Source: Desulforhabdus amnigena
Lineage (GTDB): Bacteria > Desulfobacterota > Syntrophobacteria > Syntrophobacterales > Syntrophobacteraceae
Length of the DNA: 64,000 nt
Assembly: GCF_027925305.1 (NCBI RefSeq)
Contig: NZ_BSDR01000001.1
Coordinates: 2,197,001-2,261,000 of the forward strand
Direction: 5' to 3'
Part shown: positions 1 through 64,000 of the stretch, piece after piece
Numbering within the stretch: position 1 is the first letter of the stretch
How the letters are laid out: the number at the start of each line of letters is the position of its first letter
Translations under genes and position numbers: made by a program
The notes under the pieces: generated by a model
Told to the model about the DNA's origin: nothing
Database searches by the model: none
What the model saw: only the letters and a program-made list of their open reading frames with translations

Positions 1-800
1 GAGACCTTCCAACCCGACTGCACCAGGTAATCCCGAAGATACTGCTTGTCGAAACTCTCAGGGCTGCACCCGACCTTATACCGGTCGGCAGGCCAGAAGC
101 GACTGGAATCGGGTGTCAGGACCTCATCGATGAGCATCAGACGACCTTCGATCAGGCCGAATTCAAGCTTGGTATCCGCCAGGATGATTCCCCGACTCAG
201 AGCGTACTCGGCAGCTTTCGTATAAATCTTCAAACTGATATCCCTGACGCGGGCTGCCATTTCCTCTCCTATGGATTTGGACATTTGCAGAAAGGAAACG
301 TTTTCATCGTGTCCGCCCTTTTCCGCCTTGGTGGAAGGGGTAAAAATGGGTTCCGGAATCCTCTGAGCTTCCTGCATGTTTGGAGGAAGCGGAATGCCGC
401 AGACCTGACCGGTTTTCTGGTAATCCTTCCAGCCAGATCCCACCAAATAGCCACGGACGATGCATTCAAAAGGCAGGACCCTGGCCTTTTTGACCCACAT
501 GCTGCGCCCCGCCAGTTGGGCGGCATAAGGTTGGCAGGGAGCTGGAAAATCAGCAACGTTGATGCTGATCAGGTGCTGTTCCACCATGTTGCTGAAAAAC
601 CGGAGCCAAAAATTTGAAAGCTGTGTGAGTATCTTCCCCTTATCGGGAATAGGGGTGGGCATCACGACATCGAAAGCCGAAATACGGTCCGTAGCGACAA
701 TGAGCAAACTGTCGCCGAGGTCGTAAATGTCCCTCACTTTGCCGCGTGACATGAGTTTTAAATCGGGAAAATGTGTTTCCAGAATGGGGCCTTCAGCCAT
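1..800 (-). CDS. purC: SAICAR synthase PurC (C-terminus beyond window edge)
   Basis: Phosphoribosylaminoimidazole-succinocarboxamide synthase, the ATP-dependent step joining CAIR and aspartate in purine synthesis. Reading leftward from the ATG ending at 800, one open frame of about 266 residues runs off the window edge. It begins [13 protein letters not shown], then shows the [13 protein letters not shown] nucleotide-binding region, ATDRISAFD, and near the edge [19 protein letters not shown] and [14 protein letters not shown], all typical of PurC. The family is usually about 290-300 residues, so only the extreme C-terminus is missing. It is divergent from the membrane-protein gene at 1043. 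The adenylosuccinate synthetase of the same pathway lies about 7 kb away but is not in the same operon. Confidence 0.95.
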
Positions 801-1042
801 CTTTTCCTCCTGCTTTCAAAAAAATATTGCCGTCAAACAATAGAATCCAATTCATAGCGAACATTTCTTCGAGTACAAAAAATTGCAAAGACATCATATA
901 CCATAATCCCGCAATAAAACCGTGCGGAGGCGGCATAAATCCAGGTTGACCCCCGTGTCGCCATTTGTTATCCTGCTTTCGTGTGGATATCAAGTATTTC
1001 TAAAGAGATGTCAAAAGAAACGTGATAAACAGGGATAATACT

Positions 1043-1870
1043 ATGAAAAAAACGACAGCTCCCTCGAGCAGGCCTCTGCGAGGCATTGCGGCTCTTTTCG
1101 ATGATTTTGAGCGTAAGGAATTTTTCAAGAAATATCTGTTTTTTCTCGGATGGGTGGAAGTTCTCATTTTGGCTGTCTGCTGGCTCTATCAGTTGGGTGA
1201 CGGAGGCTACGACCGATTCGGTCCCGTCGAAATTCCATTTCCATGGAAAGCATATTTCTTGGTTTCCTTTCTGGCTCCCATTGCCATTACTTTTCTTATC
1301 GGCATGGTCGTCGTCGGTTTCAACAAGTATTTCACAGAGGCCGAGGCCGAAGCGGTTGAAGGTCAGAGCATCGAAATCGATGGGATAGAGATTCCAGGCG
1401 ACAAGTCAGGGCACATCTACAAGATCTACCGGTGGGTTCACTTCCTGCGCCGTCTCCCTTTTTTAGCCCTTCTGCTGCTCCTTGCGGTCGCTGTCGGTTT
1501 TTTCTATAATTTGGATGCGATCCTTTCCTTTCTTGCAAGCGTGGGAGAAAAGTCCGTAAAGATTTTTCTCATTTCCGCCGTAGTACTGGTCGCTCTCGCT
1601 TCCGTTTTCGCCCTCATTCTCATTGTGCTCAACTACCAGCTTCGCAAACGATCCATGGAATACCAATACAAGAGCGAAGTGGCCGAGCGTTTTGGCCTCA
1701 TCATTCTTGAAGACAACACGGTGCTCAACCGCGACGGGAAGCTCCTCATAAACGGGAAGAAATGGAAGGAAACGGTTCCCTTGCTTCCGGCGGAGAGTTC
1801 CGGAGTTTCTCCTGAAACGGAAACCACCGGTGTCCCTCTGGCCCCCTCTGTAGATTTCAAAACTTCTTGA
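1043..1870 (+). CDS. Four-helix membrane protein of unknown function
   Basis: I do not recognise the family. The 275-residue product has hydrophobic stretches near residues 31-50, 70-93, 138-158 and 173-197, so it is probably an integral inner-membrane protein with four helices. An acidic segment around 98-112 follows the second helix. The Thr/Glu-rich tail after about 250 is probably soluble and disordered. An in-frame GTG lies upstream at 1022, but the ATG at 1043 is preceded by AGGGATA at a good Shine-Dalgarno distance and was chosen. The stop codon is followed immediately by a copy of the CACGGAG-type repeat. Confidence 0.7.
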   Translation: MKKTTAPSSRPLRGIAALFDDFERKEFFKKYLFFLGWVEVLILAVCWLYQLGDGGYDRFGPVEIPFPWKAYFLVSFLAPIAITFLIGMVVVGFNKYFTEAEAEAVEGQSIEIDGIEIPGDKSGHIYKIYRWVHFLRRLPFLALLLLLAVAVGFFYNLDAILSFLASVGEKSVKIFLISAVVLVALASVFALILIVLNYQLRKRSMEYQYKSEVAERFGLIILEDNTVLNRDGKLLINGKKWKETVPLLPAESSGVSPETETTGVPLAPSVDFKTS

Positions 1871-1871
1871 T

Positions 1872-1959
1872 AAGGGAGTTGGCGGGTTCCAATATCCCGT
1901 TATTCACCACGGAGACACGGAGGGCACAGAGAAGATTTTGGAATTCTTATAAACTCCCA
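1872..1959. repeat. Repeat family C, copy 1 (truncated)
   Basis: Begins AAGGGAGTTGGCGGGTTCC and continues to CCGTTATTCACCACGGAG, matching the left part of the copy at 32761-32901. It then runs GGGCACAGAGAAGATTTTGG, which matches the reverse complement of the right arm of that copy, and ends in ACTCCC. It therefore looks like a half-length derivative with its core inverted. It starts within 2 nt of the stop codon of the upstream gene. Confidence 0.7.
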
Positions 1960-2144
1960 TGACCGGAACGGTCACAACGAAAAATGAAAAAGGCAAAGAG
2001 ACGCAAGCCAATATGGAAAGCGGGAAACGCTCTTGAAAAGCGATATTATCATGAGCTACGAACCATGAGCCTTTTTCATATTAAATTCCTCTGTACTCTC
2101 TGTATCTCTATGATAATTTTGCTTCAGCCTTTTTCAGGTTTTGC

Positions 2145-3584
2145 ATGCCTCCACCCAATCTGTCCAACTTCCAAAAACGTGCCCTGGATTACATTCGACA
2201 GGAAAAACTCATCGAGACGGGCAGCCACCTCCTCATCGCCGTTTCGGGAGGCCCCGACTCGGTGGCTCTTCTCCACATCCTCCACGTACTTCAACAAGTT
2301 CTGAACCTCACCCGTCTCACGGCGCTCCATTTTGATCATCGTCTGCGCGGAAAGGAATCGGAAGGCGACAGGGCATTTGTGGAAAAGTTGGCCGCCAATC
2401 TTCGTGTTCCTCTTGTCTGTCGCAGCGAAGATGTACTGGCGTATCAGCGCCAACACGCCCTTTCTCTGGAAATGGCCGCCCGCGAGCTGCGGCATCGTTT
2501 TTTTTACGATCTTCAGGTTCGACTCGATGCACAAAGAATAGCGCTGGGACACACGGCCAACGACCAGGCAGAAGAGATTCTTCTCAGACTTTTTCGTGGT
2601 ACGGGCCCGTCGGGCATGGTCGGCATGCTCCCCAAGACGGATCGGGGAATCATACGCCCATTGCTTTTTGCCACACGACAGGAAATCATGGCGTATCTTT
2701 CCGAGCAGGGGCTTTCCTTTCGAGACGACTCCAGCAACCAGGAACCTTTCTGCCAAAGGAACGTGCTCCGTCTGGAGGTTTTTCCTATTCTGGAAAGGCA
2801 CTTCCATTCTCAGGTAATCTCAACCCTTGCCAGACATGCCGGACTGGTTCGAGACGAAGAAGATTATTGGGAAAGGCATCTTGAAGAATGCTGGGCGTCT
2901 GTATGCGTTGAGGAAGCCCCTTTGAGGATCGCCCTGAGAATTTCCTCTCTCCTTTCACTTCATCATGCTGTTCAGAAGCGGATTTTGCGCCTCGCCATCT
3001 CTAAGATTCGCGGAAACCTGCAGGGAATCTATTCAATCCACCTGGAAAACCTTGTCCAATGGGTCCGCCAAAGCTCATCGGGTAAAATCTTCGAGTTTCC
3101 CGGCGCACTTTGGGCCGTTCACAAAGGGGATTCCCTTCTATTCTCAACTATCCCACCTCTTTTTTCCCAGCCGGCCCCCCTTTCCTTGTCCGCACATATT
3201 CCCCGGCCCGGCCTTTATGCTTTCGGCCCATTTCATCTGAACCTTTCATTGCAGGATCGAGGGTCGTTTCCAGACCAGGCGATGCCGCCGACTTCCCCTC
3301 ATTCAGTTCGGCTGGATGCCGACAAAGTCAAATGGCCTTTGACCCTTAGAACGTGGCAACCTGGAGATCGCTTTCAACCCATGGGGTTGGCAGGAAGCAA
3401 AAAACTGCAGGACTTCTTCATGGACAAAAAGATTCCGCGAGAGCAAAGGAAAGAGATCCCCCTGCTCTGTGACAGGGAAAAAATTTGCTGGATCGCGGGA
3501 TACCGCCTGGATGATCGAGTTAAGGTCACGGAGCAGACCCAGTCGGTCCTTGCCATAGAGATGCGGGTAAATTCCGAAACCTGA
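2145..3584 (+). CDS. tilS: tRNA(Ile)-lysidine synthase TilS
   Basis: Modifies C34 of tRNA-Ile(CAU) to lysidine, using ATP and lysine, so that the tRNA reads AUA. The 479-residue protein has the PP-loop ATP-pyrophosphatase signature SGGPDS at 34-39, followed by the family motifs ALHFDHRLRGKESEGD and LGHTANDQAEEILLRLFRGTG. The C-terminal region (WQPGDRFQPMG, KKLQDFFMDKKIPREQR, WIAGYRLDDRVK) matches the TilS C-terminal tRNA-binding domain. Length is normal. The Shine-Dalgarno before the chosen ATG is weak (CAGG). It is convergent with the ComEA-like gene. Confidence 0.95.
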   Translation: MPPPNLSNFQKRALDYIRQEKLIETGSHLLIAVSGGPDSVALLHILHVLQQVLNLTRLTALHFDHRLRGKESEGDRAFVEKLAANLRVPLVCRSEDVLAYQRQHALSLEMAARELRHRFFYDLQVRLDAQRIALGHTANDQAEEILLRLFRGTGPSGMVGMLPKTDRGIIRPLLFATRQEIMAYLSEQGLSFRDDSSNQEPFCQRNVLRLEVFPILERHFHSQVISTLARHAGLVRDEEDYWERHLEECWASVCVEEAPLRIALRISSLLSLHHAVQKRILRLAISKIRGNLQGIYSIHLENLVQWVRQSSSGKIFEFPGALWAVHKGDSLLFSTIPPLFSQPAPLSLSAHIPRPGLYAFGPFHLNLSLQDRGSFPDQAMPPTSPHSVRLDADKVKWPLTLRTWQPGDRFQPMGLAGSKKLQDFFMDKKIPREQRKEIPLLCDREKICWIAGYRLDDRVKVTEQTQSVLAIEMRVNSET

Positions 3585-3647
3585 AAAAGGAAGCGTGAAA
3601 ACAGGGGGGATGCCCCCGGAGAGACGGCCAGGAAAAAACTCTACAAG

Positions 3648-4004
3648 CTATTCAACCGCTATTTTTGCTTTGATGGCTTCAAACTTCTTGTCTCCAACCC
3701 CTTTCACGCTCTTGAGGTCTTCGACGGTTTTAAATGGGCCATTGGCATCTCGATGTTGAACAATCTGCTCAGCAATCTTGGGTCCAATGCCCGGGAGTTT
3801 TTCCAACTCGGCGGCATTGGCCGTATTGATGTTCACTTTCGCCTGAGATGCATCTTCCACTGCAGGTTTTGCGGCAGCCGGCTCTTCCTGTTTGGCCTGT
3901 GTTCCCCCCTCCGTCGAACTCGCACTTGAGACAACCGGAAACGTACAACAAAGCACTGCAACCATCAGTAGGAGAATCAGGGGAACGATGCTTTTCTTTG
4001 CCAT
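3648..4004 (-). CDS. ComEA-like helix-hairpin-helix protein
   Basis: A 118-residue exported or membrane-anchored protein. Residues 1-27 form a signal peptide or anchor (MAKKSIVPLILLLMVAVLCC...). An Ala/Glu-rich linker follows, then tandem helix-hairpin-helix motifs: INTANAAELEKLPGIGPKIAEQIV and FKTVEDLKSVKGVGDKKFEAIKAKI. This layout is that of ComEA, which binds incoming DNA during uptake, or of related short periplasmic HhH proteins. The same window encodes DprA and a prepilin peptidase, but neither is adjacent, so a role in transformation is only an inference. Confidence 0.85.
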   Translation of the reverse strand: MAKKSIVPLILLLMVAVLCCTFPVVSSASSTEGGTQAKQEEPAAAKPAVEDASQAKVNINTANAAELEKLPGIGPKIAEQIVQHRDANGPFKTVEDLKSVKGVGDKKFEAIKAKIAVE

Positions 4005-4125
4005 GGGGGCGCCTCCTTAAAATGTGGGAAGCCGCCTCTCCGGGAGCAGAAAATGTATGGAAAAAGTCATACATGAGCTACTAATATATCAGGCGATCTC
4101 AATGTCAAGCGAAAAATCGCCCATA

Positions 4126-5871
4126 TCATTCGGGCATATAGGGAAGCCCTTCCAGGGAGGGTTCGAGGCCTTTCAAGATTTTTTCCAATGCGGCTTCCAA
4201 GTCCTTTTGCGGGCAAAAGACGACTTCCCCCGTCTGCCTCACCTTGATTTCGACTTCCTCCTTTTTCAAAAGCTTCTGGCTCACCACCACACGAACGGGG
4301 ATGCCCAGAAGGTCGGCATCTTTCAGCTTGACTCCGGGTGAATCGTCACGGTCGTCATAAAGAACCTCGTATTTCTCTTTCAACCGGGCATAGAGTTGCT
4401 CGGCCACATCCAGGACTTCCTGCTTCTTGCCAAGAGAACAGACCTCCACCTGAAAGGGAGCGATGGTGATGGGAAGGACGATACCGCTCTCATCATGCCA
4501 CTGTTCCACCACAGATGCCATGAGGCGCTCCACACCGATTCCATAACATCCCATCACGACTCTTTGCTGGGAACCCGAAGCATTGAGGAACGTGACATCC
4601 ATGGAGTCGGGAGCGGTGTACTTGGTACCCAATTTGAAAGTGTGCCCCAATTCAACTCCCCGGCGAATATCCAAAACGCCCTTTCCGCATCGCAAACACC
4701 GGTCACCCTGCCGCACCTCGGCAATGTCCACCCGTTCTTCACACTTGAAATCGCGTCCATACAGCACATTCTTGAGATGCACGTCGGGCTCGTTCCCCCC
4801 TGCCACATACAGGGTCTCTTCCTCGACGGACGTATCGAGAACCACTCGAACCCCCTGGAGTCCGACAGGCGACAGGAAGCCGCCATGGAGGCCTTTGCTT
4901 GCCAGCACATCCTCTGAAGCGAGGGTCATGTGGATCGCTTTCAAATGATTGGTCAATTTGGTTTCAGAGATATCGAAATCTCCACGCACCACCGCCAGCA
5001 CCAGTTGCCCGTCCGCTTCGTAGGCCACGGTCTTGAGGAAATGATTTTCACTTATATCGAAAAACTTCATGAGATCCGCAATGGTCTTGACCTGGGGTGT
5101 GGCGACTCTTTCCATGGCCGGTGCTTCGCCTGCAAGTCCCTGGAAGGAAGGTTTCGCTCCCACCGCCTTTTCCGTGTTGGCGCGATAGTCACACTGAGTG
5201 CACATGACGAAATGGTCTTCGCCGCTTGGAGATTCCAACATGAATTCATGGGACCCCGTCCCACCCATGATGCCCGAATCGGCTTCGATGGGAACCGATT
5301 TGAGACCGCACCGGGCGAAGATCCTCAGGTATGCGTTGAAAATCCTGGGATAGTAGGCATCGAGATCCTCAAAATCCCGATGAAAACTGTAGCCGTCTTT
5401 CATGAAAAACTCGCGGACTCGAAGCAATCCGGCTCTCGGACGGGCTTCGTCCCGAATTTTGGTTTGGATTTGATAGAGCATGACAGGCAGGTCGCGGTAG
5501 GATTTGAAAAACTGTTTGGCAATGTCCGTCACCACCTCTTCATGAGTCATGGCCAAAACGAATTCCCGGTCTTTTCTATCCTTCAGGCGGAAGAGTTCGT
5601 CTCCTATATCGTAGAATCTTCCGGTTGTCTTCCAGAGTTCCGCAGGGTTGAGCACGGGCATGGTGATTTCGAGGCCTCCGATGGCATCCAGTTCGTCCCG
5701 AAGGATTTTCTTGATCTTTTCAGCCACCCGGTGCCCCAACGGTAAAAGCGAATAGATGCCGGCCGCTACGGGGTGAATATAGGAAGCGCGAAGCAGAAGA
5801 ATGTGAGACGGGGTTTCAGCTTCCTTGGGAACATCAAACAGGGTATGAATGAAAAAATTTGAATAACGCAT
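4126..5871 (-). CDS. proS: Prolyl-tRNA synthetase, bacterial type
   Basis: Charges tRNA-Pro with proline in the cytoplasm. The 581 residues fit the bacterial ProS with an inserted editing domain. Class II motif 1 lies around 45-75 ([26 protein letters not shown]). Motif 2 is [21 protein letters not shown] YbaK-like editing insertion covers roughly 230-390. Motif 3 is [15 protein letters not shown] near 450, and a C-terminal anticodon-binding domain follows ([21 protein letters not shown]). It is transcribed alone, divergent from hsp20. Confidence 0.97.
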
Positions 5872-6233
5872 GCCTCTTCGCCTCCAAAAATTGTCTTTTA
5901 TATTTTAAGAAACCATTGAATTCACGAAATGAAAAGCGTGCCTCAGACGCCGGCCCGATAACCGTCGAATACTAGCATGCATCCTTCCAGATTCACAACC
6001 ATTATCTCCTCCCCTTTGTATGAGCCCCCCACCCTCCGAGAGGCTGGAAAGAGAGGTCGAAAAACTTCTCAATGACCTGAGATCTGCCGATATTCCACCT
6101 ACTTGTCTTGACAGTAATCTTTCTCTCCCTTAAATTTAATGGCGCTGCAGGAAGGGGATTCAACTTGCGTCGTTCCTGTTTCGGCAGCGAGCGTTGAAGA
6201 TGAAAAAAAGTTTTATAAGAGAGGAGAATTTGA
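5872..6233. other. Divergent proS/hsp20 intergenic region
   Basis: No gene is evident in these 362 nt. The region holds a good sigma70-type promoter for hsp20 at 6108-6136. I see no convincing promoter for proS and no CIRCE-like inverted repeat. Confidence 0.6.
6108..6136 (+). promoter_or_regulatory. Sigma70-type promoter for hsp20
   Basis: A perfect TTGACA at 6108-6113, a 17-nt spacer and TAAATT at 6131-6136. Predicted transcription starts near 6143, giving a leader of about 90 nt before the GTG at 6234. Confidence 0.6.
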
Positions 6234-6716
6234 GTGGCTGAAACGAATAAGGATCCCGTATTGAACGAGCTCCAGGAAATGAAGCATCGCATGGATGTCC
6301 TCTATTCCCAAAGCCTCGGTGGACATGAAAAACCCGACATGGAAATGGAAAGGAATATGGATTCCGGGCAGCCCGTCGAAATGTGGGAACCTTTGGCAGA
6401 CATATGGGAAACCTCAACAGCCTGGGTTGTTGAACTGGACCTTCCGGGCGTTTCGGAAGAGGATCTGTATGTTGAAGTAAACGATGCTCAGTTGAGCATT
6501 CATGGGAAGCGGGCAACGATTCCTCGGACCACTGCCCTCAAGGTATCGATGGCTGAACGGAAAGAGGGACGCTTTTCGAAAAGCTTCCGGTTGCCTCCTC
6601 ATATCCAGCCCGAGGCCATTCAAGCCAAATTGAAAGGAGGGGTATTGACTCTATCGATTCCGAAATTCGAAAAAGAAAAAACGCCCGCTCGTAAGATTGC
6701 GGTCAGGGCGGATTAG
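6234..6716 (+). CDS. Small heat shock protein, Hsp20/alpha-crystallin family
   Basis: ATP-independent chaperone that holds unfolding proteins. The 160-residue product has an N-terminal arm, then an alpha-crystallin domain from about 58 to 150 ([56 protein letters not shown]). The start is GTG, preceded by GAGAGGAG at the right distance. The next gene is htpX, also a stress-response protein, 157 nt downstream on the same strand but with its own candidate control site. Confidence 0.93.
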
Positions 6717-6783
6717 CTTTTTCTTTCCCGGCGGACACGGTTTCTTCACAAATTGTGGAAATGAAGTATATGCAAAGTATATA

Positions 6784-6820
6784 ATTGAAACATTCGTGAA
6801 TCGAAAGAATGTGTTTCAAT
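6784..6820 (+). promoter_or_regulatory. Inverted repeat and -10 box upstream of htpX
   Basis: ATTGAAACA (6784-6792) and TGTTTCAAT (6812-6820) form perfect 9-nt inverted arms about 54 nt before the htpX start. A perfect TATAAT sits at 6780-6785 without a good -35 box, so the palindrome would cover the predicted transcription start. A repressor or activator site is inferred. Confidence 0.4.
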
Positions 6821-6873
6821 CGAGAAACAGGATATGGAATCCAACCAAACCCTGTATGAGGAGGTTTCAGAAA

Positions 6874-7719
6874 ATGGATAGCAGGTTGCGTACGACCTTT
6901 TTACTGGCTGCGCTGACCGTTTTGATCGTCTGGATGGGGGGGCAGTTCGGCGGGTCCCAGGGCATGACGATTGCCTTCATCTTTGCTGCCGTAATGAATC
7001 TGGGAAGCTACTGGTTTTCGGATAAAATCGTGCTGAGTATGTATCATGCTCAACCCCTGGACGAGAGTCAGGCCCCCGAGCTTTTCCGTATGGTCCGGGA
7101 ACTGGCCATGGAAGCTCAGATCCCCATGCCCAGGATTTTCATGATTCCGGAAGATACTCCCAATGCATTCGCAACGGGACGGAATCCCGAAAATGCCGTA
7201 GTGGCTGTCACCGAAGGGCTCTGGCGGCTGTTGACTCCGGACGAAATGAAGGGGGTTCTTGCGCATGAACTGGGTCACGTGAAGAATCGCGATATCCTGG
7301 TAAGTTCCATTGCAGCCACCCTGGCAGGGGTGGTCATGTTCCTTGCGAATATGGCTCGATGGGGCGCTATTTTCGGAGGATTGAGAGGGAGCGACGAAGA
7401 TGAGGGCGGCGGAATCATAGGGGTGCTCCTTACGGCCGTGCTGGCTCCCATTGCCGCCATGTTGATTCAAATGGCCATTTCAAGGTCCAGGGAATACCTT
7501 GCAGACGAAACGGGCGCCCGCCTGTCTCATAGCCCCCAATCCCTTGCCCGAGCCCTCGAAAAGCTTTCCATCGCTTCGGAGCGCATCCCCATGGTGGATG
7601 CCAAACCAGCAACGGCGCATCTTTTTATAGTGAATCCCTTGACAGGAAGAAGTCTTGCGAATCTTTTCAGCACGCACCCTCCCATCGAGGAACGAATCAG
7701 GCGTCTGCGTTCCATGTAA
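6874..7719 (+). CDS. htpX: Membrane zinc metalloprotease HtpX
   Basis: Inner-membrane M48 metalloprotease that degrades damaged membrane proteins. The 281-residue protein has two N-terminal membrane segments (about 7-24 and 31-50). The zinc motif HELGH is at 131-135 in [14 protein letters not shown]. Two further hydrophobic segments follow, then [14 protein letters not shown], which carries the third zinc ligand, and the typical ending [17 protein letters not shown]. The open frame extends upstream to 6697, but the ATG at 6874 has a strong GAGGAGGT Shine-Dalgarno and gives the normal family length. Confidence 0.95.
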
Positions 7720-9433
<1,714 letters not shown>

Positions 9434-9826
9434 TATTCGGAAAAGCGCTTCACCTTCGCGGGATTTGTTTCACCAACGGGTCCCGCGGGTTGAACCGGCG
9501 GACACCCGATGAACTTCGACGGATTTATATGAAATACGGTGAGTAGGTGAATGGGTGAATAGACCGATCCATTCACCTATTTTCATCCCTCGTCGTGACC
9601 GCTCCGTTCATGGGGGGCACTGCAGTTTCATTTTTCTGTCCTCGCAATTTCAGTTGCAAGTCCCAATCATTCGTCGTAATTTTCTTGGATTTCCGTCTCA
9701 TGGATTCATCCGGTAAATTCAGTACAAGCATGGCCTGTGCGGAAAGATGGGCTGCTTGTTGCATGAAATGTGCGATGACCCTATGTTCCAGAACACACTC
9801 CAACAAAATGAGGATCGCGGGCAGAA
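9434..9826. other. purA-CoA transferase intergenic region
   Basis: 393 nt with no firm gene. It contains the purA terminator hairpin. Short open frames exist on both strands (9595-9837 plus, 9573-9806 minus), but they lack recognisable domains and good ribosome sites. Confidence 0.5.
9545..9583 (+). terminator. Candidate terminator of purA
   Basis: Perfect 10-bp stem AGGTGAATGG (9545-9554) and CCATTCACCT (9569-9578) with a 14-nt loop, followed by ATTTTC. The stem is only moderately GC-rich and the T-run is short. Confidence 0.5.
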
Positions 9827-11728
9827 ATGATTTTTGACGGGCGATGGAAATCTTATTACCAAGAGCGGCTCGGTGGCGCGGAAGAGGTGCTTCAATCCAA
9901 CATTCAGGATGGAAACCGGATCTTCATAGGGTGCGGATGCGGGGAGCCGCAGCACCTGGTGCGTTCATTGCTCAAAATCATACCTCGATACCGGGACCTG
10001 GAGCTCGTACAGAACCTTTCTGTGGGAACCCTTCCCGAAGACTGGAGCGAGCTCCACAAACATTGCCGGCTCAAGACATTTTTCGTGGGTCCACGTACGC
10101 GGAAAGCCGTCAACCTCGGCCTTGTCGATTATATTCCCATTTATTTCTCGTCCATTCCGGGCCTCTTTCGCGATGAAGGCTCCTGGGGACTGGACGTTTG
10201 TCTCATTCAGATATCCCCTCCCGACAAACACGGGTTCTGTTCCCTGGGTATCGCCGTGGATGTCGCCAAGGCGGCCATCGAGATGGGAAAGATCATTATC
10301 GCTCAGGTCAATCCTCGCATGCCGCGTACCTTTGGCGACACCTTTGTCCATGTCACCCAAATGCATCGTTTCGTGGAGTACGAAGAGCCTCTCTTGGAGG
10401 TCACATACCGGGAACGCAGCGCGGTGGCCGAACGGATTGCAAAATACGTTTCCCACCTGGTGGAGGATGGTTCCACCATCCAGGTGGGCATCGGGCGGAT
10501 TGCCGGCTCCGTTTTGAGATACCTCGACAACAAAAAAGATTTGGGCATCCATTCCGAAATCCTTACGGACGCACACCTCTACCTGGTGCGAAAGGGGGTC
10601 ATCACGGGGCGTAAAAAGAATGTGCATCACGGAAAGATCATCACCAGTTCCTGTGTGGGGGGCAGGGAACTCTACGACTTCGTGCACAATAACCCGGAAG
10701 TGGAGGTGTATCCCATCGAATATGTGAACGACAGGCGCCTCATCAGCCAAAACGACCAGATGGTGGCCATCAATTCCGCCCTGGAAATCGATCTCAGCGG
10801 CCAGATTTGCGCCGATTCCATCGGGCACAGGGTTTTCAGCGGCATCGGCGGATATGTGGATTTCATGCACGGTGCGTCGCGCTCTTACAAGGGAAAAACC
10901 ATTATTGTTCTGCCCTCTACCAGTTCCGATGGACGAAGAAGCCGCATCGTCAGCCACCTCACTGATGGAGCGGGAGTTGTGAGCTCAAGAAGCACCGTCC
11001 GTTATGTCGTGACCGAATTCGGCATTGCTTATTTGCACGGGAAGACCATACGGGAACGGGCCCTGGCCCTCATCAACATTGCACATCCCAAATTTCGGGA
11101 ACGCCTGCTCTCCGAGGCCAAAGACCTCCGCTATGTCTATCAGGATCAGATCCTTCCGCCCATCTACGAACCCCTCTACCCCGGCCAGTGGGAAACGCAC
11201 CAGATCTTTCCGGGTGATGTTCGTATTTTCTTCCGGCCCATCAAGCCTACCGACGAGCGGCTCGTTCAGGAATTCTTCTATTCCCTGCCCGATCAGGATA
11301 TTTACTACCGTTTTCTCTCGGCCATGAAGGTCTTTCCCCATCGAAACACGCAGAGCATGGTCAATATCGACTATGAGCACGAGATGGCCATCGTTGGAGT
11401 CACCGGGGAGATCGGCAATGAAACCGTCATCGCACTGGGAAGATATATTTTGGACCAGAAGACGAATATGGCGGAGGTGGATTTTGCCGTTCGAGCCGAT
11501 TGGCAAAGAAAGGGCATCGGCACCTTCCTGCTGCACTATCTCTGCGAAATTGCAAAGAGCAAAGGCATCAGCGGCCTGACGGCCTACGTGCTCGCTTCCA
11601 ACAGAAAGATGCTCGCCGTCTTCCATAAAGTGGGTTATGTTGTACACACTCATCTTGAAGACGGCATTTATGAAATTGCATTCCGGTTCGATGAACCCTC
11701 TCAAGTTTGTATTACGGATTGCCAATGA
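9827..11728 (+). CDS. Acetyl-CoA hydrolase/transferase fused to a GNAT domain
   Basis: A 633-residue two-domain protein. Residues 1 to about 440 resemble the acetyl-CoA hydrolase/4-hydroxybutyrate CoA-transferase family. GIGRIAGSVLRYL and LGIHSEILTD are visible, the latter carrying the probable catalytic glutamate that forms the acyl-CoA thioester intermediate. GIGGYVDFMHGASRS and TEFGIAYLHGKTIRERA are also conserved. Residues about 480-625 are a GNAT acetyltransferase: RPIKPTDERLVQEFF opens the domain and DWQRKGIGTFLLHYL is the acetyl-CoA pyrophosphate loop. A natural inference is acyl/acetyl-CoA transfer, with the GNAT domain acetylating a protein or sensing acetyl-CoA. Substrates are unknown. 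The stop overlaps the next gene start (ATGA), suggesting translational coupling. Confidence 0.88.
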   Translation: MIFDGRWKSYYQERLGGAEEVLQSNIQDGNRIFIGCGCGEPQHLVRSLLKIIPRYRDLELVQNLSVGTLPEDWSELHKHCRLKTFFVGPRTRKAVNLGLVDYIPIYFSSIPGLFRDEGSWGLDVCLIQISPPDKHGFCSLGIAVDVAKAAIEMGKIIIAQVNPRMPRTFGDTFVHVTQMHRFVEYEEPLLEVTYRERSAVAERIAKYVSHLVEDGSTIQVGIGRIAGSVLRYLDNKKDLGIHSEILTDAHLYLVRKGVITGRKKNVHHGKIITSSCVGGRELYDFVHNNPEVEVYPIEYVNDRRLISQNDQMVAINSALEIDLSGQICADSIGHRVFSGIGGYVDFMHGASRSYKGKTIIVLPSTSSDGRRSRIVSHLTDGAGVVSSRSTVRYVVTEFGIAYLHGKTIRERALALINIAHPKFRERLLSEAKDLRYVYQDQILPPIYEPLYPGQWETHQIFPGDVRIFFRPIKPTDERLVQEFFYSLPDQDIYYRFLSAMKVFPHRNTQSMVNIDYEHEMAIVGVTGEIGNETVIALGRYILDQKTNMAEVDFAVRADWQRKGIGTFLLHYLCEIAKSKGISGLTAYVLASNRKMLAVFHKVGYVVHTHLEDGIYEIAFRFDEPSQVCITDCQ

Positions 11729-12321
11729 TGATGCATGTAAAAAAGGAGATTTCCCCTGCGGACCTGGCGTTTGACATCGACGGCGTCGTCGCGGACACCA
11801 TGGCCATGTTCGTAACCCTGGCGAGGGAGCGTTACGGGCTGGTTCATCTCACCAAGGATCACATCGCATGTTATGATCTGCATCGATGTCTGAATCTGGA
11901 TTCCGGGATAGTGAACGATTTGATCTGCCTTACCCTGGACGACGAACACACGCTGCAGACTCCCCCCGTGCCCGGAGCGCCGAAAGTTTTGAACGAACTG
12001 GCCCGGCACGGACCTTTGCGGTTTGTCACGGCGCGTATCTGGCCCGAATCCATCACACAGTGGCTGCATGCCACCCTGCCGGATGTGCCCTTCGACCGGA
12101 TAGAGGTGATCGCTACGGGAGCGCCGGAAAGCAAATTGCAAATCTTGAAGAACATGGATATCAAATTCTTTGTGGAAGACCGCCTCGAAACCTGCAAGCT
12201 TCTGGCTCAGGGGGGCGTTCAGCCTCTTCTTTTCGATCAACCATGGAACCGCACGCCACAGGCGGAGTCGTTTCCTCGGGTGCAAAGCTGGTCCCAATTG
12301 TCCGAATGGGTCTTGCCTTAG
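11725..12321 (+). CDS. HAD-family phosphatase, nucleotidase-like
   Basis: A 198-residue haloacid dehalogenase superfamily hydrolase. Motif I is FDIDGVVADT near residue 17 (nucleophile and acid-base Asp pair), motif II is FVTAR and motif IV is KFFVEDRLETC. This arrangement resembles the 5'-deoxynucleotidase (NT5C)-like group, but the substrate cannot be read from sequence. Three consecutive ATG codons occur at 11725, 11728 and 11731. The first overlaps the TGA of the upstream CoA-transferase/GNAT gene, and none has a clear Shine-Dalgarno, so expression probably depends on coupling. Confidence 0.82.
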   Translation: MMMHVKKEISPADLAFDIDGVVADTMAMFVTLARERYGLVHLTKDHIACYDLHRCLNLDSGIVNDLICLTLDDEHTLQTPPVPGAPKVLNELARHGPLRFVTARIWPESITQWLHATLPDVPFDRIEVIATGAPESKLQILKNMDIKFFVEDRLETCKLLAQGGVQPLLFDQPWNRTPQAESFPRVQSWSQLSEWVLP

Positions 12322-12529
12322 AACGAGGGGTTACGATAAAGTATTTGGAGTTACACGGAATGAATCGTGTGTCTCTGAGAAATCTTGAAGTACCAAAGAC
12401 TTGTGCTATACCCTTTTGTTTGGCATGAATAAAAATCCATGCGGACCGGAGATGAAATTCCCATAGAAGAGAATTTTGAAGCCTTCGGCTTCAGAGGGTC
12501 CTGCATCGTGAACATTTTGGAATGCTTAG

Positions 12530-13231
12530 ATGAAATCCGACCCAATTCCTGAAACCAAAGAAACGGACAGGCAATCGAACGAACCCATCCCGGTACAGAT
12601 CAAGGCCGATCGCAATGGTTTCATGTTGGTGCCCTCTGCAAAGGCCTCCTTTGAATCCATCATGACCTATATGGAGCACCGCCTGGAAGAATCGCACGAT
12701 TTTTTCCAATACTCCGACATGGTCTTGGATGTACGTGAAAAACCTCTTCGCACAGATGAAATCCTGGCGTTGCAGCATTTACTGGAAGAAAAGTCCAGGG
12801 TAAAGCTTTCATCTGTAAGGCTGAGTGATTCCCTTGAACTCTTGGTCGATCGCCCCCCATCGCGACCGCCGGTTTCTGTGAAAAAAGAGAGCTCAAACAG
12901 GCAGGAGCCCTCGCCTGTAATCGTCCGCAGCACCTGCAGATCGGGGGCCCGTATCGTATCGCCCTCCGATTGCCTCGTTCTCGGGGATGTGAACCCTGGA
13001 GCGGAAATCGTTGCCGTGGGGGATATCGTGGTATTCGGCAACTTGAGAGGGCTTGCCCATGCAGGAGCCGCCGGAGACCGTTCGGCGCGCATTTGGGCCC
13101 TCAGCATCGAACCGAACCAACTGCGCATCGCGGACCTGGTGGCTGTTCCTCCCCGGGGCAACAAGCCCGTTCCCAAGCGGTACGAAATCGCCGAGATTCA
13201 GGGAGAATCCATCGGAGTCATTACTGTCTGA
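12530..13231 (+). CDS. minC: Septum site-determining protein MinC
   Basis: Inhibitor of FtsZ ring assembly away from midcell, recruited to the membrane by MinD. The 233-residue protein has an N-terminal domain (about 20-105) that would contact FtsZ. A Pro/Ser-rich linker follows, then a C-terminal beta-helix (about 130-233) with the family pattern RSGARIVSPSDCLVLGDVNPGAEIVAVGDIVVFGNLRGLAHAG, cut here only for description of adjacent blocks, and GNKPVPKRYEIAEIQG at the end. minD and minE follow on the same strand, but 281 nt containing a mobile-element-like repeat separate minC from minD. Confidence 0.93.
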   Translation: MKSDPIPETKETDRQSNEPIPVQIKADRNGFMLVPSAKASFESIMTYMEHRLEESHDFFQYSDMVLDVREKPLRTDEILALQHLLEEKSRVKLSSVRLSDSLELLVDRPPSRPPVSVKKESSNRQEPSPVIVRSTCRSGARIVSPSDCLVLGDVNPGAEIVAVGDIVVFGNLRGLAHAGAAGDRSARIWALSIEPNQLRIADLVAVPPRGNKPVPKRYEIAEIQGESIGVITV

Positions 13232-13245
13232 TGGGTCTTGAGTGC

Positions 13246-13362
13246 TTGGAGCCTATCCGGAAACTTCCTATGGACTTTGGAACACCCCCTAGTTCCCCCC
13301 TCGAGGGGGAAATTGAAGGGGGGGGTGTCCGCTGCCGAGGAGGGTTATAGGTTAGGCTCCAA
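13246..13362. repeat. Repeat family A, copy 1 (117 bp, MITE-like)
   Basis: Ends are TTGGAGCCTATCC and GGTTAGGCTCCAA, a near-perfect terminal inverted repeat. The centre holds the palindrome CCCCCCTCGAGGGGG (13295-13309). The whole unit matches, in reverse orientation, the 117-bp copy at 55042-55158, including the block CCTCGGCAGCGGACACCCCC. It has no coding capacity. Confidence 0.75.
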
Positions 13363-13512
13363 AATGTGAGAGAGCATCGGACCTCGGAATATAGATTTTA
13401 CGGATGCGGGTGGCAACATGGGAGGAGCGGATACGGGGTTCTGCTCCTGTCGTTCTTTTTAGTACCTGCTTCCATCTTGAAACTTCAACTCAAAATATGG
13501 ACGGGATAAGTC

Positions 13513-14304
13513 ATGGCCGGTAAAGTCATTGTTGTAACTTCTGGCAAGGGCGGCGTTGGGAAAACGACCACCGTGGCCAACATTGGAACAACGCTTGCAA
13601 AGAAAAAACACAGTGTTGTTCTGATCGACGGGGATATCGGTTTGCGCAATTTGGATGTGGTCATGGGGGTTGAAAATCGAATCGTATACAATCTGGTCGA
13701 TATCATCGAAGGCAGATGCCGCAAAGAACAGGCCATGATCCGGGATCGCAAGTTGAACAACCTGTACATCATCCCCTCAGCTCAGACTCGGGACAAGGAT
13801 GCCGTCGAGCCGGAACAGATGAAAAAATTGTGCACCGAACTGGCGGAGGAATTCGATTTTGTCTTCATCGACTGCCCGGCCGGTATCGAACAGGGATTCC
13901 GGAATGCCATCGCTGGAGCTCAAGCCGCCCTTGTCGTAACCACCCCGGAAGTCTCCGCCATCCGGGACGCAGACCGTGTGATCGGTCTCCTGGAAGCGAG
14001 TCTCTTGAAAGACATTCATCTCATCGTCAATCGATTGAACCAGCGCATGGTGAAAAAGGGTGACATGATGTCCACGGAAGATATCGTCTCTCTTCTAGCC
14101 GTTCCTCTGCTCGGTATCGTCCCTGAAAGCGAAGAGGTCGTGATATCCACCAACCGGGGAGTGCCTCTCGTGCATGAAAGGGGAAGCAAGGCCGGGCTCG
14201 CCTTTCAGAAAATAGCCGCCCGACTGCAGGGTGACAATGTCCCCCTCGAGGAGGGCAACAACGGTACCTTTTTGGGGCGCATGAAGCGGTTCATCTGGAG
14301 CTGA
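13513..14304 (+). CDS. minD: Septum site-determining ATPase MinD
   Basis: Membrane-cycling ATPase that recruits MinC and is released by MinE. The 263-residue protein has the deviant Walker A motif GKGGVGKTT at 11-19, DGDIGLRNLDVVMG, the Walker B region FVFIDCPAGIEQGF, and a C-terminal amphipathic membrane-targeting segment ending GRMKRFIWS. It is followed after 16 nt by minE. Length and motifs are normal. Confidence 0.97.
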   Translation: MAGKVIVVTSGKGGVGKTTTVANIGTTLAKKKHSVVLIDGDIGLRNLDVVMGVENRIVYNLVDIIEGRCRKEQAMIRDRKLNNLYIIPSAQTRDKDAVEPEQMKKLCTELAEEFDFVFIDCPAGIEQGFRNAIAGAQAALVVTTPEVSAIRDADRVIGLLEASLLKDIHLIVNRLNQRMVKKGDMMSTEDIVSLLAVPLLGIVPESEEVVISTNRGVPLVHERGSKAGLAFQKIAARLQGDNVPLEEGNNGTFLGRMKRFIWS

Positions 14305-14320
14305 AGAGGAGGAGGATGTC

Positions 14321-14590
14321 ATGCTGAAGGCAATACGCCGGTTTTTCGGAGAAAAGGCCAGCGGTCAGGTGGCCAGGAAGCGGATGCAGGTCGTCTTGAT
14401 GCACGACCGGCTGGACTTGACCCCGGACGTCATGGAGTCTCTAAAAAACGATATTCTGATGGTGCTTTCCCGGTATATGGAAATCGATGACCAAACCATA
14501 AAGGTAGATCTGGAACAAGGCAAGGAATACACGGCGCTGGTGTCCAACGTGATCATAAAACGCGTCTATCGCCGGGGGGATTTCGCCTGA
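14321..14590 (+). CDS. minE: Cell division topological specificity factor MinE
   Basis: Stimulates MinD ATPase and drives MinCD away from midcell. The 89-residue protein has the N-terminal membrane-binding stretch MLKAIRRFFG, the MinD-binding segment containing ARKRMQVVLMHDR, and a C-terminal topological domain (DILMVLSRYMEIDDQTIKV). AGGAGGA precedes the ATG. It is followed after 23 nt by the sulfur carrier gene. Confidence 0.95.
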   Translation: MLKAIRRFFGEKASGQVARKRMQVVLMHDRLDLTPDVMESLKNDILMVLSRYMEIDDQTIKVDLEQGKEYTALVSNVIIKRVYRRGDFA

Positions 14591-14613
14591 GTTCGTCTCC
14601 AAGAGGTGAAGCA

Positions 14614-14853
14614 ATGGCATTGAAAGTTCTGCTCGCTGCAACACTCAGAAAACATGTCCCCGGCTACGACGGCGCGGTAGGGCACGAAATGGAGGTTCCG
14701 CCCGGGGCAACCGTGCGGGATGTGGCCCGGCAACTGGGAATTCCCGAAGACGAGGTCAAACTCATCATGGTGGACGGCATTGGATGCAAATGGGAGACGG
14801 TCTTGAAAGGGGATGAGCGTGTTGCGCTTTTTCCGCCGGTTGGGGGCGGATAG
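14614..14853 (+). CDS. ThiS/MoaD-like sulfur carrier protein
   Basis: A 79-residue ubiquitin-fold protein ending in GGG, with the terminal Gly-Gly expected to be adenylated and thiocarboxylated. The pattern MEVPPGATVRDVARQLGIPEDEV, then LIMVDGIGCKWETVLKGDERVALFPPVGGG, is that of MoaD/ThiS-family carriers used in molybdopterin, thiamin or tungsten-cofactor metabolism. AGAGGTG precedes the ATG. Its place in the min operon gives no clue to its partner; no thiazole or molybdopterin genes are in the window. Confidence 0.85.
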   Translation: MALKVLLAATLRKHVPGYDGAVGHEMEVPPGATVRDVARQLGIPEDEVKLIMVDGIGCKWETVLKGDERVALFPPVGGG

Positions 14854-15067
14854 CCCCTTCTCCATTATCCTGGATGCCGTTGCAAGGACCCATTGCATTG
14901 GATAAGGATCTACACGCCCCCCTCCTTCCGACCACGGAAGTCATTCCATGATCATCCCATGCAATTTCTACATGGCTTTCTCCCCCCAAAAAAATCGAGA
15001 GAGAGAGTCATCCCCTTCCTGGAGGGACGAAATGCACCTCTTCTCTCCCTCGTTCACACACCCGATC

Positions 15068-15949
15068 TCATTTCGATTCGTTCATATATTGCACCGCCTT
15101 GAATACCGCGGCGACATCGAGGTCTCCCCACTTCTGGCCCACTCCCAGGCGAAAAACCTGGAGCAGGGCATGCCCGGCCGGAACGGGCGCTCCGAGGTCG
15201 TAGGCGGTATCCACGACAAATTTGAGGTCCTTCGTCATGTGTTTCAAGGGGAAATTGACTGGAAACTCGTTTGATTGGAGCATATCCGCCTTCATCTTGA
15301 ATATGGGCGAGGCGAGCGGCCCCGTGAGAATCACTTCCAGCATGGAATCCATGGTGAGGCCGCCACATTTCCCGAAATTTACGGCTTCCGAAAGCCCCTC
15401 CATCATGATTCCGAGCAAAAGATTGTTCATCATCTTCATCATGGAACCCTGGCCAGCTTCCCCGCAATAGATGACACCTTTCCCCATGGTTTTCAAAAGC
15501 GGGGTGAGAGCCTCGATTTCCTTTTCGGGGCCGCCGGCCAGGATCAGAAGCGTCGCATCCTCCGCTGGTTTTTTGGACCCGGAAACAGGAGCATCGATGA
15601 AAACGACTCCCGTCTCCGCAAGCTTTCCTGCCAACTCACGCGTGAACATGGGAGAAACGGAACTCATGTTGATGAATGTCTTTTTCTCGCTCAGGCTCTG
15701 TGCGGCGCCCTCAGGGCCCCACAGGAGATTGTCCAGGGCCTCGGGTCCCGTAACCATTGCAATGATCACATCGGACGCTTCCGCCAGAGCTTTGGGTGTC
15801 GGAGAAACCGCCGCGCCCAACTTTTTCAACTCAGCATCCTTTCCTGCCGTTCGGTTGTATACCGTAAGAGGATAACCCGCCTTGATCACATTTGCAGCCA
15901 TCGGCACTCCCATGATGCCGAGTCCCATAAAGCCGATTCTTTGTTTCAT
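15068..15949 (-). CDS. NAD(P)-dependent beta-hydroxyacid dehydrogenase
   Basis: A 293-residue member of the 3-hydroxyisobutyrate dehydrogenase/tartronate semialdehyde reductase family. The N-terminal Rossmann motif is GFMGLGIMGVPMAANV, the substrate-site segment is DAPVSGSKKPAEDATL, and the catalytic lysine lies in GQGSMMKMMNN. NMSSVSP replaces the more usual substrate-binding DxSTxxP, so the substrate (glyoxylate, succinic semialdehyde or other) is uncertain. The frame extends 25 codons upstream, but the ATG at 15949 is the normal family start. It stands alone. Confidence 0.88.
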   Translation of the reverse strand: MKQRIGFMGLGIMGVPMAANVIKAGYPLTVYNRTAGKDAELKKLGAAVSPTPKALAEASDVIIAMVTGPEALDNLLWGPEGAAQSLSEKKTFINMSSVSPMFTRELAGKLAETGVVFIDAPVSGSKKPAEDATLLILAGGPEKEIEALTPLLKTMGKGVIYCGEAGQGSMMKMMNNLLLGIMMEGLSEAVNFGKCGGLTMDSMLEVILTGPLASPIFKMKADMLQSNEFPVNFPLKHMTKDLKFVVDTAYDLGAPVPAGHALLQVFRLGVGQKWGDLDVAAVFKAVQYMNESK

Positions 15950-16259
15950 GCTTTCATACTCCTTCCTGGATGATTTTTCAGTAGCGCCGCCTTGGCGGCG
16001 CTTGGATGAGATTTGAATACACAAACATTCTTTCTTCTCGCCGCCATGAAGGCGGCGCTACCGTTTTTATAAACCCTCCCTAGAGCAACTGTGTTGGGGC
16101 ATGTGTACGTTTTTCAAAGTGCGAATTCCTGAAAGAAGATTACCACACAATCCCGCTTGATCCAAAAGTGGAAAAATGTTTTATTCTCCGGGAACGGAAA
16201 CGAGGGTCATGTTACAGGAATTTCGGACGAGCTCCCAGCAGAAAGCAGGTGCATTGCAT
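15950..16259. other. Intergenic region with paired GC hairpins
   Basis: Between the dehydrogenase and the Nudix gene. It holds the hairpin element at 15981-16061 and otherwise no recognised signal. The Nudix open frame extends into its right end, because alternative starts exist at 16176 and 16209. Confidence 0.45.
15981..16061. repeat. Repeat D: paired GCCGCC hairpins
   Basis: Two short stem-loops, CGCCGCC-TT-GGCGGCG (15985-16000) and CGCCGCC-ATGAA-GGCGGCG (16039-16057). The outer GTAGCGCCGCCTT and AAGGCGGCGCTAC are themselves inverted repeats, a REP/BIME-like layout. The plus-strand sequence after the second hairpin is CCGTTTTTAT. Confidence 0.6.
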
Positions 16260-16814
16260 ATGGAAGAAAAGATCAGAACTCTCAGCAAGCTGTTTGCCAA
16301 TCACTTCACCGCTCAGTTGGATACCGTTCGATTGCGCACGGGAAAAACCACGGAACGCATCAAGATCGACCATCCTGAAGCCGCGGCGGTGATCCCGTTT
16401 CTGGACTCTCAAAGAATCGTGATGGTCCGCCAATGGCGTTACGCCATCGCCCGGGAAACCCTTGAAATTCCGGCAGGGAAGGTCGATCCGGGGGAGAATC
16501 TCCTGGACTGCGCGCGAAGGGAACTCCTGGAAGAAACCGGATATCACGCGGAACGGCTCCTCCCTATTTTCAGTTACCATCCCGCCATCGGCTATTCAAA
16601 CGAAGTCATAAAAATTTATGCGGCTTCAGGCCTGCAGCATGTCTCCGAAACTCAGGATGTGGACGAGATATCCAGGCTGGAAGTCATCGATCTGGATCGT
16701 CTTCATGACCTCATTGTGGAGGGTGTCGTCAGCGACGGCAAGACAGTCATAGGCATTTCTCTTTTCCGGGCAAAGCAGGAACGTGGAGAAATCCCGGAAG
16801 ATTTCTTTGCGTAA
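16260..16814 (+). CDS. Nudix hydrolase, ADP-ribose pyrophosphatase-like
   Basis: Hydrolyses nucleoside diphosphates linked to another moiety. The complete Nudix box G-x5-E-x7-REUxEExGU is visible in GKVDPGENLLDCARRELLEETGY. EIPAGKVDPGE immediately before and the length of about 184 residues match the ADP-ribose pyrophosphatase (NudF-type) subgroup. The open frame starts at 16176. I chose the ATG at 16260 because it gives the family length and follows CAGGT at 9 nt, but ATG 16209 is possible. The GreA-like gene starts 17 nt after the stop. Confidence 0.88.
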   Translation: MEEKIRTLSKLFANHFTAQLDTVRLRTGKTTERIKIDHPEAAAVIPFLDSQRIVMVRQWRYAIARETLEIPAGKVDPGENLLDCARRELLEETGYHAERLLPIFSYHPAIGYSNEVIKIYAASGLQHVSETQDVDEISRLEVIDLDRLHDLIVEGVVSDGKTVIGISLFRAKQERGEIPEDFFA

Positions 16815-16831
16815 CGCTCAGGGTTCCCATT

Positions 16832-17299
16832 ATGAAAGTCCCCATCACCCGCTGTGGCTACCGCCGCCTTCAAAATGAACTCTTACACCTCCGGCGTGTC
16901 GTACGCCCTACCGTGTTGGAAGATTTGCAAGAAGCCAGGGCCTTCGGAGTCAAGACGGACAACCAGCAGTACCTTTTGGCAAAAGAGCGGCACACTGTCC
17001 TGCTTCGCAAGATTGAAGAACTGGAAAGCAAACTGGGCGGATGTGAGGTATTTGCAGGAAGAAAGTTCCATGCGAAACGGGTAAGCTTCGGAGCGATTAC
17101 AGTCATAAAGAATATGGATACGGGGGCAACCCACCGGTATCAATTGGTCGGCCCTTACGAATCGGATGTCAGGGAGGGAAAGCTCTCCATTGAATCCCCC
17201 GTGGGAAGATGTCTCATGGGATGTTCGGAAGGGGATGAAGTCACGGTTTTTACGCCTTCTGGAATACGAGTGTATTTTATTTTGTCCATTCAGATCTGA
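16832..17299 (+). CDS. GreA/GreB-like factor with altered coiled-coil tip
   Basis: Full-length (155-residue) GreA-family protein. The N-terminal coiled coil runs from 1 to about 75 and the C-terminal FKBP-like domain covers about 80-155 (VSFGAITVIKNMDTGATHRYQLVG, SIESPVGRCLMGCSEGDEVTV). In GreA the loop GDLSENAEY inserts into the polymerase secondary channel, and its Asp and Glu drive transcript cleavage. Here the equivalent is GVKTDNQQY (39-47): the key Asp is Val and the Glu is Asp. The protein may bind RNA polymerase without cleavage activity, like the Gfh1/DksA-type regulators. That is inference. Confidence 0.85.
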   Translation: MKVPITRCGYRRLQNELLHLRRVVRPTVLEDLQEARAFGVKTDNQQYLLAKERHTVLLRKIEELESKLGGCEVFAGRKFHAKRVSFGAITVIKNMDTGATHRYQLVGPYESDVREGKLSIESPVGRCLMGCSEGDEVTVFTPSGIRVYFILSIQI

Positions 17300-17310
17300 T
17301 GCCCTCCTAT

Positions 17311-17453
17311 CAGCAATTCTCATTTTGAAAAACCTACACCCCCTGCCCCCCTCGAGGGGGGAATTCCCGGGGGAAAGTCCCCCTTTGAAGGGGGATCAAG
17401 AGGGATGTTGAAAGCGACAGCATCATGAGGACCATCCAAAATGAGAATTGCTG
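17311..17453. mobile_element. Repeat family B, copy 1: MITE with 17-bp TIR and 9-bp TSD
   Basis: Perfect terminal inverted repeats CAGCAATTCTCATTTTG (17311-17327) and its complement (17437-17453). Flanks CCCTCCTAT (17302-17310) and CCTTCCTAT (17454-17462) agree in 8 of 9 positions, as expected for a target-site duplication. It has no open frame and includes the core CCCCCCTCGAGGGGGG (17346-17361). A second copy in reverse orientation lies at 61855-61997. Confidence 0.85.
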
Positions 17454-17523
17454 CCTTCCTATATGGAGTAACTTCATGCTTAACCTGGCGCCAATCCCCT
17501 CAAGGGGGAATTCGGTTGCTTGG

Positions 17524-17564
17524 CAAAAAAACAAAAAAAAGGCCGTGGCTGATCAACCACGGCC
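17524..17564 (-). terminator. Rho-independent terminator after tRNA-Phe
   Basis: On the minus strand GGCCGTGG-8 nt-CCACGGCC (17541-17564) is followed by TTTTTTTTG and more T. It is a strong intrinsic terminator 12 nt beyond the tRNA 3' end. Confidence 0.92.
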
Positions 17565-17576
17565 TTTGAATCTTTC

Positions 17577-17652
17577 TGGTGGCGAGGCTCAGAATCGAAC
17601 TGAGGACACGAGGATTTTCAGTCCACTGCTCTACCGACTGAGCTACCTCGCC
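17577..17652 (-). tRNA. tRNA-Phe (GAA)
   Basis: 76-nt cloverleaf read leftward. The acceptor stem is GGCGAGG/CCTCGCC, the D-arm GCTCAGTCGGTAGAGC, the anticodon loop CTGAAAA with anticodon GAA, and the T-arm has TTCGATT. The discriminator A and the CCA end are encoded. It is transcribed alone with its own terminator. Confidence 0.97.
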
Positions 17653-18424
17653 AAAGAATGATTGCTTTCTACAGAAATAATGTTCTCGTGTCAATCTTTT
17701 TTTTTGCAAGAAGATGTCAGCGATTGAAAACTCAATGAGAGTGACTGATTTGGAGCGCCACCGGCCCTAAAATCAACATTCATGCGGTCATGCGGTGATT
17801 TTGAATCTCACGTTGGACAGGCAGAGGATAGGAGAGCATTCTTGTGATAATTTTTTTATTATTATTTTCAATAACTTGCCCCAAAAACACCCCAATCGAT
17901 TCGAATCTGCTTTTTATGAAAAGCCCATAATCTTCAATATATTGCAATCCACAGCCGCCTCAAGAACTGCTGCGAATCTTCAGATATAATTGACAAACGA
18001 AAAAATTATGTCATATTGTTTCGCACGCATTGAGCGGAATCAAGGGCTGGGCGTTTTTCGCTTGACAAGGTAATTCTTGTCCTCTACAAATAAAGAAAAC
18101 ATGATTGTTTTATATTGCACAATTGAGGTAAGAGTATCTTTGGTTTCTCGTATAGTTTTCTAATGGTAAAAATCAGGCTGGAGCCGCTTACGAAAAGCCC
18201 AAATGGTCTTCGGTCAAAAAGGCTGCCGTTTAGAACCGCAAAAAAGGGTCGGTACCGGTTCTGAGACAGTTATGTGGATTTTGGTGAATAGGCCGGGGCT
18301 GGAGGTGCCTATTCTCGAGAAAGGGGGTGGGAAGCCGTTAAGTTCCGAATTTAAGGGATTGTTGTTTCTTAAAGGCAGAAAGATTTCTGGTAGATTTGTC
18401 TAGAGTATTAGGGGAGGAAAGTTC
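17653..18424. other. Gene-poor AT-rich region with promoter and long leader
   Basis: 772 nt with no convincing gene. A 66-codon frame at 18203-18403 has no ribosome site and no recognisable features. The region holds a good promoter at 18062-18090. The roughly 330-nt leader before the secreted-protein gene contains a possible stem GAACCG (18233-18238)/CGGTTC (18256-18261). I could not match the leader to a known riboswitch. Confidence 0.5.
18062..18090 (+). promoter_or_regulatory. Sigma70-type promoter upstream of secreted-protein gene
   Basis: TTGACA (18062-18067), a 17-nt spacer and TACAAA (18085-18090). The predicted start near 18097 would give a 5' leader of about 330 nt before the ATG at 18425. 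Confidence 0.5.
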
Positions 18425-19792
18425 ATGAAAAAGTATACTATTTTCGCTATACTGGCGGTTTTCCTGTTTGCAGGTTTCGCAACCTGCGTATCAGCGGCGC
18501 CAAACGTTGCATCGACTTCCAAGAATGGAAGCTTGCTGATTTTCCCCAAGATCGATGTGAGTGATGACAGATGGCAAGAGAAAGACACCGTTGTCACCAT
18601 TTCCAACGAGGGACCTGAGTCTGTACAGGTACAATGTATCTGGCATTACCCCAAAATTTCGTTGGTGACCAAGCAAGATCCCAACCGGAGTTACGATGGT
18701 ACCAGCACGAACATTTACTACAAGGCGTATGAGCAGGTATGCTGTGGAGCTCAGGATTTCACCTTCAATCTCACCAAGAATCAGGTCATTGCCTTCTCCG
18801 CCAAAAAGGGAACGGTTTTGAAGGACTTCGGGCTCAATGGGACGATCAATCCTTTCCCGACTACCCCGGCATCAGGAAGCGTAGGGAAGGGTGAGCTCAG
18901 ATGCTTTGTGGTTCAGGGCGCCGCAACAAGCCCCAAGCCCATCGCATACAACAAGCTGAATGGTCAGGCCACTATATACGATTTTGCAAAGAAGACCTCT
19001 GAAATGTACACCGCATGGGCCTTCAATGCGTATGCGCCTCTCAAGTCCGTCATGGTCAGCTCCAATAAGAACGATCCTCTGCAGTTGGATCTTACCGGCA
19101 AGCCCGGCGCTTATGACGCCTGTCCCAGCTACCTGTCCTTCAACTTCCTGGCTGATTCTCTTGAAAACGGCCGTTTCGGTACCCAGACCGAAGTCGTTTT
19201 GGTGCCCTGTACGCAGGACATGAGAGAAGCCGACGCACCTGGCGATCCCGTCGTCCCCACCAAAACCGTCGCTCAATTCTCGGTTTTCAATGCTGACGAA
19301 CTGGATCTTTCGATGCCTCGGGCATGTATAAAGTGCTGGTTTGAATCTGCGCTCACCGACACCGCTTCCTACGCAGGAAGGCAGTATCGGAATATAGACA
19401 ACTCTGGCGACTACTTCAAAAATTTCGGTTTCCGCTATCCCAGGATCCAGGATGCCTTCCAGATGAACGAGGCGGGCGATAACTTCTTGCTGGATCAGAT
19501 GGGCACTTTCTTCGGCCATGCACGCGTCGACGCCAAGGCTGGAAGCATTGCCGGCAGCAAGTGGTGCTCCAAAGCAGAAGATACCATAGCAACTCCTCTG
19601 CTTGGGCTCGTCACCTACAAGTTCATTGTTCCTCATTTCCGCGGCAAGAACTTCGATATTTCCGCCGATGCCGATGGAGGAGTTGTTGAAGATCTGTTCT
19701 ACAATAAGTGGGAACAGGCTTATACCGGTACAACCAACATGACCGGGCTTTCTGCACAAAAGGGTTATATGCGCTGGTCTACCAACCAATAG
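18425..19792 (+). CDS. Exported cysteine-rich protein of unknown function
   Basis: I do not recognise the family. The 455-residue product begins with a clear signal peptide (MKKYTIFAILAVFLFAGFATCVSA, likely cut after VSA at residue 24). The mature part is about 430 residues, rich in beta-type segments, and contains about nine cysteines (for example QCIW, VCCG, RCFV, ACPS, ACIKCW, WCSK), consistent with a disulfide-bonded periplasmic or surface protein. GGGGAGGA gives a strong ribosome site. A DsbA-like oxidoreductase lies 4 kb downstream in the same group of exported proteins. Confidence 0.75.
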   Translation: MKKYTIFAILAVFLFAGFATCVSAAPNVASTSKNGSLLIFPKIDVSDDRWQEKDTVVTISNEGPESVQVQCIWHYPKISLVTKQDPNRSYDGTSTNIYYKAYEQVCCGAQDFTFNLTKNQVIAFSAKKGTVLKDFGLNGTINPFPTTPASGSVGKGELRCFVVQGAATSPKPIAYNKLNGQATIYDFAKKTSEMYTAWAFNAYAPLKSVMVSSNKNDPLQLDLTGKPGAYDACPSYLSFNFLADSLENGRFGTQTEVVLVPCTQDMREADAPGDPVVPTKTVAQFSVFNADELDLSMPRACIKCWFESALTDTASYAGRQYRNIDNSGDYFKNFGFRYPRIQDAFQMNEAGDNFLLDQMGTFFGHARVDAKAGSIAGSKWCSKAEDTIATPLLGLVTYKFIVPHFRGKNFDISADADGGVVEDLFYNKWEQAYTGTTNMTGLSAQKGYMRWSTNQ

Positions 19793-19991
19793 CCGCTAAA
19801 GCAGTCTGTCACACAGCCTTCTACATCGCAAGAGCTGAAGGCGGTCTTCGGTTCATGTTTTGATCGAAGTTTTCAGGGGAGCAGGAGAAGTAAAGGCCTG
19901 CTCCCCGTTTTATTGCTCCCAACTCCGGTGGGACTCTTTACATCATTTTGCACAAGGCCCCCAACTCAGCCCCGATGTTTTAGGAGTTTTC

Positions 19992-20789
19992 ATGAAGAAT
20001 CTAGCAATCGTCCTTTCCCTTTTCCTGACATTATTATCCTTCAATACATCTTCAAACGCATCCCCCCTGAACGAACAACAGGATGCTCTCAAACAACGAG
20101 CTATTCGCCTATGGCAGGCGCGTGTCGAACAAGACTGGAATACGGAATACGGTTTTCTACCCAATATTGAACACAATGCACAGGACCAGGAAAAATATGC
20201 ATCGCTCATGAAGAAAGATGCCCCATATCTTTATCTTTCCTACCAAATAGGAAATATTGAAATTTCAGGCGATGTCGCCTGGATCTGGACGGAATATGAT
20301 GTACGCCCCACACAATTTCCCACCTACCCGGTCACCCACCGCGCTTCATGGGAGATTTGGATCAAACAGGGGGAAGCCTGGTATCCCGTAGATCCGTACA
20401 GCCAGGAAAGGTACCCTTCCCTTCCACCGAGCCAGCGGGTTCCCGCCGCGGAAGCGCTTTTGCTCCAGCGGGCCAATGCCTATTACGATGCCCTGGAAAA
20501 AGAGGACATCCAGGCCCTCTACAACTTTTTCATGCCCTCCTTCAGGGAAAAAGTGCCCTTTGACGAGTTTCAACAGAAGCGCATGTTTCTGAAGTATCTG
20601 ACACATGAAATCGCCTGGGCCCAAGTCAACGCCCAGGATCCCCAAATAGGGCGCACAATGATCAAATTCACCTATCGCATCAACGATCCAAATCTGACCA
20701 AACTCACCCCGACCGAAAAGACCAAGTTCCAGGAGTGGGTAAACATCGATGGGGAATGGTATATCCCGGGCAGAGAAGACCAAGAGTAA
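19992..20789 (+). CDS. Exported protein with two NTF2/SnoaL-like segments
   Basis: A 265-residue exported protein. Residues 1-23 form a signal peptide (MKNLAIVLSLFLTLLSFNTSSNA). The mature part looks like two related units, about 27-135 and 145-260. Each starts with a helix containing a WQARVEQDW or YYDALEKEDI type segment and ends in strands with W-rich text (DVAWIWTEYDV, IWIKQGEAWYPVD, EWVNIDGEWYIPG). This is the general look of NTF2-like folds, but the assignment is tentative. The frame opens at 19860; the ATG at 19992 follows TAGGAG and creates the signal peptide. The next gene starts 13 nt later. Confidence 0.65.
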   Translation: MKNLAIVLSLFLTLLSFNTSSNASPLNEQQDALKQRAIRLWQARVEQDWNTEYGFLPNIEHNAQDQEKYASLMKKDAPYLYLSYQIGNIEISGDVAWIWTEYDVRPTQFPTYPVTHRASWEIWIKQGEAWYPVDPYSQERYPSLPPSQRVPAAEALLLQRANAYYDALEKEDIQALYNFFMPSFREKVPFDEFQQKRMFLKYLTHEIAWAQVNAQDPQIGRTMIKFTYRINDPNLTKLTPTEKTKFQEWVNIDGEWYIPGREDQE

Positions 20790-20802
20790 ACAAGGAGAGA
20801 GC

Positions 20803-22260
20803 ATGTTTTTTGGAAACCCGTTTCTTTTCTATCGAAAGCTTATCTATTTTTCTCTCGCATCTCTTTTTTATATCATGCTACCCTCCAATGCGCCGGCCCA
20901 GGAGGCATCGATGCCGAACGGCACGGTTTTTTCATCTGCAAGCACCGGCTTGCCGAAAGAAGGCAAATGGAAGTGCTGGCCCGACCTTGCGGATGTAAAC
21001 GGCGATGGATTCCTGGATCTCGCCGCAACGGTTCGTCTCGAACAGGGGCCGCGTGTCTGGCTTGGCGACGGCAAAGGCAATTGGAAGGACGATTCTCAAG
21101 GATTGACGACGAAGAGCATTTCGTGCGGAGGCGGTACTGAATTTGCGGATGTCAATAAGGACGGCAAGATAGACCTCGTGGTCGCCGATCACTGCGCCGG
21201 TGGATTCATCTACCTCGGCGACGGCAAAGGGGGATGGACGGTTGCCGCATCAAACCTTCAGACCGCCATGATCGAGGAGGCCGCAAAGGCTAAACAAAAG
21301 GGATCCAAAGCCGCCAAATCGAAAGAGCAACCCTCCAGCCCTCAATATGCATCCATCGACCCGGAGGAAGTGGACGAATTCAAGGGTACGGAAGATGTCG
21401 CTGTGGGAGATATCAATGAAGACGGTTTTCCGGATTTAGTATTCAGCCACTCTTCCCGTGGAGGATTCATCGTCTTTTTGGGCGATGGTACCGGCAAGCG
21501 ATGGATTGAACAGAAATCGACCGGACTTCCAAATGTCTACAACATCAGCCCTGGCGATCCCCTCAATAACGGCTGGGCCAGTCGAGTCCTTCTCCATGAC
21601 ATGAACTCCGACGGCCATCTCGACGTCGTCACCGCCTTCCACAACGGACCAAGGGTTTTCACAGGCGACGGGAAAGGCTCCTTTCACTCTACATCTCAAG
21701 GGCTTCCTGAACCGATCCTTTCAGGTCTTTTCTGGGGAATAACCGTGGGAGATGTGAATGAAGATGGTCTACAGGATATCGTCGTCGCGAACCGTGTCGA
21801 TGGTCCCGTACTTTACCTGCAGAAACCGGATGGAACATGGCAACAAGGCCCTACGATACTGCCCGATATGAACGGCGGAGCTTATGGCGTCACTCTTGCG
21901 GACTTCGATAACGACAAGCATTTGGATCTCCTCGTCAATGGGGTCATGACAAAAGGGCTTGGCAGTATTTACGGCATTTTCCTCTGTAAAGGCGACGGTA
22001 AAGGCAACTTCAATGAGCTTAAAAATACAAATCTGCCAGCCAATGGGCTTTCCGTCACATGGGGTATGGTAGCCGGCGACGTGAACAAGGACGGTTTTCT
22101 CGACTTCGCCATTGCCACCGGCGGTACCGTTCCCATACCTCCCCCACAATTCGCTGCACAGTACAAGGATATGAATATTGAACAGGAACAGCCATTAACC
22201 AGGGTTCAAGTTTGGTTCAATCAACCACCGCAAGGGGTACAGAGTCAAAAATCTCAATGA
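20803..22260 (+). CDS. Exported FG-GAP/VCBS repeat beta-propeller protein
   Basis: A 485-residue exported protein with a signal peptide (about 1-33, ending NAPAQEA). Seven calcium-binding type repeats of the form DxNxDGxxD follow: DVNGDGFLDLAA, DVNKDGKIDLVV, DINEDGFPDLVF, DMNSDGHLDVVT, DVNEDGLQDIVV, DFDNDKHLDLLV and DVNKDGFLDFAI. This predicts a seven-bladed FG-GAP propeller like that of integrin alpha chains, for surface or periplasmic binding. A Lys/Ala/Ser-rich low-complexity loop is inserted between repeats 2 and 3. AAGGAGAG at 20792 selects the ATG at 20803. It is probably co-transcribed with the NTF2-like gene. Confidence 0.88.
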   Translation: MFFGNPFLFYRKLIYFSLASLFYIMLPSNAPAQEASMPNGTVFSSASTGLPKEGKWKCWPDLADVNGDGFLDLAATVRLEQGPRVWLGDGKGNWKDDSQGLTTKSISCGGGTEFADVNKDGKIDLVVADHCAGGFIYLGDGKGGWTVAASNLQTAMIEEAAKAKQKGSKAAKSKEQPSSPQYASIDPEEVDEFKGTEDVAVGDINEDGFPDLVFSHSSRGGFIVFLGDGTGKRWIEQKSTGLPNVYNISPGDPLNNGWASRVLLHDMNSDGHLDVVTAFHNGPRVFTGDGKGSFHSTSQGLPEPILSGLFWGITVGDVNEDGLQDIVVANRVDGPVLYLQKPDGTWQQGPTILPDMNGGAYGVTLADFDNDKHLDLLVNGVMTKGLGSIYGIFLCKGDGKGNFNELKNTNLPANGLSVTWGMVAGDVNKDGFLDFAIATGGTVPIPPPQFAAQYKDMNIEQEQPLTRVQVWFNQPPQGVQSQKSQ

Positions 22261-22562
22261 GCGGAAAACCGCTCTTTCGCTCATCGATGACCTTTGTTCT
22301 CTTAAAACATCCCCTTCGTATCGTTCCAGTAGATATACGGTGAAAGCACGCCGTCAGAAGGTCGGAATTCCCTGCCCGACGCTGTTGGGTGTCGGGCAGG
22401 AAAACCCGACCTGCCATTTCATATAAAAACGAACAACCGGGGAGGAACGGGGCTCATTTCCCGTCCCCTCGTCATTCCCAAATTCCATCAGATGAAAATT
22501 ACTCGGGATACAATCCCGACAACATTCCACAGAGATGCCGTCAAGGGAAAATATATAAGACC
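22261..22562. other. Intergenic region with nested stem-loop
   Basis: 302 nt. The only feature seen is the nested inverted repeat at 22359-22412, which could end transcription of the FG-GAP gene, though no T-run follows. Confidence 0.45.
22359..22412. repeat. Nested inverted repeat
   Basis: Inner arms CCTGCCCGAC (22371-22380) and GTCGGGCAGG (22391-22400) are enclosed by outer arms AGGTCGG (22359-22365) and CCGACCT (22406-22412). Confidence 0.6.
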
Positions 22563-23693
22563 ATGCCATCTATAAATGTTTACAAAACCGAATTCAACGG
22601 ACATTCATTCTTCGAATATTTTCTTCGACGCCTTCACAAATGGCGCAGTCGCCGGCTTTACAAATTGATGACACTTGCCGCCTTTTCAATCCTGTTTTCA
22701 TTCTCTTCACAAATGACTCAGGCAGCGACGTCCTCCCCCAGGCAAAGCAAAAATGCCGTCGCCAGCGTCAATGGACAAATCATTACTTCCGAACAAATCG
22801 AAAAGCCTCTTGCATCGCAGCTATACAGAATGCAACAAGAAATCTACAATTTGAAGCGCACTCAACTGGAACAGACCATCGCCCAGATTCTTCTTCAAAA
22901 GGAAGCGGACAAGAAAGGAATCTCCTTGGACCAGTTTGTCAAAGAGGTTATCCTTCCGCAAGGCGTCCAGGTGAGCGACGAGGAGGTTGAAAAATATTAC
23001 ACGCAGAATCAGGAATCGTTAAAAGAGTGGAAGGGAACACAGGAAGAACTGAAACAACAGATCAAGACATCACTGGAGGAACAGAAATATTACCAGAAGA
23101 TCAATGAATATATACAAACCCTGATATCTCGAAATAAGGTGGAGATATATCTTCAGGACCCCCCACTCCCTTCTGTAAACATAACAGCGGGAAACTCCCC
23201 CTCTTCAGGCCCCTCCAACGCACCTCTCACTATCATTGAACTTTCCGATTATCAATGCCCCTCATGCCGTCAAACCTATGGCGTCACGAAGCGGATCATG
23301 GAGACCTTCAAAGGTCGGATCAGATGGGTCTTCAAAGATTTCCCACTTGGGCAGAACCCCGTTTCAGTGAAAGCTGCGGAGGCATCCCGCTGTGCTGCCG
23401 ACCAATCAAAGTTTTGGGAATATCATGACTTGCTTTTTGGAACAACTCAGGAGCTTACAACGGATAAGCTGAAAGATCTGGCAAAACAGCTCAATCTCGA
23501 TATGGATAAATTTTCGGCGTGTCTTGATAGCGGGCAATATCGAAACAATGTTCTGCAGGAGGCGCAAGAATTTGCTGCCCAAGGTGTTGATAGAACACCA
23601 TCCTTTGTCATAAATGGAAAATTGTTACCGGGAGGCCCCTCTTTTGAGCGTTTCAAGGACCTGATCGATCGCGAATTGTCCCGGCATAAATGA
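22563..23693 (+). CDS. SurA-type chaperone domain fused to DsbA-like thioredoxin
   Basis: A 376-residue exported fusion. After a basic N-terminus (RRLHKWRSRRLYK) and a hydrophobic signal or anchor (about 36-55), residues about 62-197 resemble the SurA/PpiC N-terminal helical chaperone region (VASVNGQIITSEQIEKPL, LKRTQLEQTIAQILLQKEADKKGIS). Residues about 215-376 are a DsbA-family thioredoxin fold with active site CPSC at 232-235, WVFKDFPLGQNP and the cis-proline segment VDRTPSFVING. The likely role is periplasmic disulfide formation or isomerisation on exported clients. ATG 22668 is an alternative start that would remove the basic extension. Confidence 0.88.
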   Translation: MPSINVYKTEFNGHSFFEYFLRRLHKWRSRRLYKLMTLAAFSILFSFSSQMTQAATSSPRQSKNAVASVNGQIITSEQIEKPLASQLYRMQQEIYNLKRTQLEQTIAQILLQKEADKKGISLDQFVKEVILPQGVQVSDEEVEKYYTQNQESLKEWKGTQEELKQQIKTSLEEQKYYQKINEYIQTLISRNKVEIYLQDPPLPSVNITAGNSPSSGPSNAPLTIIELSDYQCPSCRQTYGVTKRIMETFKGRIRWVFKDFPLGQNPVSVKAAEASRCAADQSKFWEYHDLLFGTTQELTTDKLKDLAKQLNLDMDKFSACLDSGQYRNNVLQEAQEFAAQGVDRTPSFVINGKLLPGGPSFERFKDLIDRELSRHK

Positions 23694-23830
23694 GGACATG
23701 ACCCATGCATATAAAAAAACAACTTCAAAAATCATTTTAAAACGAAAGGTTACTCAAGCATATTCATGAAAGTAAAACCGTTTAAAGCCCATTCATGAAA
23801 AAACATATCTTTCTGAAAGGACCGACCACA

Positions 23831-25192
23831 ATGGGATCGAGGCTCATCTGCATATTTGTATTCTTTTTGACCTGCAGCTTCTCCTTGCCTGCAAACTCAC
23901 TAGACTATCCTGTCGACTATACTTTTGAGCAGGTACCCGATCCCCTTTCTTTGGACAATCCTGTCTATCCCCTTATCGACAAGAAAGTTCCAAGTCCCGG
24001 AAAGTCATTCTACGATCTCTATTTTGGAACGGTGCTCACCCGAATGACCCGCAGACTGGGATTGAGACATGAATATTCACGTTTCGATCCCTTCAATGCC
24101 AACCATTCCCTGCTCCTTATGACCTACCAAAACACCGGCAGGTGGTGGATATACCGCACCACCCCCCTGCCCTGCGACCGGCCCGCCAACCTTGTGATGA
24201 CCTTGAGCAGTCAAACAACAGAACTCCGATGGGATCGAAATCTTTCCAACATCATTTGGGGGCTTCGAGACTTCAAAATCATCAAGATCGATGTTGAAAC
24301 ACGCAAGGAAACAGTCGTAAAAGATTTTGCCAAGGACAAGACCCTCGCTCCCATCATTCGGGCCGAAACCGATCTCTTTCGCATCACGACGAAAAAAGAG
24401 GGAGAGGCTTCTTTGAACAACAGATTTTGGGCACTCTGTCTGCAGGGTCAAAACGAGGATGGCAGGCTGAGGTATATATTCACATGGGACCGGCAGAAAA
24501 ATAAAATTTTAGGTGTATTCAAGCTCTCTCGAGAGGAAGCGGAACTCATAGACTGGGTTGGGATGTCCCCTCTCGGAAAGAGAGTCTTGATTCTTGGGCG
24601 CCCGGCAAGTGGAAGAATATTGTCCGGCTTGAACATGGCCGACAAAAAATTCAGAAAATTCTACAAGCTTACAAACAGGCATGGGCACTCCGACGTTGGG
24701 CTCGATGACAAAGGCAGAGAAGTGATTGTCATGGTAAATACCTGCACTGGATATGTCGATCTGATTCCCCTCGATTTTACTTCCAAGCCTGTCAAGACTC
24801 TTGGAGATTATGAAGGCAATGGTATCAGGCCCCTCATCCAACTTACGTCGAGTACCCGGTCCATCCATATATCTTGCAACTATCCCGGTTATTGTGTTGT
24901 CTCGACTTTCTGTCCTCCCGACGTGCAGGAAGACAACTGGCTGGATCGGATGATTGCCATGGTGAAACTCGATAGAGAGAAGCCCTCTGCGTATTATCTC
25001 GCTAAACTGTACAATTCACGAGGACCCGGGGAATACGTGGCGGAAACCAAAGCCTCCATCTCAAATGACGGCACCAGAATCGTCTGGACCGATAATTGGA
25101 GTTTGAACGTCGGCGAGGAACAGACTTTTATCATGCAATTGACCATGCCATCCGCCTGGTCGGATAAGCTCGATTCTTCGCAGCTACAATAA
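23831..25192 (+). CDS. Exported protein, probable TolB/WD40-like propeller
   Basis: A 453-residue exported protein with signal peptide MGSRLICIFVFFLTCSFSLPANS. The mature protein has recurring strand-rich segments of about 45 residues such as FDPFNANHSLLLMTYQNTGRWWIYR, LRWDRNLSNIIWGLRDFKIIKIDVETRKE and SISNDGTRIVWTDNW. These recall PD40/TolB or oligogalacturonate-lyase-type propellers. The assignment is by pattern only. It contains several cysteines. The frame starts at 23795; ATG 23831 is preferred because AAAGGA precedes it and it heads the signal peptide. It is convergent with, and only 23 nt from, the zinc-ribbon gene. Confidence 0.65.
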   Translation: MGSRLICIFVFFLTCSFSLPANSLDYPVDYTFEQVPDPLSLDNPVYPLIDKKVPSPGKSFYDLYFGTVLTRMTRRLGLRHEYSRFDPFNANHSLLLMTYQNTGRWWIYRTTPLPCDRPANLVMTLSSQTTELRWDRNLSNIIWGLRDFKIIKIDVETRKETVVKDFAKDKTLAPIIRAETDLFRITTKKEGEASLNNRFWALCLQGQNEDGRLRYIFTWDRQKNKILGVFKLSREEAELIDWVGMSPLGKRVLILGRPASGRILSGLNMADKKFRKFYKLTNRHGHSDVGLDDKGREVIVMVNTCTGYVDLIPLDFTSKPVKTLGDYEGNGIRPLIQLTSSTRSIHISCNYPGYCVVSTFCPPDVQEDNWLDRMIAMVKLDREKPSAYYLAKLYNSRGPGEYVAETKASISNDGTRIVWTDNWSLNVGEEQTFIMQLTMPSAWSDKLDSSQLQ

Positions 25193-25215
25193 ATGCATTT
25201 ACAGATCGACGGCAT

Positions 25216-26151
25216 CTATTTCTTTTTCTTGGTGTCATTCATGAGAGCCAAAACGAAATCGTTGATATCGTCGATACTTGGAATTTCATTTTTTATCTTA
25301 TGCGGTTCTTCGGATTTATCCGGACTTCCGGTAGAATACTGTTGATTTTCACTTTCCAGGAAGAAGTCGAGGTCGTCATCATCGAGGACGAGTTCCAAGA
25401 GATCTCCGTCGCCGATTTCCATTCCCATTGCATTAGGACTTTCAGTCTCAAGACTGAAATCGCTCAACCCTTCGGAATCTGAAAGTTTCTGAAGACGTTC
25501 CGCCCCCTTTGCGACCTCCGGATCGCTTTCGGGTTCATCGTTCAACTCCAGGCTGAGATCGAGGAATTCTTTCGATTCCGGCAATTTCTGAAAACGTTCC
25601 ACTGAGTCTGCGGGTTCCGATTCGGGCGCAATTTCCAGTTCCCGCCCCAGATCCATCTCTAGGGTCAAAGAATCTTCCACGGACTCTTTGCTGCCCTCCT
25701 TTATCCCGTCCGGGACTTCCATTGCCAGGAGGGTCTCTTCCTGCAGATCGATCGTCAATTCGGGTTCTTCATCATGGGCGAGTACCATTTCAGGAGTGGC
25801 TTCAGGAGAGACATCAGCGACAGGATCATTCGCAACGGGCTCAGAGGCGACGGGCTGTAGTACTTCCTCAGGCGCGATTTCCGTGAAATCCATATCCGCA
25901 TCGAACTGGATTTCCTCATTTTCAGATTCGGAGAAGGCACTCAGAGGCTTTGCATCCTCGATATCTGCAGGCTCATTTTTTTCCCCCAAAAACTCGTCAT
26001 ATTCCTTGAGGAGAGGCCCTAAAAGAAAGGGAACGGCAGGGCGCACGGGCAACAATCCCAATCCGTCTCTTACGACAGTCAAATCGATGCCGCACTTCTT
26101 GCATTCGGACAGATAGTCAAAACTTACAAAACCACACTTGTTGCATTTCAT
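25216..26151 (-). CDS. Zinc-ribbon protein with long acidic disordered tail
   Basis: A 311-residue protein with no recognised function. Residues 1-22 form a zinc ribbon (Cys 3, 6, 17 and 20: CNKC and CKKC). The rest is a highly acidic Glu/Asp/Ser/Pro-rich region with imperfect repeats built on ERFQKLPESKEFLDLSLEL and ERLQKLSDSEGLSDFSLE, near 190-245. The ATG overlaps the rsmE stop (ATGA), so it is translationally coupled as the last gene of the dprA-topA-pilD-rsmE cluster. The repeated short motif could be a linear interaction site, but that is speculative. Confidence 0.7.
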   Translation of the reverse strand: MKCNKCGFVSFDYLSECKKCGIDLTVVRDGLGLLPVRPAVPFLLGPLLKEYDEFLGEKNEPADIEDAKPLSAFSESENEEIQFDADMDFTEIAPEEVLQPVASEPVANDPVADVSPEATPEMVLAHDEEPELTIDLQEETLLAMEVPDGIKEGSKESVEDSLTLEMDLGRELEIAPESEPADSVERFQKLPESKEFLDLSLELNDEPESDPEVAKGAERLQKLSDSEGLSDFSLETESPNAMGMEIGDGDLLELVLDDDDLDFFLESENQQYSTGSPDKSEEPHKIKNEIPSIDDINDFVLALMNDTKKKK

Positions 26152-26936
26152 TTTAGCTGCTCCCCGATTGATCCGCCGAAATCCCCCCACAGCAGTTGGA
26201 CTGCCGAAACGATGGCTACCGCAGCCGTTTCAAAGCGCAGAATCCTCGGCCCCAAATGCACGAAATCGAAATCGGCCTTTCTGAACCGTTCCACTTCCTG
26301 GTCAGACCAACCCCCTTCGGGCCCAATGACCGTCATTACTTGTTTGCAGACAGGGACGGAATGGGTGAGGGCCAAGAGGTTTTTCTCCGCCTTCGACTCA
26401 AGGGCGACAACCTTGATCCGCAGCCCTTCCTCCTTCTCCCAGCCGGGAACATACGCCAGGAGTTCTTCTATTTCAGACAAGACCATGATCTCAGGAATAC
26501 GCGCCCTTCCGCACTGGCATAAAGCCTCTCGCGCAATTTTCAGCCATCTCTCATGTTTTTTTTCCGCCTGCGCCCCCCTCAGACCATACTGACTCCTGGC
26601 AGCCCTGAAAACCATAATACGGTTTACTCCCAATTCTGTTGCCTGACGGATCACCAATTCCATTCTATCCGACCGCGCAATGGCCACTGCAAGGGTAACC
26701 TTCAAAGGGGATTCATTGTGCAGAATCCGCCTTTCGAGCAGTCTCACCCGGATGGCTCCCCCCTTGATCTCCTCGATAACCCCCTCCCAGGCATGCCCCT
26801 CACCGTCTCGCAGCTCAATGCTGTCACCCGGCCTCGAACGCAGCACACTTTCGAGGTGGTGCACCGTTTCCCGCGGAAGAGAGACACATTCTTCACCATC
26901 GGAGAGGTTTGGCAAAAAGAAACACTTGCGAGTCAT
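26148..26936 (-). CDS. rsmE: 16S rRNA m3U1498 methyltransferase RsmE
   Basis: SPOUT-family methyltransferase modifying U1498 in the decoding region of 16S rRNA. About 262 residues: an N-terminal PUA-like RNA-binding domain (FFLPNLSDG, HHLESVLRSRPGDSIELRDGEG), then the SPOUT domain with AIARSDRMELVIRQATELGV, VIGPEGGWSDQEVE and LGPRILRFETAAVAIVSAVQ, the last two forming the knotted SAM site. The frame opens with a GTG at 26978, but the ATG at 26936 gives the normal N-terminus. The stop overlaps the start of the zinc-ribbon gene. Confidence 0.93.
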   Translation of the reverse strand: MTRKCFFLPNLSDGEECVSLPRETVHHLESVLRSRPGDSIELRDGEGHAWEGVIEEIKGGAIRVRLLERRILHNESPLKVTLAVAIARSDRMELVIRQATELGVNRIMVFRAARSQYGLRGAQAEKKHERWLKIAREALCQCGRARIPEIMVLSEIEELLAYVPGWEKEEGLRIKVVALESKAEKNLLALTHSVPVCKQVMTVIGPEGGWSDQEVERFRKADFDFVHLGPRILRFETAAVAIVSAVQLLWGDFGGSIGEQLK

Positions 26937-26987
26937 GATTCCGGAAAGTCCATCCCCGTTTATTCTCCTTTTCGGCACATAGCTTTT

Positions 26988-27773
26988 TCAGGCAAAATGC
27001 CCCAGATACCATCGAAAAAACTTCTCACCCCAAAATAGATAGGCGGTTGCCCCCAGAGAAAGAAAAGGCCCGAAAGGGACCATGGTATTCATCCCTTCAC
27101 CGGATCGCCACATGGTCACAAAACCTACTATGGAGCCTGTCAGGGAAGAGACCAGTATGGTGAAAACCACGCCGGGCCATCCAATGAAGGCTCCGATCAT
27201 ACCCAGCAGTTTGATGTCGCCTACTCCCAGCCCTTCCCGGCGCCTGAAGTACCTGTACCCCACCGCGATCAGGCAAAAAAGACCTCCTCCGAGCAGCATG
27301 CCAAGCAATGAGTCCAACCACGAAATACGCATGCCGACAAAAGAAAGGCAAAACCCCAGGACAATACCCGGCAGGGACAAAACATCGGGAATGAGAAATG
27401 TATCCAAATCGATGAAAGCGATAATGAGCAGCAAGGAAACGAAAAGGAAATCGATCAAAAATTGCGCATCCATCCCCGACTTACGAAACAATAGGACCGC
27501 CAGAAGCCCAGTCAGCAACTCCACAGTTGGATAACGCAAAGAAATTGGGGTCTTGCAAAAACGGCATCTCCCCCTCAGCAGCAGATAGCTCAAGAGGGGA
27601 ATATTGTCATAAAAGGCGATGGGGTGCCTGCAGTTTGGACAGCGGGAGCCCGGCTGAACAAGGGATTCTTTTGCGGGCAGCCGATGAATCACAACATTGT
27701 AAAAGCTTCCCAGGATACACCCAAAAACAAAGACAACCCCTTGCAGCGCTACAGATGGAATGGGAAAAGGCAT
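26988..27773 (-). CDS. pilD: Prepilin peptidase (PilD/GspO type)
   Basis: Membrane aspartic protease that cleaves and N-methylates type IV prepilins and type II secretion pseudopilins. The 261-residue protein has the N-terminal methylase region with two CxxC pairs (CPNC, CRFC), LGSFYNVVIHRLP, and the catalytic Asp regions IAFIDLDTFLIPD and GVGDIKLLGMIGAFIGWPG. About seven to eight hydrophobic segments are present. It lies 12 nt downstream of topA. No pilin genes are in the window, so its substrates are encoded elsewhere. Confidence 0.95.
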   Translation of the reverse strand: MPFPIPSVALQGVVFVFGCILGSFYNVVIHRLPAKESLVQPGSRCPNCRHPIAFYDNIPLLSYLLLRGRCRFCKTPISLRYPTVELLTGLLAVLLFRKSGMDAQFLIDFLFVSLLLIIAFIDLDTFLIPDVLSLPGIVLGFCLSFVGMRISWLDSLLGMLLGGGLFCLIAVGYRYFRRREGLGVGDIKLLGMIGAFIGWPGVVFTILVSSLTGSIVGFVTMWRSGEGMNTMVPFGPFLSLGATAYLFWGEKFFRWYLGHFA

Positions 27774-27785
27774 ATGCTGTTTCTT

Positions 27786-30071
27786 TCAATCACTCTGAGT
27801 CTCAACAGCCTCCGACTGCTCTTTTTCTTCATACTTGCAGGAAGTATTGGGACAGACGAGTTTGACTCCGCTGCGCTTACTGACCTTCTCAATGAGGACA
27901 GGGGAGCCGCATACAGGACAGGTCTTTTTCACCGGTTTTCCCCAGAAAACCGTCTTACATTCAGGATACTTGTTGCAGCCATAAAACCGACGTCCTCCTT
28001 TTCCAACGCGCTCCACGAGTTCGCCTGTACACCCTTCCCGGGGGCACGGGATTCCACTGCTTGGAGATCGAGTTGTTTTACATTCAGGATATCCACTGCA
28101 AGCAAGGAAAGTGCCATAGCGACCTCGTTTCAAAATCATAGGACGGCCGCACTTTTCACATGTCTCCCCTGTAGACGGCGTTTCTATCAACCTGACATTG
28201 CCCTTTGCATCCCTTTCATAATCGGAAGAGAAACTACATTCGGGATATCCACTGCAGGTAATGAAGGGCCCATTCCGGCTCCATCGGATATGCAATGGAA
28301 GGCCGCACTGAGGGCATTTGAGATCGGTGGGCCATCCCACACCCTTGAGATTGAGCATGTTGGTCTGCGCGGCCTCGAGGCTCTTGGAAAACTGGTCGTA
28401 AAACTCCTTCAGCAGTTTCAGATAAGGGTAATGTGCATTTTCTATTTCATCGAGGCTCTTTTCCATCTTGGCAGTGAATTCTACGTCCACGATATTGGGA
28501 AAGTTTTCGACCAACAGTCCATCGATGAGCCAGCCCAATTCACTGGGGTGAAGACGCTGTTTTTCCAGTCTCACATATTCCCTGTCCAAAATCGTCGATA
28601 AAATGGTCGCGTACGTACTGGGGCGCCCAATTCCCAGTTCCTCGAGTTCCTTGATAAGACTGGCTTCAGAAAATCGTGGAGGTGGCTGGGTGAAATGCTG
28701 TTTGGATTCAAGGCCCAATAAATTGACCGACTGTCCCTCGACAAGCTCCGGCAGATATCCTTCGTTTCCCTCAACAGCGTCACCATTTTCCTGACTTTCG
28801 ACATAGAGAGTCATAAAACCGGGAAATTCAATCACGGATCCGGTCGTTCGGAAAATAAAATCGGCGGCAGAAATGTCGATGGTGGTTTGCGCAATGACAG
28901 CAGGCGACATCTGGCACGCAACAAAACGCTTCCAAATGAGAGTATAGAGATTGAGCTGCTCGCGAGTCAGATAGGGAGCCATCGATTCGGGTGTTCTGTT
29001 CACGTCTGTGGGGCGGATCGCTTCATGCGCATCCTGTGCACTGGATTTGCTTTTGTACACAGCAGGTTTTGAAGGAAGGTAATCTTTGCCCCAGTTGGCC
29101 TGGATATGCTCTCTTGCCGCCTGAACGGCATCCCCGGAAAGACGCGTTGAATCCGTACGCATATAGGTGATGAGTCCGACAGCCCCCTCCTCACCCACTT
29201 CAAGCCCCTCGTAGAGCTTCTGCGCGATACTCATTGTTTGTCTGGCGGAATAGCGGAGTTTGCGGGCCGCATCCTGTTGGAGGGTACTCGTTATGAAAGG
29301 GGGTGCAGGGTTTTTCTTGCGCTTTTTTCGCTCGACACTTTCCACAGTGTAGGACAGCGGACGCAAAATTTCCAAAAATTCATTCGCCTCATCTTCGTTG
29401 GAAATTTTACATTTCTTCTTTTTGCACTTGAAGAGTTGAGCGACAAAATTACGCGCAGACTCCCTGCCCTCTTTCGCCATGAACTGTGCATCGATGGTCC
29501 AGTACTCTTCGGGATCGAATTTCTGGATTTCTTTCTCGCGATCGCAAATCAGGCGCAAAGCTACGGATTGCACCCGCCCGGCGCTCAACCCACGCTTCAC
29601 CTTCTCCCACAGGATGGGTGAAATAAGATATCCAACGAGCCTGTCCAGGATACGTCTCGCCTGTTGGGCTTCGTAAAGAGACTTGTTCAGTTCCTTGGGA
29701 TGAGAGAGCGCTTCTGCAATTGCCTTCTGAGTCAGCTCATAAAAAAGGACCCTGTATAGGGGCTTGTCCTTCGCCCGAATCTCTTCGGCAATATGCCAGG
29801 CAATCGCCTCGCCTTCCCTGTCGGGGTCAGGCCCGAGGTAGATGGCATCCGCTTTGGATGCGGCATCATGCAGCTCATTGATCACCTTTTTTTTCCCACG
29901 TATTACCTGATACTCCGGCTTGAATTCATCCTCCAGATTTATACCGAGCTTGCTCTTCGGGAGATCCTTGATGTGGCCGACCGAAGCCATAACCATAAAA
30001 TCTTTGCCTAGATAGCGCCCAAGCGTTTTAGCTTTTGTGGGAGACTCAACAATCAACAATGATTTCGACAT
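27786..30071 (-). CDS. topA: DNA topoisomerase I
   Basis: Type IA topoisomerase that relaxes negative supercoils. The 761-residue protein has an N-terminal Toprim domain (LLIVESPTKAKTLGRYLG; acidic triad DPDREGEAIAWH at 82-93). The active-site tyrosine is Tyr303 in GLITYMRTDSTR, and SARQTMSIAQKLYEG is also typical. The C-terminus carries four Cys4 zinc ribbons (CPQCG, CEKCG, CPREGC, CPVCG starts) instead of the two or three often seen. Length is normal for this architecture. It sits between dprA and pilD. Confidence 0.98.
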   Translation of the reverse strand: MSKSLLIVESPTKAKTLGRYLGKDFMVMASVGHIKDLPKSKLGINLEDEFKPEYQVIRGKKKVINELHDAASKADAIYLGPDPDREGEAIAWHIAEEIRAKDKPLYRVLFYELTQKAIAEALSHPKELNKSLYEAQQARRILDRLVGYLISPILWEKVKRGLSAGRVQSVALRLICDREKEIQKFDPEEYWTIDAQFMAKEGRESARNFVAQLFKCKKKKCKISNEDEANEFLEILRPLSYTVESVERKKRKKNPAPPFITSTLQQDAARKLRYSARQTMSIAQKLYEGLEVGEEGAVGLITYMRTDSTRLSGDAVQAAREHIQANWGKDYLPSKPAVYKSKSSAQDAHEAIRPTDVNRTPESMAPYLTREQLNLYTLIWKRFVACQMSPAVIAQTTIDISAADFIFRTTGSVIEFPGFMTLYVESQENGDAVEGNEGYLPELVEGQSVNLLGLESKQHFTQPPPRFSEASLIKELEELGIGRPSTYATILSTILDREYVRLEKQRLHPSELGWLIDGLLVENFPNIVDVEFTAKMEKSLDEIENAHYPYLKLLKEFYDQFSKSLEAAQTNMLNLKGVGWPTDLKCPQCGLPLHIRWSRNGPFITCSGYPECSFSSDYERDAKGNVRLIETPSTGETCEKCGRPMILKRGRYGTFLACSGYPECKTTRSPSSGIPCPREGCTGELVERVGKGGRRFYGCNKYPECKTVFWGKPVKKTCPVCGSPVLIEKVSKRSGVKLVCPNTSCKYEEKEQSEAVETQSD

Positions 30072-30095
30072 GCGGGCAAAACCTCATTTCCTCTT

Positions 30096-31250
30096 TCAAC
30101 AAGTCCCGTTACGAAAATGAACGAAATACATTCCGGGCAACTGTTTGATTATACCCTTGAGTTCAAGAGACAGTAAACTGGCCGTCACCTGGGCAACAGG
30201 CCAAGACAAGGATCGACAAATGTCGTCGATATGACGGGGACTTTCATCGAGAGACTTCAAAAGCAAGTCTTCGTCCCGGGACAGTTGCGGCTTTGGAGCC
30301 ATGGGACGCTCTTGCCCGGAGTCGGAAATCCAACTGGGTCGAATGAGGGGACGAATCTCCTCCAGAACATCTTCGGCACTCTCGACCAGTTTAGCCCCTT
30401 CCTTCAACAACCGATGAGGCCCCTCACTCCTGTAATGACGCGCTATTCCAGGAACGGCAAATACCTCTCGCCCCTGTTCGAGAGCCATCCGCGCCGTTAT
30501 GAGAGAACCACTGCGGTGCGCAGCCTCTACAACGACCACACCCAGGGCCAGGCCGCTTATGATTCTGTTTCGCTGGGGAAAGTGTCCCGGTGCAGGTGGA
30601 GTCTGAAGAGGAAATTCGGTCATCAAAGCTCCGGATGCAGCAATATCCTTTCGCAACCCCGAGTTGACCTGGGGGTATTCTATATCCAATCCGCATCCCA
30701 GCACCGCAAGGGTGCGCCCATTGCCCTTCAGAGCTCCTCGATGGGCGGCGCTGTCAATGCCGACGGCGAGTCCGCTGACAATCGTTACCCCGTACTGCGC
30801 CAAATCCATACTCAGCTTTTCAGTGAAGGCCATTCCCATGGGAGAAGCCGCTCTTGAGCCCACTATAGCGATGGAGACAAGATCCCTGGGTTCGATTCTC
30901 CCCCGCACGAAAAGAGCAACGGGAGGATCTGGTATATTCGCAAGATTGACCGGATAATCCGGATCTCCCAGGCACAGCATTCGAATGCCTTCGTTTTTGA
31001 GACAATCCCATTCCATCCGGGGAGCCCGGATCACATTTCTTCTCAAAAGCGCCTGTTTGGCCTTGTCCCTGAGTCCCGGAACCGCATCGATGTCCTGAGC
31101 TGAAGCCCTCAAGACAGCAGTGGGGGACCCAAAATGCCTTACCAATCGCAAAATCGACCTGTTCCCCAGGTCTGCGATCAGCTTGAGAGTGAGCCACGCG
31201 ATTCTTTCCGGTTCGCTGAAGTGTAAATTGTCTTCGGTCTGCATATTCAT
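30096..31250 (-). CDS. dprA: DNA-processing protein DprA/Smf
   Basis: Binds incoming single-stranded DNA and loads RecA during natural transformation; widely conserved even in non-competent species. The 384-residue protein has an N-terminal HhH/SAM-like region (LRHFGSPTAVLRASAQDIDAVPGL). The Rossmann-like core follows, with VGSRAASPMGMAFTEKLS, VSGLAVGIDSAAHRGALKG, GCGLDIEYP and FPLQTPPAPGHFPQRNRIISGL. A C-terminal winged-helix segment (RHIDDICRSLSWPVAQVTASLLSLEL) ends the protein. It is the first gene of the leftward cluster. Confidence 0.96.
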   Translation of the reverse strand: MNMQTEDNLHFSEPERIAWLTLKLIADLGNRSILRLVRHFGSPTAVLRASAQDIDAVPGLRDKAKQALLRRNVIRAPRMEWDCLKNEGIRMLCLGDPDYPVNLANIPDPPVALFVRGRIEPRDLVSIAIVGSRAASPMGMAFTEKLSMDLAQYGVTIVSGLAVGIDSAAHRGALKGNGRTLAVLGCGLDIEYPQVNSGLRKDIAASGALMTEFPLQTPPAPGHFPQRNRIISGLALGVVVVEAAHRSGSLITARMALEQGREVFAVPGIARHYRSEGPHRLLKEGAKLVESAEDVLEEIRPLIRPSWISDSGQERPMAPKPQLSRDEDLLLKSLDESPRHIDDICRSLSWPVAQVTASLLSLELKGIIKQLPGMYFVHFRNGTC

Positions 31251-31432
31251 TCAACTGAAAGGGTTCTGGCCATCCATCCGGCTCGCGGCCTTCCGATTCT
31301 TTGATCCTGCTTGCTTTTTAAATCTATGGAATGTTAAGTACAGGTGACTTTAAGATTTGTCAAATCGATGATAATGATTTTTCGGAATGAAGTAAATCTG
31401 TGATCTGAGCCAAATAGGTCCTTGAGTCCCTT

Positions 31433-32761
31433 ATGAATCGATGCGTCCAGCCCACCATGCGGCAAAAACGAGCACAAGCATCCCCCGGTAAACCCGAACT
31501 CCTGGCCCCTGCCGGAAGTCTTGAAAAATGCAAAATCGCATACCTCTACGGCGCAGATGCCGTCTATGTGGGAGGCAAAGAATACAGCCTGCGGGCATTT
31601 GCAACCAACTTCACCCGCGATGAGCTTGCAGCCGCATCCCGGCTCGCGCATGAATCCGGTAAAAAGCTTTACGTTACAGTCAACACTTTTGCCCGCCAGT
31701 CCGATCTCGAAAGCCTTCCCTCATACCTCCAGTATCTCCAGGAGATCCAGGTTGATGCCCTCATCGTCAGCGATCCGGGAGTCATCCTCCTCTGCAGGGC
31801 ACACGCCCCCACCATTCCTATCCATCTCAGTACCCAGGCCAATACAACAAATGCTCTGAGTGTACTCTTCTGGAAAAATCAGGGGATCAGCCGCATCAAC
31901 CTTGCCCGCGAACTTTCCATAGATGAAATCAAAAGCATTCGTACCGAGACCTCCATCGAGCTCGAAATTTTCGTACATGGAGCCATGTGCGTTTCCTATT
32001 CCGGAAGATGTCTTCTCAGCGCGTTTCTCAATGACAGGAGCGCTAACCGGGGACTTTGCACCCAGCCTTGCCGCTGGTCATACCGATTGGTGGAAGAAAA
32101 GCGGCCCGGGCAATACTTTCCCATCGCCGAAGATACTCATGGTTCATATATTTTTAATTCTAAAGATTTGTGCCTTTTGCAAGAGATGGGCCTTCTCATG
32201 TCCCTTGGAATAGAAGCATTCAAGATCGAAGGAAGAATGAAGGGTGTTCTATATCTCGCGAGCGTAGTTCGTGCATATCGTCAGGCAATTGACGCCTACT
32301 GGCAAGATCCGGACAGTTATACGGCCAAAGAGGAATGGCGCCTGGACCTGGAACACGTCAGCCACCGTCCGTACAGCAAAGGGCTCTTGTTTCCCGAAGA
32401 TCATGCTTTACACCAGGGGAGCGACGAGTCCAACCCCTACTGCCAGACTCATACGCTCGCCGGCATCGTTCGCGAACACTCCCTGCCCCAACATCCCCTA
32501 TCGATCTATCCCGAAGAGGAACAATCCCTTTGGGTCAGGGTTGAGGTCCGAAGCAGGATTGTTGCAGGCATGACGCTCGAGTTTCTCTACCCCGATGGGA
32601 GGACGATGGAGCACACTTTAAACTACTTCGAGGACTTGGCTGCTACCCCCCTTCGTGTTGCCCAACCCAACACAATGATAACTTTTCCTGTTCCTTTCAC
32701 TGTATTTCCCTTGCAGGTCATTCGCATGGAGCAGCCGGCCGGAAGCTCTGCCCAGAAGTAA
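31433..32761 (+). CDS. Peptidase U32 family protein (TrhP/YegQ-like)
   Basis: U32-family protein. Relatives include TrhP, which takes part in tRNA U34 hydroxylation, and RlhA, which hydroxylates 23S rRNA; true peptidase activity is doubtful for most members. The 442-residue product shows PELLAPAGSLEKCKIAYLYGADAVYVGG, ISRINLARELSIDEIK and the signature EIFVHGAMCVSYSGRCLLSAFLNDRSANRGLCTQPCRW, divided here in description only; the cysteines may bind an Fe-S cluster. FKIEGRMKG follows. The length matches TrhP better than RlhA. The stop TAA is the first codon of the downstream repeat copy. Confidence 0.85.
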   Translation: MNRCVQPTMRQKRAQASPGKPELLAPAGSLEKCKIAYLYGADAVYVGGKEYSLRAFATNFTRDELAAASRLAHESGKKLYVTVNTFARQSDLESLPSYLQYLQEIQVDALIVSDPGVILLCRAHAPTIPIHLSTQANTTNALSVLFWKNQGISRINLARELSIDEIKSIRTETSIELEIFVHGAMCVSYSGRCLLSAFLNDRSANRGLCTQPCRWSYRLVEEKRPGQYFPIAEDTHGSYIFNSKDLCLLQEMGLLMSLGIEAFKIEGRMKGVLYLASVVRAYRQAIDAYWQDPDSYTAKEEWRLDLEHVSHRPYSKGLLFPEDHALHQGSDESNPYCQTHTLAGIVREHSLPQHPLSIYPEEEQSLWVRVEVRSRIVAGMTLEFLYPDGRTMEHTLNYFEDLAATPLRVAQPNTMITFPVPFTVFPLQVIRMEQPAGSSAQK

Positions 32762-32901
32762 GGGAGTTGGCGGATTCCAGTATCCCGTTATTCACCACGG
32801 AGCCACAGAGATCACGGAGGAATCCCGTAAGAATTCCAAAATCTTCTCCGTGCCCTCCGTGCCTCCGTGGTAAATAGGGATTTCAAGAGCGACTCACTCC
32901 C
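32761..32901. repeat. Repeat family C, copy 2 (full length)
   Basis: Begins AGGGAGTTGGCGGATTCC and ends GACTCACTCCC, so AGGGAGT is inverted at the ends. Inside, CACGGAGCCACAGAG and CTCCGTGCCTCCGTGGT form long complementary arms. It starts at the stop codon of the U32 gene, a possible transcription end. Confidence 0.75.
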
Positions 32902-32903
32902 TA

Positions 32904-34118
32904 AGTACCCCAACGCACTAATTACGCGGCCATTTGCACGGATTTTGGAGCGAACTTGGCCACGAGCTTTGTTTTCGTATAGGTCCACTTTATGGGTTTT
33001 GGATGTCTGTTGAGCTCATCAAAGTAACCCATAAGCATTTGTGAAAGCTCCTTTTTGTCGTTGAAGTCGTTGGGAGTGAGTACATCCCTTGTAACCTTAC
33101 TGAAGATGATCTCAACCTGATCGAGCCAACTGGCATATGTGGGAAGCCAGTAGATACGAACATTAAAAGAAAGGTTGAGAGAAGCAATCCATTTGCCCAG
33201 TTGTTTGGGTGCATGCGTAGAGCCATTGTCCAGAATGAGATCAATAACCTTGAATCCCTTGACAATGGCTGAAGAAAAGAAACTCAGAAGAAAGGTTTTG
33301 AACTCCGCGAAGCGCTTGCGAGCGAAGGTACGGGCGAAGGTGATTCCATTGGCGACGATAAGAGCACAAAACAGCTGTAATGCTCCCATCCGTTTGTATC
33401 GGGATGCCACGTGAACGGGGTGTTCGGCTATGGCGGGTTTGGTCTCGTGAAGAGGTCTTCTTGCTTGAATGGAGGTCTTCTCATCGATACAAACGGAAGC
33501 TTCACCCTGCTGGAACAACTGGGGAGCGTTCTCATAGAGATCCAGGACTGGAGACGCTTTCTCAACGAATTTTGGATCAGGAGATTTTTGCCATAGATGA
33601 TATTGCCAGGGTTTGATCTTGTCCTGTTTCAGCCAAAGACGAATAGTGCTCGGGGCAATGTGGCTGACGATTCCTTTTTCTTTGGCGACTTGACAAAGCT
33701 TCTCTCCAGACCAGCGTTGCCATGGCTTGCCATGATCACACGGTTTCGAACAGGCCAACAAGGTGATCTGAGCCCTCACGGCAGAAGGATGCTTTCTTGG
33801 GGCTCCGGGTCGGGGGTGGTTTTTGAGGCTACCTTCATTGACCCATCTGTTGCGGAACTTCTTAACGGTGGATGGCCTGCATCCGACTTCATCAGCGATC
33901 TGCCGGATGCTCCATTCCGGGTGCTCATGCGATAGGAGGAGGATACGAGCCCTTACAACCTCCGCATAGGGTTTTGTGTAGCTCACTCTCAGATGTTTCA
34001 ATACTTTCCGTTTCTCTGGAGGAATGTAGATGCAGTATTTGTGTTGAGGTCCAGGCATGGTTGTACTCCTCTCCTGTTTGTTGCCTTCTTATTTAATTTT
34101 AACATGCCTGGAACCTCT
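32904..34118 (-). mobile_element. IS630-family insertion sequence
   Basis: Carries one intact transposase. Exact ends are tentative. Both sides have TA (32902-32903 and 34119-34120), as expected for IS630/mariner elements. The first bases inside, AGTACCCCAACGCA on the left and AGAGGTTCCAGGCA on the reverse-complemented right, are only partly similar. Confidence 0.7.
32922..34058 (-). CDS. IS630-family transposase
   Basis: A 378-residue DDE transposase. Residues about 30-75 form a helix-turn-helix (SIRQIADEVGCRPSTVKKFRNRW), and a second DNA-binding helical part covers about 90-150. The catalytic triad is visible as Asp192 (VCIDEKTS), Asp277 (LDNGSTH) and Glu316 (SWLDQVEIIFS), the spacing expected of the IS630/Tc1-mariner group. 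The frame is complete, so the element may be active. Its start lies next to the IS5-type element. Confidence 0.95.
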   Translation of the reverse strand: MPGPQHKYCIYIPPEKRKVLKHLRVSYTKPYAEVVRARILLLSHEHPEWSIRQIADEVGCRPSTVKKFRNRWVNEGSLKNHPRPGAPRKHPSAVRAQITLLACSKPCDHGKPWQRWSGEKLCQVAKEKGIVSHIAPSTIRLWLKQDKIKPWQYHLWQKSPDPKFVEKASPVLDLYENAPQLFQQGEASVCIDEKTSIQARRPLHETKPAIAEHPVHVASRYKRMGALQLFCALIVANGITFARTFARKRFAEFKTFLLSFFSSAIVKGFKVIDLILDNGSTHAPKQLGKWIASLNLSFNVRIYWLPTYASWLDQVEIIFSKVTRDVLTPNDFNDKKELSQMLMGYFDELNRHPKPIKWTYTKTKLVAKFAPKSVQMAA

Positions 34119-34120
34119 TA

Positions 34121-34929
34121 GGTTCTGTTGACATTTGGGTTCTAATTAATAGATGTCAACAGCACTACTACAAGATGAAACATGGTTGAAGATCCTCCAA
34201 TTCCTTCGCTCCTGTGTGGATGTTTACGTAGGAGAAGAAGGTGATTGCCGTCTTTTCATTGAGGCACTCCTTTGGATTACACGAAGTGGTGCTCAGTGGA
34301 GACTGCTCCCGGAGAAATTCGGTAACTGGAACAGTGTCTATAAACGATTCGCCCGCTGGTGTAACAAGGGTATCTTCTCCAGAATGCACGAGCACTTCAT
34401 AGATGATCCCGATATGGAGAACTTCATGTTTGACAGCACCATTGTTCGTGCCCATCCCTGTGCTGCCGGAGCCCTCAAAAGATCCGGTGGACAAGAGACA
34501 CAGGCTCTCGGGCGCAGCCGAGGAGGTTTTTCCACCAAGATCCACGTAGCGGTAGATGGCTTGGGAAATCCCCTGAGGTTCATTCTCACTCCCGGTCAGA
34601 AGAGTGACATCGAACAGGGACCGGCTCTTATCGAGGGCTTCACCTTCGCTCATGCACTGGGAGACAAGGGCTATGATTCGGATGCCTTCGTCCAGGCGAT
34701 CACCCAATCTGGAGCTACTGCTGTGATTCCACCCCGGTCCAATCGCAAAGAGCCCCGCGAATACGACCAATGCCGCTACCGCGAACGACATCTGATCGAG
34801 TGCTTTATGAGCAAGATCAAACATTTCAGACGCATTTTCTCCAGATTCGACAAGCTCGACAGAAGCTTCTTGGGCTTTCTTGGCTTTGTCGCAGCTCTCA
34901 TCTGGTTGAGGTGAAATGTCAACAGAACC
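34121..34929 (+). mobile_element. IS5-type insertion sequence with 16-bp TIR and TA duplication
   Basis: Perfect terminal inverted repeats GGTTCTGTTGACATTT (34121-34136) and AAATGTCAACAGAACC (34914-34929), 809 bp in all. TA is present on both sides (34119-34120 and 34930-34931). The left TA also borders the IS630 element. Confidence 0.92.
34153..34914 (+). CDS. IS5-family transposase (DUF4096-type N-terminus)
   Basis: A 253-residue transposase. The N-terminal region [25 protein letters not shown] is typical of the IS427-like group of IS5. The DDE core has Asp94 (FDSTIVRAH), Asp171 (GDKGYDSD) and Glu215 ([23 protein letters not shown]). In this group the transposase is often split by a programmed frameshift, but here it is one continuous frame. 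The stop codon falls within the right inverted repeat. Confidence 0.95.
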
Positions 34930-35020
34930 TAGGGTTGAACAAATCTGGTTGCGTAATTATCGCGCTGGAGTACTAAGCATGCGGTCCCCATGGCTAAAAA
35001 GGGTGCGTACCCGCTATCAA

Positions 35021-35060
35021 CAAAATGGCCGGGCATACTCCTTTTCAGGAACCCGGCCAT
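35021..35060 (-). terminator. Candidate terminator of the nuo operon
   Basis: On the minus strand ATGGCCGGG, an 18-nt loop, then CCCGGCCAT and TTTG. The 9-bp GC-rich stem lies about 70 nt after the last gene; the T-run is short. Confidence 0.55.
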
Positions 35061-35132
35061 ACATACGCGAGAACGCTCTTAAAAACGCAGGTGCGATTCT
35101 GCGGGCGATCTATCTCAACTATCTTGATTCAA

Positions 35133-36746
35133 TCACTTTTTGCTACTTGTCGATCCCTTCTTTTTCTTCTTTCCAGCGGATTTTTCCTTTTCCGTTTTCG
35201 CTTTGCCCTTTGTGGCTCTCGGTTTCTTGGCGGTGCCCGCTTTCTTGACAGCCTTTTTTGCCGGTTTTTCCTCTACCTCCGGCACCTGCTCAGCCTTCAG
35301 CTCCTCCTCCCCAGCCTCAACCGAGGGAACCTCTTCAGCAGCTGCAACCTCCTCGGCCTCAAAGGCGATTCCCGTTTCAGGAATCTCTTCAATCAGGGGA
35401 GCCTTCTCAACACTCAGCTCAGGTCCTTCAAGGGTGGTCTCTACAGGAGGAACCTCAATCTCAGGGGCCTCACCTTCAACAGCAGCCTCCTCTTCACCGA
35501 GCGGGGCTTCCGCAACGGGTGCCTCAGGTTCGGATACCAGCTCCTCTTCTATCTTGACTTCTTCTGGAGGGGTCACAACCTCTTCTGCAACAAGAGAAGC
35601 CGCTTCGGGAGTGATTTCCGCCACCGACTCCGGAACCTGCCCAGCGGCAGGAAGTTCTACTTCTCCGGACACTTCCGGAGGGCCGGCAGCTGGCGCGACC
35701 GCCTCTTCCTCCATTGCCGCCTCTGCCTCTTCCACTGCAGGGCCCTTTTTGATCTCTTCTTCTATTATGGCAACTTCAACAGGAACGGATATCTGGACAG
35801 TTTCAGGGGCGGCCTTGGCAACGGTCTTTTCCTGCGGTTCCTTAACGGGCTCCGCAGCCAGAACAGGCTCTGCAACCTGCCCGGCCGCCTTTTTGGGTTC
35901 CGCCTCTAAACTAGCTTTTTTTTTTTCTGCACCGCGCTCTTTTGCGGGTTCAGCAGGAGGCGGTACTTCTTTGACAACCGCTCGAAACTCACTTTCGAAG
36001 TAGGTCACCGCACTGAGCACCGGCTGGCTGCTGGTTGAAGCAAAGTCGCAGTAAGGAGCATCTCGCATTGTCTCACAAAGTGTACGAACCTGTGCAAGAT
36101 CCTCCGTGGTTCCTTCCCCCGAAACTATTCGCTCGAGACACTCACCCAGACGTTTTATCCCGATTCGGCACGGAGTACATTTCCCGCAGGAAAGACCCTC
36201 TTCAAAATCAAGGAAGTATTTGGCGACATCGACCATCGAAATCTGCTCATCGATGACGCCAATGAATCCCGTATCCCTTTCATAGTACACATCGCTTCGA
36301 AAGGATTGTTCAGGATTTATGGAAGCGAGCGGAAACAATATTCTGCCTTTGGCGAGGGTTTCCTTCACGATTTCAGGGACATCCTGTTTCTGAACCTTCA
36401 GGTAAAAGAACCCCTTCTGAGGAAAGCCTATAAAAGGGCCGTTTTTACAGGTTCCGGAACATCCCATTTTGGCGTTTCCAACCTTAATGTCGAGGCCTTC
36501 CTGCTTGATCTGATCCGTCAGCGCCTGCCGAATGGCATCACACTCACAAGAACATCCCTCCCTGGGAACACAGACTGTGACGCAAGGTTTGCTAGAATTC
36601 GGATCGCAAAAACTCTTTGCCTTTTTTGCGATTTTCGGTTGCGCTGCGGCAGGTGCAGCCTTTGCTGCAGGCTTCGATCTTTTCTTGGCCATCGGAATCC
36701 ACGGATCATTTTTAAGTGCTTGAGTAAGTTCTTTAAATATACCCAT
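35133..36746 (-). CDS. NuoF-like Fe-S protein lacking the NADH/FMN core, with acidic tail
   Basis: Last gene of the nuo operon, about 537 residues. Residues about 55-135 form a thioredoxin-like [2Fe-2S] domain as at the start of bifurcating NuoF/HydB proteins (Cys 59, 65, 96 and 100 are candidates; GCSGTCKNGP). After only some 45 residues comes the NuoF C-terminal [4Fe-4S] N3 module: LSCGKCTPCR with Cys 187, 190, 193 and Cys 233 in PYCDFAS. The FMN- and NADH-binding Rossmann core of about 230 residues is absent. Residues 262-537 are a Glu/Ala/Pro/Val-rich low-complexity tail ending in a Lys cluster. A TTG start 10 codons upstream is possible, but ATG 36746 follows AAGGAAGAG. It may be a non-NADH electron-entry subunit; that is inference. 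Confidence 0.85.
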   Translation of the reverse strand: MGIFKELTQALKNDPWIPMAKKRSKPAAKAAPAAAQPKIAKKAKSFCDPNSSKPCVTVCVPREGCSCECDAIRQALTDQIKQEGLDIKVGNAKMGCSGTCKNGPFIGFPQKGFFYLKVQKQDVPEIVKETLAKGRILFPLASINPEQSFRSDVYYERDTGFIGVIDEQISMVDVAKYFLDFEEGLSCGKCTPCRIGIKRLGECLERIVSGEGTTEDLAQVRTLCETMRDAPYCDFASTSSQPVLSAVTYFESEFRAVVKEVPPPAEPAKERGAEKKKASLEAEPKKAAGQVAEPVLAAEPVKEPQEKTVAKAAPETVQISVPVEVAIIEEEIKKGPAVEEAEAAMEEEAVAPAAGPPEVSGEVELPAAGQVPESVAEITPEAASLVAEEVVTPPEEVKIEEELVSEPEAPVAEAPLGEEEAAVEGEAPEIEVPPVETTLEGPELSVEKAPLIEEIPETGIAFEAEEVAAAEEVPSVEAGEEELKAEQVPEVEEKPAKKAVKKAGTAKKPRATKGKAKTEKEKSAGKKKKKGSTSSKK

Positions 36747-36852
36747 AACGGCTCTCTTCCTTATCCAGCATGACAAACCTTGAAGCCGAATAGTCTACAT
36801 AGTCCGGCAGTGAAACACCAGTCTTGGAAGCTCTATCCTTATAAGTCAAACC

Positions 36853-38277
36853 CTAGTAAGGAAGACTACGAGCAGCAGCTTCCGTCAGTGCTACAAACTT
36901 GTCAGGGAAAACCCCGAGATAAACACTCAATATTACCAGCACAAAGCTCATGGACCGGGTCCAGGCGTCAACACGAATCGCAGGATACGGCCGAACGGGT
37001 TCAAGCAGGTAGGCAGCTTTGATCACAATGAGATAGTAATACAGAGAAATCGTGGCGTTGACCATACCGATGATCACAAGGGCAAGGTAGCCCTTTTCCA
37101 GGGCAGCGGCAAAGACCAGGAATTTCCCCGTAAAACCGACCGTTGGTGGTATCCCCGCCAATCCGAACAGACCAAGCATCAGGGTCATGGCAAGCAACGG
37201 AGACCGTTTATGAAGTCCGGCCAATTCCTTGATCTGAAGATTGTGTCCATCGTCTGCGATTTTCATGATGACCATGAAAATCGAGTAATTCATGATCAAA
37301 TAAGCTATCGCGTAATAAATGGCGCTCGCATACCCGCGCTCGGTCATGCTCAAGATACCCACAAGCATATACCCCGCATGAGCGATACTGGAATAAGCGA
37401 GAAGCCGCTTGATATCCTTTTGGATGATTGCGACAAGGTTGCCGAAGGTCATGGAGAGGATGGAAAGCGTAATCAGCACCTTGATAAAAACCGCACTCTC
37501 TCCGGCGGAGAATCCCACGAACCGAATCACCATCGCTGCAGCGGCCATCTTGGAAGCCGTGGCAATGAAGGTCGTGACCTGGTTGGCGGCACCCTGGTAC
37601 ACATCCGGAGCCCAACTGTGAAACGGAAACAGCGCCTGCTTGAAGAAAAAGCCGCACAAGGCGAGGACAAGCCCGGCAATTGCGGCCGGTTCGTTGATCA
37701 CCTTCGGTAAAGCCTCCATGACTCCGGATACATACGTCGTCTTAGCCATGCCGAATATGAAACTGATACCGAAGATCATGAAAGCCGAAGCGGTAACCCC
37801 TACCATGAAATACTTGATTCCGGTCTCCACGAACTTGTTCGAATCGCTCCTCATGGGAACGAGCAGGAACAAGGTATAGGACGAAAGTTCGAGGGCCACA
37901 TAGATGGTCAGCAGTTCCACCGCACTGACGAGCATCATCATGCCCAGTGTACAGATGAAGACAAGAAAATAGAATTCCGCATGCTGCCGCTCATCGATTC
38001 CCTTGAGCTCATTGCACGACGAAATCACCCAGAAGGTGCCCAGAGCCAGCAGCAGTTTAAATACTTGACTGAACAAATCGACCCGGTAGGCATCAAAAAA
38101 GACCATTCCATTTTGCCGCGCACAGAACACCGTCACCAAAACACCAATCCCGGCAAGGGTCACTGCAATCTTGTGCAGGCGTTTAGATGAGGCTTGTTTG
38201 CTGAGCGACAAAATGAAAAACACCAGGCCGCACAGAACAACATACAACTCAGGAATAAAAAGGACCCATTTCATCAT
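36853..38277 (-). CDS. nuoN: NADH-quinone oxidoreductase subunit N
   Basis: Antiporter-like proton-pumping membrane subunit of complex I. About 474 residues with some 14 hydrophobic segments. The family core [33 protein letters not shown] and [16 protein letters not shown] is visible. The GTG at 38283 is an alternative start two codons earlier; ATG 38277 is chosen within GTGGCGATGATG. It is preceded by nuoM with a 20-nt gap and followed by the NuoF-like gene. Confidence 0.96.
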
Positions 38278-38302
38278 CGCCACGTCTTCCCCTCACTTAG
38301 CC

Positions 38303-39778
38303 CTATAAGTTCCCAACAAATGGAACCACTGCACTTTGAATGACATCCAGCATCAGTTTTGGGAAAAATCCGAAAAACAGAATGATCCCTATCAAAATGA
38401 TGCGCGGTGTCGCAAGAAACAATGGCACGTCAGGAATATGAGCCCATCGTTCATTCCTCTCGCCATAGAACGTCCTCTGCACAACCCGCAGCATAAAGAG
38501 CGCGCTGACGACCAACCCCGTAACAGCCAGAAGCCCACGAACCGGATAGGTCTTCACCGCTGCGACGAACACCATCAGTTCAGCCCAGAAACTCGCCATG
38601 CAGGGTACACCGATCCCGGCGAAAGCCGCCATAATGAAGAAGCTCGACGCAATCGGCATGGTCTTGGAAAGTCCTCCAAGATCCGGAATCATCTTGGTAT
38701 GCGTCCGATCATAAATATAGCCGACCGAAGAGAAGAAAAGGGCCGTCATGACACCGTGAGCAAACATCTGGAAGACGGCCCCGTTGATGCCGTTGACGGT
38801 CATGGTCGAGAGTCCCAGGCCTACCATGCCCATGTGAGAGACGCTCGAATAACCGATGACATATTTGAGGTCCGTTTGGGCAAGGCCGACCAGGGCGCCG
38901 TAGACAATCGCTATCGTTGCAAGGAGTGCCATCAAGTCAGCCCAATAGACCAGACCTTCCGGACAGAGTGTCATGCCCAGCCTCAATATTCCATAAGCTC
39001 CCAGTTTCATCAGCACGCCGGCGTGAATCATACTCACGGCCGTAGGCGCCGCAACGTGGCCTACCGGAGACCAAGTATGGAACGGCCAGACAGCAGCAAG
39101 AATGCCGAAACCCACATAGAGCATCACAAAGGCGATCTTTTGCACCAGGGGACTGAACCCGATTCTCTGCAGTTCAAACAGATCGAAGGTCACCCCGCCC
39201 GCCTGTGCCCACAGATATAAAATGCCGGGCAAGATGAGGGCGCTCCCCGCGAGCAGATAGAGGGTGAGCTTCATGGCGCCATATTCCTTCCGGGTTCCAC
39301 CCCATATCGCTATCAGGGGGTACATGGGAAAGAGAGAGACGTCATACCAAACGAAGATCCAGAAGAGGTCCATGGAAATGAAGACGCCATAGACACCGGC
39401 GACGAGGAGGAAAGTGAGAGCAAAAAACTCTTTTACCCGGACCTCGAGGTCCCACATCGTCCAGACGCCGGTAAAGAGAACCACGGCAGTGAGAAGGATC
39501 ATGGGAAGATTGATTCCATCCACTGCGTTGAAGTAATAGATTCCAAGGCTCTTTACCCAGAGATAGCGCTCAACAAATTGCAAACCGCCTTTCTGCACGT
39601 CATAGGCCTGATAAAGCCACAATGCCAATATCAGACCAACACCTGCAAAGAAGAGGCTTACCTGTTTGACCAGTTTGGGTCGGTCATCCGGAATACAGAG
39701 AATGACCAGCAAGCCGACAATAGTTGACATCAAGATTGCCGTCAGGATAGGAAAATGTGCCATTTCCATCGAAGTCAT
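38303..39778 (-). CDS. nuoM: NADH-quinone oxidoreductase subunit M
   Basis: Second antiporter-like proton-pumping subunit. The 491-residue protein has about 14 membrane segments with the family motifs WPFHTWSPVGHVAAPTAVSM, GAYGILRLGM and KYVIGYSSVSHMGMVGLG, including the conserved lysine and His/Pro region of the proton path. It lies 74 nt after nuoL. Confidence 0.96.
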   Translation of the reverse strand: MTSMEMAHFPILTAILMSTIVGLLVILCIPDDRPKLVKQVSLFFAGVGLILALWLYQAYDVQKGGLQFVERYLWVKSLGIYYFNAVDGINLPMILLTAVVLFTGVWTMWDLEVRVKEFFALTFLLVAGVYGVFISMDLFWIFVWYDVSLFPMYPLIAIWGGTRKEYGAMKLTLYLLAGSALILPGILYLWAQAGGVTFDLFELQRIGFSPLVQKIAFVMLYVGFGILAAVWPFHTWSPVGHVAAPTAVSMIHAGVLMKLGAYGILRLGMTLCPEGLVYWADLMALLATIAIVYGALVGLAQTDLKYVIGYSSVSHMGMVGLGLSTMTVNGINGAVFQMFAHGVMTALFFSSVGYIYDRTHTKMIPDLGGLSKTMPIASSFFIMAAFAGIGVPCMASFWAELMVFVAAVKTYPVRGLLAVTGLVVSALFMLRVVQRTFYGERNERWAHIPDVPLFLATPRIILIGIILFFGFFPKLMLDVIQSAVVPFVGNL

Positions 39779-39852
39779 AAGCAGTCCGTCCGCTACTCAG
39801 AAAGTGGGTTAATTCTTAATTGCCCTTTCACGTCTATCTTTCAAAACTGATC

Positions 39853-41829
39853 TTAGATCAGGAAATATAGAACCACCAAGCCAACCGCAGCCACCATAAC
39901 AAGCAGATTGTATTGCAGCATGCCGGACTGCAGAAAGCTGAACAGACGACCGCCAGCGACGGTGAAAAAGCATATGCCGTCGATCCCGCCGTCGATTACA
40001 CGCCTGTCATTTCGGGTAAAGGCATTGGTGAGACCTCCATACACAACATTGTCCAGCGACTTTCTCAGGAAATCATCCATATACCAGCGTCTGGCAAAAA
40101 GCTCTTCAACTCTTGGAAATCTATACAGAAAACCTTTCTGCTCGGCACCTCTCTTGCCAAATTCCATCCATGCCCACAGAATTCCAGTCAACGCACAACC
40201 CACGGCAGTAAACAATAAAATGTAATGGCCGGCTCCATGACCCGCCGCAGCATGCGCTCCCTCGGCACCCTCGTGCATCGCAGCCGCATGCTGAGCAACG
40301 GCTTGAACGGTACTGCTCGGTCCCATCAGGAAATGTTCCAGAGAGGATTGGAAAAATCCCAACACGACGGTGACACTGGCAAGAACCATGACGGGCACTG
40401 CCATGCACCAGAAGATGTATCCATGGTGCTCGCCCCCGTGTTCTTCGTGTCCGTGGGCCTCTTCTCCATGGTGAGCGGGATGCTCTTCAATACCCCCCTT
40501 GGGAAATACGACAAAGAAAATGAGGCGGAAGCTGTAGTAGGCAGTCATGAGAGCGCCGAGAAGGCCCGCAAAAAGCCAAATCTTGTTGGGTGAGTTGGCC
40601 AACGCCCCGAGAATCGCTTCCTTGCTGAAAAATCCTGAAAAGGGGAACACTCCGGAAAGAGCCAGGGCGCCTATGGACATGCAGACGATGGGGATGCGGA
40701 GATTTCGCCCCCCCTGCTTCCCGATGATGCGCATATCATTGGTATGATATTCATGGATGAAGATGCCGGAGCAAAGGAAGAGCAAGGCCTTGAAACCGGC
40801 ATGGGTCGTCAGGTGGAAAACACCCGCAAAATATCCACCCGCGGCCAGGCCCATGACCATGAATCCCAGCTGGCTGACCGTGGAGTACGCCCAGACCTGC
40901 TTCAAGTCATAAGTAGCCATGGCCATGGTGGATGCCAGAAGCATGGTGACCGTTCCGATGGTGAGGGCAACGGTCATGGCGTCCGGAGAGGATGCGAAAA
41001 AGGGAAATATGCGGCTGAACATGTAAACGCCGGCCGCAACCATCGTTGCAGAGTGGAGCAACGCGCTGACGGGGGTGGGGCCTTCCATGGCATCGGGCAA
41101 CCAGGTGAGGAGCGGGAACTGGGCGCTCTTACCGATGACACCGCAGAAAATCAGCAATCCAGAAACGGTGACGAGAATATTGGGAAGGAGATGCATCTTG
41201 CCCGCTTCACACAAATCGAGGATATTGAGGTTTCCATATCCTACGACCAGTATCAGAAGCCCCATCAGAAACCCGAGATCGGCAAAGCGGGTCATTACAA
41301 AGGCCTTCTTGCCCGCCTGAGAAGCACTGTACTTCTCGTAATAGAAGCCGATGAGCAGATACGATGCCAAGCCGACCAGCTCCCAGAAGATAAACAGTTG
41401 AAACATACTGGGAGCAATGACCATGTTCATCATGGCCCAGGCGAAAAGCGACTGGAACGCATAATACCGGGTAAAGCCCGGGTCCCCCGCCATATAGCCC
41501 AGCGAATAAATCTGCACGAGCAAACTGATGGTGGCCACGATCATCAGCATCAGCAAGCTCAGAGGATCGAGCAGGTATCCAAACGGGATAAGAACCTCAT
41601 CTGCCAACAACCAGGCCGTCTGGTATTCAACAGGGGCACCAGCGTGAAAAAGCCTGGCGAGCAGAAATGCCGCACATATAAAAGAAACACTCACAGCGCT
41701 GATGGAAATGCTGCAGGAAAGGCGAGTGTTTGCCCGCGTAAATATCAAGATGACCGCCATCGAAAGGAGTGGCAGGCCCGTACCCAAAGCTACCGCTAGT
41801 AAGACCGGATCTTTAAAAAGCCAACTCAT
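39853..41829 (-). CDS. nuoL: NADH-quinone oxidoreductase subunit L
   Basis: Largest antiporter-like subunit, whose long lateral helix clamps the pumping modules. The 658-residue protein has VQIYSLGYM, GKSAQFPLLTWLPDAMEGPTPVSAL split across the conserved proton-channel helix, and TYDLKQVWAYSTVSQLGFMVMG. A histidine-rich loop near residue 450 (HPAHHGEEAHGHEEHGGEHHG) and another His/Ala-rich stretch near 515-535 are unusual and might bind metal. The C-terminal helix is present. Confidence 0.96.
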   Translation of the reverse strand: MSWLFKDPVLLAVALGTGLPLLSMAVILIFTRANTRLSCSISISAVSVSFICAAFLLARLFHAGAPVEYQTAWLLADEVLIPFGYLLDPLSLLMLMIVATISLLVQIYSLGYMAGDPGFTRYYAFQSLFAWAMMNMVIAPSMFQLFIFWELVGLASYLLIGFYYEKYSASQAGKKAFVMTRFADLGFLMGLLILVVGYGNLNILDLCEAGKMHLLPNILVTVSGLLIFCGVIGKSAQFPLLTWLPDAMEGPTPVSALLHSATMVAAGVYMFSRIFPFFASSPDAMTVALTIGTVTMLLASTMAMATYDLKQVWAYSTVSQLGFMVMGLAAGGYFAGVFHLTTHAGFKALLFLCSGIFIHEYHTNDMRIIGKQGGRNLRIPIVCMSIGALALSGVFPFSGFFSKEAILGALANSPNKIWLFAGLLGALMTAYYSFRLIFFVVFPKGGIEEHPAHHGEEAHGHEEHGGEHHGYIFWCMAVPVMVLASVTVVLGFFQSSLEHFLMGPSSTVQAVAQHAAAMHEGAEGAHAAAGHGAGHYILLFTAVGCALTGILWAWMEFGKRGAEQKGFLYRFPRVEELFARRWYMDDFLRKSLDNVVYGGLTNAFTRNDRRVIDGGIDGICFFTVAGGRLFSFLQSGMLQYNLLVMVAAVGLVVLYFLI

Positions 41830-41835
41830 AAACTT

Positions 41836-42144
41836 TTATCCCTTCAGTTGCTGTGCACGCTCCACATTGATCGAACGCATCCTTCGGAATAGAGCAAGGA
41901 TGAGACTCAAACCAATAGCCGCCTCCGCAGCCGCCAGTCCCATAATAAAAAGTGTGACGATCTGCCCTACCGCCGGCTCCGGAAACAGAAACCGATTGAA
42001 TGCCATAAAATTCAAGCTGGCCCCGTTGAGCATCAATTCCACAGAGATCAGCATACCGATGAGATTTCGCCTTTGCAAAACTCCCAGCAACCCCAGACTA
42101 AAAAGCAATGCAGCAATGACCAGGTATGTGCTCAGTGAGTTCAT
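41836..42144 (-). CDS. nuoK: NADH-quinone oxidoreductase subunit K
   Basis: Small membrane subunit with three helices; 102 residues. LLGVLQRRNLIGMLISVELMLNGASLNFMAF carries the conserved Glu in helix 2 (written here across the motif), and IMGLAAAEAAIGLSLILALFR carries that of helix 3. The start overlaps the nuoJ stop by 4 nt, and nuoL begins 6 nt after the stop. Confidence 0.96.
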   Translation of the reverse strand: MNSLSTYLVIAALLFSLGLLGVLQRRNLIGMLISVELMLNGASLNFMAFNRFLFPEPAVGQIVTLFIMGLAAAEAAIGLSLILALFRRMRSINVERAQQLKG

Positions 42145-42668
42145 GAGCTTAACCTCCGACTATATCCCGCCGTTAAAATCGCCCCGATGATGGCCACCAA
42201 AAGTACCAGAGAAATGATTTCGAAAACCAGATCGTACCGGGTCAGCAAAAGATGACCAATCGTCACCACAGACCAATCCTCACTGCGCTCCGCAGCAGGG
42301 ATCCAATGGCTCTTGGAGACCACACCCACGACGGCCATGAAAAAAATAACGCTCGCAGAACACGCCATGGCCACCTTCGGCACCCGCCTCTTAGGCACCT
42401 CGAGGTGCAGGGGCCGGGAGAGCATGATGGCGAAAACGATGGAGATGCATATCGCACCGACATAAATCAACAATTGCATGAGAGCGATGAAAAAGCTCCC
42501 CAGATACAAGTAGAACCCGGCCACTCCGGCTAAAGCGAGCACCAATCCGAGTACATTGTAGAGGATGTTGCGCGGAAACACGGCGATAGCCGCTCCTCCA
42601 AGCGAAAACCCTACGACGACCCAGAAGGCCATTTGCGCTAACGTTTCAGTCCCTATCAGAAGGCTCAT
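42141..42668 (-). CDS. nuoJ: NADH-quinone oxidoreductase subunit J
   Basis: Membrane subunit with five hydrophobic segments; 175 residues. The segment FIALMQLLIYVGAICISIVFAIML is the helix that changes conformation in the proton-coupling path. The stop overlaps the nuoK ATG (ATGA), indicating coupled translation. It follows nuoI after 30 nt. Confidence 0.95.
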   Translation of the reverse strand: MSLLIGTETLAQMAFWVVVGFSLGGAAIAVFPRNILYNVLGLVLALAGVAGFYLYLGSFFIALMQLLIYVGAICISIVFAIMLSRPLHLEVPKRRVPKVAMACSASVIFFMAVVGVVSKSHWIPAAERSEDWSVVTIGHLLLTRYDLVFEIISLVLLVAIIGAILTAGYSRRLSS

Positions 42669-42698
42669 GACACCCTTTCCTCCAAATAAGCCAATGGG

Positions 42699-43139
42699 TT
42701 AAGATTGGCTCTCCTCCAACCTGGCCATCAGATCAATCACTCCATCCCACCGCGACTCCCCTTCCAACTCGTATTCCTTGGAAAATTTCAACGTCTTGGT
42801 GGGGCAGACCTCTACACACAGGCCGCAAAGACTGCACCGCGTAAAGTCGATTACGTAGTGTGTTCCAACTTTTTTGCCCTTTGCCCGTTCCTTGATTCCC
42901 TGAACCTTGATCAATCCGCTGGGGCACATGCGCTGGCACTGTCCGCACGCGATACATTTGTGCGTCCCCGTGTCAGGAAATCTGACAAATTCAATATGGC
43001 CACGATAAGCAGGTGAAAGTTCGACTCTTTGGCGCGGATACTGAACAGTAACCACGGGCCGATACAATCGCCGGAAAGTCACCCGCATCCCCTCGACCAA
43101 GCTCCAGCCACCATAAATGATTTCTTTCCAGTAGCTCAT
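42699..43139 (-). CDS. nuoI: NADH-quinone oxidoreductase subunit I
   Basis: Carries the two [4Fe-4S] clusters N6a and N6b. The 146-residue protein has two ferredoxin motifs, CIACGQCQRMCPSGL and CSLCGLCVEVCPTKTL. The N-terminal segment TVQYPRQRVELSPAYRG is typical of NuoI. GAGGAT precedes the ATG. In this operon it must pass electrons from an unknown donor to NuoB, since NuoG is missing. Confidence 0.97.
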   Translation of the reverse strand: MSYWKEIIYGGWSLVEGMRVTFRRLYRPVVTVQYPRQRVELSPAYRGHIEFVRFPDTGTHKCIACGQCQRMCPSGLIKVQGIKERAKGKKVGTHYVIDFTRCSLCGLCVEVCPTKTLKFSKEYELEGESRWDGVIDLMARLEESQS

Positions 43140-43158
43140 AGATCCTCTTTCACCTTAG

Positions 43159-44139
43159 CTATATAAATTTCAGAACAATCGCCGTGATCAGCAGGTTGAC
43201 GAGACTTAACGGGATCATGACTTTCCACGAAAAATTCATCAACTGATCAAAGCGAACCCGCGGGAAGGTCCAACGCACCCACATGATCACGAATATGAGC
43301 GCGTAGGTTTTCATCAAAAACCAGACGATACCGGGTATTTTGAAATCAAATCCAAAAGGCCCGTGCCACCCGCCGAAAAACAAGCTGGTCGCCACAGCGC
43401 TGACGATGAACATATTGGTGTATTCCGCCAGGAAGAACAAACCGAACCGCATTCCACTGTATTCCGTGTGGAACCCGGCCACCAGTTCCGATTCCGCTTC
43501 CGGTATGTCAAAGGGAGCCCGGTTCGTTTCAGCGGTTGCGGAGATCAGATAAATCAAACCCGCTACGGGTTGAAGGAATATGAACCAGACATGGCTTTGA
43601 GCCCCCACGATCTCCGAGAATCGAAGCGAGTTGGTCATGAGCACGACACTCATGACCGTCAACAGAAGGGGAATCTCATAGGCAACATTTTGGGCTACGG
43701 AGCGGACGGCTCCGAGCAGAGCGTACTTGTTGTTGGATGCCCAACCACCTGCGAGAATCGCCAGGACACTGAAAGTTGAAAAAGCGAAGATCAAGAGAAG
43801 GCCCACATTCATATCGCGAATGATCAGTTCGGGCGCAAAAGGAAGGACCAGGAACCCGACAAGCACCGGCATAAAAATGAGCACCGGAGCAATGACAAAC
43901 AGTTTTTTGTCCGCAGCTCTCGGTGTGATGAGTTCTTTCCCCACGAGCTTCAGACCATCGGCAATGGTTTGAAGCAAACCAAACGGCCCAACCTCCTTAG
44001 GTCCCGGACGAAGCTGGATATGCCCAGCCACCTTTCGTTCCAGCCAAACCAGAAAGAGGGCATTTAGCTGGGAAAAAGCTAAAACTATTATCAGCCCCAC
44101 TATCAGGCGAATCCACTCCGAACCCACTTCATTTCCCAT
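43159..44139 (-). CDS. nuoH: NADH-quinone oxidoreductase subunit H
   Basis: Membrane subunit linking the quinone chamber to the proton pumps. The 326-residue protein has eight hydrophobic segments. [32 protein letters not shown] and [36 protein letters not shown] are the most conserved stretches (listed as adjacent blocks). GGAGAGCAGAAC precedes the ATG. The 90-nt gap before it is the place where nuoEFG sit in the E. coli order; there is nothing there. Confidence 0.96.
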
Positions 44140-44229
44140 GTTCTGCTCTCCTACGGCTACTGGACGGAAGTCGTATATACCACGGTCACCATTTCCTTCT
44201 CCGTACCCCTCCGCCAGCTCATCCGATAT

Positions 44230-45351
44230 TTATCGATCTATCTCGGGGATAACCACGTCAATGCTGCCCAGAATTGAAATGGCATCTGCGACCAGCGTCT
44301 TTTCAAACACCTCCGTAAGGACATGCAGGTTTCCAAAGCTTGGAACCCTGACGCGCAACCGATAGGGAACCCCCGTCCCATCGCTCACCACATAATATCC
44401 CGTCTGCCCCCGTGCGCTTTCAAAACTGAAATACACCTCCCCCTTGGGGGGGCGCAGCCGGTCGGAGACCTTTGGATTCAACCACTGTCCACCCGGAAGA
44501 TTGTCCAGAGCCTGTTCGATGATCCGGCAGCTCTGTTCCATTTCTTCCATACGTACAATGTAGCGATCCATGGCATCCCCTTTGGTGCCGATGGGGATAT
44601 CGAAGTCGAACCGATCATATACCTCGTAAGGTTCAGCCTTACGAACATCGAAGCGGACCCCACAAGCCCTCAAATTCGGCCCCGTCACTCCGTACTGCCG
44701 GGCCTGCTCTTTTGAAACCTTGCCCACATCACGCGTTCGGTGAATGAAAATGATGTTCTTGGTCACCAGATTGTGATAATCGGGCCAGCGACTGCGCAAA
44801 CGCTTGATAAAAGCGCGCGTCATCTCGATAAACCCGTTATCGATATCCTGACACACGCCGCCGAAGCGGCAGTAGGAATAGGTCAGTCGAGAACCGCTCA
44901 CCCGGTCCAGAATGTCCAGAATTTGCTCACGATCATCGAAGGCGTAAAGGAAGGGAGTGAATCCGCCGAGATCCATGACATAGGTTCCAAACCACAAAAG
45001 ATGACTCGAAATCCGGTTCAACTCGGAACAGATGACCCGGATATACTTCGCTCTCTCGGGCACCTCCAACCCGGCCAACTTTTCCACCGCCAGTACATAG
45101 CCGTGATTGAAAAGCATTCCGGAAAGATAGTCCATGCGACTCGTATTGGGCATGAATTGCTTGTAAAGGCGGTTCTCCCCCATCTTTTCATGTCCGCGAT
45201 GGCCATAACCTATAACGGGGTCTGCCTTGACAATGAACTCACCATCCAAATCCAGAAGAACTCTGAGCACACCATGAGTGCTTGGGTGTTGAGGCCCAAG
45301 GTTCAAGGTATACAACTTCTCGACAATAGGTTCTTGAAATTGTTCAGCCAT
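44230..45351 (-). CDS. nuoD: NADH-quinone oxidoreductase subunit D
   Basis: 49-kDa subunit forming the quinone pocket with NuoB; 373 residues. LNLGPQHPSTHGVLRVLLDLDGE, GYGHRGHEKMGENR and SPKGE-like RPPKGEVYFSFESARGQTGYY are visible. The His and Tyr of the quinone site fall in these motifs. The C-terminus ends ILGSIDVVIPEIDR, the usual NuoD terminus. It overlaps nuoC by 8 nt. NuoC and NuoD are separate here rather than fused. Confidence 0.97.
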   Translation of the reverse strand: MAEQFQEPIVEKLYTLNLGPQHPSTHGVLRVLLDLDGEFIVKADPVIGYGHRGHEKMGENRLYKQFMPNTSRMDYLSGMLFNHGYVLAVEKLAGLEVPERAKYIRVICSELNRISSHLLWFGTYVMDLGGFTPFLYAFDDREQILDILDRVSGSRLTYSYCRFGGVCQDIDNGFIEMTRAFIKRLRSRWPDYHNLVTKNIIFIHRTRDVGKVSKEQARQYGVTGPNLRACGVRFDVRKAEPYEVYDRFDFDIPIGTKGDAMDRYIVRMEEMEQSCRIIEQALDNLPGGQWLNPKVSDRLRPPKGEVYFSFESARGQTGYYVVSDGTGVPYRLRVRVPSFGNLHVLTEVFEKTLVADAISILGSIDVVIPEIDR

Positions 45352-45817
45352 AGATCTCTTCTCGTCTGCGATAAGCGTTTACTTTGCCAAATGTCTTCTT
45401 TAACGGGTAAAAGTCCGCATCTTCGGGAAGCAACAAACGCCTCAAATCAGGATTGTCGACAAAGGAGATTCCAAAAAATTCATGAATCTCACGCTCTTGC
45501 CACTTGGCAGTCTTGAAGATATCACAGACGGTAGGAACTGCCTGATCATGACCGCACAACACCCGCACCGCAAACCGCGACCGAGGCTCATAACAATTGA
45601 AATGATAGACCAATTCAAAGGTATCTTGAAAATCGATCGCAGTGCAGGATTCCAGGTAGAATTCCATTTCATTCAGAACGGTCGCCACCTCGCGCAACTG
45701 GCTTTGCGGCACATTTGCCGAGAAGACCACTCCCGCACGGTAGCCCTCATCTCTGGCGACAGCCCCCCCGGGAAGCATTTTTTGAAGCTTCTCTAAGACG
45801 TCATTCACCTTGCCCAT
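45344..45817 (-). CDS. nuoC: NADH-quinone oxidoreductase subunit C
   Basis: 30-kDa peripheral subunit; 157 residues. The signature is EREIHEFFGISFVDNPDLRRLLLPED, with ARV-like RFAVRVLCG before it. It starts 2 nt before the nuoB stop region and overlaps the nuoD start, so it is part of a tightly packed operon. Confidence 0.95.
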   Translation of the reverse strand: MGKVNDVLEKLQKMLPGGAVARDEGYRAGVVFSANVPQSQLREVATVLNEMEFYLESCTAIDFQDTFELVYHFNCYEPRSRFAVRVLCGHDQAVPTVCDIFKTAKWQEREIHEFFGISFVDNPDLRRLLLPEDADFYPLKKTFGKVNAYRRREEIYG

Positions 45818-45819
45818 AG

Positions 45820-46347
45820 TTAGAGTTTCCCTCCCTTGCGATGAAAACGCCGTAAATAGTTGCGATCTTCCCCGCGGGTGATCTTGTCTTCCAGAGCCAG
45901 AAATCCCTGAATGAGCCCTTCAGGCCGCGGGGGGCACCCCGGGATAAAGATATCGACAGGCAAAATCAAACCCGCACCAGGCACGATGGCATACTGACCA
46001 TCATATTCAAAGGGGCCACCCGAAATGGCGCAGTTCCCCATCGCCACACACCATTTTGGATTCGGCATCTGATCCCAAAGCATTTGAATCGCGGGGGCCA
46101 TCTTCCTGGAAATGGTTCCGGCCACGATCATGAGGTCCGACTGGCGGGGAGAAGGCCTGAAAACACCCGCTCCAAAACGATCCAGATCGAAGCGGGAAGC
46201 CCCCGCCGCCATCATCTCTATAGCGCAGCATGCCAATCCAAAGGTCATCGGCCAGAGCGAGTTGGCCCTCGCCAAATTCAGGACATCATCCAGAAGTGCG
46301 AATTTGATGACCGGCTCTACTGGTTCTACTCTTCTCTGGGTTTCCAC
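45820..46347 (-). CDS. nuoB: NADH-quinone oxidoreductase subunit B
   Basis: Holds the terminal [4Fe-4S] cluster N2. The 175-residue protein has [18 protein letters not shown], with the tandem Cys pair, then [12 protein letters not shown] and [11 protein letters not shown] with the other two Cys ligands. The start overlaps the nuoA end by 22 nt. Confidence 0.97.
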
Positions 46348-46709
46348 TCAAACACTCCTTTACACCAGGCATAAACGATGGCTAGAGACAAAATCCCCAC
46401 AAATATAAAGATTTCCACCAGATCCCGAATGGCATACTTGCCATAGGCCAATGCAACAGGAAAGAGGTACAGCACATCAACATCGAAGGCGAGGAAGATC
46501 AGGGCATAGATGTAATACGCCACCGTAAACTGCATCCATGCGGTCCCGATGGTTTCCATACCGCTCTCATAGGTTGCCTCGCGCATTTTCCCTGTGCTTC
46601 GCTTGACGATCAGCATTGAAAGGATGATCGGCACAACAGCAAAGACCACACCTACTAGAAGATAAAGTGCAACAGATAAAAAATCGGTCAAAAGTTCTTT
46701 GGGTAGCAT
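46326..46709 (-). CDS. nuoA: NADH-quinone oxidoreductase subunit A
   Basis: First gene of the operon. A 127-residue membrane subunit with three helices and the conserved loop [38 protein letters not shown] (spanning helix 2, described as one region). GGAG precedes the ATG at 7 nt. The upstream region is gene-free for almost 800 nt. Confidence 0.96.
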
Positions 46710-47497
46710 GCCATTCTCCGCTCAGTGTCCAATATTAAATGGCGCCAATGGAATAAATCCCCCTATACAAAGATCACTATTTTCACGTGACGCAATCTGT
46801 GAATTTCTCGCGCCTCAACCCCTTCCTCCGGAACATGGCGGTTCGAACGACCCGATGTTCCATCCCGAGGCGAATTCTTTCACAAATCGCGACATCGATA
46901 TCCCAAAAGAGATCGGCGACCGACCGCCTGCCGCTCTGTCGTCTGACTAGAGGGAGAACGATCGCGCAAAAAACAACTCTATATTTCAATGGGTAAGATT
47001 TTTCGCACAATTTTTCACTTGCGTCAAGCCAGAAACTGTGCAAATTCAGATGTATTTCAGCCACATGCTGCGGCAGATCAACGCAATCGGGTTAGACCAT
47101 ACCAAAATGAGAAAGCCCGAAAAGCAAAACTCGCTTCCGAAGGCGATGGGAATTCTACCGTTTCGATTTTCTCCGGCAAAGAACATTGAAGGCAGGTCGG
47201 ATTTCTGGGTGCATCATGAAAAACAGGTTTCTTCCTCAAGGCTCACGAACTGCAACCGGGGCTTGCAATCACCTTATGGAACTTCATTGTGGCGCCTGCG
47301 GAGAAAATATTCACAAAGCAGTAAAATCTGCTCGACATCGACCCTAACTGAATCGTTCTTGTGTGTCAACCTTAATTCTAGTATTAATTTTCGTGCCTGG
47401 CCTGGAACGGTATGTGAACTGCAGGGAAAATCTCACATTTTCAAAGATTTTTCACAATCTCCATTTTCGAGTCTTTTTGCCCAAAGGAGGAAAATAA
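46710..47497. other. Large gene-free region between nuoA and proC
   Basis: 788 nt between divergent nuoA and proC. Short open frames (46783-47064 minus, 47038-47505 plus) have no recognisable domains. A weak minus-strand promoter candidate TTGACG-18-AAAAAT occurs near 47005-47035, and TTCTTG-17-TAGTAT near 47355-47385 could serve proC. I see no known RNA or riboswitch. Confidence 0.5.
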
Positions 47498-48313
47498 ATG
47501 TTTGAATCATTGCACATCGGTTTTATTGGTGGTGGAAATATGGGAGAAGCGTTGATAAAGGGTTTGCTTTCCGCTTCGCCCCTGCTTCCCGACCAGATCT
47601 CCATCTATGACGTCAGCACCACCCGTATGAAATATCTCGAAGCCACATATAAAATCAGGCTCAGCGCCAATGCTGCCGATCTGGCCGCCTCAAGCGATGT
47701 TCTTATCCTCGCGGTCAAACCACAGACAATGTCCGAGGTGTTGGGAGGCATTCAGGCACACCTCTCCCACCGTCCCCTGGTGATTTCCATTGCCGCAGGC
47801 ATCTCCCTGGCGGTCCTCTCCGCCGGACTTCCCGAAGGAACTCCCATTGTGCGTGTAATGCCCAACACTCCCGCTTTGGTTCTACAAGGGGCATCCACGT
47901 TGGCGCGTGGAACACATGTCACCGATCAGCAGATGGAAGTCGCGCTTGCCTTCTTTCAAGCGGTGGGCAAAGCGATCGAAGTGCAGGAACAGTGGATGGA
48001 TGCCGTAACGGGCTTGAGCGGCAGCGGCCCCGCCTACGTTTTACTCATCATAGAGAGCTTGATCGATGCGGGAGTTCTCATGGGACTTCCAAGACAGACG
48101 GCACGAGAACTGACCCTTCAAACCCTTTTGGGCACTGTCAGCATGGTTCAAGAAACCGCAAAGCATCCGGCAGCGCTGAAGGACTTGATCACATCTCCGG
48201 GCGGAACAACCATTCGAGGACTACAGGTGCTGGAAGACAGAGGCGTTCGCGGCGCCCTTATGGAAGCCGTGGAAGCTGCCACATTGCGATCCCGGGAACT
48301 GGGAAGAAGTTGA
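47498..48313 (+). CDS. proC: Pyrroline-5-carboxylate reductase ProC
   Basis: Last step of proline synthesis, NAD(P)H-dependent. The 271-residue protein begins with the Rossmann motif IGFIGGGNMGEALIKGL. It continues with VRVMPNTPALV and the C-terminal signature VTGLSGSGPAYVLLIIESLIDAGV, then SPGGTTIRGLQVLE. AAAGGAGG precedes the ATG. It is convergent with the IF2-like gene, separated by a repeat copy that could act as a terminator. Confidence 0.97.
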   Translation: MFESLHIGFIGGGNMGEALIKGLLSASPLLPDQISIYDVSTTRMKYLEATYKIRLSANAADLAASSDVLILAVKPQTMSEVLGGIQAHLSHRPLVISIAAGISLAVLSAGLPEGTPIVRVMPNTPALVLQGASTLARGTHVTDQQMEVALAFFQAVGKAIEVQEQWMDAVTGLSGSGPAYVLLIIESLIDAGVLMGLPRQTARELTLQTLLGTVSMVQETAKHPAALKDLITSPGGTTIRGLQVLEDRGVRGALMEAVEAATLRSRELGRS

Positions 48314-48352
48314 ACCTCTTCAAAAAGGTTCTAAACCGGAACATTCATAACT

Positions 48353-48462
48353 TGACATTGTCAGATTTCATCTGAACCACGGAGACACAGAGAACACAGA
48401 GATTTTATTCGGAGGTCTTTCTCTGTGCCCTCTGTGTCTCTGTGATTAATATGACAATGTCA
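48353..48462. repeat. Repeat family C, copy 3
   Basis: Outer ends TGACATTGTCA (48353-48363) and TGACAATGTCA (48452-48462) enclose complementary arms ACCACGGAGACACAGAG and CTCTGTGTCTCTGTG. Direct repeat of the copy at 49491-49600, with the IF2-like gene between them. Confidence 0.75.
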
Positions 48463-48528
48463 CAATAAAAGGAAGACGAGACAAAAGGCCGGCGGCTTCT
48501 CTGCGAACCGGTTTCCCCTTCTTCCGCA

Positions 48529-49263
48529 CTAGACAGTCAGGATCCTTCCCCGTGGGCTCCAGGCATGAATATCTCTTGAATCCACCAGCTGATAGGTTTC
48601 CACCAGGTCGCCTATTTTGGCTTCATCAAAGTTCGAAATCTTCAATCCGACCTGTTGGCCTCTTTTCCCCTCTTTTATGGCCTTTTTCTCAATTTGAAGC
48701 GATTCGATTTTTCCGGTGTAGACCGGTCCCATGGCTGTAATCAGACGAAATGCGCTCCCAACAGACAAGGTCCCCTCGATGATTTCACACCCGAGGATGA
48801 TTCCCCTGCGTCCCCCCTTGAATAGAGCGATCACGCGAGCCTTTCCCATTATCTTTTCAACGGGTCCCGGAGAAATGAGACTTTGCACGATCCGGTCCAC
48901 ATCTTCTATGAGCTTGTAGATCACCCCATAAAGACGGACCTCCACGCCGTTATCCTTTATCCAACCCTCGAGCCTGGGCATTATGCCCGTATTGAACCCC
49001 AGAACCAGCTTGCTCCCGGTCAAAGCCATCAGCAGATCGGACTTGGTGATGGTTCCAACACCGGCATTGATGATGCGGATCTCGACTTGGGGGTATTGAA
49101 TCTTTCCAAGGGCGGAAGATACCGCTTCGGTGCTTCCGTAGGAATCACATTTGAGAACGATTTCGAGAACCTTGGTCGACGCTTCCCGAACTCCTTCAGA
49201 AGACTTCGAAACAGGCTTGTCTTTTCTTCCCGCTCCCTTATGACGGGCTTCTTCCTTGCGCAT
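48529..49263 (-). CDS. Stand-alone IF2 C-terminal-domain protein (no GTPase domain)
   Basis: A 244-residue protein matching only the end of translation initiation factor IF2. Residues about 28-125 resemble IF2 domain III (VLEIVLKCDSYGSTEAVSSAL, IINAGVGTITKSDLLMAL, LGFNTGIMPRLEGWIKDNGVEVRLYGVIYKLIEDV as successive blocks). Residues about 135-230 resemble domain IV, the initiator-tRNA-binding beta barrel (KIMGKARVIALFK, GCEIIEGTLSVGS, FDEAKIGDLVETYQL). The G domain (GHVDHGK, NKxD) is absent. GGAGGAG selects ATG 49263; an upstream TTG frame reaches 49290. It reads as a complete gene with a charged N-terminal leader rather than a fresh fragment. Confidence 0.85.
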   Translation of the reverse strand: MRKEEARHKGAGRKDKPVSKSSEGVREASTKVLEIVLKCDSYGSTEAVSSALGKIQYPQVEIRIINAGVGTITKSDLLMALTGSKLVLGFNTGIMPRLEGWIKDNGVEVRLYGVIYKLIEDVDRIVQSLISPGPVEKIMGKARVIALFKGGRRGIILGCEIIEGTLSVGSAFRLITAMGPVYTGKIESLQIEKKAIKEGKRGQQVGLKISNFDEAKIGDLVETYQLVDSRDIHAWSPRGRILTV

Positions 49264-49375
49264 CATGCTCTCCTCCGCACAGAAACTCAAAAATTGCTGA
49301 CCAGCAAGGCAAACCGCATCGTTCCAACTTCAATAAATTAAGAAGCATTGCCCGAGAATCCATTCCCCAATACAA

Positions 49376-49488
49376 CTCAGTACATGCCCACACAAACAAG
49401 TGCTCAAGATCCCTTGGATTCCCCGCCTAAAGCATGCGGGAATGACAGATTGAAAATTGTTCACTTTCTTGTGTGGAGCTGTAATGAG
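49376..49488. repeat. Repeat family G, copy 1
   Basis: CTCAGTACATGCCCACACAA at the left and the inverse of CTCATTACAGCTCCACACAA at the right form long imperfect terminal inverted repeats. The centre has GGATTCCCCG...CGGGAATGAC. It directly abuts family C copy 4. A relative lies at 55155-55320. Confidence 0.65.
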
Positions 49489-49490
49489 CT

Positions 49491-49600
49491 TGACATTGTC
49501 AGATCTTGTCTGAACCACAGAGACACGGAGAACACAGAGATTTCATTTGAAGGTCTTTCTCCGTGCCCTCTGTGCCTCCATGGTTAATCTGACGATGTCG
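49491..49600. repeat. Repeat family C, copy 4
   Basis: TGACATTGTCAGATC at the left and ATCTGACGATGTC at the right; arms ACCACAGAGACACGGAG and CTCTGTGCCTCCATGGT. Same orientation and length (110 bp) as copy 3. Confidence 0.75.
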
Positions 49601-49602
49601 CA

Positions 49603-49929
49603 TTAGAAAAATTTGGAAAACAACCAGAAGAGAAGCATTCCGACGACGACCGTTCCGCCAAGGGATTTGGTCTTCAGGGCGAAAAGAAGAGTAGGAAGAG
49701 CTACCAGTGCCTTGGGATGTAAGAGTTCGAGATGACGGGACTCACCCGTAATAAACAGATCAGGGAAGATGAGCGCGCTCAGAATAGCCACGGGGATCAA
49801 GTCCAGCCAGTCGATGAACCACTGGGGCAATCTGCGTTGAGACAGGAAAAAGAGGGGAAACCAGCGTGGGACAAATGTAACCAGCCCCATGCCAGCGACC
49901 AGGAGCAAATAGTCAGAACCGGGCATCAT
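49603..49929 (-). CDS. azlD: AzlD-family branched-chain amino acid transport protein
   Basis: Small partner of the AzlC permease; 108 residues with four hydrophobic segments. FVPRWFPLFFLSQRRLPQWFIDWLDLIPVAILSALIFPDLF (a single conserved region) and VVGMLLFWLF are typical. Export of branched-chain or related amino acids is known for some AzlCD pairs. It overlaps azlC by 17 nt. Confidence 0.9.
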   Translation of the reverse strand: MMPGSDYLLLVAGMGLVTFVPRWFPLFFLSQRRLPQWFIDWLDLIPVAILSALIFPDLFITGESRHLELLHPKALVALPTLLFALKTKSLGGTVVVGMLLFWLFSKFF

Positions 49930-50662
49930 AGGGCATTTTCTTTCGACCGAATCGCTTCAACAAAAATCCACTTGTGGCCGCCAGCAGGGAAGCAAGAATC
50001 ACGTAAGCATTTCCAGGAATGAGCATGGCGAAAAGAATGGCAAAGAGGCCCGCAAGAAGCCCGGTGATCACATATATTCTGCCTCGAAGTTGAAAAACCA
50101 TGAGAGAGAGGAACATGGCGCTGAGAGCGTAATCGATCCCAAAGCTCCCTGCAGGAATGAAGTGCCCCCCATAGGCCCCAATCATCGTGGACACGATCCA
50201 CACAAAATTGGCGATATGATTCACCACGAGGGCACGATGAGGAGTCCACTCCCCCTCCCGAAACCGGGTCATGTTGACCGCAAAGCTCTCGTCCGTTACC
50301 CCGTATGCAAAAAGAGAGAGAAGACTGCGGTCCACCCTGCCGAGAAAAACCGCCAGGGAAGAGCTCATGAGCACGTGCCGCAGATTGACGATCAAGGTCG
50401 TCAAGACGATGGAAAGGGATGCGGCACCGCTCCCGATCATTGAAACAGCGATGAACTGGGCGCTCCCCGCAAAAACCAGAAGGGACATGAGCCCGACTTC
50501 GAGAACACCCAGTCCCGCCTTTTGAGCGAGCACCCCGAAGGCCAGCCCGATGGGCACATATCCCAGGCAGATGGGCCAGCCCGCCTCGACCCCTTCCGTG
50601 ATGATCTGTCGAGGCCGGTCATTTTTCGATGAGTCTATGGACGAGGAAATCTCTGAACTCAT
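49913..50662 (-). CDS. azlC: AzlC-family branched-chain amino acid permease
   Basis: A 249-residue membrane protein with seven to eight hydrophobic segments. It shows the family pattern GWPICLGYVPIGLAFGVLA, LLVFAGSAQFIAVSM, NLRHVLMSSSLA and GVTDESFAVN. It acts with AzlD to export amino acids. The C-terminus (FLLKRFGRKKMPYDARF) extends into the azlD start region. It is preceded by nadC with a 12-nt gap on the same strand. Confidence 0.92.
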   Translation of the reverse strand: MSSEISSSIDSSKNDRPRQIITEGVEAGWPICLGYVPIGLAFGVLAQKAGLGVLEVGLMSLLVFAGSAQFIAVSMIGSGAASLSIVLTTLIVNLRHVLMSSSLAVFLGRVDRSLLSLFAYGVTDESFAVNMTRFREGEWTPHRALVVNHIANFVWIVSTMIGAYGGHFIPAGSFGIDYALSAMFLSLMVFQLRGRIYVITGLLAGLFAILFAMLIPGNAYVILASLLAATSGFLLKRFGRKKMPYDARF

Positions 50663-50674
50663 TGCAGCATGCTA

Positions 50675-51508
50675 TCAATGGGAAAATTCCAGGCTCAAAT
50701 CGATGGCCCTGGCAGAATGAGTCAAAGCTCCACTACTGATGAAGTTCACTCCCGTCTCGGCAATGGCTCTGACCCGTTCCAGCGTGATTCCACCCGAAGC
50801 TTCGAGCAAGGCTCTCCCCCTATTGCGAATGACCGCCTCTTTCAAACGATCCAGGGGAAAATTGTCGAGCAGAACGATATCGGCGCCCGCTTCGAGAGCT
50901 TCCTCCAGTTCGTCCAGGTTTTCCACTTCGACCTCGATTTTCAGGGTGTGAGGAGCACCCCGGCGTGCCCGGCGCACCGCTTCCCCGACACTCCCAACGG
51001 CTCCGATGTGGTTGTCCTTGATGAGTACTCCATCCGACAAACCGAACCTATGGTTGAAGCCCCCACCATGACGAACGGCCTCTTTTTCTAGAGTGCGCCA
51101 CAAAGGGGTGGTCTTTCGAGTGTCCAGGAGCCGGCAGGATGTGCCTTCGAGGGCATCGACCATTCGCCGTGTCAGAGTGGCGACACCGCAGAGACGCTGA
51201 AGGAGATTGAGAGCGGTGCGCTCCGCAGTCAGCAGGGTACGGACCCTCCCACGGATTTCGAAAACAGGGATATCGGACGGTATACTCTCTCCATCCTGAA
51301 AGAGGCGCTTCACGTCCACTGCCGAATCCATCAACTGGAAAATCCGGCAAAAAGCCTGCGACCCTGAAAGGACGAAGGGTTCCCGTCCCACAACTACGGC
51401 TGTTCCCAGCATCTGCGCTTCTATCACGGTTTCGCTGGTCACATCACCGTGTTCCAGATCTTCCTGAATCGCCATCCAAAGCAGGGCATCCAAACGCTCC
51501 ATGATCAC
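50675..51508 (-). CDS. nadC: Nicotinate-nucleotide pyrophosphorylase NadC
   Basis: Makes nicotinate mononucleotide from quinolinate and PRPP in de novo NAD synthesis. The 277-residue protein has LLWMAIQEDLEHGDVTSE, ERTALNLLQRLCGVATLT, LLDTRKTTPLWRTLEKEAVRHGGGFNHRFGLSDGVLIKDNH (one long conserved region) and EASGGITLERVRAIAETGV. The ATG overlaps the valS stop by 4 nt. No nadA or nadB is in the window. Confidence 0.96.
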   Translation of the reverse strand: MIMERLDALLWMAIQEDLEHGDVTSETVIEAQMLGTAVVVGREPFVLSGSQAFCRIFQLMDSAVDVKRLFQDGESIPSDIPVFEIRGRVRTLLTAERTALNLLQRLCGVATLTRRMVDALEGTSCRLLDTRKTTPLWRTLEKEAVRHGGGFNHRFGLSDGVLIKDNHIGAVGSVGEAVRRARRGAPHTLKIEVEVENLDELEEALEAGADIVLLDNFPLDRLKEAVIRNRGRALLEASGGITLERVRAIAETGVNFISSGALTHSARAIDLSLEFSH

Positions 51509-54183
51509 TCCCCCGCTGATGCGCTGTCTTTCAGCGTGTTGATGATTTCATAATGGTGACGCAATTTCTCCATTTTCTCACCCAATCGAGCCCCTTTCTC
51601 CCGTTCTTTTTCGATGACGTCTTCCGGGGCTTTCTGCAAGAAATCTTCGTTGGAGAGTTTTTTCTGCGTGATGCCGAGCTCCTTTTCCAGTTTGGAAATT
51701 TCTTTTTGCAGCCGTTTGGACTCGCTTTCGAAATCCAGGATATCCTTCAAAACAACGTATACTTCCACATGTTTTGCAACCATCCCTGCCGCAAGGCGAG
51801 GTTTTTTCACCTCCCCCGATCGCCCTACCTCCAAACGGGACAAGCGAGCCAGGTCACTCACCGTTCCAGAATGCCTCAGCAAGAGGTCTTTCTCAAAATC
51901 CCTCTCACACAGGCAGACGACCTCGACTCGCGTGGCGGGCGCAACATTCATTTCCCCGCGAATGTTGCGTATGCCGTTGACGACATTCATTATGATGTCC
52001 ATCTGTTCTTCCGCCTCGGCATCCAAGCGTTCGGCTTCAAACTGCGGAAACGAAGCCTTCATGATGGTTCCCGTAGTCTGTGGCAGTTTCTGCCAGATTT
52101 CTTCCGTAACAAAGGGCATTACAGGATGGAGCAGGACAAGAATCTGTTCCAGGACCCGCGCCGCAACCGACTGAGCCAGGGCTTTCACGGATGGATCTTC
52201 GCCATAAAAATCCGGCTTGATCATCTCGAGGTACCAGTCACAGTATTCGTGCCAGATAAACTGGTAGAGGGACTGAGCATACTGGTTGAAATGATAATTT
52301 TCGATGGATGCATCCACTTCGTTTATCACCCGCTGCAGTCGGCTCAAAATCCAACGGTGCACAAGGCCGGCCGGCTTCGCGGGGATTTCCGGCAATTCCC
52401 CAGACTCTTCGAGATTCATGAGAACCAACCGGGACGCATTCCATATCTTATTGATGAAATGTTTGTAACCTTCGATCCGTTCCTCTGAGAGTTTGACGTC
52501 CCTTCCCTGTACGGCAAAAGCCGTCAAGGTGAATCGAAGGGCATCCGTACCGTATTCATCCATCATCACCAGGGGATCGATCACGTTCCCTTTGGATTTA
52601 CTCATTTTATGCCCCTGAGCATCGCGAACGAGGGCATGCACATAGACATCCCTGAAGGGGACATCCTTCATGAAATGGAGCCCCATCATCATCATGCGCG
52701 CGACCCAGAAGAAGAGAATATCGAAACCCGTCACCAATACGGATGTGGGGTAAAACTGCCGGAGTTCAGCCGTCTCTTCGGGCCAGCCCAGAGTGGAAAA
52801 AGGCCAGAGCCCCGAACTGAACCATGTATCCAGAACATCCGAATCCTGTTCCAGCCGACTGCCGCCGCACTCCGGACAAACCGTGGGATCGTCCATGGCG
52901 ACAATGACTTTCCCGCATTCAGAACAATACCACGCAGGAATGCGGTGCCCCCACCATATCTGGCGGCTGACACACCAATCCTCGACATTTTCCAGCCAGA
53001 TAAAATAGTCCTTTTCCCACTTGGCAGGAACGATTCGAGTCTTCCCCTCCCGAACGGCTTCCATGGCCTTTTCCGCCAGGGGCTTCGTCGAAACGAACCA
53101 TTGAAGGGACTGCATGGGTTCGACCACACTCTTGCAGCGATAACAGTGTCCCACCCGGTTTTTGTAGTTTTCCACCTTGACCAGAAAACCTTCTTTCTCC
53201 AGGTCCTTGAGGATCCGTTCGCGACATGCGTAGCGATCCAGGCCGGCATACACTCCTGCCGCTTCCGTCATGGCACCGTTTTCGCCGATCACCTGCAGCA
53301 ACTCCAGATGATGCTTGCGGGCGAGCTCAAAGTCATTGAAATCATGAGAGGGGGTTACCTTGAGAGCACCCGTTCCAAATTCCCGTTCGACATACGCATC
53401 TCCAATCACGGGTATGAGCCGCCCCACAAGAGGCAGAATCACTTTCTGGCCGATAAATGACGCATACCGGGGATCTTCGGGGTGAACCGCCACTGCGGTA
53501 TCGCCCAGCATCGTCTCGGGCCGCGTGGTCGCCACCACCAGGGCACCTTTCCCGTTCGCCAGAGGATATCGAATGTGATAGAGACGGCTGTCCACCTCCT
53601 CGCCTTCCACTTCAATATTGGCAAGAGCCGTCATACAACGGGGACACCAATTGATCATCCTTTTTCCGCGGTAAATCAGCCCCTCTTCATATAACCGCAC
53701 GAAAACGTGCCTTACCGCCCTTGAAAGCCCCTCGTCCATGGTAAAGCGTTCACGATCCCAATCGCAGGAAGCTCCGAGACGCTTCAATTGGTTGATGATG
53801 ATTCCACCGTACTTTTCCCTCCATGTCCACACCTTCTCCAGAAAAGCTTCCCGGCCCAGTTCATGGCGGCTGAGCCCCTCCTGTCCGATCTGCCGTTCCA
53901 CCACGTTCTGAGTGGCAATTCCCGCATGGTCCGTTCCCGGAATCCAGAGGACTTCAAAACCTTTCAACCTCTTGTAACGGCAGAGGATATCCTGAATCGT
54001 GTCGTTGAGAGCATGCCCGATATGCAGTTGCCCTGTCACATTGGGAGGAGGAATCACGATGCTGAAAGGAGGGCGGGAACTATGAACGTCTGCATGAAAA
54101 TAACCGTATTCTTCCCAATGGGCGTACCAGTGCGATTCAACTTCGTGGAATGCGTATGCTTTGGGCAAAATGCCTTCACTCAT
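51505..54183 (-). CDS. valS: Valyl-tRNA synthetase
   Basis: Charges tRNA-Val. The 892-residue class I synthetase has the HIGH-type motif PPPNVTGQLHIGHALND near residue 50, a CP1 editing domain with TTRPETMLGDTAVAVHPED, and KMSKSKGNVIDP near 530. It also has an anticodon-binding helical domain and the C-terminal coiled coil (DFESESKRLQKEISKLEKELGITQKKLSNEDF, as one helix region) specific to ValS. A zinc-site pair CSECG/CPECG is visible. nadC and azlCD follow in the same direction. Confidence 0.98.
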   Translation of the reverse strand: MSEGILPKAYAFHEVESHWYAHWEEYGYFHADVHSSRPPFSIVIPPPNVTGQLHIGHALNDTIQDILCRYKRLKGFEVLWIPGTDHAGIATQNVVERQIGQEGLSRHELGREAFLEKVWTWREKYGGIIINQLKRLGASCDWDRERFTMDEGLSRAVRHVFVRLYEEGLIYRGKRMINWCPRCMTALANIEVEGEEVDSRLYHIRYPLANGKGALVVATTRPETMLGDTAVAVHPEDPRYASFIGQKVILPLVGRLIPVIGDAYVEREFGTGALKVTPSHDFNDFELARKHHLELLQVIGENGAMTEAAGVYAGLDRYACRERILKDLEKEGFLVKVENYKNRVGHCYRCKSVVEPMQSLQWFVSTKPLAEKAMEAVREGKTRIVPAKWEKDYFIWLENVEDWCVSRQIWWGHRIPAWYCSECGKVIVAMDDPTVCPECGGSRLEQDSDVLDTWFSSGLWPFSTLGWPEETAELRQFYPTSVLVTGFDILFFWVARMMMMGLHFMKDVPFRDVYVHALVRDAQGHKMSKSKGNVIDPLVMMDEYGTDALRFTLTAFAVQGRDVKLSEERIEGYKHFINKIWNASRLVLMNLEESGELPEIPAKPAGLVHRWILSRLQRVINEVDASIENYHFNQYAQSLYQFIWHEYCDWYLEMIKPDFYGEDPSVKALAQSVAARVLEQILVLLHPVMPFVTEEIWQKLPQTTGTIMKASFPQFEAERLDAEAEEQMDIIMNVVNGIRNIRGEMNVAPATRVEVVCLCERDFEKDLLLRHSGTVSDLARLSRLEVGRSGEVKKPRLAAGMVAKHVEVYVVLKDILDFESESKRLQKEISKLEKELGITQKKLSNEDFLQKAPEDVIEKEREKGARLGEKMEKLRHHYEIINTLKDSASAGE

Positions 54184-54200
54184 TTAACTGCTCCCTGTTT

Positions 54201-54854
54201 TCACAAATCTTTTTTCATTTTCTCGATTTCTTCCCGAAGGACCGACCTGACGATATCCGGCAAACGAGCCTCCACTATTTCCCGTACGGACTCCAACAGG
54301 CGGGACTCGATCTGGAAAACAAATTCTCGCAAAGAGGGGCTTACTTCCTCAGCCGTTTCCGGTGCTTGCGCGGAAGTCATCATCGTCTCTTCAGGCTCTG
54401 CGGCCAACGCTTCAGAAGGCCCCGCCTTAAACCCGGCAAAAAGATCTTCACCGAAATCCAACCGATCTTCTACCCCCTCGTCTTTGAGAGGCGACTTTTC
54501 CTTGAAGTGCAGGTCCGGAGAGGGCTCATTCTCGCCGCCGGTAAGAGAAAATTCCTTAAAGAAATCATCCCTCAGCGATTCTTCATCAAGCATTTCGTCC
54601 TCGTCTTCCTCCGCCCCTTGAACCGCGTCCGTAATATCTATCCGCAGACCGGACTCGGAGTCCAACAGCTCGACGAAGTCCGGATCGCTTTCATCGTCGA
54701 ACTCGACCCGCAATTCTTCGTCGGGTAGATCATTGAGGATATCCTCAAGATCTATGATTTCCCCATCGTCTTCCGTATCGAGTCCAATCCCGACATCCTT
54801 GGAGGAATTCAATTGATTTTCTTCCAGTTCAAAGGATCGTTTTGGCTTTTTCAT
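54201..54854 (-). CDS. Acidic protein with C-terminal PopZ-like helix
   Basis: A 217-residue protein of unknown function. After a short basic start (MKKPKRSFELEEN), residues 20 to about 165 are very acidic and probably disordered. The C-terminal 45 residues form amphipathic helices, LREFVFQIESRLLESVREIV, then EARLPDIVRSVLREEIEKM. This recalls the oligomerising tail of PopZ/DUF2497 proteins or similar tails on bacterial regulators; the resemblance is by eye only. It is 17 nt upstream of valS. The frame extends to 54899, but ATG 54854 is preceded by GAGAGAG. Confidence 0.6.
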   Translation of the reverse strand: MKKPKRSFELEENQLNSSKDVGIGLDTEDDGEIIDLEDILNDLPDEELRVEFDDESDPDFVELLDSESGLRIDITDAVQGAEEDEDEMLDEESLRDDFFKEFSLTGGENEPSPDLHFKEKSPLKDEGVEDRLDFGEDLFAGFKAGPSEALAAEPEETMMTSAQAPETAEEVSPSLREFVFQIESRLLESVREIVEARLPDIVRSVLREEIEKMKKDL

Positions 54855-55041
54855 ACGCTCTCTCTTATTTGTACAATCATCCTGAAACTGCGCATTCATT
54901 CAAAAATCAGAAGTCAGAAGGATTCCATCTGCCCTTCACACAATACGGCAAGCAACCGATAGCACGCAAAAAATTCGTCTGTCAAGGCATTTGCAGCGAA
55001 TGCATTCCTCGAGCCATTTCCCCGCCTCCCTTCCCGGCGAT

Positions 55042-55158
55042 CTAAGAGCCTATCCGAAAATCTACCTCGGCAGCGGACACCCCCATTTAATTCCCCCCCT
55101 CGAGGGGGGACCAAGGGGGTGTCGCAAAGTCAACAGGTGGTTTCCGGATAGGTTCTAA
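55042..55158. repeat. Repeat family A, copy 2 (117 bp, MITE-like)
   Basis: Left end CTAAGAGCCTATCCGAAAA and right end TTTCCGGATAGGTTCTAAG are inverted with three mismatches. The central palindrome CCCCCCTCGAGGGGGG lies at 55094-55109. Same length as, and opposite orientation to, copy 1. Confidence 0.78.
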
Positions 55159-55320
55159 GTGCAGCCCCACACAAACAAATGTACAAAATCGGTGGAGGCT
55201 ATCCACCGCCATTCCGATGAAAGCCGGAATCCAGGCCAATTAAGCTTTCTGGATCCCCGGCTTTCACCGGGGGAACGGCAAGTGCATTTTGATCACCTCT
55301 CAATGTGGAGCTGTACTCAG
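55155..55320. repeat. Repeat family G, copy 2
   Basis: Starts CTAAGTGCAGCCCCACACAA and ends GTGGAGCTGTACTCAG. The interior has GAAAGCCGGAATCCAG and CTGGATCCCCGGCTTTC as inverted arms. It shares 4 nt with the end of family A copy 2. Confidence 0.65.
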
Positions 55321-55462
55321 CACCCGGTCGGAAGTTTCTTAACATTTACTCGTCATTCCCGCATGTTTCCGGAGGGAACCCAGCCAAACACTCCTTCTCT
55401 GAATGCCCGCTTAAATTTTCTCATTGACCTGATCACTCTCTTTTGGATAGATTTCTTCGGTT

Positions 55463-56650
55463 ATGGGAATGACTCTCTATCGCTATATCCTCAAAGAACA
55501 AATTTTCCCACTGAGCATTTGTCTCTTGGGGTTGAGTTTTGTTCTCGTCACCGGCCGCATGTTACAGCTTGCACGCTACCTCTTCACTTCCTCTGTGACT
55601 TTTCTCGACCTTGCCGGGCTCATGGTTTTGGCCATGCCCAAGTTGCTCACTTATACACTTCCCATGGCAACCCTCATGGGAATTTTACTGGCATTCGTGC
55701 GAATCAATGGTGACAACGAACTGATCGCCCTTCGTGCTGCCGGAATCAGTTTCAAACAGCTGTTTCCGCCCGTCGCGATCGTTCTCCTGCTGACCACCTT
55801 CCTTTCGTTTTACAACATGCTTTCCATCATTCCGACATCCAGCAGAGCTTTCGAGAGCAAGCTCAAATCCCTGGGGCGCGCCAGTCTTCCCCTGTTGCTG
55901 CGAGAAGGCGTCTTCATTGACACCATTCCAGACCTTGTCTTCTTTTTCCGCAATGTGGATCCTTCCCACCTGACAATCAAGGGAATTCTGGTCCAGGACC
56001 AGAGAGAACCCAAGGTACGCGTGACCATTGTGGCGGAACATGCTCAAATTGTATATCAAAAGAACACCAATCGCATGGTCTTCAAAATGTACAACGGAAT
56101 CATCACCCGCGTCCCAGATGATTTCCAGGATGCTCAAGCGGTTACCTTTCGCGATTACAATCTCGTTTTGTCCCTGGACGAGATCTTTGGAACATCCCCA
56201 AAGGATTCCAAGGGAAAGACCCAGATGACTTTCCGCGAAGTCCTCGAAAAAATCCATCAACCCGGCCAGAACCCCGATGTGCGTTATCTCATGGAACTCC
56301 ACCAACGCATCGCTCTTCCCATGGGATGTCTGATACTCGGCCTGGTAGCCCCCCCTCTTGGCGCCATGTTCCGCCAAAAAGGGCGCATGACAGGCATTAC
56401 CCTGGCTGTCGGAATTTTTCTTGCCTATTACGTAGTGCTTTCCGCCGGAAAGGGGCTTTGTGAAAACGGCCTCCTGCCTGCATCGCTGGCGATCTGGACC
56501 CCCAACATTCTCACCTTGGGCATCGCTGCATACCTCTGGTTCAAGCTGCAGAGGGAAACCCCTTTTGAATCGTCATTGTGGAGGCGGGCATACCCTATTT
56601 TCCAGAAAATCCTACGCCTGTTGGGTTTTCACAAAGAGTGCAAGTCCTGA
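55463..56650 (+). CDS. lptF: LPS export permease LptF
   Basis: Inner-membrane half of the LptFG channel that, with LptB, extracts lipopolysaccharide for export. The 395-residue protein has three N-terminal membrane helices, a periplasmic beta-jellyroll (about 130-270) and three C-terminal helices (LPMGCLILGLVAPPLGAMFRQ, LAYYVVLSAGKGLCENG). LRAAGISFKQLFPPV is the LptB-coupling region. ATG 55469 is an alternative start. lptG follows with a 1-nt gap. Confidence 0.93.
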   Translation: MGMTLYRYILKEQIFPLSICLLGLSFVLVTGRMLQLARYLFTSSVTFLDLAGLMVLAMPKLLTYTLPMATLMGILLAFVRINGDNELIALRAAGISFKQLFPPVAIVLLLTTFLSFYNMLSIIPTSSRAFESKLKSLGRASLPLLLREGVFIDTIPDLVFFFRNVDPSHLTIKGILVQDQREPKVRVTIVAEHAQIVYQKNTNRMVFKMYNGIITRVPDDFQDAQAVTFRDYNLVLSLDEIFGTSPKDSKGKTQMTFREVLEKIHQPGQNPDVRYLMELHQRIALPMGCLILGLVAPPLGAMFRQKGRMTGITLAVGIFLAYYVVLSAGKGLCENGLLPASLAIWTPNILTLGIAAYLWFKLQRETPFESSLWRRAYPIFQKILRLLGFHKECKS

Positions 56651-56651
56651 A

Positions 56652-57725
56652 ATGAGAATCATCTCCCGGTACGTCATCAGACACTTCCTCCCCACTTTCA
56701 CCCTGGCTCTCGTTACGTTTGTCGGGCTTTACCTCATCATCGATTTTTTTGAAAAGGTGGACAACATGCTGGAAAAGCATGTTTCCACCCTCCAGATAGC
56801 GCTCTATTTTCTCTACAAGACCCCATTCATTGTAACGCAAGGGATCCCCATGGCCGTTCTTTTGGGGACCCTGATTTCCCTGGGAATCCTCAAGCGCAAC
56901 CGGGAACTCATCGCTTTCGAGACCGCGGGCGTAAACCCGGCTTCCTATATCATGCCCATCGTTTCGACCGCACTCCTCCTCTCCCTTGTCCATTTCGGAG
57001 TCGGAGAAACCCTATCTCGAGCCATGAACCAAAGAGCTCAGCGGCTATGGCAGCAGGAAGTGATGCAAAATCAGGCATCCGTTTCTTACAGCCATGAAAA
57101 CGTGTGGTATCATGGCAACGGGGTTATCTATCAGATTCGCCTCTACGATCGATCCAATCAGACCATGCAGAAGGTTTCACTCTTTTACACGGATTCTCAA
57201 TTCAAACTCACACAAAGACTGGACGCCAAACGGTTCCGGTGGGACAAAAACCGGTGGATTGCGGAAGACGGGCTGATACTTCGTTTCGAAGGAACGAAAA
57301 CCACGCAGGAATGGTTTCAGCAACGGGAACTCAACCTCAGGGAGACCCCAAGAGACTTCGAAAGACTGGAAACCATTCCCGAGGAATTGGGATGGCTCGA
57401 TCTTTACAAATATTCCAGGAAAATCCGCCTGGAGGGCTACAATTCCACACCTTACGAGGTCGAGCTTCACATGAGAATGGCTTTTCCCTTGACGACTTTT
57501 GTCCTGGCGCTTCTGGGAATCACTATTGCCCTGCGCCAGGGCATGCACGGAGGCATCACTCTCAGTGTGGGAATCGCCATGATCGTTGCATTCCTCTACC
57601 TGACTCTTTTACAATTGGGAAGCGGAATGGCGACAGCAGGCATTTTACCGCCATGGATCGGGGTGTGGGCTGCAAATGTCATTTTTGCTTCTTTGACGGG
57701 TTATCTTTGGATGACAAAAAATTGA
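56652..57725 (+). CDS. lptG: LPS export permease LptG
   Basis: Partner of LptF; 357 residues. It begins MRIISRYVIRHFLPTFTLAL, with three N-terminal helices, then the coupling segment RELIAFETAGVNPASYIMPI. A periplasmic jellyroll (about 125-250) follows, then three C-terminal helices ending in ANVIFASLTGYLWM. The open frame reaches upstream into lptF, but the ATG directly after the lptF stop is the family start. Confidence 0.93.
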   Translation: MRIISRYVIRHFLPTFTLALVTFVGLYLIIDFFEKVDNMLEKHVSTLQIALYFLYKTPFIVTQGIPMAVLLGTLISLGILKRNRELIAFETAGVNPASYIMPIVSTALLLSLVHFGVGETLSRAMNQRAQRLWQQEVMQNQASVSYSHENVWYHGNGVIYQIRLYDRSNQTMQKVSLFYTDSQFKLTQRLDAKRFRWDKNRWIAEDGLILRFEGTKTTQEWFQQRELNLRETPRDFERLETIPEELGWLDLYKYSRKIRLEGYNSTPYEVELHMRMAFPLTTFVLALLGITIALRQGMHGGITLSVGIAMIVAFLYLTLLQLGSGMATAGILPPWIGVWAANVIFASLTGYLWMTKN

Positions 57726-57780
57726 TCAACGACACAAAGGCCCATTCTCACGGCGGCGAAAATTTTCGTCCCGTCGAACG

Positions 57781-57860
57781 ATTCCATTCCCCCCTCGGGG
57801 GCAAGGCGATGCTGTCGAATCAAGCAAATGGATTCCCCCCTCGAGGGGGCGGGGGGTAAA
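57781..57860. repeat. Repeat E: CTCGAG-core palindromes
   Basis: Two tandem related palindromes, ATTCCCCCCTCGGGGG (57786-57801) and ATTCCCCCCTCGAGGGGG (57832-57849), between convergent lptG and the response regulator. The core is shared with repeat families A and B. It may act as a transcription end. Confidence 0.55.
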
Positions 57861-57944
57861 GCTCGGAAAACATCCCCCAAAGGGGAAGACTTCAAAACAT
57901 GCCGGACTGGATGATGATTTACGCCGAACTGGTACCAGGCATTT

Positions 57945-58310
57945 CTAAGTCGGCAGCCGCGTCTCGAGAGCCATGGCAATTTTCTTTTTCAGTTCCGTCA
58001 GATCAAAACTCTTCACCACATAAAAGTCCGCCGCAATGGACTTCATGTCCTCTTTGAAAGTATCATATGCCGTTGAAAGGATAACGGGCAGGTCATAAAA
58101 GTGATTTCGGATGTCCTGGAGAATATCCAGCCCATTGTAATCCACCATTTTGATGTCCAGGACAACAAGATCCGGCTTCTCCGCTTCAATGAGCTCCATC
58201 AGCTTGTATCCGCTTTCGGCCGTAATGACTTCGTATCCAGCCTCTTTCAGTTCTTCGGAGTAAAGGAGTCGAATATGCTCTTCGTCATCAACAACTAAAA
58301 TTTTTGGCAT
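57945..58310 (-). CDS. Single-domain response regulator (CheY-like)
   Basis: A 121-residue receiver domain with no output domain. Acidic pocket Asp8/Asp9, phospho-acceptor Asp52 (VVLDIKMVDYNG), Ser79/Thr80 and Lys100 (YVVKSFDL) are visible. The usual Lys-Pro after the last strand is Lys-Ser here. No histidine kinase is adjacent; the neighbour is a glycosyltransferase gene 24 nt upstream, so co-transcription is likely. Confidence 0.93.
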   Translation of the reverse strand: MPKILVVDDEEHIRLLYSEELKEAGYEVITAESGYKLMELIEAEKPDLVVLDIKMVDYNGLDILQDIRNHFYDLPVILSTAYDTFKEDMKSIAADFYVVKSFDLTELKKKIAMALETRLPT

Positions 58311-58334
58311 TACCTTACCTCCCTACAGGTCGAA

Positions 58335-59549
58335 TCATTCCCATATCTTTACGATATATGGCTTATTTTCTTCAAAAATCATGCATTCGTTCTCGATATA
58401 CTCCTCAGCCTGCTGCACCGACATGCGCTCCGTCTTTTTCACAAAGGAGAGCACCTTCCCCAGATACAGAGGCAGCAGGGAATCCAAAATTCTATCCTTT
58501 TCCGATGCCTCCGCCCGATGGTACGCCAAAGCCGCATCGTACAAAATCCGAGCCCACGTCTGGGTAGGAAAAGAAAAGTGCTGCAACCCCATGCTCCGGA
58601 TTTCCTGAAGCTTGGGGCAGACAGTCTGGTCATAAATGAGCTGCCACATATTGGTGTATTTATCGAAGCCCTGCAAAAACCTCTCGTGCAAACGGGTCGC
58701 ATTGATTTCAACGGGCAGCGGGGTTTCGACCTCATGAATATCGGTTCCATACAGCGCGGTGGGTTTGCTCCATTTCACCTGCTTCCAAAAGTCAGGATAA
58801 ACCTCCATCATGTCGAAGATCGTTCCGACAATCTGGTGGAACAACACGGAGAGATGCGCATAGGGGTCTTTGAGCCGATGCACTTTGGGAGCGCCGATGA
58901 AGGCTTGGCAAATAGGCAAACGGGCATTGAGAGCGATGGTGGTCATCCAGATGTCGATACCGAAGTGCTGGACGGATTCAGTCCAGACCGGAGAATCCAG
59001 AAAAGCGTCCACAAGTTTGCCACTGAATCCGAAATCTCCCGCATTGGGTTGTCGAACGCGCCGTCCATAAAGGCAGCGAATCAGGGGATAGACGATGGAA
59101 CTCGTCAAGGTGATTTCATACTTATGGCGAACATAAAGGGGACAGACATAACCCGCTCCCTTCAATATGGGTTCCCCCAGGTTTTTGATCCAAAAAGGCG
59201 CAAAATTCTTGATGTCCGATTCGACCACCACGATGGCTCGAGCTTCTAATTCGCGGACTTTTTCAAAAAGATTCCGCAGGTTGTTCCCCTTCCCATGAAC
59301 GCCGGGGGGAGTAGAAAGGTAGATCTTCGGGATCTCACCGGGAGCGGAAAGGAAGGCTTCCTTGGTTCCATCTGCAGAATGGTTGTCACAATTGATGAGC
59401 ACACACTTGAGATTACCAAAAAAATCTGTAAGACCTTTCGCAGCCAACTCCGCCGTCCGGCCGATGGTTTCCGCTTCGTTAAAAGAGGGAATTGCCACCA
59501 CCATGTCCGCTTTGGTAATTTGATGGGGATTTTCTTCGTAAAATGCCAT
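58335..59549 (-). CDS. GT-A fold glycosyltransferase, family 2-like
   Basis: A 404-residue cytosolic glycosyltransferase. It begins with VVAIPSFNEAETIG (nucleotide-sugar binding), then NCDNHSADGT and the DxD-like VVVESDIKNF. The long C-terminal helical half resembles the glucosyl-3-phosphoglycerate/mannosylglycerate synthase group, which makes compatible solutes from GDP- or UDP-sugars. The acceptor cannot be read from sequence. AGGAGAAG precedes the ATG. It lies between hflC and the response regulator. Confidence 0.8.
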   Translation of the reverse strand: MAFYEENPHQITKADMVVAIPSFNEAETIGRTAELAAKGLTDFFGNLKCVLINCDNHSADGTKEAFLSAPGEIPKIYLSTPPGVHGKGNNLRNLFEKVRELEARAIVVVESDIKNFAPFWIKNLGEPILKGAGYVCPLYVRHKYEITLTSSIVYPLIRCLYGRRVRQPNAGDFGFSGKLVDAFLDSPVWTESVQHFGIDIWMTTIALNARLPICQAFIGAPKVHRLKDPYAHLSVLFHQIVGTIFDMMEVYPDFWKQVKWSKPTALYGTDIHEVETPLPVEINATRLHERFLQGFDKYTNMWQLIYDQTVCPKLQEIRSMGLQHFSFPTQTWARILYDAALAYHRAEASEKDRILDSLLPLYLGKVLSFVKKTERMSVQQAEEYIENECMIFEENKPYIVKIWE

Positions 59550-59565
59550 AAAGACTTCTCCTGGT

Positions 59566-60561
59566 CTACCTCTTTGATGTTTCCCCGCTATTTTTCAGAT
59601 ACTTGAAAATATCGGCATCTGTACTCAGGATGAAAGAACTGTCAGAATTATTGAAATTCTTATAAAATTCAAGAGTTCGGTAGAATTCGTAGAATTCCGG
59701 ATTCTTCTGAAAGGCTTCCGCATAGATCCGCGTGGCTTCCGCGTCGGCCTTACCTCGAATTTCCTGAGACGTGCGAAAAGCCTCGGATGCGATCCTCGCC
59801 ACCTCCCGATCCATTTGACCCAAAATAGCCGCCCGCTCACCTTCCCCTTGCGAACGATATTGAGCGGCAATGCGTTTGCGTTCCGATATCATCCGGTCAA
59901 AGACTTTTTTCTGCACCGTATCCACATAGTTGATCCGTTTGATGCGAATATCCATCAGTTCGATGCCGAATTCAGGCAACAGACGTGAAGCATCCGCCAC
60001 CATCTCCCGTGTGATCTTTTCCCTCCCCTTGGTCAAACGGTCCGTAACTTCCCCCAACTGCTCACGATCCGTCTGGCTTCCCAGAGAACTGAAATCGGAG
60101 ATCCCGGCTTCCAGGAGATTTTTCCGAGCATCCTCCCACCCTTCACTTCGAACCAGCTCCTCCAATTCATTGTTGGACACGTAGTCGCGCACAACGGAGT
60201 CGATAATGCCATCAAGGCGACTATGAGCCGTGGAAACGCTCCCCACACGTTTCAGAAACAACAGCGGGTCCTTGATGCGCCAGCGAGCCGTAACGTCCAC
60301 CCAGATATATTTCTTGTCCTTTGTTGGAATCTGGTTGGGATTTCCGTCCCACTTCATGACACGTTTCTCGAAGTAGTTGGCTTTTTGAATCAGGGGGATT
60401 TTAAAGTGCAATCCCGCTTGAGTGATGGGCTCTCCCACCGGCTTTCCCCACTGGGTGACGACAACCTGTTCCGTCTCGGTCACCACGAAAAGAGCCGTCG
60501 CCCCCAGGATTGCCAATATAACCGCTACGAGCGGCAAGATGCGGATTCCCTTTGGAATCAT
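59566..60561 (-). CDS. hflC: HflC, SPFH-domain regulator of FtsH
   Basis: Membrane-anchored band-7/SPFH protein that, with HflK, surrounds the FtsH protease. The 331-residue protein has an N-terminal membrane anchor (ILPLVAVILAILGATALFVV), the SPFH domain (GLHFKIPLIQKANYFEKRV), a long coiled coil with SERKRIAAQYRSQGEGERAAI, and the segment IRGKADAEATRIYAEAF. Its ATG overlaps the hflK stop by 4 nt. Confidence 0.95.
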   Translation of the reverse strand: MIPKGIRILPLVAVILAILGATALFVVTETEQVVVTQWGKPVGEPITQAGLHFKIPLIQKANYFEKRVMKWDGNPNQIPTKDKKYIWVDVTARWRIKDPLLFLKRVGSVSTAHSRLDGIIDSVVRDYVSNNELEELVRSEGWEDARKNLLEAGISDFSSLGSQTDREQLGEVTDRLTKGREKITREMVADASRLLPEFGIELMDIRIKRINYVDTVQKKVFDRMISERKRIAAQYRSQGEGERAAILGQMDREVARIASEAFRTSQEIRGKADAEATRIYAEAFQKNPEFYEFYRTLEFYKNFNNSDSSFILSTDADIFKYLKNSGETSKR

Positions 60562-61673
60562 TGTTTCTCCTCGTGTCTCGGACTTCCAGACTGGAGAGAG
60601 AGGCTGCTTTGCTGCCCTTGCCTGCCTGAACTCTCCGAACCCCGCGAGGAAGACCGGTTCAAGTCCAAAAGGGGCAGCAGATTCCCCATATTTCCATCCA
60701 GAACATACATACGGTCGACTTTTCCTGAGAGATTTTCAAATGATTCCAAATACATCCTACGTCGAGTCACATCAGGGGCCTTTTCATATGCCGCAAGAAT
60801 ATCGGCGAAACGCTGCGCTTCTCCCCGGGACCGATTGACCCGCTCCAGGGCGTATCCCTCAGCCTGATTGATGGTTTGCCGCGCCTGTCCCACGGCCTTG
60901 GGGACCTTTTGGTTGTAGGCCTCTTGAGCTTCATTGATCATCCGCTCTTTTTCCTGCTGAGCTTCGTTCACCTCATTGAAAGCGGCTTTCACCGGTTCCG
61001 GGGGATTGACGTTTTGCAACTGAACCGCAACGATTTTGAGACCCGTTTTATAGTAATCGATGATTTGCTGGATCTCCCCCTTGGTTATATCGGCAATGGC
61101 GGCACGCCCCACCGTGAGGACTTCATCCGAATATCGATTCCCCACAATACGGCGCATGACGGATTCCGAAATGTCATCCAGCGTCCATTCCACATCCTGA
61201 ACCTGAAACAGATAATCCACCGGGTTCTGTATCTTGTATTGAATCGTCCATTGCAGGTCCACGACATTCAGGTCCCCACTGAGCATCGTGGATTCCTCTT
61301 CGTATCCCTTGGTGACGAAGCGCGACTGCACCCCCGGCTGCACGGTCCGATACCCATATTCCCGCTGAAGCACACGGCCGGTCACGACTTTTCGAACCGT
61401 TTCAATCCCGAAAGGAATCTTGAAATGCAATCCCGCGTCGGAAGTTTTGATAAACTTGCCAAATCGCTGAACAACGGCTGTTTCCTGGGGTTCAACAATG
61501 TAGTACGAATTCACGGCGACAAAAAGAAGCAGCAGGACCAGACCGATCAGCCATATGGGACCGGTCCCAAAGGAAGAGAGCCTGTAACGCTCTTTCAGGC
61601 GTCTGAACATCTCTTCCAGGTCTTGAAAATCTCCCGGCCCGGAACCTCTGCGAGGCGGCCTTTCCCAATCCAT
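60558..61673 (-). CDS. hflK: HflK, SPFH-domain regulator of FtsH
   Basis: Partner of HflC; 371 residues. A Gly/Arg-rich start (PPRRGSGPGD) precedes the single anchor (WLIGLVLLLLFVAVNSYYIV). The SPFH domain (QETAVVQRFGKFIKTSDAGLHFKIPFG) and a helical coiled region (NEAQQEKERMINEAQEAYNQ) follow, then a Ser/Gln-rich tail. A promoter matching the sigma70 consensus lies upstream at 61809-61837. Confidence 0.94.
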   Translation of the reverse strand: MDWERPPRRGSGPGDFQDLEEMFRRLKERYRLSSFGTGPIWLIGLVLLLLFVAVNSYYIVEPQETAVVQRFGKFIKTSDAGLHFKIPFGIETVRKVVTGRVLQREYGYRTVQPGVQSRFVTKGYEEESTMLSGDLNVVDLQWTIQYKIQNPVDYLFQVQDVEWTLDDISESVMRRIVGNRYSDEVLTVGRAAIADITKGEIQQIIDYYKTGLKIVAVQLQNVNPPEPVKAAFNEVNEAQQEKERMINEAQEAYNQKVPKAVGQARQTINQAEGYALERVNRSRGEAQRFADILAAYEKAPDVTRRRMYLESFENLSGKVDRMYVLDGNMGNLLPLLDLNRSSSRGSESSGRQGQQSSLSLQSGSPRHEEKQ

Positions 61674-61808
61674 CTGTCCTCCTCAAAAAACTCCATTTCT
61701 ATCGTAGGTGTTATCCCCTGATTCTCTTGATCTAGGCTCGCTTCCTCTGTCTCATTTTTCCATAGATCAAAGCTGAATACCTTTTTTCACAAACTATTTG
61801 AAAGCGTC

Positions 61809-61837
61809 ATCCTAATGATACCTCATTTTATTGTCAA
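61809..61837 (-). promoter_or_regulatory. Sigma70-type promoter for hflKC
   Basis: On the minus strand TTGACA (61832-61837), a 17-nt spacer and TAGGAT (61809-61814), about 135 nt before the hflK start. Confidence 0.6.
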
Positions 61838-61854
61838 GCTTATCCCAATTTTTA

Positions 61855-61997
61855 CAGCAATTCTCATTTTGGATGTCTCTCATGATATTGGCATTTCCGA
61901 CATCCCCCTTGATCCCCCTTACAAGAGGGGATCTTATCCTAAAAATTCTCCCCTTGAGAGGGGCGGGGGGGTAGGTTTTTCAAAATGAAAATTGCTG
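61855..61997. mobile_element. Repeat family B, copy 2: MITE with 17-bp TIR and 9-bp TSD
   Basis: Inverted ends CAGCAATTCTCATTTTG (61855-61871) and CAAAATGAAAATTGCTG (61981-61997, one mismatch). Exact 9-bp direct repeats CAATTTTTA flank it at 61846-61854 and 61998-62006. Its 143-bp length equals copy 1; the orientation is opposite. Confidence 0.9.
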
Positions 61998-62450
61998 CAA
62001 TTTTTATGAGAAACCTTCGCCGGCCATCCTATATCCAAGAAAAAGACGGGAAACCCATTCTTTCTCGCGATCGAGGTGTGATCGCTCTTTGTCGCCCTCC
62101 CTGTTGCATGACGCATTCCATGAACAGGAAAGGAACGGCCCCCATGAGTAAAAGCACGTTAGGTGTTGCGTTTCTCCCGCCAACAGAGGTATAAAACGCC
62201 CACTTGGGGCCTTGATTCGATCCTCCCTCCAAGGGCGCACACATGATCAATGAAACGACTCATGTTCTTTGTCCGCAAATTTTACGGCAAAACACATGAA
62301 AAGGTCCTTTTACAAGTTCCGGAGTGTCAAGAGGAAAGAGAAAGAGCTATAGAGGATCTCCATTCGGTTTTCAGAATGAATGGAGCATTCGCGTGCCGGC
62401 GTAATCCCTTCCCATCTTTAATAATAAAGGATATCTGAAAAAGGAGCCTC

Positions 62451-62939
62451 ATGGATAGCTTTCTCGTTACTTTGGATGGGACGCACGGTTCCCTCAAGAG
62501 CATCCGCTACCTCAACCGCATCTTGAAGGGAGCGAAACATATTCGCCTGGTCCTCTTTCATGTAATTCCAACGACCTCGCCCAATCTCCTCAAGAAAGAA
62601 GAAGTCCAGAGGATCGAGAAAATACATGCAGAACAAGCTCACTTGAGGGGTTATTTCTGGACCAGGGAAGACGAAGACAGAATGAATCTTGCCTTTCAGG
62701 AAGCGAGACAATTGCTTCTGGAAGGAGGATTTTCGAATGCTCAGGTCACTACCCGTTTTTCCGTACAATCCGCCGAGGTGGCGCAGGTCATCTTGGAGGA
62801 AGGCAAAAGGCTGGAATGTTCAACCATTGTGATCGGCCGGCGAGGATTGAGCCGGGTTAAAGAATTGTTTTTGGGAAGCGTTTCAAAGACTGTCACCAAA
62901 TTGGCGAGATCGATGACCGTGTGGGTTGTCGACGACTGA
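62451..62939 (+). CDS. Universal stress protein, UspA family
   Basis: A 162-residue UspA-fold protein. The N-terminal MDSFLVTLDGTHGSLKSIRYL and the ATP-binding loop GRRGLSRVKELFLGSVSKTV (G-x2-G-x9-GS) predict nucleotide binding. The usual first-strand Asp is replaced by a TLDGT pattern that is still plausible. AAGGAG precedes the ATG. A second UspA gene follows after 39 nt. Confidence 0.9.
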   Translation: MDSFLVTLDGTHGSLKSIRYLNRILKGAKHIRLVLFHVIPTTSPNLLKKEEVQRIEKIHAEQAHLRGYFWTREDEDRMNLAFQEARQLLLEGGFSNAQVTTRFSVQSAEVAQVILEEGKRLECSTIVIGRRGLSRVKELFLGSVSKTVTKLARSMTVWVVDD

Positions 62940-62978
62940 AAACACATCATCTGAATTCGTACCGGCAAAGGAGAGCAC

Positions 62979-63449
62979 ATGTCAAACAACCTCTTTCAAA
63001 ATATCGCTTTCTGTACCGATTTTTCGGAAAACGCAGATGAAGCTTTTTTGACAGCCAAAGATCTGGCATGGCATTATGGGGCAAACCTCCATATCGTGCA
63101 TGCTATGGTCAATTTTTCCGTTTCTCCCCCCATCCACGCAACCTACATGCCCATTGAATATGATCCGGGGTTCATCGAACAGGTGACCCAGGCGGCGAAA
63201 GAATCCATCCAGGAACGCTATATCAGTCAACTCAAGGAAAAACAGCCGTATTCCGTGCATCTTCTCTCGGGGTATGCGTCCACCGAAATTCTGCGTATAG
63301 CCGAAGAAAAGGATATCGACCTCATCGTTATGGGGTCCCATGGACTCACCGGTCTGGCCCATGTTCTCTTCGGAAGTACGGCAGACCGGGTGGTACGCAA
63401 GGCTCCCTGCTCCGTGTTGACGGTTCGGCTTCGCCCCAAGAAAGTCTGA
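62979..63449 (+). CDS. Universal stress protein, UspA family
   Basis: A 156-residue UspA protein. It has FCTDFSENADEAFLTAKDLA at the N-terminus and the complete ATP loop GSHGLTGLAHVLFGSTADRVVRKAPCSVLTVR (G-x2-G-x9-GS) at the C-terminus. It is only distantly similar to the preceding paralogue, so it is not a recent duplicate. Confidence 0.93.
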   Translation: MSNNLFQNIAFCTDFSENADEAFLTAKDLAWHYGANLHIVHAMVNFSVSPPIHATYMPIEYDPGFIEQVTQAAKESIQERYISQLKEKQPYSVHLLSGYASTEILRIAEEKDIDLIVMGSHGLTGLAHVLFGSTADRVVRKAPCSVLTVRLRPKKV

Positions 63450-63484
63450 CCGCCTGTTAGACTTTGATTAGGAGTCCATTTTAA

Positions 63485-64000
63485 ATGAATGAGAAAAAGC
63501 CCGTACTCGTTACCGGATCTGCCGGATTCATCGGTTACCACCTGGCTCTGCGCCTTCTGAAGGACGGACACCCTGTAGTCGGCATGGACAATCTCAACGA
63601 CTATTATGATGTCAATCTGAAAAAAAACCGCCTGAAACAACTCCAGGAATTCCCGGACTTCCACTTCCATAAGCTGGACCTCTACGATCGCGCGGGTATG
63701 GAAGATCTCTTCAACCGGTATTCTTTTGAAACGGTCGTGAACCTGGCGGCCCAGGCCGGGGTGAGATACTCTCTCACAAACCCCCATGCGTATGTGGATT
63801 CCAACCTGCTGGGATTTATCAATATTTTGGAGGGATGCCGCCATCAAAACGTAAAGCATCTGGTCTTCGCCTCATCGAGTTCCGTCTATGGGGCCAATAC
63901 CCATATGCCTTTTTCCGTTCATCACAATGTAGACCATCCCGTTTCCCTCTATGCCGCCACCAAAAAGGCCAATGAGCTCATGGCTCATACTTATGCCCAC
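63485..64000 (+). CDS. NAD-dependent nucleotide-sugar epimerase (C-terminus beyond window edge)
   Basis: The first 172 residues of a short-chain dehydrogenase-type epimerase. It begins with [17 protein letters not shown] (NAD-binding GxxGxxG) and continues with [52 protein letters not shown] and [13 protein letters not shown], where Tyr-x3-Lys is catalytic. The [16 protein letters not shown] segment is characteristic of UDP-glucuronate 4-epimerases, which supply UDP-galacturonate for LPS or capsule. Confidence 0.92.

Follow-up and report, generated by a model that had tools for sequence, protein, structure and literature searches.

Syntrophobacter fumaroxidans is a model for syntrophic propionate oxidation. 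In its strain MPOB, the eleven genes Sfum_0199-209 have been listed, without mention of FX (the protein described below), as one of two NADH dehydrogenases in the section cited here (PMC3570798), and eleven genes have also been described for Desulfitobacterium, the electron donor being described as unknown in the cited part of that work (PMC11238625). According to the same part, a search for one conserved protein that donates electrons to complex I without NuoEFG has been unsuccessful, and the cited passage on Desulfurivibrio leaves the donor to its complex I open (PMC12142623). A 14-subunit complex I with a BfuABC module (Nuo-Bfu) has been predicted in the portion cited of PMC9304861, while StnC is presented in the cited portion of PMC10482914 as operating together with StnAB in a soluble enzyme. 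The bifurcating subunit HydB carries, in the sections cited, an additional site formed by three Cys and one His (Zn/B2 site), which one paper models with Zn and the other as a [2Fe-2S] cluster with one more Cys (PMC9499530, PMC8880783), and which is reported in the first of these sections to be absent from canonical Nqo1 (PMC9499530).

Here we describe a gene, termed FX, at the end of a complex I operon in a window of 64,000 nucleotides, by which we mean the whole stretch of DNA that was analysed. FX is a genuine conserved protein that goes with complex I genes, is built from known modules and is undescribed within the literature searched, as a full-text search of the main texts of open-licence articles has returned no description of it.

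The nuo Operon of the Window

The operon of the window is of the 11-subunit type: nuoABCDHIJKLMN extends from 46709 down to 36853, NuoEFG are encoded outside of it, and tblastn of the window for NuoE and NuoG genes has returned chance-level matches only, NuoI apart. A gap of 106 nt separates nuoN from FX (Table 1), in line with the first-pass annotation, which had FX closing the complex I operon and whose coordinates, 35133-36746, are confirmed, with FX on the minus strand. The hairpin on the 3' side of FX is weak evidence, since the number of terminator-like sites in the scan does not exceed that of shuffled sequences (4 against a mean of 3.6). Just downstream of FX, at 32922-34914 of the window, a transposase-like gene pair has been observed. 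A second copy of it, located at C1 3.884-3.887 Mb and ~6 kb away from the Hox-like genes, shares 99.95% identity with this pair across 2075 bp. In the congener G001, no transposase-like genes lie between FX and the next gene, and a nuoG beside FX is absent there too.

Table 1. Coordinates of FX, its parts and the nuo genes (positions of the window).
Feature	Position	Strand	Description or basis
Terminator-like hairpin	35086..35103	minus	~30 nt beyond FX stop
FX	35133..36746	minus	537-aa flavin-less HydB/NuoF-related protein, last gene of nuo operon; ATG at 36746
FX tail, Lys-rich end	35136..35267	minus	residues 494-537; similar across five long-tailed FX
FX tail, E/A/P/V-rich	35136..35960	minus	residues 263-537
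FX N3 [4Fe-4S] four-helix module	35979..36230	minus	residues 173-256; ligands C187, C190, C193, C233
FX linker	36231..36350	minus	residues 133-172, ~40; occupies position of HydB FMN/NADH + SLBB core
FX thioredoxin-like [2Fe-2S] domain	36351..36611	minus	residues 46-132; candidate ligands C59, C65 (or C67), C96, C100
nuoN	36853..38283	minus	PF00361
nuoM	38303..39778	minus	ORF; named by sequence and operon order, no family search; relatives by tblastn
nuoL	39853..41829	minus	ORF; named by sequence and operon order, no family search; relatives by tblastn
nuoK	41836..42144	minus	ORF; named by sequence and operon order, no family search; relatives by tblastn
nuoJ	42141..42668	minus	PF00499
nuoI, two [4Fe-4S] motifs	42699..43139	minus	Fer4 families
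nuoH	43159..44139	minus	PF00146
nuoD	44230..45351	minus	PF00346
nuoC	45344..45817	minus	PF00329
nuoB	45820..46347	minus	PF01058
nuoA	46326..46709	minus	ORF; named by sequence and operon order, no family search; relatives by tblastn

Domain Anatomy and Predicted Structure of FX

The N3 module of FX is matched by PF10589 over residues 173-256 (E 2e-24, 85.7 bits against a cut-off of 23.5), and the N-terminal domain is reached by PF01257 (NuoE) below its cut-off only (14.6 vs 24.8 bits, model positions 66-143 of 145), a partial match that sets FX apart from the full-length 24-kDa subunit with its N-terminal helices. No other Pfam family has been found in FX at E 0.1, a search in which homology to the cyanobacterial ferredoxin-docking subunits NdhS, NdhV and NdhO has been viewed at the level of Pfam and from which PF01512, the FMN/NADH core, is absent. 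The NuoF model TIGR01959 covers FX with its positions 311-409 of 410 only (70.5 bits, cut-off 558.65); FX has the N3 module of NuoF and lacks the FMN/NADH 51-kDa core, and the FMN core, SLBB domain and C-terminal 2[4Fe-4S] domain by which HydB/BfuB is recognised in the cited part of PMC9304861 are all missing. Using phmmer, HydB (7t2r_B) has been aligned to FX residues 58-158 with 46.6 bits, and its chain positions 10-108 and 427-534, i.e., both flanks of the missing core, match FX. The top PDB relatives of FX are bifurcating HydB/NfnB/StnB chains, several of which match on either side of the missing core.

An AlphaFold2 model of FX, built from 13 sequences, has reached a mean pLDDT of 77.9 and a pTM of 0.69, with values below 50 for residues 13-42 and the last ten. 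Residues 44-151 of the model superpose on the thioredoxin-like ferredoxin 1m2a of Aquifex (Z 11.7, rmsd 2.0 Å, 91 residues), a fold which, together with the Cys ligands, identifies a thioredoxin-like [2Fe-2S] ferredoxin domain with a predicted cluster. The N3 part superposes on the N3 region of NuoF 2fug_1 (Z 12.2, rmsd 2.0, 100 residues); as Z values of ~12 are common among helical bundles, we base the N3 assignment on PF10589 and not on Z. Pfam, phmmer and AlphaFold2 hence agree on the anatomy of a [2Fe-2S] domain, a linker and N3 without the FMN/NADH core that had been proposed in the first-pass annotation, with ~40 residues for the linker where ~45 had been noted. Tblastn of the window with HydB-type NuoF and with the 424-aa NuoF of the same genome (E<0.01) has yielded no remnant of the FMN core, the sole matches being FX, through its two Fe-S parts, and NuoI, which is ferredoxin-like. 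A core in an adjacent frame, which would have overturned the proposal, is not found, and a flavin core encoded near FX is ruled out across the window.

Cluster Ligands and the Zn/B2 Residues

Residues have been counted in 32 aligned FX, with one contig-truncated protein omitted from the N-terminal counts (n = 31). The N3 ligands are complete in 31/32 FX, the set C59, C65, C96 and C100 is present in 29 of 31, and the set with C67 in the second place in 30 of 31. The extra cysteines C47, C55 and C67 of the [2Fe-2S] domain are kept in 30/31 FX and possibly form a second metal site. Exceptions are the FX of G039, in which the [2Fe-2S] ligands and the extra cysteines have been lost together, that of G030 (L015), in which only C65 has been lost, and that of G006, which has lost all four N3 ligands. 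With N3 ligands missing in G006 and [2Fe-2S] ligands missing in G039, a two-cluster relay is therefore not obligatory in FX.

The columns of the Zn/B2 site (C170, H257, C263, C268) are kept in 30 of 32 FX. Both exceptions belong to the genus of the window, in which the four residues have been lost together; the FX of the window and of its congener keep all eight usual cluster ligands. An ungapped offset of 268 in the PDB alignment carries H257, C263 and C268 to HydB His525, Cys531 and Cys536, which belong to the site as given in the cited section of PMC8880783. Since this site is reported absent from canonical Nqo1, it ties FX to the HydB branch, and judged from its sequence FX most likely derives from HydB/BfuB/StnB-type subunits that lost the flavin/NADH core.

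Conservation and Distribution

Among 59 related genomes, a number that includes that of the window, 35 carry full-length or nearly full-length FX, with 12/26 in family f1, 8/8 in f2, 0/5 in f3, 1/1 in f4, 11/12 in f5, 3/3 in f6 and 0/4 in the others. In a phylum survey of 394 genomes of at least 85% completeness, which gives a lower bound for the distribution, FX occurs among the matches listed (to 2e-16) in f1, f2, f5, f14 and f20, with a distant form in f22; the loci L072-L075 carry NuoE/HydB-type genes, not FX, and have been left out of the counts. Twelve carrier loci from named genomes come from Desulfacinum infernum, D. hydrothermale, Desulfosoma, Syntrophobacteraceae and Deltaproteobacteria MAGs; one is labelled Myxococcota in the tree, and at least three appear to repeat genomes already counted, so the loci are not independent. 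As the same architecture recurs in 35/59 relatives, FX is no pseudogene, and a deletion artefact is excluded by this recurrence together with the Desulfacinum infernum and D. hydrothermale proteins. The sporadic deletion named beforehand as a possible refutation is thus not borne out, and the search for the same domain order at the same operon position has returned the protein in 35/59 genomes and, among the 20 loci that were fetched, its position beside nuoN in 19.

The core of FX is 73% identical between the window and its congener G001 (dN 0.175, dS saturated). In a tree of 44 rows, nine HydB/HoxF rows form one clade (100/100) and the f22 proteins sit on a branch of length 3; the tree holds no outside group and, if rooted on the HydB/HoxF clade, is compatible with one origin of FX. 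The f22 loci L068-L071 encode an FX-like protein of 230-234 aa, with [2Fe-2S] and N3 parts and no flavin core.

The tail of the window's FX comprises 275 residues (E 65, A 49, K 33, P 31, V 30) with a Lys-rich end, a composition that agrees with the region of about 275 residues, rich in Glu, Ala and Pro and ending in a Lys cluster, that had been noted. Beyond the last conserved Cys column, 213-378 residues follow in five of the 32 FX and 9-33 in the other 27. The five long-tailed proteins are those of G000 (the window genome), G001, G002, G003 and G006, from genera g1, g2, g3 and g6; the FX of f5 and f6 have no long tail. Between the window and G001 the tail is 42% identical with a dN/dS of ~0.9 (a rough value, dS being saturated under NG86), and by this comparison it appears to evolve almost free of constraint. 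No tandem repeats have been found in it. The suggestion that the tail is a docking or partner-binding region has fared poorly, given its length in only 5/32 FX from four genera and the dN/dS near 0.9; as a docking domain conserved in the family it is refuted by the same two observations.

Gene Neighbourhoods in Relatives

Among 20 loci fetched for carrying FX, the gene follows nuoN directly in 19. The sole exception, G024 (L047), has an E-F-FX-G cluster with no nuoA-N beside it. The order E-F-nuoA..N-FX-G has been found in 8/20 loci, which combine FX with NuoE, HydB-type NuoF and NuoG, and two more show FX-G with the other end lost at the contig end. An example of the accompanying F is the 617-aa HydB-type protein of L041, which comprises a thioredoxin-like domain, FMN core, SLBB, N3 and two C-terminal Fer4. 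The NuoG beside FX scores below the cut-off of both the Fdh-alpha and the NuoG model; an active formate dehydrogenase is disfavoured, as no Cys/Sec has been seen by eye at the FdhA-like Cys-rich site.

Other flavin modules have been found in other families. In L063 (f14, G159) the order is nuoN-E-F-FX-G, with F being a 1036-aa HydB-GltD fusion; at 1858-4968 of this locus, the HydB-type NuoF fused to a GltD-like flavoprotein lies between nuoE and FX. In three of the four f20 loci, the gene next after FX encodes a GltD-NuoG fusion (StnC-like), which in L067 has 1171 aa and matches StnC 8oh5_C at E 2e-171. In the three f5 genomes read on the nuoA side, a StnC-like gene of 1236-1238 aa stands divergent beside nuoA. 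The f14 operons L060-L062 contain two NuoL-like genes plus nuoM and hence an extra antiporter subunit. In L101 (G044), only nuoI-N and FX have been matched, and no nuoABCDH precedes them within 11 kb, perhaps through an assembly fault.

Input Modules in the Genome of the Window

The window genome encodes two PF01512 proteins only: one of 550 aa, whose gene belongs to a Hox-like cluster, and the NuoF of 424 aa. The latter stays just under the cut-off of TIGR01959 (523.2 vs 558.65 bits), and its partner NuoG exceeds its own cut-off. This nuoEFG is located at C1 4.376-4.381 Mb (C1:4376370-4380830), far from both complex I operons, the second of which (C1:1170950-1181010) has neither EFG nor FX; nuoEFG and the second operon lie 3.2 Mb apart. 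Orthologues of the 424-aa NuoF (66-82%) have been found in 13/19 other genomes searched, in f1 and f5 only, and adjoin the second-type NuoD in G002, G003, G024 and G046 or lie ~21 kb away from it in G006. Because the orthologues lie beside or near that operon in relatives, the nuoEFG at C1 4.376-4.381 Mb probably serves the second complex I.

For the complex I of the window, no dedicated N module has been found in the genome sequence, and sharing of nuoEFG is possible. In G000-G003 and G006 (with the nuoA side of the operon off the contig in G002 and G003), no orthologue has been found of the NuoG that accompanies FX elsewhere; the best matches are at 30-36% along most of its length, with N-terminal pieces at up to 41%, and several of the 30-36% matches carry an in-frame TGA, like selenocysteine formate dehydrogenases. 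NuoG orthologues in G008, G016, G024, G026 and G037 show 59-70% identity to the f1/f2 operon type. The same five genomes have yielded no orthologue of the operon's HydB-type NuoF: their HydB-type proteins reach 47-51% as against 73-80% for orthologues and adjoin Hox-type, formate-dehydrogenase-like or other redox genes. A BfuABC-type N module is encoded with nuo in relatives such as L041 and not in the operon of the window.

Discussion: Proposed Role of FX

We give roughly even chances to the reading that FX is a flavin-less HydB/BfuB/StnB-type paralogue of NuoF that now serves as an accessory Fe-S subunit of the complex I input arm. It would occupy the input (N) arm in one lineage of complex I, mainly within the Desulfobacterota. 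In favour of this reading are the bifurcating HydB/NfnB/StnB chains as top PDB relatives, the Zn/B2 residues of 30/32 FX, the gene orders around FX, its place by nuoN in 19/20 loci and the 73% identity of its core within the genus. In known structures, NuoF and HydB bind a NuoG-type subunit through their N3 module, and FX likely docks in this way too, with its four-helix N3 module on a NuoG-like subunit. As FX accompanies E-F-G in some genomes and nuoA-N in others, the simplest reading has it in contact with the Q module as well as with the NuoG-type input subunit. It may help to link the Q module (NuoI/C/D/B) to separate flavin donors, which would be either HydB-type NuoE/NuoF or the StnC-type fusion of an NADPH/FAD part with NuoG. 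At the loci that contain StnC, a plausible path would run from NADPH to the FAD of the StnC-like protein, on to its clusters and then to NuoI; FX would here take the position of StnB, minus the bifurcating FMN. In the lineage of the window, the other input subunits would have gone, and FX, having stayed with the 11-subunit core, would have acquired a long tail of low complexity; its most likely place in this lineage is the hydrophilic arm, where it would serve ferredoxin or another soluble donor as a docking or relay piece. From the loci compared, FX appears to be a supplementary subunit of the input arm, and the only one of that arm to be retained in the lineage of the window.

A wider claim, which we hold to be doubtful, gives FX the role of input adaptor throughout a complex I family in which the flavin donor is exchangeable, being NuoEF plus NuoG, a StnC-type NADPH module or a soluble ferredoxin-type donor. 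If this were true, the StnC-type lineages would have an NADPH:quinone complex I without FMN, FX alone would receive electrons in the lineage of the window from a soluble ferredoxin-type donor, and the HydB-type NuoEF elsewhere would be confurcating. Several observations count against the reading of FX as an accessory input-arm subunit. The N3 ligands are missing from the FX of G006, the [2Fe-2S] ligands from that of G039 and the Zn/B2 residues from the genus of the window. Nine g7 genomes have nuoD at 76-80% identity and no FX, and the six g7 operons that were read contain matches to all eleven nuoA-N genes (nuoM of L093 in two pieces), so the nuo core works without FX. No G or StnC gene is next after FX in L060-L062 (f14), where FX follows nuoN, nor in L064 (f20), and the HydB-type NuoF that accompanies FX already bears an N3 module of its own. 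In the f22 loci L068 and L070, the FX-like gene is located away from nuo, among genes that by eye look like Wood-Ljungdahl genes (formate-THF ligase, FolD, CODH). Finally, whole HydB chains align to the FX model over ~180 residues (183) at an rmsd of ~15 Å; in the model, FX and HydB have parts in common, not the domain arrangement.

It is unlikely that FX is a structural or assembly subunit whose clusters carry no catalytic electrons, as in accessory subunits or in the off-path cluster N1a. The dispensability of either cluster (N3 lost in 1/32 FX, the [2Fe-2S] set in 1/31) fits such a role, and N1a of complex I is placed off the main electron path in the cited sections of PMC9499530 and PMC3898324; against this, 31/32 FX keep the N3 ligands and 30/31 keep C59, C67, C96 and C100, which exceeds the need of a scaffold.

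Quite unlikely, in our estimate, is the proposal with which the analysis began, i.e., that in the 11-subunit complex I FX replaces NuoEFG as the acceptor for ferredoxin or another carrier and uses its tail for docking. It draws on the distance of the closest NuoG (30-36% vs 59-70%) and HydB-type NuoF (47-51% vs 73-80%) in G000-G003 and G006, on the donor to 11-subunit complexes being treated as an open question in the cited part of PMC11238625, and on the Lys-rich tail end, which could bind an acidic ferredoxin. Yet FX coexists with E/F/G in other genomes, nuoEFG exists in the genome of the window, the FX of G006 has lost N3, and the f5 and f6 proteins do without the long tail. What stands of that claim is an operon without EFG that contains a conserved FX; with E/F/G beside FX in 8/20 loci, standing in for NuoEFG is, on the gene content compared, probably not the origin of FX. 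A reading in which one nuoEFG, that at C1 4.376-4.381 Mb, serves both the second complex I and that of the window, FX being the leftover of a lost N module and on its way out, is very improbable: nuoEFG is indeed distant from both operons, and the window's FX lacks the Zn/B2 site and has a tail dN/dS near 0.9, but the core of FX shows 73% identity within the genus, none of the eight usual cluster ligands is missing in either species, and long-tailed FX has been retained in four genera.

Significance and Comparison With Known Systems

FX is a concrete candidate for electron input to complex I enzymes without NuoEFG, and the flavin modules beside it in relatives, including the StnC-like NADPH module by nuo, provide a list of testable donors. 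It represents a flavin enzyme subunit that has apparently been reduced to its Fe-S parts and retained, and it may help to link complex I to unusual electron sources in some sulfate-reducing and syntrophic bacteria.

With HydB/BfuB/StnB, the flavin subunits of HydABC, NfnABC and StnABC, FX has the thioredoxin-like [2Fe-2S] domain and N3 in common, and in 30/32 FX (not in that of the window) also the Zn/B2-site residues; unlike these subunits, it has no FMN/NADH core, no SLBB domain and no C-terminal ferredoxin domain with two [4Fe-4S] clusters. It shares the N3 module and the place in the nuo operon with NuoF (Nqo1), from which it differs by the missing FMN core. The operons of f2 and part of f1 resemble Nuo-Bfu in encoding NuoE, a HydB-type NuoF with C-terminal Fer4, and NuoG; compared with Nuo-Bfu, FX is an additional subunit, and the operon of the window is without BfuABC. 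As BfuB is defined with an FMN domain in the criteria stated in the cited part of PMC9304861, FX would fall outside the counts of that survey. Regarding the Stn transhydrogenase, the f20 and f5 loci encode a StnC-like GltD-NuoG fusion beside nuo and FX; in contrast to Stn, no HydB-type gene lies directly beside the StnC-like gene in the f20/f5 stretches read (one is ~4.6 kb off in L066), and FX adjoins the StnC-like gene or ends the nuo operon. The 11-subunit complex I-like enzymes of cyanobacteria and Desulfitobacterium have nuoABCDHIJKLMN without EFG in the operon, as has the window, to which the window adds FX.
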